24,907 nucleotides of DNA, from positions 1 to 24,907 of the IMG/VR virus record IMGVR_UViG_3300008110_000843; one strand, written 5' to 3'. Position 1 is the first letter of the stretch. Each line of letters opens with the position of its first letter. Below the pieces are notes generated by a model that was given only the letters and a program-made list of their open reading frames with translations, ran no database searches and was not told the origin of the DNA. Below, piece by piece: positions 1 to 24,907 of the stretch. The position numbers were made by a program, and so were the translations under genes. Origin of the DNA: a virus.

Positions 1-134
1 GGCTCACCGTAGTTGACGTCCTTGCCGATGAGCGTGGAGTAGACGATGCCGAACCGTCGGCAGTATTCCCTGATACCGATGCCGAGGCGCCTTGCCTCTT
101 CCTTAAAGTATTTCTCTGGCTTATCCCTTAGCAC
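1..134 (-). CDS. Partial hypothetical protein (runs off the left edge)
   Basis: An open frame begins at a GTG (134) or TTG (146), overlaps the 3' end of the preceding gene and stays open to the edge of the window, about 44 codons. The visible product is basic and probably helical, with a segment reading RRLGIGIREYCRRFGIVYST that could be part of a helix-turn-helix, but this is too short to assign. Overlapping the preceding gene fits the close packing of this region. The C-terminus is missing. The start is uncertain because no strong ribosome binding site separates the two candidates. I do not recognise a family. Confidence 0.5.
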   Translation of the reverse strand, partial: MLRDKPEKYFKEEARRLGIGIREYCRRFGIVYSTLIGKDVNYGE

Positions 135-330
135 TGGGCTGCCCAATCATGTCATCCAAGACATCGACCGCCAGTATCAGCCCATACCGTACGTTCTGCA
201 AGTATCTCTCTTCCATCAACTTTGGATTCCCCAGCATCTTTAACAGGTTGCTTCTGACCTCCGACGTGGGAAGGTTCGTGTTGCCGATGATAGTGATGAT
301 CCGAGCCCTAGCCTCTTCCAAATCGCTCAC
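121..330 (-). CDS. Small hypothetical protein
   Basis: Product of 69 aa, predicted to be mostly helical and soluble, with no recognisable motif. I prefer the GTG at 330: its GTGA overlaps the TGA of the preceding gene, and a GGAGG sits seven bases upstream. A TTG at 336 is also open but lies directly against that GGAGG, leaving no spacing. The gene is one of a chain of small coupled genes at the promoter-distal end of the operon. Function unknown. Confidence 0.65.
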   Translation of the reverse strand: MSDLEEARARIITIIGNTNLPTSEVRSNLLKMLGNPKLMEERYLQNVRYGLILAVDVLDDMIGQPSAKG

Positions 331-686
331 TCGCAATCCTCCACCACTTCATCTTTCTCGCCAGCACGGGCGACCTCTGACCACTTGTTCTCACCCAGTG
401 CGATGAGGATCATGGCGTAGTTGCTGATGTCGATGAGCGCATCCCGTACGCCCTCGTTGTACCAGTCTGGGCTAACCTCTGGCACGCCAGACTTGATCGT
501 ACCGTTTAGGGACGTAGCAATCCGACCACACTTGTCCAGAGCCAGACGGGAGAACACGCCATAAGGTCCAAGACCCTCAATGTTAGATGGACCGTATCCC
601 TCTTGACGCTGGATAAGAATGTCGTACGCTTCTCCGCTTAAATCAGCAAAGTAATCAGTGAATTCCTTTGGTACTTTCCTGCTCAT
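327..686 (-). CDS. DUF1599 / Nmad1-like (MazG-like all-alpha) protein
   Basis: Product of 119 aa. Residues 31-48 (YGPSNIEGLGPYGVFSRL), D51-K52 and the C-terminal RDALIDISNYAMILIAL segment (81-97) match what I know of the DUF1599/nucleotide-modification-associated domain 1 group. These are small helical proteins related in fold to MazG-type nucleotide pyrophosphohydrolases. The likely role is handling nucleotides or modified nucleotides during phage DNA synthesis, but the substrate cannot be read from the sequence. The ATG at 686 has a good GGAGGA five bases upstream and overlaps the preceding gene by about 32 bases. The family call comes from recalled pattern only; the coding call is secure. 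Confidence 0.7.
   Translation of the reverse strand: MSRKVPKEFTDYFADLSGEAYDILIQRQEGYGPSNIEGLGPYGVFSRLALDKCGRIATSLNGTIKSGVPEVSPDWYNEGVRDALIDISNYAMILIALGENKWSEVARAGEKDEVVEDCE
338..342 (-). promoter_or_regulatory. Ribosome binding site that decides the GTG start at 330
   Basis: GGAGG on the minus strand lies seven bases before GTG 330. It would be nearly adjacent to the alternative TTG at 336, so it favours the GTG. Confidence 0.6.
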
Positions 687-870
687 AAAGATCCTCCAAC
701 CTTTCCGCCGTCTTGTCCTTTACCAACACGTTAGCAATGATGAACCTCGATGGGCACTCCTCACATTGCCAAAGACGAAGCGACAATGTCGGCGTGATCA
801 TCTTGTATGTCTTCCTTGACGTCTTAATGTTCATCGTCCCGCAACGCGGGCACGCGATGCCCGTCTGCAT
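655..870 (-). CDS. Zinc-ribbon protein, Ogr/Delta- or NrdR-N-terminus-like
   Basis: Product of 71 aa with two cysteine pairs, C7-x2-C10 and C36-x2-C39, an invariant-looking TSR at 17-19, and an aromatic/hydrophobic segment SRFIIANV after the second pair. P2 Ogr/Delta late-gene activators share the CPxC, TSR and C..C...F order. NrdR zinc ribbons share the spacing and the CxxCxxRF pattern. It is therefore probably a small DNA- or RNA-polymerase-binding zinc protein, possibly a phage transcription regulator. The start ATG at 870 overlaps the upstream TGA (TGATG), implying translational coupling, and no strong ribosome binding site is visible. A generic zinc ribbon is the main alternative. Confidence 0.65.
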   Translation of the reverse strand: MQTGIACPRCGTMNIKTSRKTYKMITPTLSLRLWQCEECPSRFIIANVLVKDKTAERLEDLYEQESTKGIH

Positions 871-1073
871 CAGTCTTTATCCAGTGCCACCAAGATCAGG
901 GCAGCACAGGCAAACGAGCCCCAAGGGAAGGGGGCTAGGGCTGCTAGAAGCCCCGCAAATGCCAGTAGGAAGCCCGTACGGGCTCCCTTGCGCTTCAATG
1001 GGGTCTGGATAGCCCTAACCACCTTTTCGATGGCAGAAGGGTTGATTTCGTTATCGTCTGGATTAGTCGCCAA
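870..1073 (-). CDS. Small two-helix membrane protein
   Basis: Product of 67 aa from a TTG start at 1073. A charged N-terminus (1-32) with a Lys/Arg cluster at 27-32 is followed by two hydrophobic stretches, about 33-48 and 51-64, joined by a Pro-Trp-Gly turn, and a short acidic tail. This is the shape of a small inner-membrane hairpin protein. A holin or spanin-like role is conceivable but unsupported. The TTG is chosen because a GGGGAGG lies six bases upstream, while the longer GTG start at 1115 has no such site. The first bases overlap the end of the preceding gene. Confidence 0.6.
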   Translation of the reverse strand: MATNPDDNEINPSAIEKVVRAIQTPLKRKGARTGFLLAFAGLLAALAPFPWGSFACAALILVALDKD

Positions 1074-1269
1074 TGGATACCTCCCCGACCAACTTGGTCG
1101 CTTCTTGCGCGGCACAGGTTGCCTGTGTTAGGCGAGCCGCCTCCTTGAACTGGTCAGGAAGATCTCCTGCCTTTTCTTCCAATGCTGCGTAGATGTAATC
1201 AAACGCACGACCCCACGCAAGGAGAGCATCTTCAACCTGTGGCTTTTTCTTTGAATACGGTACGCTCAC
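1063..1269 (-). CDS. Small hypothetical helical protein
   Basis: Product of about 68 aa from GTG 1269 (74 aa if TTG 1287 is used). It is mostly helical with Ala/Glu-rich segments, a single Cys and no recognisable domain. The GTG overlaps the TGA of the RmlC-like gene as GTGA and is preceded by a G-rich run (GGGGGG) that could serve as a ribosome binding site. The TTG alternative lies further inside the upstream gene. Function unknown. Confidence 0.55.
   Translation of the reverse strand: MSVPYSKKKPQVEDALLAWGRAFDYIYAALEEKAGDLPDQFKEAARLTQATCAAQEATKLVGEVSIGD
1080..1086 (-). promoter_or_regulatory. Strong ribosome binding site fixing a TTG start at 1073
   Basis: GGGGAGG followed by six bases (TATCCA) and TTG. 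It lies inside the last codons of the preceding gene and explains why the shorter TTG start is preferred over GTG 1115. Confidence 0.65.
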
Positions 1270-1817
1270 TTTCCCCCCTTTACCCAAGACTCCAACGTAT
1301 CCTTGTCCGCAAGCGGAGAGATCGTATCTTTCTCCGAGATGATACTTGCATCAAGTCGATTGACTTCTTGGACGACTTCTGGGAATGACTTGTAGTTAAC
1401 TGCAACTTCGCTCTTGCCGTCGTACTTTGCCGAGCAGAAGTACGTCACGGTTGCGTCAGTGACTGCGATGAACCCGCGAGCCCACCACCACGGTGCGTAG
1501 AACAACTTGCCGTCGCCAGCCTCCATCTCCTCCGAGATGACCTTGCCGTACAACTTCGACATCGGGTCAATGTTTACCGCGAAGATGACCGCCTTGCCTG
1601 ACGAGACATACATTGCCTTGTCCATAAACAATTGCGCATGCAAACCACGGAACACGCCAGCGATTGACCACGAAGCATTGACTTGCTTAATGTCAAACCC
1701 AGGGATCGCTCGGTACGGGTCTTTGATGACCTCCGAGAAGTATCCTCGATTGTCCTGATACACACCGCCGTTGATTACCCTTGGCTCCAATGAAACGTTA
1801 GCGAGATGATTGGTCAT
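1266..1817 (-). CDS. dTDP-4-dehydrorhamnose 3,5-epimerase-like cupin (RmlC-like)
   Basis: Product of 183 aa. The RmlC family epimerises dTDP-4-keto-6-deoxyglucose at C3/C5 or acts as a related single-carbon epimerase. Visible landmarks in order are DNRGYFSEV (22-30), QVNASWS (45-51), GVFRGLHAQ (54-62, with the expected catalytic His at 60), the K67 segment, VNIDPMS and Y126. The usual AHGF segment reads ARGF (R114 replaces His), and the family's terminal W-D-D-P region is not conserved, so substrate or activity may differ. ATG 1817 is chosen because GGAGGAG lies seven bases upstream; it overlaps the preceding gene by 20 bases. RmlD-like and epimerase genes lie about 3-4 kb upstream. Confidence 0.8.
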   Translation of the reverse strand: MTNHLANVSLEPRVINGGVYQDNRGYFSEVIKDPYRAIPGFDIKQVNASWSIAGVFRGLHAQLFMDKAMYVSSGKAVIFAVNIDPMSKLYGKVISEEMEAGDGKLFYAPWWWARGFIAVTDATVTYFCSAKYDGKSEVAVNYKSFPEVVQEVNRLDASIISEKDTISPLADKDTLESWVKGGK

Positions 1818-2160
1818 TGAGATACTCCTCCAAATCAAATGTTATAACAATCCTTCTTTTAATGCCAGATCCTTCTGCGCTGCTATGGACAACCCCACGC
1901 AGTTTTTCTGGTCGATACACAATAGACTGCAGTAGGTCCCAGATCCTCTCTGGAAACGAACTACCGCTTTTAATCTGTAACTGGAGGACGTCATTCTCCA
2001 CGTCCACCTTTCCGCCGAACATTCCCACACGTTTTCCGCCAATCATCTTGGCAACCACAAGTTCTATGGAATTCCCACGCTTGCGGTTGTTCTTACCTCG
2101 TCGTGAACGCTCAGCCTTTTCGTTCTCGTCCTGAATCTGAAGATCCTTCATAACTCCCAT
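1798..2160 (-). CDS. PD-(D/E)XK-type resolvase/nuclease-like protein
   Basis: Product of 120 aa from ATG 2160. A very basic N-terminal stretch (RSRRGKNNRKRGNSIE) is followed by GKRVGMFGGKVDVENDVLQL and then an Q-x-K-type core (QLQIKSG). This order of Glu, Asp and a Q/E-x-K strand resembles small phage and archaeal-type Holliday-junction resolvases of the PD-(D/E)XK fold. It would process recombination intermediates next to the nuclease, ERF and SSB genes just upstream. The ATG shares one base with the preceding TAA (TAATG) and has GGGGG seven bases upstream; the longer GTG 2199 start is less likely. The family assignment is tentative. Confidence 0.55.
   Translation of the reverse strand: MGVMKDLQIQDENEKAERSRRGKNNRKRGNSIELVVAKMIGGKRVGMFGGKVDVENDVLQLQIKSGSSFPERIWDLLQSIVYRPEKLRGVVHSSAEGSGIKRRIVITFDLEEYLNDQSSR
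1825..1831 (-). promoter_or_regulatory. Ribosome binding site for the RmlC-like gene
   Basis: GGAGGAG sits seven bases before ATG 1817. It rules against a longer TTG start at 1838. Confidence 0.6.
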
Positions 2161-2351
2161 TACTTGTCCCCCATGCACTTGCGGTGGACCCAGTGCCACT
2201 CCTTGCTTTTCCTGAAGCCAATGAACTCGATGGACTGGACTCGGTAAGAGTCTGACTGCTTCTCAATCACGAGCGCGCACTTGATGCACGGTCGAACCGT
2301 CCACGGTGCAGCCTTTCGGTCGCCCTTTCCAGCCTTAACTGCTGGGCTCAT
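2160..2351 (-). CDS. Small Cys/His-containing protein
   Basis: Product of 63 aa. Basic N-terminus, then C22-x2-C25 and a C-terminal H-W-V-H-x2-C set (H53, H56, C59) that could bind one zinc ion. The start ATGA overlaps the stop of the preceding gene, and a GGGGGGTG lies just upstream as ribosome binding site. Its position between SSB-like and resolvase-like genes suggests a nucleic-acid-related role, but no family is recognised. Confidence 0.6.
   Translation of the reverse strand: MSPAVKAGKGDRKAAPWTVRPCIKCALVIEKQSDSYRVQSIEFIGFRKSKEWHWVHRKCMGDK
2168..2172 (-). promoter_or_regulatory. Ribosome binding site fixing ATG 2160
   Basis: GGGGG (followed by A) lies seven bases before ATG 2160, supporting the shorter start of the resolvase-like gene. 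Confidence 0.45.
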
Positions 2352-2563
2352 AGGAGCACCCCCCTGCGATTGCTTGCGATAGCGCCAGCGTTAGATGGAT
2401 CATCAAGGTAGTTGCGGACCATCCGCAGCAAGGGCTTGACCGAAGTGGCGCACCAGCGACAGCCGACAGCCGCCAGTGCGCACTTCGAGTTTACGTCCTT
2501 GGAGATACGGTCGAGCGCACACTTCGATGCCTCGATCGCGTCGGCTGCGGTTTCGATTGTCAC
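2348..2563 (-). CDS. Small hypothetical Cys-containing protein
   Basis: Product of 71 aa starting at GTG 2563, whose GTGA overlaps the TGA of the SSB-like gene. It is Ala-rich and helical with four cysteines (C15, C28, C35, C38); C35-x2-C38 could be half of a metal site. No clear ribosome binding site is present, so translation probably depends on coupling to the upstream gene. No family recognised. Confidence 0.55.
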   Translation of the reverse strand: MTIETAADAIEASKCALDRISKDVNSKCALAAVGCRWCATSVKPLLRMVRNYLDDPSNAGAIASNRRGVLL

Positions 2564-2946
2564 TTAGCCGCTCGGTTGTTGAGTGGACCCCAGACGCATC
2601 GTGAGATCTCGCGCAGGGTGAAGTCAGCATAATTCTTGCCGTTCACCTCTACGGTCTTCCCCCACTTGCCGATCGCCACAGCGTCTGATCGAGGGTCGCC
2701 ATCTTCCTTGGCGACAGCCCAGTCGCGGATCTTCGTGACGTGATCCCACGTCGGCTCATCGAACACCGTGAACGTAACGTAGAGATAACGGTTCGCTGGC
2801 TTGTCGCCCTTCTTGCCGCCATCAACCCACGCCTGATAATCGTAGGCGTTCATTGAACCCTTGAATGACATGATCTTCGCCCCCGAAGGGAGCGTCTTGA
2901 ACTCTGGCTCAAACTTATCGCTGAACCAGAACAGAATCGTTTCCAT
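2560..2946 (-). CDS. Single-stranded DNA-binding protein-like (OB-fold)
   Basis: Product of 128 aa. A strand-rich pattern, with RYLYVTFTVFDEPTWDHVTK (residues 53-72), a downstream GKWGKTVEVNGKNYADFTLRE, and conserved Trp/Phe/Tyr residues, resembles OB-fold SSB proteins of phages. It would coat single-stranded DNA during replication and recombination. The C-terminus ends in a short basic tail instead of the acidic tip used by bacterial SSBs to recruit partners. The context is supportive: it follows the nuclease and ERF-like genes, and its ATG overlaps the ERF stop (TAATG). A GAGGAGG ribosome binding site lies about ten bases upstream. Confidence 0.6.
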   Translation of the reverse strand: METILFWFSDKFEPEFKTLPSGAKIMSFKGSMNAYDYQAWVDGGKKGDKPANRYLYVTFTVFDEPTWDHVTKIRDWAVAKEDGDPRSDAVAIGKWGKTVEVNGKNYADFTLREISRCVWGPLNNRAAK

Positions 2947-3356
2947 TAGAAGTCTACCTCCTCAAGGCTGCTCTTTGATGCTGGCTTCGCTGCCGTCTTG
3001 ACGCTTCCCCCAAAGATCTTCTCGGCAGCGCGAGCCACCGTAGCGTCACCGCTGTCGTTCTCTGGGTCATCGCCCGTCGGGATCAGGAACGTCGTGAGCA
3101 GCGCGTACTTCAACGCACCAGTCGACGACTTGTACACGTGCTTGTCACCACTGTCAGCGCCAGATCCGAGCGTCTGGATGTCCAGCGTCTCGCCACTATC
3201 ACCATCGATGAAACGCCATGTATACCGAGCCGTAACGATTGCCTGTGTGCCCTTTGGCGTCAGACCCTCTGACACCACATCGACGCCAACTGGCACCATG
3301 ATGACGTTAAGTTCACCAAGCGCCGTGCGATGTGAAAGTTTCGCTGCGAGTTTCAT
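2946..3356 (-). CDS. ERF-family single-strand annealing protein (short form)
   Basis: Product of 136 aa. The block running from GSGADSGDKHVYKSSTGAL through KYALLTTFLIPTGDDPE (about residues 61-97) matches the most conserved part of the ERF annealase family, which pairs complementary single strands in phage homologous recombination. Typical ERF proteins are nearer 200 aa; here the N-terminal segment is shorter than usual. The tail is variable and ends in EEVDF, an acidic tip like those that contact SSB. ATG 3356 overlaps the nuclease stop as ATGA and has GAGGTAG upstream. Nuclease, annealase and SSB-like genes together form a classic phage recombination set. Confidence 0.75.
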   Translation of the reverse strand: MKLAAKLSHRTALGELNVIMVPVGVDVVSEGLTPKGTQAIVTARYTWRFIDGDSGETLDIQTLGSGADSGDKHVYKSSTGALKYALLTTFLIPTGDDPENDSGDATVARAAEKIFGGSVKTAAKPASKSSLEEVDF

Positions 3357-4030
3357 CGGCTACCTCTACACTCCGTCTTCCATCGGCAGTAGGAGCAGGG
3401 GTACTTCCACCCGCCCTTGCCATTTGAGGCTACCTCCTCGGGAATCCGAGGCGGTGTCCTATCTCCATAATAGTTCATGACCTTCAGAATGCGCAAGGCT
3501 CGTTCGCCCCACTCTTCTGGAACAAGGTACTCGTCTGGAGTGAACGAGTCCTTATCGAAGTAGACGACGCGCACATCGTCCACGTGCCTTCCTGCCTTGC
3601 GGAGCGCCACGCCATACGACGCAGCCTGCACAAGGTGCTCCTTCTTGGGCTCGCCGCCCCTGTACTTGCGAGCGTTCGCGGACTCGCTCTTGAACTCCAA
3701 GAGTGAGACCTTGCCGCTCTTCCATGTTACAAGGGCATCGATGTTGCCAGCGAAGTCCATGTCGTCGATCTCCACGGGAACCTCAGCCTCAAGAGATGAG
3801 ATTGCCTCAGATTCCGACAGCATCTTTACGATCTCTTCGCCAAACATGTTGCCCACCTTGAAGACGCCATAGAGTTTGTCGTCGAAAGGCTCCGTCTCTG
3901 GCACGCCATTTGAATCGTACCAATGCGCACGGATACAACCGCCAAGCAAAGAACCACGCCACTTCCGCTTGGAAGGACGTGGTTCACGCTTTGCTAGTAC
4001 CTCTTCGATCGAACTCTTCACGCTCTCCAT
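3353..4030 (-). CDS. PD-(D/E)XK exonuclease, Cas4/RecB-like with Fe-S cysteines
   Basis: Product of 225 aa. Nuclease core: GNIDALV (D98), LLEFKSE (E112, K114) and the QAASYG motif (Q135). Four cysteines, C32 near the N-terminus and C212-x2-C215-x5-C221 at the C-terminus, have the arrangement of the 4Fe-4S cluster of Cas4/AddB-type nucleases. It probably resects DNA ends to give single strands for the ERF-like annealase encoded immediately downstream. There is no CRISPR array or cas1/cas2 here, so it is a phage recombination nuclease rather than an adaptation protein. No ribosome binding site precedes the ATG; a promoter ends six bases before it, suggesting leaderless translation. Confidence 0.8.
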   Translation of the reverse strand: MESVKSSIEEVLAKREPRPSKRKWRGSLLGGCIRAHWYDSNGVPETEPFDDKLYGVFKVGNMFGEEIVKMLSESEAISSLEAEVPVEIDDMDFAGNIDALVTWKSGKVSLLEFKSESANARKYRGGEPKKEHLVQAASYGVALRKAGRHVDDVRVVYFDKDSFTPDEYLVPEEWGERALRILKVMNYYGDRTPPRIPEEVASNGKGGWKYPCSYCRWKTECRGSR

Positions 4031-4065
4031 ACATGGAGACTAGCAGAAAAGTTCCTTGCCGTCAA
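4030..4065 (-). promoter_or_regulatory. Promoter with probable leaderless start for the recombination genes
   Basis: Minus strand: TTGACG (4065-4060), a 17-base spacer, TAGTCT (4042-4037) preceded by TGC (extended -10), then six bases and ATG 4030. Initiation at the usual distance from the -10 falls on or next to the A of the ATG. No Shine-Dalgarno sequence lies between them. This is one of the few real intergenic gaps in the window. Confidence 0.6.
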
Positions 4066-4069
4066 GTGT

Positions 4070-5029
4070 CTATTGTCGAGTAAGAATTTCCTTTGCTCGC
4101 TGGATTCTGGTAGGGTAATCCTTGCCAAGAGCCTTGGCTGCGTCGTGCACCTTGCGGATCTCCGCAGCGTTGTCCAGTGTAACAAACGTGTGCCGCATGA
4201 CGTTGTTTAGTTTGCTCGTGTCGAGCCAGTAGTCCCTGTTGTCCACCAGTGACTCGGGGCACGGGACAAGGGCAGCCTCTGTCGCTGTCGCAACCTTGAC
4301 CGCAATCTGTGAGACGTCGGTGTTCTCGCCAGAGACATTGTAGACTCCAGGAAGGTTCCTGCCGACGAAGTAGGCGATGACTTCTGCCGCATCGTTCACG
4401 TGCAGCATCGGTCGACGAGCCGTCGAGTTCGGAGCGATCTCATGATTAAACGCAGCCTGCCAGCAGAAGGCGTTCACCACGATGTCCCTGCGCATGTTCG
4501 GGCTCCAGCCCCACAGGGTGCCAAAGCGCAACGACGTTGAGTAGTAGCCGCCATAGCCATCTACGTACTGGTTGCGCTCCATCCAGATGTCGATGTCGTT
4601 CTTTGCCTTGGCGTACGCCGTCAGCGGTGCAGGCGTGTCATTCTCGTGCGACAGGCGGTTGCGTGCCGACGCCCCGTAGACAGATGCAGAAGACGCAATG
4701 ACGTGCGTTGCGTGCTCGTACTTCTCTACGATCTCGATCGTCGACATCACGTTGATGCGCCGCGTTAACGTCTCGTCGATCTCTGACATCGGATCGTTCG
4801 AGAGCCCAGCAAGGTGGACCACCGCGTGGATGTCTTTTGGCAGTTGCTTCTCAACGTCACGAAGATCCGCGAAGATCTGCTCGTTCGGCAAATAGTGAGT
4901 ATCCTTCAGATCCATGGTTGGCAGATACCAACCAGTATCGATGCCGATGACGTAGTGCCCCTGTTCTTTCAGGCGATTGACGACGATGGGACCAAGGTAA
5001 CCAAGGTTACCCGTAACTAGAACGCGCAT
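4070..5029 (-). CDS. NAD-dependent epimerase/dehydratase (extended SDR)
   Basis: Product of 319 aa, normal length for the family. It has an N-terminal Rossmann motif GNLGYLG (7-13), the ASSASVYG strand (112-119) and the catalytic YxxxK (Y139, K143), followed by RFGTLWGWSPNMR. Extended SDRs of this type epimerise, dehydrate or reduce nucleotide sugars. The serine strand reads SSASVYG instead of the STDEVYG usual in RmlB, so I would not call it the 4,6-dehydratase. The exact sugar is unknown. It starts one base after the RmlD-like stop with GGGGAGGTAGG as ribosome binding site, so the two are probably co-translated and act in one pathway. Confidence 0.8.
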   Translation of the reverse strand: MRVLVTGNLGYLGPIVVNRLKEQGHYVIGIDTGWYLPTMDLKDTHYLPNEQIFADLRDVEKQLPKDIHAVVHLAGLSNDPMSEIDETLTRRINVMSTIEIVEKYEHATHVIASSASVYGASARNRLSHENDTPAPLTAYAKAKNDIDIWMERNQYVDGYGGYYSTSLRFGTLWGWSPNMRRDIVVNAFCWQAAFNHEIAPNSTARRPMLHVNDAAEVIAYFVGRNLPGVYNVSGENTDVSQIAVKVATATEAALVPCPESLVDNRDYWLDTSKLNNVMRHTFVTLDNAAEIRKVHDAAKALGKDYPTRIQRAKEILTRQ

Positions 5030-5030
5030 C

Positions 5031-5822
5031 CTACCTCCCCAGGTATTCTAGCAATGCCTCTGACCAGTGCCGCATCTTCGGCAACTTCGTGTTCTTCAGG
5101 TTGCCCCATTCTGGTCGCGTCGTATCCTTGCGGGTCACTGGCATTATCTTGTATTTGTTACCAACCTTCTCGCGTACAAAACGAGCGAGCATCGCCCAGT
5201 CGGTCGTGCCCTCGTTCACTACATGGTACACACCACCTGGAAGGTCGTCAACTGCCAATGACACTAGCGCCCTGGCTGCGTCGGGCATGTACGTCGGTCG
5301 GAAGTGCTGGTCAATCGGCAGTTCGAGGTTCTTAAACGAAGATGCCACGAAATCCACGAAGGACGCCTTGAACGGCGACTTCTTTGGACCGAACGGGCTG
5401 CTGATGCGGGCGACCGTTCCCCCGTTCTCCAGCACAGCCTTTTCCCCTTCGAGTTTGCTGTGTCCGTAGACGGACAGGGCTCCCTTGCTTGGCTCATCCT
5501 CGTGAAGGAGGCGGTTCTCGCTGTTAAGGTCGTAGACGTAGTCTGTGCTGATGTAGATCTGCTTAAACCCAGCAACCGAGATAAGCCGAGGAAGATTCAC
5601 GTTTGCTTCGATCGCCGTGTGTGGCTGTTCCTCGCAGAGGTTGATGTCACGCTGCGCTGCGCAGTTGATCACCGCCGTTGGCTTCGCGTCCGTAATCAGA
5701 CCGATCAACTCCTCGTAGTCCGCCCAATGATTTCGACTAAGGACGACATACTTGATGTCTCGGCTGTCCAACTCTTCCTGAACATGTTGCGATGCCTGCC
5801 CACTCCCTAGGATGACAATCAC
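5031..5822 (-). CDS. dTDP-4-dehydrorhamnose reductase-like (RmlD-like SDR)
   Basis: Product of 263 aa. RmlD reduces the 4-keto group of dTDP-4-keto-L-rhamnose with NAD(P)H. Landmarks: GSGQAS at the N-terminus (6-11), INCAAQRDINLCEE (52-65), the STDYVYD strand (92-98), YGHSK (Y119, K123) and the ISSPFGP segment (140-146). It is slightly shorter than the roughly 290 aa of bacterial RmlD. The Gly-rich loop GSGQAS departs from the usual GxxGQLG. GTG 5822 overlaps the HAD stop (GTGA), with AGGAG seven bases upstream. With the RmlC-like gene near position 1500 it suggests a deoxysugar pathway; RmlA and RmlB are not in the window. Confidence 0.75.
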   Translation of the reverse strand: MIVILGSGQASQHVQEELDSRDIKYVVLSRNHWADYEELIGLITDAKPTAVINCAAQRDINLCEEQPHTAIEANVNLPRLISVAGFKQIYISTDYVYDLNSENRLLHEDEPSKGALSVYGHSKLEGEKAVLENGGTVARISSPFGPKKSPFKASFVDFVASSFKNLELPIDQHFRPTYMPDAARALVSLAVDDLPGGVYHVVNEGTTDWAMLARFVREKVGNKYKIMPVTRKDTTRPEWGNLKNTKLPKMRHWSEALLEYLGR

Positions 5823-6214
5823 TTTTTTACTCCTGTCTTTCCGTGGCTAAACTCTACGCCCCTGCGGGCAATGAGCCAATCCACAATCTCTTTCCAATTG
5901 TTGTCGTACTTGATCGCCTTGTCGTCGACGTACGCGACTGCCGCTGGTTTCCCGTACCCCGTGTGAATCCTGTGGTATGGGATGTGGTGCTTGTGCAACC
6001 ACTCCGCCATCCAGCGCGTCTTGTTTCCTCGATCAGGGAACCCTTCCCATGCCCGAGCCGAGTGCACGACGATGATGTACCCAGCCTGCCAGAGGCGAGA
6101 CATTGCCTCCTTCGCCCCATTCGTTGGGACAATGTCGCCGAGCACATCAATCGCCAGCGTGTCGTCGAAGTCGACGGCAATCTGCTTTGAGATGATTGTG
6201 TCTAGATCGTTCAC
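5819..6214 (-). CDS. HAD-superfamily phosphatase
   Basis: Product of 131 aa from GTG 6214. HAD motif I is VDFDDT (nucleophile D15, acid D17), motif II is the HSAR serine (S52), motif III K89 (in GYGKP) and motif IV VDD (D97-D98). There is no large cap domain, as in small phage HAD and polynucleotide-kinase-phosphatase-like enzymes. The substrate could be a sugar phosphate or a nucleic-acid 3' phosphate; the neighbouring sugar genes make the first plausible. GTG 6214 overlaps the preceding TGA (GTGA). A longer in-frame ORF up to 6382 would overlap the metallophosphoesterase by 170 bases and adds nothing recognisable. Confidence 0.75.
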   Translation of the reverse strand: MNDLDTIISKQIAVDFDDTLAIDVLGDIVPTNGAKEAMSRLWQAGYIIVVHSARAWEGFPDRGNKTRWMAEWLHKHHIPYHRIHTGYGKPAAVAYVDDKAIKYDNNWKEIVDWLIARRGVEFSHGKTGVKK

Positions 6215-7347
6215 TTCGACGTGTATCGCTTGCCACGCCAGACGATCTCTGACCCAGTCCACGATGCGAAGTCTGGTTGCCATTCGCCAGCCCTGTCGCC
6301 CCACAGTTCGATGACGGCGAATCCAGCCGACCAGCGAGAAACCTGATGCTGGGCAAGGTATCCGAGATCCGTCCGCAGGCACATCATGCCCGTGGAGATT
6401 GCAGCAAGGCGCTTTTCTGGAAGGTCCGCGAAACCGCCGATCGTCCTGAACGAAATTCCCTGCGAGTGGTCATGACCGCCGACAACAGAAACTCCCGCTG
6501 CGTCAGCAATGGGGACGATTGACGATCCACCACCTGTCGTGCGGGAGTACGTGCCGTGCGTTGCGATAAGATCTTCCGTGATCTTGTAGTACGAGCGAAG
6601 GCTCTCTGGTCCCGTGTAGATCGTCTTCTCGTCGATGCACGGGATGATGTTGAGATGGTCGAACCGAAGCAGCGTCGCCAGAGAGAGCACCTCGTTGCCG
6701 TTTGCATCGGTCAGACCGACCAGTTCTGGAGCCCGCTTTGCAAGCCACTTCGAGAACCGCGCTTCGTGGTTCCCATAGAGGAAGAAGATCTGCGCCTCTC
6801 GACCAGCGGCTGCGCGGATCTCCGCGAGTCGTCGATGCGCGTACGCAATCTCGTCCTGCACTGGCAGCCCTAGGCGTGGATCCTTATCGTACGCCGACAC
6901 CGACGTCAGGTCAAGGATGTCTCCTGTGAGCACGATTCGATCTGGCTTTTCTGTCGCAAGGAATGTAAGGAATGATGCAAACACGTCGCCGTTCTCGAAC
7001 GGGAACTGAAAGTCACCCGCGCAGACGACGAGGTTCCCTCGGGAGGAGGAAGGGCTGGCTCCTACCCGAGGGATGTAGTCAATGGTCACTGGATCCGCTG
7101 ATTGGATCAGGTGAGGAACCCTACTTCCATAGGAAGTATCTAGATTCTTATAGTTAGAATCGTCTACTTCCGTAGGAAGAATTCTTTCGTTGGAAAGACT
7201 TTCCAAAGTATAATCATCGATTTTTGACTTGTCAAGTTTCATGTAGCGCTTCTGTGCCTTGTCCTTGGTAATTCCTAGGACTGTGCCGATTTCCGAGAAC
7301 GATAACCCTCGCGTTCGGAGCGCAGCAATCTTAGTTTCTAGCGACAT
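6211..7347 (-). CDS. HTH plus metallophosphoesterase protein
   Basis: Product of 378 aa in two parts. Residues 5-35 (including GLSFSEIGTVLGITKDKAQK) form a helix-turn-helix. After a linker (about 36-102), a calcineurin-like metallophosphoesterase domain carries GDFQFPF (D112, with Gln at the usual His position 114), LTGDILD (D143, D146), YGNHE (N193, H194), ATHG (H264) and GGHDH (H292, H294). Such enzymes hydrolyse phosphomono- or phosphodiesters with two metal ions. The target here is unknown. ATG 7347 has AGGGGG upstream. The linker-coding DNA contains a strong promoter-like sequence and a series of palindromes, so this gene may also carry regulatory DNA for the genes downstream. Confidence 0.85.
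   Translation of the reverse strand: MSLETKIAALRTRGLSFSEIGTVLGITKDKAQKRYMKLDKSKIDDYTLESLSNERILPTEVDDSNYKNLDTSYGSRVPHLIQSADPVTIDYIPRVGASPSSSRGNLVVCAGDFQFPFENGDVFASFLTFLATEKPDRIVLTGDILDLTSVSAYDKDPRLGLPVQDEIAYAHRRLAEIRAAAGREAQIFFLYGNHEARFSKWLAKRAPELVGLTDANGNEVLSLATLLRFDHLNIIPCIDEKTIYTGPESLRSYYKITEDLIATHGTYSRTTGGGSSIVPIADAAGVSVVGGHDHSQGISFRTIGGFADLPEKRLAAISTGMMCLRTDLGYLAQHQVSRWSAGFAVIELWGDRAGEWQPDFASWTGSEIVWRGKRYTSK
7092..7206 (-). repeat. Ladder of short palindromes after the intragenic promoter
   Basis: On the minus strand, in order: TTGGAAAGTCTTTCCAA (7206-7190, straddling the predicted start), CTTCCTACGGAAG (7179-7167), GATTCTAACTATAAGAATC (7161-7143), TACTTCCTATGGAAGTA (7138-7122) and GATCCAATCAGCGGATC (7108-7092). 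There is also a 10-bp palindrome AAGAATTCTT at 7177-7186. Centres of the middle three are 21-22 bp apart. Two copies share the unit CTTCCTAYGGAAGTAG. They could be operators or RNA hairpins. They lie in the coding sequence of a low-complexity linker (residues 48-86). Confidence 0.6.
7207..7235 (-). promoter_or_regulatory. Intragenic sigma70-type promoter
   Basis: Minus strand: TTGACA (7235-7230), exactly 17 bases, TATACT (7212-7207). The match is 6/6 at -35 and 5/6 at -10. Predicted start is near 7200. It lies inside codons 38-47 of the metallophosphoesterase gene and could drive the HAD, sugar and downstream genes. Confidence 0.6.
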
Positions 7348-7355
7348 GTAACCCC

Positions 7356-7601
7356 CTATTTACCAACCTCGAGGAACCGCAAGGCTACGGTAACAATTGT
7401 ACCGATTGCGCTTACAGCAATCCCTATTCTCCATCGTAGCGAAAGAGAGGAGTCTTGTCTAGTCTCATTAGCCGCTTCGTAACGGTGCTGAAACTCTTCG
7501 ACGTCTCTTAGCCGCTCTTCGATTCGGTCTAGGCGTTCAGAAAGTTCTGAGCGGACCTCGTTGATAGCGCTCAGGAGGGAATGAAAATGAGAGGATGTCA
7601 T
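7356..7601 (-). CDS. Coiled-coil membrane protein, XhlA/holin-like
   Basis: Product of 81 aa. Residues about 12-45 are a charged heptad-rich coiled coil (including SELSERLDRIEERLRDVEE), and residues 58-75 form a single hydrophobic helix followed by a short charged tail. This layout matches XhlA/hemolysin-type phage lysis accessory proteins, which sit at the membrane beside a holin. No endolysin is identifiable in the window, so the lysis role is inference. ATG 7601 overlaps the tail-hub stop (TAATG). The purine-rich lysine codons of that gene supply a GAAGGGAAG stretch upstream. Confidence 0.65.
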   Translation of the reverse strand: MTSSHFHSLLSAINEVRSELSERLDRIEERLRDVEEFQHRYEAANETRQDSSLSLRWRIGIAVSAIGTIVTVALRFLEVGK

Positions 7602-9748
7602 TAATCATCGCTTCCCTTCTTCTTCTTTTTCTTCTTCTTTTTCTTAGGCTCCTCTTCCTTTTTCTTGTCCTTCTTTTTCCCAGTGCTTGGCGAAGCGGGA
7701 GGAGGGGGTGGGCTTGCAGGATCTTGCGGCTGAATGTCAGCAGTCTGCGTTGGGGTTTCCTCTTCGCTGTATGCGTCTGTCCCTTCTGGCGGAGCGGATA
7801 GGTGGTTCGGTCCAGTTTCCGTCGTTGGCTGGAACACCGTAGCCTCGGTTGGCACTGTAGACACTGGGCTTGCTGGTCGGTACGGGCTCAACTCAAACTC
7901 ACGATTACTTCGGTTGTAGAAGTCAAAAGCAATCTCCTCCGACCCATCCTCCCGACCAACCCACTGTTGCCCACGAAGCGTAACACTGGAGTCAAGCGCC
8001 ACATTGCCGCGATTGATAATTACTCTAATGTCGTCGCCAAGGTTGTAGTTCTTGTACGGGATCACCGACCCGTCGACGACCGACAGGCTAATGACGCGGA
8101 GTTTGTCTGGACTTGACTCGTTGAGGTTGTATGCTGTTCGGGCGGACACGGAGTCCTGCGAGATAAGGTCTTCGAATACGTCGACCCGATCGATGATGCC
8201 ATACGTAGAAACCAAAGAAGACGTGGCGTAATCAGAGAAGATCTTGCTTTGGCTTGCGTTGAAGATGCTGGTAGCGATCAAGACTGCCCGCGTGCGCAAG
8301 TTTCGGAAATTCGGGCTGTAAGAAAACCTTTTAACGTTTGCTCCGTAAACAAGGCGCAGGCTATTATTTGGAGTCGTGGAATAATTCATGTCCAAAAAGA
8401 ATGAGTTGTACGATTGAGTCGAGGACTCAATTCGGTTGCCGAAGACAACCTTGCTTGTCGTTCCCTCTTGTGCAATGGCAGTCATGTTGAACAGGAACTC
8501 GCCACGGTTTTCTCCAGCGGTAAAGATGTCGTACGTCTTTGTTGCAGGACTGATCGTAGCCTCAATGTCAATGAATCCAAGACGCGAGTTGGCAGTAGTC
8601 TTCGCTGCGCTCATCTCAGACTGCCAAATCTGGGAGATGCTTTGGTTATCGTATGTTACGGTATTGCTTGGATTTGCGATGATTGCGGAAACATCGGTAA
8701 TTGTCTGATTTAACACGGACATGTAGTCGATGCCGTAGAACACGGTTTCGTTGTCGGTTGCCTGGTAGTCTTGCAGGATGCCTGTACCAACCGTGCGATA
8801 CACGGCGTCTTCCTCATCCCATCGGTCGATGCGGTAGTGCCGCTCAAGGGGCACGCATTCGGCAATCTGGGGGTGATTGTACGGCAAGGTAAAGAACGCC
8901 TCACCGCCCTCGTTGAGGTATGATGAACAGCCAATGTACTTAGCGTCGGAGATTACTGCCTTGACGGTGCCTCGACCCCGACCAGATCCAGTCATGTCCC
9001 ATAGGGTAATACGGAACGGTGATTGGGAGAACCACTTACCTAGCGCATTGGATCCAACCCTGGGCGCACTTGTAATGTCCAGGCTTTGGGTGTCAGCGAT
9101 TGCGCTTGTTGCAGATGCAGTAATTGTCAGCGGTCCGACGGTTCCGCCAGTTGCGAGTCGGGAAGCAATACCGCTGACGGCAGTAGCGGATCCGATACCA
9201 GTCAACGTCCCCGTGCCAGACTGGGAGAATGTTACAGAGGCACTACTGGACGTGTCCGCGGCAAGAGAGACGTTCCTAACTTCGGCAACCAGGACAAGGT
9301 TGCTACCCGACGGAAGCGGGCTACTTGACGAGGTGATGACAATATGGTATGGTTGAATGGTAAACGTTGTTGAGCCGCTAGTTACAGTAGAGTTGTAGGC
9401 TCCTGAAATTGTTACGGACCCGCCAGTGGTCCCAGTAACGGCAGAGGAAATGATGCCAGCAGAAGCCGTAACAGTAGAAAGACCGATGACCGAGCCAGTT
9501 CCTGACTGGGTCAGGGTAATAGGCGTCGTAGAGTCATCGGTCATGATCGCGCCGACACTGTCCCGTAGTTCGGCGGTAAGCGTCTTGGAGAACCCTGCAG
9601 CAATTGTTGCAGTGCTGGAGGTAAAGTGAACTTCTCGTGCTGTTACGTCAAATGACTGTGTCCCGTCGGTAGTAGCGGTACCATACACGGCTCTGATGTC
9701 AAGTTGCCCGACGCCAGTGGCTGTGATGACTGTCTGCGCAATGCCCAA
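7601..9748 (-). CDS. Tail hub/tip protein: Ig-like repeats plus gp37-like domain
   Basis: Open frame of 715 codons from TTG 9748, but coding resemblance extends upstream (see 9749-9961). Order: the end of one and then two complete Ig-like repeats (to about residue 226), then a domain resembling the Siphovirus ReqiPepy6 gp37-like family (about 240-600, including GTGILQDYQA and FYGIDYMSVL), a Pro/Thr/Glu-rich linker, and a lysine tail with ten consecutive Lys before GSDD. gp37-like proteins form part of the tail tip or baseplate hub; Ig-like repeats on tail proteins commonly bind surface sugars. TTG 9748 cuts the first Ig repeat in half and has no clear ribosome binding site, so it is probably not the true start. 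Confidence 0.75.
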   Translation of the reverse strand: MGIAQTVITATGVGQLDIRAVYGTATTDGTQSFDVTAREVHFTSSTATIAAGFSKTLTAELRDSVGAIMTDDSTTPITLTQSGTGSVIGLSTVTASAGIISSAVTGTTGGSVTISGAYNSTVTSGSTTFTIQPYHIVITSSSSPLPSGSNLVLVAEVRNVSLAADTSSSASVTFSQSGTGTLTGIGSATAVSGIASRLATGGTVGPLTITASATSAIADTQSLDITSAPRVGSNALGKWFSQSPFRITLWDMTGSGRGRGTVKAVISDAKYIGCSSYLNEGGEAFFTLPYNHPQIAECVPLERHYRIDRWDEEDAVYRTVGTGILQDYQATDNETVFYGIDYMSVLNQTITDVSAIIANPSNTVTYDNQSISQIWQSEMSAAKTTANSRLGFIDIEATISPATKTYDIFTAGENRGEFLFNMTAIAQEGTTSKVVFGNRIESSTQSYNSFFLDMNYSTTPNNSLRLVYGANVKRFSYSPNFRNLRTRAVLIATSIFNASQSKIFSDYATSSLVSTYGIIDRVDVFEDLISQDSVSARTAYNLNESSPDKLRVISLSVVDGSVIPYKNYNLGDDIRVIINRGNVALDSSVTLRGQQWVGREDGSEEIAFDFYNRSNREFELSPYRPASPVSTVPTEATVFQPTTETGPNHLSAPPEGTDAYSEEETPTQTADIQPQDPASPPPPPASPSTGKKKDKKKEEEPKKKKKKKKKKGSDD

Positions 9749-9934
9749 TACGGCAGTGGCGCTGGCAGTAGCAATGGAAATATTGCCGACAGAGGTTGTA
9801 TCCTTGCTGAAGACGATAACGCCAGTGAACGAAGTATCGACCGAACTCGTGGCGCTGTCGTAGACAGCCGCTGAGATCGTGCGGGTCCTGGTTAGGGTAA
9901 GGTCCGCAGTCGAACTGGTAAACTGGATGTAGTC
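9071..9934 (-). repeat. Three tandem Ig-like protein repeats (about 95 aa each)
   Basis: Repeat 1 is about 9934-9641, repeat 2 about 9640-9356 and repeat 3 about 9355-9071. Each starts with a strand and TSS (DYIQFTSS, REVHFTSS, YHIVITSS), has an internal SxTFS/TLTQSGTG-like strand, and ends in a Thr/Ser-rich strand (QSFDVT, TTFTIQ, QSLDIT). The first crosses the reading-frame break. Confidence 0.7.
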
Positions 9935-9961
9935 AAACGCCGCTACCAGTGTACGTCGTAG
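9749..9961 (-). other. Upstream in-frame extension of the tail hub, no standard start codon
   Basis: The hub frame stays open for 71 codons above TTG 9748, back to a TGA at 9964-9962, without ATG, GTG or TTG. The extension includes DYIQFTSSTADLTLTRTRT, which aligns with REVHFTSSTATIAAGFSKT of the next repeat. It is therefore real protein-coding sequence that must be reached by a frameshift from the upstream gene, by a non-standard start (a CTG occurs at about 9949), or was disrupted by an indel. Confidence 0.7.
9932..9941 (-). promoter_or_regulatory. Candidate +1 ribosomal frameshift site
   Basis: The distal tail gene ends GGC GTT TGA C; the next protein's frame reads GCG TTT GAC across the same bases, a +1 shift. 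This resembles the prfB (RF2) site CUU UGA C, with a weak UGA-C stop context. However, Val-tRNA re-pairing on UUU would have a first-position mismatch, and no strong internal Shine-Dalgarno is seen, so a sequencing indel is a serious alternative. Confidence 0.45.
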
Positions 9962-10865
9962 TCAGCGTAGTAACTGCGTCGTCGGTTGGCGGGATTGATC
10001 CGAAATTATAGACCGCGGTATCGATGACGTCTTGCCTCAGCGTCGTTACGTACGGTCCTCCAGCGGTAGACCGAAGACCCCTAGACACAGTCTGGTTCTC
10101 AAAGTCTACAAACCATCGAACTTCGTTGGTTGCCGTCTTCTCAATGAAATCTAGGTTGTTTAACTTGATGACCTGAGAGTCCATTGTAAATGTCACCGAA
10201 GCAACCGTGGCTGCGGCATAGGACAGGGCAGATGAGTAGATCAATTCAAACGTTGGGTACGCAACCGCAGACCCAAGGTTTGGCAGAGATGTCGTTGCCG
10301 ACGAAGACGTGATGTTAATGGATCGTTCGGTAGACGATAGGCGGTATGGCTTTTTTGCCACCAGCGTAAATCCTACCATGGCGGCAAACCCCTTGGCGCT
10401 CACGCCGATGGACTGGGAGGATGTAATTGTTACCTCTGGTAGGCTTGCAGGGCGAACCAGCATCATCATTTCGATGAACCCTGTGGAATGATTTGAAGTG
10501 TCGATGGTTGCTTGCGAGAATGCAAGTTGCCTAAATCCGTAGTCCGCCTCATACCTGCGCGGGATAGGACGAAGGGCGTCAAGAAGAGCCTGAACCTTGT
10601 CGTGCATGTCGCCAGTAGAGGTACCAAAGACGCCGCAGACAATGGACAGGGAACGTGCACCTAGGTAGGTATCGGCAACGTCGACACCATCTCGTAGTGC
10701 GCGCTTGTCGATATAGCCAACCAGCGGGGTCTCGTTAAAGCGAGCGGACATGACCTTATACCCGCCGCGAGGGGCGGGTGTGGTCACGTCTGACGCTGCG
10801 ATGGAGTTAAAGTTTAGGGTTGTTCCGTCAGCGACCTGGTAAGTAATCGGTCGATTAAAATCCAT
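9933..10865 (-). CDS. Distal tail (Dit)-like protein
   Basis: Product of 310 aa. The N-terminal half carries GGYKVMSARFNETPLVGYIDKRALRDG-type strands and a segment around LLDALRPIPRRYEAD (111-125), similar in layout to distal tail proteins that join tail tube and tip. The C-terminal half is a strand-rich domain with WFVDFENQTV and a final strand TTLTTTYTGSG that stops abruptly. In this family a further strand normally closes the domain; the next frame supplies DYIQF at exactly that point. ATG 10865 overlaps the connector stop (TAATG). A generic tail protein is the alternative to Dit. Confidence 0.6.
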   Translation of the reverse strand: MDFNRPITYQVADGTTLNFNSIAASDVTTPAPRGGYKVMSARFNETPLVGYIDKRALRDGVDVADTYLGARSLSIVCGVFGTSTGDMHDKVQALLDALRPIPRRYEADYGFRQLAFSQATIDTSNHSTGFIEMMMLVRPASLPEVTITSSQSIGVSAKGFAAMVGFTLVAKKPYRLSSTERSINITSSSATTSLPNLGSAVAYPTFELIYSSALSYAAATVASVTFTMDSQVIKLNNLDFIEKTATNEVRWFVDFENQTVSRGLRSTAGGPYVTTLRQDVIDTAVYNFGSIPPTDDAVTTLTTTYTGSGV

Positions 10866-11500
10866 TACCCAAGCCTCCGCATCTTGCGGAGACGGGTTTC
10901 CTCTCGCCTCACGCGCTGTTGATTAGACAGTGCGATCTGGTTCATGGATAGGGCAGAGACGTCAGAGTTCCCTGACTGGACTTGCCACTGCTGGAACGCC
11001 ACACGGTCGGAGAGCAATCGGCTAAACGCTTCAGCCTGCGCCCATACCCGCACAGCGTTGATCGCCGTGACGTCCATGTCCGTGGTGGTGGAGTCGGATG
11101 ATAGTTGGATGAACGTGCTATACCCGAAGATACGCAACGTCCCAGGGGACGAGAGGGTGTAGTGCGGCGGCAGGAAGAGAATGTTATTATGAACTTCCCA
11201 GCCAGAGTTCGGACCGTCAGACGTGGATGGCAGGACAGTCTCTTTGAACTTCCCACCAGCGTCGTACGAGTCTACTCGGAATACCCAACTAACGTCAGAC
11301 AGGGCAACGGAGAACACCGAGCCAGATACTGGCTGTGTAAATGCTGTCGTCTGGATTGATTCTTTTGGGTAAATCCCATTCACCCAGTCAACGCCTGAGT
11401 TGATGAGGTCGGTTACCTCGCTATCGCTCCACGTTGCCCCGTTAGGATCACGAAGGTCTCGACGGACCATTGTCCGAATGCTGCTTAGTGTCTCTGCCAT
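10865..11500 (-). CDS. Head-tail connector/adaptor protein
   Basis: Product of 211 aa. The N-terminus (MVRRDLRDP, WSDSEVTDLINSGVDWV) follows the helix pattern of gp6/gp15-type phage connectors that dock under the portal. It is followed by a strand-rich middle and a helical, Arg-rich C-terminus (RVRREETRLRKMRRL) suitable for nucleic-acid or portal contact. ATG 11500 with GGAAG close upstream lies inside the end of the glycosyltransferase gene, overlapping by 53 bases. It continues the structural block that the glycosyltransferase interrupts. Confidence 0.65.
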   Translation of the reverse strand: MAETLSSIRTMVRRDLRDPNGATWSDSEVTDLINSGVDWVNGIYPKESIQTTAFTQPVSGSVFSVALSDVSWVFRVDSYDAGGKFKETVLPSTSDGPNSGWEVHNNILFLPPHYTLSSPGTLRIFGYSTFIQLSSDSTTTDMDVTAINAVRVWAQAEAFSRLLSDRVAFQQWQVQSGNSDVSALSMNQIALSNQQRVRREETRLRKMRRLG

Positions 11501-12722
11501 GCTTCCAAATCCCCTTATTCTCTAATGCCCACTTAAAGGCGTCCACCCACTCTAGTGCTCGATCTTTGTAATCGTATTCCTTTAGCACGCGCTCTTTGGC
11601 TGCCCCAGCCAACTGCTCGCGTAGGTCTTTACTGCGCACGAGCGCCTTAACAGCGTCATACCATTCCTGGCGACCCTTGGCAACCATGCCGTCAACCCCG
11701 TGACGGACCATAGAGTACGGAGCCTCTCCGTACTTAAAGCGTTCGCCGATGAACGCTGCCCCGACCATTGCGTACTCCAGCCAGTGGAGTTCCGACTTGC
11801 ACTTGTCGAACGAATCTCCGCCAAGCGGAGCAATTCCTATGTCTGCGTGGCTGCCCGTTAGTATCTCGGCAAACTTCCTAATGTTCTCAACGTACGGGTA
11901 TGCTTCGTCAAAAAACGGAGCAATGACATGCTCCGTGCCAGGGTTTACCCCAATGAAGACATTCCACAATTCCTTGCGCATGTCCTCGATGGCTTTTCCT
12001 GCGTATCCGCCTTCCCATTTCCCCCCGACTCCGCTAGGGTATCCAGCGTAGTCTCGCATTCGTGCGGTGCTACCGTAATAGACCACGCGAGGTTTTTCGC
12101 CACCATGCTGGGGACGAGAAGCATTAGAAGTATAGATTGAAGGATCGATTGCATTGCGGATAACCCTAATGTTATTGTTGAGATAAGAATACGCATCTTT
12201 AATTGGTCCTGTGCTTACCGTAACAAGATCTGCTCGTTTTGCCATACGCTCAATGAGCGGTCGTTCTGCCGCTACGTCTGGAGCATATCCATTCCACGAT
12301 CGGATCTGAAAGTGATTGTCATCCGTCTCGTAGATCATCGCCTTTGTGTTGCTTTCGCTTTCGAAGGCTGGGTACATCCACTCGGTAATTGAGTCTCGTA
12401 CCTGCATCTGGTGCTCGTGACCCGTAATGAACTTTGGGTCTTTGCTTGCCGCACCACAAGTATTACACTTGGCGGAACAGTTGTAGTATCTGCGGAACAT
12501 CACTAGGTCTGCCCAGTCGATGTCGCTGGTGTCCACTGACAGGAGACCCTTCGCCATTGCCTCCTGCTGGCTCATGCCCTTCGCCTCTTCCTTGGCGATA
12601 AAATTTACTTTGTCAATATGCCGAACATTGACTCCAGCCTTCTTCCATTCTTCGTCATACATGTGACCCCGAAAGTAAGCGCACGGTCCCTGCTCCGCAG
12701 TACCCCATACAAGAATATTCAT
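11448..12722 (-). CDS. GT-B type glycosyltransferase (GT4/GT1-like)
   Basis: Product of 424 aa. The N-terminal domain has IYETDDNHF (130-138, the phage-type E-x-D-D segment) and a cysteine cluster C82-x3-C86-x2-C89 with nearby His102 and His104, a probable metal knot. The C-terminal domain has the sugar-nucleotide-binding helix SELHWLEYAMVGAAFIGE, followed by HGVDGMV and an AGAAKERVLKEYDYKDRA end typical of GT4 enzymes. It transfers a sugar from a nucleotide donor to an unknown acceptor. Its site between capsid and connector genes suggests decoration of the virion. It has its own promoter and a GAGGAG ribosome binding site four bases before ATG 12722. No membrane segment is visible. Confidence 0.8.
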   Translation of the reverse strand: MNILVWGTAEQGPCAYFRGHMYDEEWKKAGVNVRHIDKVNFIAKEEAKGMSQQEAMAKGLLSVDTSDIDWADLVMFRRYYNCSAKCNTCGAASKDPKFITGHEHQMQVRDSITEWMYPAFESESNTKAMIYETDDNHFQIRSWNGYAPDVAAERPLIERMAKRADLVTVSTGPIKDAYSYLNNNIRVIRNAIDPSIYTSNASRPQHGGEKPRVVYYGSTARMRDYAGYPSGVGGKWEGGYAGKAIEDMRKELWNVFIGVNPGTEHVIAPFFDEAYPYVENIRKFAEILTGSHADIGIAPLGGDSFDKCKSELHWLEYAMVGAAFIGERFKYGEAPYSMVRHGVDGMVAKGRQEWYDAVKALVRSKDLREQLAGAAKERVLKEYDYKDRALEWVDAFKWALENKGIWKHGRDTKQHSDNGPSRPS

Positions 12723-12758
12723 GCTACTCCTCAGTTTTGGGCATTATTACCCAGAAGT

Positions 12759-12787
12759 AGCATAAAGGGCTTTCCCCCCGATGTCAA
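12759..12787 (-). promoter_or_regulatory. Promoter for the glycosyltransferase and tail genes
   Basis: Minus strand: TTGACA (12787-12782), 17 bases, TATGCT (12764-12759). Predicted start near 12752, giving a leader of about 30 bases that ends with GAGGAG before ATG 12722. The -35 is embedded in the loop and descending arm of the hairpin that follows the capsid gene. Confidence 0.65.
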
Positions 12788-12800
12788 GCGACATCGGGGG
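12775..12800 (-). terminator. Perfect 10-bp hairpin after the major capsid gene
   Basis: CCCCCGATGT, loop CGCTTG, ACATCGGGGG on the minus strand, 20 bases after the capsid stop. There is no T-run after the stem, so it is either a U-less terminator, a 3' end-protecting structure for the capsid mRNA, or an operator for the overlapping promoter. Confidence 0.55.
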
Positions 12801-12819
12801 TACTTACCTGCCTATTGGC

Positions 12820-13791
12820 TTAGACTGCGACCGTAGCCTGAGTCTTCAGGATGCGGTAACGGGCGCCTGCATTGTCGAGCAGGAGCGAACCGAATCGCAT
12901 CTTGTAGCCAACCAGTGCCTTCTGTGCCAATGGGTCGGTGTGATCACCGCCTGGCGCAACGAAGTACGACTGGAGCGTCTGCGAGTCACCAATGGTGTAC
13001 GCATCTGGACCAAGGAAGAGCGCCGTGTAGACGTTCCCGCTTGAAGCACCAGCAGTTGCATAAACCTTAGCGTCCGAAGACACAATGAAGCGCACGCCAG
13101 CAAACTGACCGATCTCATTCGTGAGAAGCGGCGTGTTGTTGACGTACTTGTTTGCCTCGATCCAGCCGCTCACGCTGGTGTCTGACACGAGGTCATACTC
13201 CTGCGAAGGGTGGATGATGCAGCGATACGTGCCGTCAGCAAACTGAGGAACGTTCGCACCCTTAAGGCGGGCAACCATGTTCTTGACGAACGCGCCCGTG
13301 AGCACGCCCGCTGCGGCGACCGCGCTGTTCGCCGTGTTAGCGGTCAGCGTGGTTGCACCCGTTGCACCGAAGACGGCGCTGGTGAGTGCGGTTGAGTGAA
13401 TCTCGTCGCGGACAAGGACGTCCATCGAGCGGGTCGCATTGTAAGCAATGCGCTCAGCGGCGATAGAAATCAAGTCATGCGGTGAGTCGATCTGGGCGAG
13501 GTCCGAAACCGCGACCGTAGCACCGTACTGCTTTGCAGTAAAGAACTCGGACGAGATCGTCAGTTCGCCATCGGTTGGGGCAACGCCTTCAGAAAGCGCC
13601 GTCGTGTTGACCGCGAGGTCAGCGTAACGTGCGTAACGGAGGGTGTTCGTGCCCTTAATGAAGCGAGCAGGGACGTAAAGCCCTGGCATCGCGTGGACGG
13701 CACGTGCTCGCAGTTCTTCCGCGGCTCGAGCAGAAACAAGTTCCTGTACGAGATCAGAAAAACCCGAGGTTGCCGTAGTGGTGGTAGCCAT
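12820..13791 (-). CDS. Major capsid protein, N4-gp56-like family
   Basis: Product of 323 aa. It forms the icosahedral shell. The C-terminal 70 residues (VYTALFLGPDAYTIGD, YFVAPGGDHTDPLAQKALVG, YKMRFGSLLLDNAGARY) match my recollection of the N4-gp56 family of HK97-fold capsid proteins, as does the N-terminal RYADLAVNTTALSEGVAPTD. The ATG at 13791 has AAGGAG seven bases upstream. It follows the scaffold gene by 16 bases and is followed by a strong hairpin, as expected for a highly expressed gene. Base composition looks GC-richer than the two giant genes upstream. Confidence 0.88.
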   Translation of the reverse strand: MATTTTATSGFSDLVQELVSARAAEELRARAVHAMPGLYVPARFIKGTNTLRYARYADLAVNTTALSEGVAPTDGELTISSEFFTAKQYGATVAVSDLAQIDSPHDLISIAAERIAYNATRSMDVLVRDEIHSTALTSAVFGATGATTLTANTANSAVAAAGVLTGAFVKNMVARLKGANVPQFADGTYRCIIHPSQEYDLVSDTSVSGWIEANKYVNNTPLLTNEIGQFAGVRFIVSSDAKVYATAGASSGNVYTALFLGPDAYTIGDSQTLQSYFVAPGGDHTDPLAQKALVGYKMRFGSLLLDNAGARYRILKTQATVAV

Positions 13792-13807
13792 CTACATGCT
13801 CCTTTGT

Positions 13808-14368
13808 TTATCTACTAAATGGATTACCAAGAGCCTTCAATCGTTCACCGATCTCTGCACTCGTTGGCTTTGCCTTTTCCACCACGGGCTCTCGTCGTGG
13901 ATTGTTTGGATCAATGCGAGGCTCCGACTCGACCTCAGCAACGCGGGAGTCAAGGAACTTCTCAAAGGCGGCTGCTCGAGCCTCCTCGTCCAAGTTCGCA
14001 GTGTCCTGGCGGAACTGTGCGTAGAGTGGGTGCTGCCTTGCGAGCCGCTCCTGACGGGCTTCATCTTGCTGTCGAGCAAGAGTGTCCTCTAGTGCCTTGA
14101 TCTTGAGTTGAGCCTTCTCGTATTCCGAGAGATTTTTCTCTTCGATCTCAGCCTTCCACCGCTTCAGGTCATCGGCTTCCTTCTTCAAGGCGTCGAGTTC
14201 CTTCTTGGTGGCGGTCAGGGCTTGGTCCTTACCAGCCAGCCGCTTCTTGTAAGTGGCGACGTCCTCGCCCTCAGCCTGAGTGGGCGTCTCCTCGACGGCT
14301 GCTTCAACAGCCTCGACGGGAGCGGTAGCCGACTCTACTGGAGCCTGAGTCACGACTTCTTCGGGCAT
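13808..14368 (-). CDS. Capsid scaffold protein
   Basis: Product of 186 aa. An acidic Ala/Val/Glu-rich N-terminus (1-37) is followed by a long charged coiled coil (about 40-125, including KKELDALKKEADDLKRWKAE) and a Pro/Arg-rich C-terminus. This is the usual build of scaffolds that template capsid assembly and are then expelled or degraded. Position immediately before the capsid gene supports the call. ATG 14368 has AGGAGA six bases upstream. No protease domain is visible, so it is a pure scaffold. Confidence 0.8.
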   Translation of the reverse strand: MPEEVVTQAPVESATAPVEAVEAAVEETPTQAEGEDVATYKKRLAGKDQALTATKKELDALKKEADDLKRWKAEIEEKNLSEYEKAQLKIKALEDTLARQQDEARQERLARQHPLYAQFRQDTANLDEEARAAAFEKFLDSRVAEVESEPRIDPNNPRREPVVEKAKPTSAEIGERLKALGNPFSR

Positions 14369-14387
14369 TACTGTTCTCCTACTTCCT

Positions 14388-14404
14388 CCCCAGATTTTCT
14401 GGGG
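14388..14404 (-). other. Hairpin in the leader before the scaffold gene
   Basis: CCCCAGA, loop AAA, TCTGGGG: a 7-bp stem in the 43-base gap between the 1207-aa gene and the scaffold gene, ending just before the ribosome binding region. It is not followed by a T-run on the coding strand. It may be an mRNA-stabilising 5' structure, a processing site or a weak terminator. Confidence 0.45.
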
Positions 14405-14411
14405 TTAATTA

Positions 14412-17400
14412 TTATTGTCCGAAGCGATTATACTTCGGGTCGTCTGGATTTGGAATAACCTCTCCAAACGTATCTTCAATCGCACGCACAACAACAGATG
14501 CAGATCCGACGATTGTTCCCCGTCCAATCTGCTCATTGATCCTGCGCAGTGCATCATCCCATTGAACGCCCTTACCCTCTGACCCTGGCTCAATCGCGGA
14601 CTTTCGCATCCACGCTGGGACACTGAAGCCGATCTGAGACGGGATCGCTGGGAACAGCATGTTGATGAAGTACAGAAGATCTGGCTGGCTGTTAATGAAG
14701 TTAACAAAGCCGTCGTCTCCATACTCCAACTCCTGCTGCACTGCCTCGGAGATTTCGCGGTAGGCGTTGAATCCAGCGCCTAGTCGCTCCCCACCGATAA
14801 GCGGCGTCTTTGCGGGAACAAATGGAATCCTCGTGAATAGAGCACGAGAGAACTCTGGGATAATTTTCGTCGTCATGTATGATAACGGATACACCCCTAG
14901 GAATGGGTGATTGAACGATCGGACGATATACGGGATGTCTTGTGCGTAGTAGATCGATCGGTTTGCTACCTTTGATCCTTGATCGAACGCATACTTAAAT
15001 GCATCGATAGCCTCGTAGTATGTCTGTAGTTCTCCTTCCGTTGCGTTTGCCATTCGTTCAGCAACGTGCTTTGCGGACAGATCGTCAATATACTTCATCG
15101 CAGTCACTGGATTGTTTCTAATCGAGTAGTCAACTGCAAGATTGTACGCAATCTCATACGGATCGTCAGTTCCATAAAACTTCTTTAAGTTCTCAATCGT
15201 CTTTGGGGCGCGAACCTCTAGGTCCTTGATAAAACGTTCGGCAGCCTCTCGGGAAGCAATCTTCTCGAACGCACCCCTTTTCCTGCCACCGACGTCCGTA
15301 ACAAACTTAAATGCTTTGGTGTTGTTGAGTCGATCAAGCACAGTCATGAAGTCTTGATTTCTATACCCAACCTCTGCCGTTGTGTGCATCGTAGCGCGCA
15401 TAATCGACTGCTGCATGTCGCCAAACTCTCGGATGACTGATCGCCTGCCAGAGAATGCTCTTGCGATAATCCTAGACTTGTTTTCTCCAATAATTGCATC
15501 TTGCGTGTCTCCGTAGATACCGCGTAGGTACTGGAAGAACTTAGGCTCAATGTTCTCTTGAACAAAGCGGAAAAATGGGTTTAGGAATGAGAACCTAAAT
15601 AGCGGGTATGCAAAGTCTGTAACAATCATGACCCACGGAGCCTGTGTCTTAATGCCAGCAGTCAGCCTCGGGACAATACCAACCTGGGTAAGGTCGCCGT
15701 CGTATGCACGGAGGAGTGCTCGCAGGGCTGGGTTTCTTTGCGTCCCAATCCCCTTGGCAAGCCGCTGGTATGCTGCCTCGCCAAGCGTTGTGCGGGCAAT
15801 CCTGTCAACATCTCCAGTAATTGTAGAGATACCAGCAAGACCCTTGACTGAGATATTCTTTTCAGTCGATGCCCTATGCAATGCAACCCACAGGTCACGA
15901 GCGTCGTATCGTGAGACACCAACATTTGCAGATGTGAGCAGGAATCGCTCGTAGGCTCGCTGTCGAATGGTTGCCGATCTTCGCTCTCCAAACGCAGTCT
16001 GCACAATCTTCTGGAATGCGTTTCTTTTATCTGCAAGACCAGTCGTGGCGTCGAGCGCAATTCCAGGCTTAAAGACATCGTCAGCCATGTCAGCAAACGG
16101 AGCAACAACCTTTGTTACAATCTCTCGACCAGACGTAGTCTCGATAACATCGATGGTCTCTTTCAGACCGCCTTCTGGCGCAAGCGCAAGTCGGTATCCA
16201 ATCTTGGCTGCACGACGCTGAAGATCCTGTACCGATCGTGGCAATTTCTTTATTGTAGCGTTGTCTATGACTGTAACCTTTATTGCGTCATCGTCAAGGA
16301 ATCGCAATACTCGTTTTGCATCAAGTTCCTCTAGCGGCGTGTTCCCGAACCGAGCATACAACTCGTCGTATTTGCTGATTGCAGCCCTTAGTACATTTGG
16401 AAGTTCAGCCTCGCTTGCTCCACTAATCGCCTTTTTTAGTGCCGCAATTTCGATTTCTGTAAGCGATCGAACGCCAGCAAGGGTTAGCCTCTCTATGAAA
16501 TCAATTTGCTCAACGGTCTTTGGTCCTTTGGAAATACCATTTGCTCGGATCTCTCCGACTTCACGGCGAACCCTACCAAACGCCTGCTGTCGGCTCCATT
16601 CAAGTGCGTCAAGCGCATCTTCACGAGCCTTGGCGCCAGCAGATGCAGCACCGTTTACCCTTCCCATGACTGATCGTACGATTGGCGCAGCAGCCTCGTC
16701 AGAAATACCGAGACCATACTTAATCCACTCCCTAACCTGGATTTCTGCGGATGCAACGTCGTCAACCAAGGGATTAAGTTCAAGTTTATTCTCTCGGATT
16801 ATCCGTGATGCGTCTGCGTCAATATCATCGGTAAAGTGTTTTCCGCGAGCCTTAAGGACTTCGGCGGCAGTTCTTTCGCCAACTTCGGCTGTTACAGTTC
16901 GCTGTTGGATTCTTCGCTGAAGGACGGTAACTGCTTGAAACGCTTCTTCTTCTGTAATTCCGCCGCGAACCCTTTCAACAATCTCATCAAATCCAGCAGG
17001 GTTGTCTGGGAATATTGAATCCCAGATCTCACGAGCCTTTTTCAAAGATGCGACTTTTTCTCCCTTTGCTGCAAGCCTCGGATCTACCGATGTAACGATT
17101 ATATTGAAAACATCCTCTGCGCTTTCACCAGCAGACAACATCGAGTCAGCGACAAACCCATTTCTTGCAGCAGATTTTTCAAGCCCAGCAAGAACAGAGT
17201 TAATGTTGTTTGAAGCCTCTTCACCAAGGTTGAGCGTCTTACCGTTGACAACCTTCTTCACTGAGCCAGTAACCGTATTGAGTTCATCCCAGATCTTGGT
17301 GTTTACCGATGCACGAAGGACGGTTTGAGCCCTGTTTGCAGCAATCTTTGCCATTGCTGCCTCAGCATTCGTTCCAACTTTCAACGTTGCATTCACGCCC

Positions 17401-18035
17401 TTGGCAGCAACAGAAAATGGCTTAGTAAACCAGGTTAGCGGAATGTAGTTGAGCGGGTCAAGAACGAGGGACAGCGCAAGAGCGCCAAACCCGTCTCCGT
17501 ATGTCTTTCCGCTTTCTTGAAGTTTTGCCGCTGCATCACTGTGCTTACCCTGTCGAATGAGGTCGCGTACTTCGGCAGGAAGTTCCTGGAACGCTTCGGT
17601 GCCCTGTTTTCTCGTTCGAACGCCAATTTCAGCGACTCCGCGCTCAACGATGTTTCCTGGCAGCGCAAGCGCACTAAGCGCCACATTGCCAGCGCCCTCC
17701 AGACCCTTAATTGGGATGTTTGCTACGTCGCCAATCGTTGGTCCGCCAGGGATTCCAATCTTTGATACCGCATCCGTTGCTCCGCCAATGAAATCTGCAA
17801 TTGGATTCCCAATGAATGGAACGGAACGTACGAGACCGCCAGCGAGACCAGTTGCGGCACTGGCTAGTTGACCAGCGGCAGATGTAATGTCTTCTGGCTT
17901 ACCACCAAACGACACGTCCAACTTTCCAACAGACGAGTTCTGTGTTTGCGTGTACGTGTTTATTGCAATCTTTGGAATTCTTACTGATACCGAAGAACTT
18001 CTTGCCCCTCGGTTTGGGTCAATAATGGACGGCAT
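14412..18035 (-). CDS. Giant virion-associated protein of unknown function (1207 aa)
   Basis: Largest protein in the window. The N-terminus (about 50-135) is Gly/Ala/Ile-rich and weakly hydrophobic, with TGLAGGLVRSVPFIGNP and VALSALALPGNIVERG; the middle is long and helical with many charged repeats; aromatic-rich segments occur near residues 800-850 (DFAYPLFRFSFLNPFFRFV) and 1050-1100 (SFNHPFLGVYPLSYMTT). Size, position between portal and scaffold, and possible membrane-active parts fit an internal ejection protein injected with the DNA. No lysozyme, peptidase or polymerase motif was seen. ATG 18035 overlaps the preceding stop (TAATG). A tape-measure-like role is an alternative. Confidence 0.6.
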   Translation of the reverse strand: MPSIIDPNRGARSSSVSVRIPKIAINTYTQTQNSSVGKLDVSFGGKPEDITSAAGQLASAATGLAGGLVRSVPFIGNPIADFIGGATDAVSKIGIPGGPTIGDVANIPIKGLEGAGNVALSALALPGNIVERGVAEIGVRTRKQGTEAFQELPAEVRDLIRQGKHSDAAAKLQESGKTYGDGFGALALSLVLDPLNYIPLTWFTKPFSVAAKGVNATLKVGTNAEAAMAKIAANRAQTVLRASVNTKIWDELNTVTGSVKKVVNGKTLNLGEEASNNINSVLAGLEKSAARNGFVADSMLSAGESAEDVFNIIVTSVDPRLAAKGEKVASLKKAREIWDSIFPDNPAGFDEIVERVRGGITEEEAFQAVTVLQRRIQQRTVTAEVGERTAAEVLKARGKHFTDDIDADASRIIRENKLELNPLVDDVASAEIQVREWIKYGLGISDEAAAPIVRSVMGRVNGAASAGAKAREDALDALEWSRQQAFGRVRREVGEIRANGISKGPKTVEQIDFIERLTLAGVRSLTEIEIAALKKAISGASEAELPNVLRAAISKYDELYARFGNTPLEELDAKRVLRFLDDDAIKVTVIDNATIKKLPRSVQDLQRRAAKIGYRLALAPEGGLKETIDVIETTSGREIVTKVVAPFADMADDVFKPGIALDATTGLADKRNAFQKIVQTAFGERRSATIRQRAYERFLLTSANVGVSRYDARDLWVALHRASTEKNISVKGLAGISTITGDVDRIARTTLGEAAYQRLAKGIGTQRNPALRALLRAYDGDLTQVGIVPRLTAGIKTQAPWVMIVTDFAYPLFRFSFLNPFFRFVQENIEPKFFQYLRGIYGDTQDAIIGENKSRIIARAFSGRRSVIREFGDMQQSIMRATMHTTAEVGYRNQDFMTVLDRLNNTKAFKFVTDVGGRKRGAFEKIASREAAERFIKDLEVRAPKTIENLKKFYGTDDPYEIAYNLAVDYSIRNNPVTAMKYIDDLSAKHVAERMANATEGELQTYYEAIDAFKYAFDQGSKVANRSIYYAQDIPYIVRSFNHPFLGVYPLSYMTTKIIPEFSRALFTRIPFVPAKTPLIGGERLGAGFNAYREISEAVQQELEYGDDGFVNFINSQPDLLYFINMLFPAIPSQIGFSVPAWMRKSAIEPGSEGKGVQWDDALRRINEQIGRGTIVGSASVVVRAIEDTFGEVIPNPDDPKYNRFGQ
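14427..14432 (-). promoter_or_regulatory. Possible -10 element for scaffold and capsid genes
   Basis: A perfect TATAAT lies in the last codons of the 1207-aa gene, about 60 bases before the scaffold ATG. The -35 at 17 bp is poor (TTCCAA, 3/6). Position is sensible for boosting capsid expression, but the evidence is weak. Confidence 0.3.
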
Positions 18036-21022
18036 TAAACGCCACCCTTCCTTCCGCTATTAATTGTAGTTGTTGGCGGGGTCATGCCCATAAAGGTTCC
18101 AATTCTTTCTTTTGTGGAATCGCCAGAAACCCCCTTAAGGGATGTAGATCCAACCCCCATGATTGGCGGTGTCTTGATATCAATTCCGCCAAATGTCGAA
18201 ATCGGAGTAGAAATGCTTGCCCGCTCAGATGCCCTAAAGTCAATAATTGGCTGGGCATTAAATAGGTTTGCCTTTGGCTGCGTCATAGTTGGTGTGTACG
18301 TCGTCGGAGCATTTGCAGACGCAACTCTGCTAAGGTATGAATCGCTACTTGGGATTGGAGCATTCCTGAAGAACTGATCCTGAATCAACTGTGCCGTGTT
18401 TTGTGATGACGGAGCCTTCTTTGCTACGTATGGCTTGACGTCTGGCAGGTCAAGCATTGACGAAACGTTGATTGTCTTGGGGAAAAACTGCTTGGACTCA
18501 TTGAGTGGTTTTCCAAAGAGTGCGTCAACAGTTGTGGCGGAATCTTTTCGAACAAAGACACCAGGTGAAGTTTGGGTATATGCGTCAGAATACGCAACCC
18601 TTGTGTACCTGGTTTTTCCGTCTGATCCCTTCGTGATAATTGTTTGAACCATTGGATCTTGACCATCAGTAGAACCTTCACCAATAAACTTTTTAAAGTC
18701 AGAAATCTTAGATTCGTATACGTCTGCCCCACCGACAACACTAGATTCTCTGGTAAGTCTGCTTTCACCGTATCCGACGTCGAATCGACCAACACGCTCG
18801 TTGTATATTGCAACTTGATCTTCAATCTTTTTCTTCTCTTCAGGGTCATCAAACGAATACGTAATCGCGTCGAGGATTGGCTTGGTGATTAGAGACTTTG
18901 GACCAGCATTCCTATATGAACCAGTTTTGTCGTTATTGATTGCATTCGTGATTGCAAGTGCTTGGTCAACCTCAACCACGTCCTTGTTTCGCTCCCTAGG
19001 AACAACGGCACCACCCTTGATAATTTTCCCGTTTACGATTTTAGTTGACGGGTCAAGGGCAAAGGTAATCCTTACTGGATTTCCAGTGTCATCATATTCT
19101 GGAGCGCCACCGTTGAGCATCTTAATTGGGGGAGCGGTGTATGTTTTTCCGTCAGCACCAACCCATACCCGAGTATCTGGGTAGTAGAAGCCCCAATCTG
19201 CACCACCAATCTCGGACCCATTGAGTGTTCCCTTAACTGGGATTCCCTGTCGGATCACTGGCGTCATCTTCCCGTTTGCATTTAGTTCAGCAAAGGTATA
19301 TTCTCCCTTCGCCTGATCAGCCTGACGAATGCCAATTGTAGTTCCGATCCCGTTTGAATCCACAAATCGAACTGCCTTCCCAGTTTTAAGAAGCGCGGAC
19401 ATTTGTGTGGTCTTAGCAGCCTCTTCTGACTCAATTTGGCTATTTGTTCTGTCGTCACCATCGGCTGACTGCTTTGGAAGGATATAGTCAATTAGCGTAG
19501 ACCCAATGGCGTCAATTGACCCACCAGCACCGCCAACCTCATATACCGCCTGTTCATTGGAAATAAGACCAGCAATAGCACTGCTCTTCGTTGAAGCAAT
19601 ACCCTTGCCAAAGGACGCGGTGGTGTTCCCCTTTAGGAAGTTAAGCCATTCTGCGTTAATGTTTTCGATAACAGAGTCATCGCCATTTGCCTTACCAATA
19701 AGTTCGATTTTCTTGTCAAATGCATCTTCATAGTCTTCAAGTGTGGTATCTTGATTTGTATATCGAGCAAGTTCTACCGAGTCATTGCGAAGACCCATTG
19801 CCTCCCCTGGGTCAGCACCGATTGCCTTTGCTGTTGCAACAAGACCTTTGCTGTTATCCCTGTATTCATTGAGCGCGGCGTCGAAGTCTGCTTGCGCAGA
19901 GGGATTGATATCAAAATATCGAACCATAGCAAATGGGTCCGCTGCAAGAAGGCTGTTTAGCGTTACGCCACCAGTCTGATCTCGAAGAGATGATGCGGCA
20001 GCGCCAGTCACATAAACAGCAGCCTGGGCAGCAAATTGGTCAAGAACGCTTCGAGAATCGTTTGCATTTGCAAGCCTTGACTGATATAGTTCATTTCCAG
20101 CCTTGACCTTTAGACCAGAAAGAGTATTGTTATATGAGATGATGTTGCCCTTAATTGAGTTATACAACTCGCCGCCAGTAATACCAGCAGCCTCCATCTC
20201 AGCCAACTTACTCTTTGCCCACTCAATGTAGTTTTCAGTCTTCTTAATCTGTTTACCAGTTGACTTGTCTTTGGCAGCGTTTACCTTATTGTATTCGACG
20301 TCAACCTCTGCGTTCCAGATGGTTGTAAACATCTTATTCTTAAGGTCGAATGCAGTTGCAGACTCAGGGTCAATCCCTCGGAATGCAGCCTCTACTCGGC
20401 TCTTGTACTCAGAACCAGAAAGCATACCGCTGCTTAGTGACGTAGCCTCTCGGTCCATAATGGTGTCTGCTCGGTAAACGAGGGCATTCTCCTGCACCGT
20501 GCCTTCGAGCAGCCCAATTGCAGCGTCCGTCTTGCTAAGAAGTTCTTCATATGTTACAGCGCCGTTCTTATACTGACCGCCAACAATCTCTACATACTCA
20601 GCAGTCTTTGACGTTAGGACAGCCTGAAACTCTGCGCGCTCCTCGTCGCTTAGTTCGCCGCTAGAGAGAAGAGACGAGATCTCATCGTAGAAGTCCTCGA
20701 AGTTGTCGCCCATGCTTGCGTTGAATGAACTGGTCGCAGCCTGAACGTTTCGAGCACGCTCCTGTCGAAGCGCACTCTCTCGCATATTGACATAGTATGA
20801 ATATTCAGCAGAGTTTGGATCAAGACCCTGTAGGCGCGAGTCGACATACGCCTCGATATCAGTCCCAGTTGGAACTGCCCCACCGTACTCAGTCTGGTCC
20901 TGGAATGCATTAAACAGAGCACGCTCGTTCATCGAGATGCTCTGTTGTACGAGACCACTGATAAACGAACTGAGGTTAGATGACCCAGTCGTTGCTCGTC
21001 CAAATCGTCCACGTCGTGCCAT
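18035..21022 (-). CDS. Large virion-associated protein of unknown function (995 aa)
   Basis: Product of 995 aa. The first 450 residues are helical and charged (including NMRESALRQERARNVQAAT). From about 460 on it is Ser/Gly/Asn-rich with possible strands (for example GWGFYYPDTRVWVGADGKTY-like segments near 620), and the C-terminus is long, Thr/Ser/Pro-rich and probably disordered. It follows the portal with a TAATG overlap and precedes the 1207-aa gene in the same way, so the three are probably translated together. Likely a structural or ejected internal protein. No enzymatic motif seen. Codon choice looks more AT-rich than in the capsid gene. Confidence 0.6.
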   Translation of the reverse strand: MARRGRFGRATTGSSNLSSFISGLVQQSISMNERALFNAFQDQTEYGGAVPTGTDIEAYVDSRLQGLDPNSAEYSYYVNMRESALRQERARNVQAATSSFNASMGDNFEDFYDEISSLLSSGELSDEERAEFQAVLTSKTAEYVEIVGGQYKNGAVTYEELLSKTDAAIGLLEGTVQENALVYRADTIMDREATSLSSGMLSGSEYKSRVEAAFRGIDPESATAFDLKNKMFTTIWNAEVDVEYNKVNAAKDKSTGKQIKKTENYIEWAKSKLAEMEAAGITGGELYNSIKGNIISYNNTLSGLKVKAGNELYQSRLANANDSRSVLDQFAAQAAVYVTGAAASSLRDQTGGVTLNSLLAADPFAMVRYFDINPSAQADFDAALNEYRDNSKGLVATAKAIGADPGEAMGLRNDSVELARYTNQDTTLEDYEDAFDKKIELIGKANGDDSVIENINAEWLNFLKGNTTASFGKGIASTKSSAIAGLISNEQAVYEVGGAGGSIDAIGSTLIDYILPKQSADGDDRTNSQIESEEAAKTTQMSALLKTGKAVRFVDSNGIGTTIGIRQADQAKGEYTFAELNANGKMTPVIRQGIPVKGTLNGSEIGGADWGFYYPDTRVWVGADGKTYTAPPIKMLNGGAPEYDDTGNPVRITFALDPSTKIVNGKIIKGGAVVPRERNKDVVEVDQALAITNAINNDKTGSYRNAGPKSLITKPILDAITYSFDDPEEKKKIEDQVAIYNERVGRFDVGYGESRLTRESSVVGGADVYESKISDFKKFIGEGSTDGQDPMVQTIITKGSDGKTRYTRVAYSDAYTQTSPGVFVRKDSATTVDALFGKPLNESKQFFPKTINVSSMLDLPDVKPYVAKKAPSSQNTAQLIQDQFFRNAPIPSSDSYLSRVASANAPTTYTPTMTQPKANLFNAQPIIDFRASERASISTPISTFGGIDIKTPPIMGVGSTSLKGVSGDSTKERIGTFMGMTPPTTTINSGRKGGV

Positions 21023-23265
21023 TATGCGGGTACCTCACCTTCGGGCGCTGCGTTTTCTGCGAGCGCGTTTTCTGGGGTAGCCTCTGCTGGAGGCTGTGCT
21101 TGATTCTCTGGCTGGTTAAGCGACTGCGTACCAGCCGCTGGTGCCTGAAGGGTACGGGCGGTATTCGCCACGCTTGCCTGCTGTTGGGCGAACTGTTCGG
21201 CAGCCGCCTGCTGCTGCTGGATCCCCATCTGCTGGAACATCTGCATCAGGTTCGCCATTGCCATGACGGATGATGGGTTGAGGGTTGCATCGGTCTGCTC
21301 CTCGCGGATGACAATCATCTCGCCCTCTGGGTCTTCTACGCCCACACGATCCATTGCGCGTTCTGCGCTCCAGATGCGGTTTTGGACAAGGTTGATTGCT
21401 GTCTGTGCCAGTTCGAGCGTGTCTCGTGGCGTGAGTTCTGGCGGGGTGATGTCGAGTCGGTAGTTTCCACCAAAGACAAGACCAACCTCTGGCTGCTTTG
21501 TCTCCCACATCTGTGCGCACATCTTCCACACCTGCTTAATCCAGGAGTAGAGCAACTTGCGCTTTGGGGCAATGCGTGCCTCATAGTTGGCGACGAGAGA
21601 CGCGATGGCACGGGATGACCCAAGCACGCCCGAAGGGGCGAGCCCGAGGAGGAGGTCATTAAGCCCCGTAACCACCGCGATCTCTCTGTCGACTCGTCGA
21701 TTATAGTCTTCGATTTGGAACTGAGGAATGAATGGGGAGATCGATCGGATCTCATTTCCAGGTCCAGGTGCAGCCATCTTCCCAGGCTTTGGGATCGCAT
21801 TGGCTGGAACTTCGTCTGGCGCTTCTGGTCCGACCAACTGGAACATCTGTCCACCGATAACCGAGTGGATCATCTGCGCCTGATTGGTGATGCGCTCGTC
21901 CTTCTCGCGGAGCAACTGCTCCACATCGTAAAGTTCTGGCTTACCGTATGGGCTTCCAGGGACTTTGGCGTTTGCTAGAAGAACGTACGGGATCTCACCG
22001 CGGTATTCTGCGTGTCGGCTGTTCTTAACAAGTGTATTGCCGACGAAGATTGCGTTGTAGACTGTTGGAGCCTTGCCAGGTGCTCCTGGAACCTTGTACC
22101 AGTAGTCATACACCTCGACCTGCTGCATCTCGTACGGCGTCTCGCGGCGGAGCGGGTTGCGCTCAAACTGATTCTGGTAGACGTTGGCAATCGGGTCGTC
22201 ATGCGTGGATGCCGTGTAATTGTACCACTTGCCGCCCTGCTGGGTGGCGACGACCTTGATGCCGTAGTCCTCTTCGACAGCCTGCGGGCTCATGCCGTAG
22301 GTGTAGAGCGCCCAGTCGAGTCGGCTGAAGTCGGACATACCAAACCCAAGGTAAAGGTTTTCTGGCATCTCAACGATGCGTAGGCGAGGGAGGTTATTCT
22401 CCGCGTCCCAATAGACCTTACCAGCGGTGTATCCGTAGAGTGACTTGATGAAGCAGGCGTCCTCAAGGAGCACGTCAAACTGATTCTCTTCTGCCCATCG
22501 GAAGAAGAGACGCTCAGCGTTTGCTGCCATAAGGCGAGAGTCCTTGTCCTCGCCTGCGGGAATATAGTTGATGACAGGCATGACCGCCTGCAGCGATGCG
22601 GGAATGTTGACATACGCGGCGTGCACGTTGACTGAGACGTGTGCTCGACCAGCGGTTCGAGCAGTGGCGTCGTCCGCCCAGTGATCGGCACCGCCAAGCG
22701 TGATGATGTTTGGATGGTAGAGATTGTCGAATCGACGGAAGAGTGCGCGAAGACGATTCTGCTCTGGCTCCGAGGTCTGCTTGCGCATGAGCACTTCGCC
22801 GAAAAGATTAAACTCGAAGTTGGTATCTGGGTTAACGTCCTGGACTTCGAGGCTTGTCTTGAGCATCTTGACGGATGCAGACTGCGTATCGGTTAGGCGT
22901 TCCATTTCAAGTTTGGCAAACCGCTTGTTCAGCGGTACGCCCTTGCCGCCAGCACTTGCATTCATTGCGACTGGTGACGTAGCGACCGCAGGACCCGTTG
23001 CTCGAATGCCGCTTGCCGCCTTCGTTACGGATCGAGAAGCAGCGCCTCGGGTGATCGTGGCTGGGGTGGCTTGCGTGACGAGTGGATTACCGCCGCCCAT
23101 AGGCTCTTGAATAACCTCACCCCTTGAAAGACGTCGAGCCTTGTCGACAGCCTTGCCGATTGACTTAATCTGCGCTGGCGTGGCGACATCTGGGTCAGTC
23201 GTGTACTGACCAGGGATTGCCCTGGTGCCCTGGAATGCGCGTGGGACGCCTCGAACTTTAGCCAT
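21022..23265 (-). CDS. Portal protein
   Basis: Product of 747 aa, similar in size to the N4 portal. It forms the dodecameric ring through which DNA enters and leaves the head. Residues 1-150 are an unusual low-complexity Ala/Thr/Gly extension. The core includes YGYTAGKVYWDAENNLP (277-293), SPYGKPELYDVEQLL (438-452) and the stem and channel region DREIAVVTGLNDLLLGLAPS (526-545) followed by SSRAIASLVANYEARIAP. The C-terminus (about 665-747) is Gln/Ala/Pro-rich. ATG 23265 overlaps the terminase stop (TAATG) and has GGAGG upstream. Confidence 0.85.
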   Translation of the reverse strand: MAKVRGVPRAFQGTRAIPGQYTTDPDVATPAQIKSIGKAVDKARRLSRGEVIQEPMGGGNPLVTQATPATITRGAASRSVTKAASGIRATGPAVATSPVAMNASAGGKGVPLNKRFAKLEMERLTDTQSASVKMLKTSLEVQDVNPDTNFEFNLFGEVLMRKQTSEPEQNRLRALFRRFDNLYHPNIITLGGADHWADDATARTAGRAHVSVNVHAAYVNIPASLQAVMPVINYIPAGEDKDSRLMAANAERLFFRWAEENQFDVLLEDACFIKSLYGYTAGKVYWDAENNLPRLRIVEMPENLYLGFGMSDFSRLDWALYTYGMSPQAVEEDYGIKVVATQQGGKWYNYTASTHDDPIANVYQNQFERNPLRRETPYEMQQVEVYDYWYKVPGAPGKAPTVYNAIFVGNTLVKNSRHAEYRGEIPYVLLANAKVPGSPYGKPELYDVEQLLREKDERITNQAQMIHSVIGGQMFQLVGPEAPDEVPANAIPKPGKMAAPGPGNEIRSISPFIPQFQIEDYNRRVDREIAVVTGLNDLLLGLAPSGVLGSSRAIASLVANYEARIAPKRKLLYSWIKQVWKMCAQMWETKQPEVGLVFGGNYRLDITPPELTPRDTLELAQTAINLVQNRIWSAERAMDRVGVEDPEGEMIVIREEQTDATLNPSSVMAMANLMQMFQQMGIQQQQAAAEQFAQQQASVANTARTLQAPAAGTQSLNQPENQAQPPAEATPENALAENAAPEGEVPA

Positions 23266-24809
23266 TAATCACTTCCTCCGTAATAGGAAAATACTGGGTC
23301 TTTGACTGGTTGATCTGGATTCCTCGATGCGTACCATACGGCAAGCGCGAGAGCCATTACTGCGTCTGTTTCAAGTTTCTTATCGTTAAGTTTGTACGAC
23401 AGCAACTGTCTTCGTAGGTCGTCCCATGGCTGTCCTCGCGGGAAAACCAGTTCTTTCTTGTCAAGCATCGACTTCAACGTCGCAAGGAGCACCAACTTCT
23501 TGGACTTAGTCCCACCGAAGTCGTATCCCCTGAGTGGCTTAATGACGTTGAACTCTTGCCGAAAGAGCCGACCGCCCATACCAGTCTCATCGACGATCGT
23601 TGTGCAGAAAGCGCCGTCCTGTTGATACAACAGTGCGTTCTCCCGAACCATGTTTACCACGGACGGAATAGTTTGCTTTCCAATTCGTCGTCTTGCTCGT
23701 ACTCCTCTAATTCGCTTTCGGTCTGAGTAATCGAGTACGACCGACCATGTTGAGTCAGAAGAAATACCTGGGTCACATCCCTGGACATAGCGATGTCCCC
23801 TTTGTGGCGGACATTCTGTATCAGTGTCAGGATCAAAGGATCCGTCGATGGACTGCGCTGAGAAGTATGCGTCTCGCGCTTCGATGAAGTATCCGTCGAC
23901 GTTTTGCGGGACGAGGTATTCGGCTTGCTGGCGGACGATCGCTTCAAAGTTTTCTTTGGTGAGTCCGTATCCAACATTTTCGCGGGTTGAAAGCCGAAAG
24001 GAGATAAACTGTGCATCCCGTCCTGGGTTTTCGGGATTTCCCATTTCCCAGAGGTCGGAGTAGTCGCCGATGCCTTCCGTCGGCGTTCCGATGAAGTGGA
24101 GCGGACCACCCGTGGAGAGGCGTCGGAGGTTGAGGACCTCTTGGTAGATCTCCACCAAGTGGGGCTCGAATGCCGCCTCGTCGAACGAGATCCCATTCAT
24201 GTCCTTCCCGAGAAGCGCCTTCGCTTTCTCCTGTGTCGTTCGGAAGTGAATGCTCGCCCCACCAACTACTGGGTGGAACTTAATCCAAAGGTATTCACCT
24301 CGGTACTTCTTGTCCAGCGTGGCAATGTTCCCGAGTTCCTTCGTCAGCGCACACCCTCTTCCCTTTTGGGCTGGGTGATTACCAGAGAGGATTGATGTAA
24401 TCTCTCGATGAACGAGTTCAGCAGTTTCTTGCTGGATTCCTACGTGGTACCATTCGTACGGGATGTTTGACCATCGTCGGGCGTCTGAGGGATCGTCAGG
24501 TTTTGGCTGTTGAATGCCCATTTTGTACAAGGCGTGGTGAAGGCAGAGGATCGCCATCGCCATCGTTTTCCCCGCACGATTTCCCGCGGATACAACCGTC
24601 GTAAGGTATTTTGGTCGGTATCCCGAGTCATCGCGCTCCGCGCAGGCACGCCACCAGTCAATTTGTCCTCGGTGCCCATCGATATTGAGCCAGCGCCGAG
24701 CAAAGAACTCGATGTCAGTGCGACCGAGAGCCAGATCTCGTGCAGTTTCATTACCGACCACGAGTCCCCTTGTTACGTGCGCTGATCGCAGCAGCCTTGC
24801 TCCTGGCAT
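23265..24809 (-). CDS. terL: Terminase large subunit
   Basis: Product of 514 aa if ATG 24809 is used. ATPase domain: Walker A SAGNRAGKT (74-82), Walker B GISFDE (206-211) and coupling motif GTPTEG (241-246). Nuclease domain of RNase H fold: D346 (GCDPG), D407 (VDETGMGG) and D482 (TDAVMALALA). It cuts concatemeric DNA and pumps it through the portal encoded next. An alternative GTG start at 24761 has AAGGGG just upstream and would reduce the overlap with the preceding ORF to a few bases; the conserved domain is unaffected. The small subunit is not identified in the window. Confidence 0.93.
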   Translation of the reverse strand: MPGARLLRSAHVTRGLVVGNETARDLALGRTDIEFFARRWLNIDGHRGQIDWWRACAERDDSGYRPKYLTTVVSAGNRAGKTMAMAILCLHHALYKMGIQQPKPDDPSDARRWSNIPYEWYHVGIQQETAELVHREITSILSGNHPAQKGRGCALTKELGNIATLDKKYRGEYLWIKFHPVVGGASIHFRTTQEKAKALLGKDMNGISFDEAAFEPHLVEIYQEVLNLRRLSTGGPLHFIGTPTEGIGDYSDLWEMGNPENPGRDAQFISFRLSTRENVGYGLTKENFEAIVRQQAEYLVPQNVDGYFIEARDAYFSAQSIDGSFDPDTDTECPPQRGHRYVQGCDPGISSDSTWSVVLDYSDRKRIRGVRARRRIGKQTIPSVVNMVRENALLYQQDGAFCTTIVDETGMGGRLFRQEFNVIKPLRGYDFGGTKSKKLVLLATLKSMLDKKELVFPRGQPWDDLRRQLLSYKLNDKKLETDAVMALALAVWYASRNPDQPVKDPVFSYYGGSD

Positions 24810-24907
24810 CAGCCTTGCTGCTTGCGCCCCACGCTTGGAGGCTTAGCAGCAGTCGGGTCGGTCGACCCTTCTCGTCACGCTCTGGTCCTGGCATCCCACC
24901 CATGCGA
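24751..24907 (-). CDS. Small basic protein, possibly 5'-truncated by the window edge
   Basis: An open frame enters from the right edge, passes in-frame ATG codons at 24903 and 24891, and ends with TAA at 24751, overlapping the 5' end of the terminase gene. The visible product (about 51 aa) is Ala/Arg/Lys-rich, with RPTRLLLSLQAWGASSKADA and a basic end. It may be a complete small protein or the C-terminus of a longer one. A small terminase subunit would be expected near here, but the sequence does not establish it. Confidence 0.5.
   Translation of the reverse strand, partial: RMGGMPGPERDEKGRPTRLLLSLQAWGASSKADARSKAAAISARNKGTRGR

Follow-up and report, generated by a model that had tools for sequence, protein, structure and literature searches.

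Ejection proteins are the least understood components of the phage virion because they are hard to recognize by sequence. The core proteins gp14, gp15, and gp16 of T7 are large and mostly helical, are encoded in a podophage virion operon, carry membrane-interacting segments, and diverge faster than the portal; identities of 34% for gp15-like proteins versus 69% for portals have been reported (PMC8954989). The virion RNA polymerase gp50 of N4, with gp51 and gp52, represents a giant cysteine-free ejected protein able to carry enzyme modules. Bbp10-type giants (phrog_9880) come directly after the genes for internal virion proteins or structural lysozymes in BPP-1-like podophages. Virion-packaged ADP-ribosyltransferase (ART) proteins delivered to the host are represented by T4 Alt and the polyvalent proteins, ART-bearing giants whose genes stand among those for virion components and for which injection is predicted (Iyer et al. 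2017, PMC5512222). Gp10 of the Streptomyces podophage Stella (Beephvirinae) is a cysteine-free giant of 1637 amino acids (aa) found between the portal and a major capsid protein related to the one described below. Being large, helical, and cysteine free has previously been applied as a class marker to StenR_269 and Zobellviridae (PMC10747016).

The window analyzed here, an uncultured viral contig taken over its full length of 24,907 bases, encodes two giant proteins of 995 and 1207 aa, gp995 and gp1207. With high probability, these serve a short-tailed phage as internal virion (ejection) proteins that are coupled to the portal, packed in the head, and released through the portal and tail channel. 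This assignment draws on the podophage context, the exclusion of cysteine, the helical models, the rapid divergence, and the presence of relatives with enzymes of the injected kind. Like the T7 core proteins, the two are large, predicted to be mostly helical, encoded in a virion operon, and faster diverging than the portal, and they lack cysteine as do gp15 and gp16; gp1207 also has a candidate membrane-inserting segment. In contrast to T7, their genes precede the capsid gene and do not follow the nozzle gene, only two large genes were seen, and no transglycosylase domain was found in either, unlike in the T7 core proteins. A small third ejection protein resembling gp14 was not recognized in G001 and G002, two related contigs that jointly span almost the whole genome (about 42.5 kb); the giants found number two. 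Bbp10-type proteins are similar in being giant, nearly cysteine free, and encoded in a structural operon beside internal virion protein genes, but a domain of about 150 aa is shared only with some gp1207 homologues and not with that of the window, and the rest does not align. Gp1207 differs from N4 gp50 in that no polymerase was detected and profile similarity is absent. It differs from T4 Alt and the polyvalent proteins in having no recognizable enzyme and a backbone of a new family in which two insertion points are fixed. Stella gp10 has no detectable similarity to gp995 or gp1207.

Gene order, relatives, and tail genes

The genes of the window follow each other on the minus strand in the order terminase, portal, gp995, gp1207, scaffold-like protein, major capsid protein, glycosyltransferase, SU10-type adaptor, Dit-like protein, and second tail protein. 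The features on which the argument rests are as follows:

23265-24809, minus strand: terminase
21022-23265, minus strand: portal protein, 747 aa (phrog_156, E 1.5e-9; TAATG overlap with gp995)
18035-21022, minus strand: gp995, predicted ejection protein of channel/core type (ORF of 995 aa, ATG start)
14412-18035, minus strand: gp1207, predicted ejection protein, putative insert-free minimal form of a cargo-carrying family (ORF of 1207 aa, ATG start)
14388-14404, minus strand: stem-loop in the gap between gp1207 and scaffold (CCCCAGAAAATCTGGGG, −11.7 kcal/mol, z −2.3)
13808-14368, minus strand: scaffold-like protein, 186 aa (precedes the capsid gene; helical, low complexity; 186 aa in nearly all relatives)
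12820-13791, minus strand: major capsid protein, 323 aa, podophage related (Phage_capsid_4, E 3e-10)
9933-10865: Dit-like tail gene (PF05709, weak, E 0.0015)
7601-9748: hub-like tail gene

The original prediction had placed two genes of 995 and 1207 codons, stop-start coupled to the portal, between portal and scaffold. Both open reading frames are present there, and one-base overlaps within TAATG at the portal/gp995 and gp995/gp1207 junctions show that the coupling is real. Its remark that most phages have a small MuF-type protein and a protease in this place applies better to siphophages and myophages than to podophages, of which this appears to be one. The stem-loop CCCCAGAAAATCTGGGG is located where a step from low-copy to high-copy protein expression is probably needed, and it may be an element for mRNA processing or for such an expression step. 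In the window as well as in its relatives, a gene for a glycosyltransferase separates the capsid gene from the adaptor gene, and genes resembling nucleotide-sugar epimerases occur farther along (11448-12722, 1266-1838, and 4070-5822), which possibly points to virion glycosylation.

Viral contigs were scanned with the proteins and the portal. Of the loci encoding this portal, which number at least 112 and have portal identities of 57 to 100%, 80 were kept. About 30 distinct contigs are long enough to display the arrangement, and all of them carry portal, gp995-like, gp1207-like, scaffold, and major capsid genes with no exceptions, so that the arrangement is not due to chance. The gp995 orthologues (780 to 1018 aa) come after the portal in every relative, and the gp1207-like proteins range from 1189 to 2861 aa, next to scaffolds of about 186 aa and capsid proteins of about 323 aa. 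The two giants lie upstream of the scaffold, an unusual position for which Stella gp10 offers a partial precedent.

The capsid protein has its relatives in the podophages Page, API480, and Stella, and is matched by that of podophage StenR_269, while the adaptor belongs to the SU10 podophage family (PF24175, E 2.8e-7). Neither a major tail protein nor a tape-measure gene was recognized in the roughly 42.5 kb of G001 and G002, where Dit-like and hub-like genes come directly after the adaptor. In the window, too, these two genes come straight after the adaptor and no gene for a tail tube or tape measure was recognized, so that the tail would be minimal and unusual; the Dit/hub-like appearance of the two genes is unexpected in a podophage. 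The podophage capsid relatives and the lack of a recognized tail-tube or tape-measure gene point to a particle that is likely short tailed, as judged from its genes. With this gene-based assignment, the location of gp995 and gp1207 between portal and scaffold/capsid genes is that of an operon for podophage ejection proteins.

One or both giants could instead belong to a long-tailed phage and serve as tape-measure or tail-lumen proteins, with their genes relocated upstream of the head genes. The Dit-like gene next after the adaptor, a few weak matches to tape-measure proteins (phrog_167 or by fold), and the fact that the lambda tape-measure protein is also free of cysteine speak for this. It is nevertheless unlikely, given the podophage capsid relatives and the lack, in the window and in near-complete relatives, of any tail-tube, terminator, or chaperone gene between the adaptor and the Dit-like gene. 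Moreover, gp1207-like proteins of 1189 to 2861 aa lie beside structural genes that are otherwise alike and constant in size, and as tape measures they would imply tails whose lengths span more than a two-fold range. The tape-measure class thus fits poorly, and this reading, like the MuF and virion RNA polymerase readings considered below, ranks behind the assignment as ejection proteins.

Divergence and cysteine content

Compared with relative G014, the window shows identities of 86% for the large terminase subunit, 80% for the portal, 85% for the scaffold, and 94% for the major capsid protein, but only 24% for gp995 and 28% for gp1207. The two giants therefore diverge much faster than portal and capsid, in agreement with the pattern of T7 gp15-like proteins versus portals (PMC8954989). 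In locus L007 the portal is 100% identical to that of the window and the first approximately 70 residues of gp995 are nearly identical too, while identity is 70% over gp1207 and 57% over gp995. This pattern suggests that the giants are exchanged by recombination while their flanks stay fixed.

Cysteine is almost excluded from both families. Among 65 non-redundant gp995 and gp1207 family members, 2 cysteines occur in 69,946 residues, where about 412 would be expected from the rate in other open reading frames of at least 200 aa in the same genomes; portals and terminases of the clade contain 2.2 and 11 cysteines per 1000 residues, respectively. The same holds for established ejection proteins: T7 gp15 and gp16, P22 gp7, gp20, and gp16, and N4 gp50, gp51, and gp52 have no cysteine, and T7 gp14 has one. 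It also extends to the giants of BPP-1-like phages, Page, Stella, and API480, but is not seen in T7 gp11 and gp12 or in the portals of P22, N4, and lambda. In reference podophages (L034-L038 and L130-L143), 34 giant, lysozyme-like, and internal virion proteins contain 10 cysteines in 45,804 residues, and the exclusion appears general. Lack of cysteine alone is not decisive, since it is likewise seen in the scaffold and in some further virion proteins; together with the lambda tape-measure protein, these make it a mark either of passage through the portal or of a scaffold, and not of ejection alone. The finding reinforces a simple marker for ejection proteins in uncultured phages, namely, large, helical, almost cysteine-free proteins encoded beside virion genes.

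Predicted structure and homology

Both proteins give large, mostly α-helical models, with gp995 also β-rich in parts, and the regions of low confidence are the termini of gp1207 and the C terminus of gp995. Gp995 contains no cysteine and was modeled with AlphaFold2 at a mean pLDDT of 76, with the following parts:

20873-21022, minus strand: gp995 residues 1-50, the best-conserved part (MARRGRFGRATTGSSNLSSFI...), mean column identity 0.60 versus 0.20-0.38 elsewhere
19385-20974, minus strand: gp995 residues 17-546, continuous all-helical block, pLDDT mostly 80-94
19043-19375, minus strand: gp995 residues 550-660, β-rich domain in the AlphaFold2 model
18143-18457, minus strand: gp995 residues 856-960, predicted disordered, pLDDT below 50

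The conserved first 50 residues may be a segment that docks to the portal or procapsid. No strong membrane segment is present in gp995. A Foldseek search of BFVD retrieved one strong match for this protein, A0A6J5RZ15 of an uncultured phage (E 2.8e-14), and weak matches to an "internal virion protein B" (E 0.017) and to tape-measure proteins.

The model of gp1207, which also has no cysteine, is helical, confident in a core spanning about residues 230-770, and weak at the termini, with a mean pLDDT of 59. Its description as a protein with hydrophobic and aromatic segments is a fair one: hydrophobic stretches are found at residues 57-75, 112-130, 182-200, and 1121-1139, and conserved aromatic motifs near residues 807-834 and 1036-1072. 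The parts considered here are as follows:

17781-17873, minus strand: gp1207 residues 55-85, Gly/Ala-rich and hydrophobic, candidate membrane-inserting stretch (19-mer conservation)
16416-16526, minus strand: gp1207 residues 504-540, insertion site 1, empty in the window (inserts in homologues)
15048-15083, minus strand: gp1207 residues 985-996, insertion site 2, empty in the window (inserts in homologues)
14586-15035, minus strand: gp1207 residues 1001-1150, conserved C-terminal region (RSFNHPFLGVYPLSYMTTKIIPEF...LFPAIPSQ; 23-sequence alignment)

A hydrophobic 19-mer of only moderate hydropathy (mean KD of at least 1.3) starts at residues 45-79 in 27 of the 28 non-redundant gp1207 homologues, and the Gly/Ala-rich segment near residues 45-85 is kept in the same proportion (27/28) despite sequence change. 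In the C-terminal region, R1039, S1040, N1042, H1043, P1044, Y1049, P1050, S1052, Y1053, M1054, K1057, and P1060 are invariant over the 23 sequences.

Searches of Pfam, PHROGs, and PDB sequences with gp995, gp1207, and their family alignments retrieved nothing for the proteins of the window, and tblastn of both against 50,697 phage records gave no match. Profile and profile-profile comparisons with proteins of T7, P22, N4, BPP-1-like phages, Page, API480, Stella, and two metagenomic podophages remained at background level, and Foldseek against the PDB returned nothing at E<0.001 with the model of gp995 or that of gp1207. The remote-homology and structure comparison with T7 and N4 proteins that had been proposed as a check thus yielded no sequence, profile, or fold match, and a clear match to a known nonstructural family, looked for as grounds for abandoning the prediction, was not found. 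Membership in the T7 gp15/gp16 homologous family proper finds no support, as homology was not detected at any of these three levels. This does not by itself exclude membership in the functional class, because N4-like ejection proteins are likewise without detectable similarity to those of T7 (PMC12633501).

Enzyme inserts and a proposed delivery mechanism

The long gp1207 homologues consist of a common backbone with inserts at two places. At site 1, about 700 to 920 aa are inserted in L093, L108, L109, L094, L098, and L080, and the insert of the first three contains the domain of about 150 aa common to the Bbp10/phrog_9880 giants (HMM E 1e-19 to 1e-25). At site 2, about 511 aa in G014/L053 and about 355 aa in G015/L062 are both GNAT-like, with Pfam E values of 9e-4 (G014) and 6e-4 (G015) that fall slightly below the curated cutoffs and a PHROGs acetyltransferase match at 2.7e-6. 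In G010-G012, site 2 holds about 970 aa, including a divergent flank, with an ART domain that lies above the Pfam cutoff in two of the three (E 1.9e-12 and 3.4e-7) and is matched more weakly in G010 and L094. The four ART regions can be aligned along their length, and an E-x-E stretch and an arginine are retained in them, which is consistent at the sequence level with an enzyme of the R-S-E type. A subclade of L080, L094, L097, and L098 has gp1207 homologues with an ART domain that measure 2837 to 2861 aa where complete. Gp1207 of the window has neither the domain shared with Bbp10 nor the enzymes. The earlier statement that the two giants lack recognizable enzymes consequently holds for the window but not for the family, in which homologues have ART or GNAT-like domains. 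These relatives resemble the polyvalent class by virtue of those domains, but gp995 and gp1207 of the window were rejected as polyvalent proteins, which have two or more recognizable domains including enzymes, since no domain was found.

The inserts also bear on whether the giants, as MuF-like or core proteins, serve as minor head components or in head assembly and are retained in the particle instead of being ejected. Their location between portal and scaffold and the coupling to the portal would fit such a role, but presumably host-directed enzymes are ill suited to a protein that stays behind, divergence is much faster than in other head proteins, and the MuF class is rejected, as no MuF domain was found in searches of gp995 or gp1207. 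Retention in the head is therefore rated as even less probable than a tape-measure function. The weakest reading makes gp1207 a virion RNA polymerase of the N4 type, the role proposed for the large cysteine-free protein of StenR_269, and is very improbable: size, lack of cysteine, and helicity are the three criteria of PMC10747016 and the StenR_269 capsid protein matches that of the window, but these criteria suit ejection proteins generally, and no match to a polymerase (Pfam, PHROGs, or PDB sequences) or to an N4 gp50 profile was obtained.

Gp995 and gp1207 are thus best read as a new pair of ejection-protein families, with gp1207 as the minimal form of a cargo-carrying chassis. The original prediction regarded them as candidates for a new kind of ejection or core protein; the indirect evidence favors ejection, but it is the families that are new, and the kind is known. 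A more specific proposal, for which doubt slightly outweighs confidence, is that gp1207 is an empty protein-delivery chassis, cysteine free and ejected through the portal with gp995, with two fixed sites at which related uncultured phages would exchange enzymes that modify the host, and with a gene order unlike that of T7 or P22.

In the proposed mechanism, translational coupling would supply both proteins along with the portal, and they would be packaged inside the head, either at the portal vertex or close to it. They would exit by the portal and tail channel before or with the DNA and help it to cross the envelope. Gp995, being helical with a conserved N terminus and no strong membrane segment, could be a component of the core or of a periplasmic channel. 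Gp1207, with its hydrophobic N-terminal segment, helical core, and conserved aromatic C-terminal region, could enter or cross the inner membrane and reach the cytoplasm. This division of labor is a guess from the types of segment and about as apt to be wrong as right. In the relatives, gp1207 would bring an ART or GNAT-like enzyme into the cytoplasm, where it presumably acts on the newly invaded host. The clade thus presents an ejection-like pair at about 25% identity between nearly fixed neighbors, with putatively host-directed enzymes at defined points of one member. Since the enzymes are inserted at defined points in a diverged pair, the parts needed for passage through the portal and the parts that are cargo become separable by test.

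In near-complete relatives, a run of small, very basic proteins is encoded upstream of tail-fiber-like genes (L026:309-4503 and L025:15697-18419). A scan of genome collections retrieved a weak (24%) gp1207-like match on a contig of a Phycisphaerae metagenome-assembled genome (MAG; L111:10001-10669), which is a possible lead to a host or provirus.
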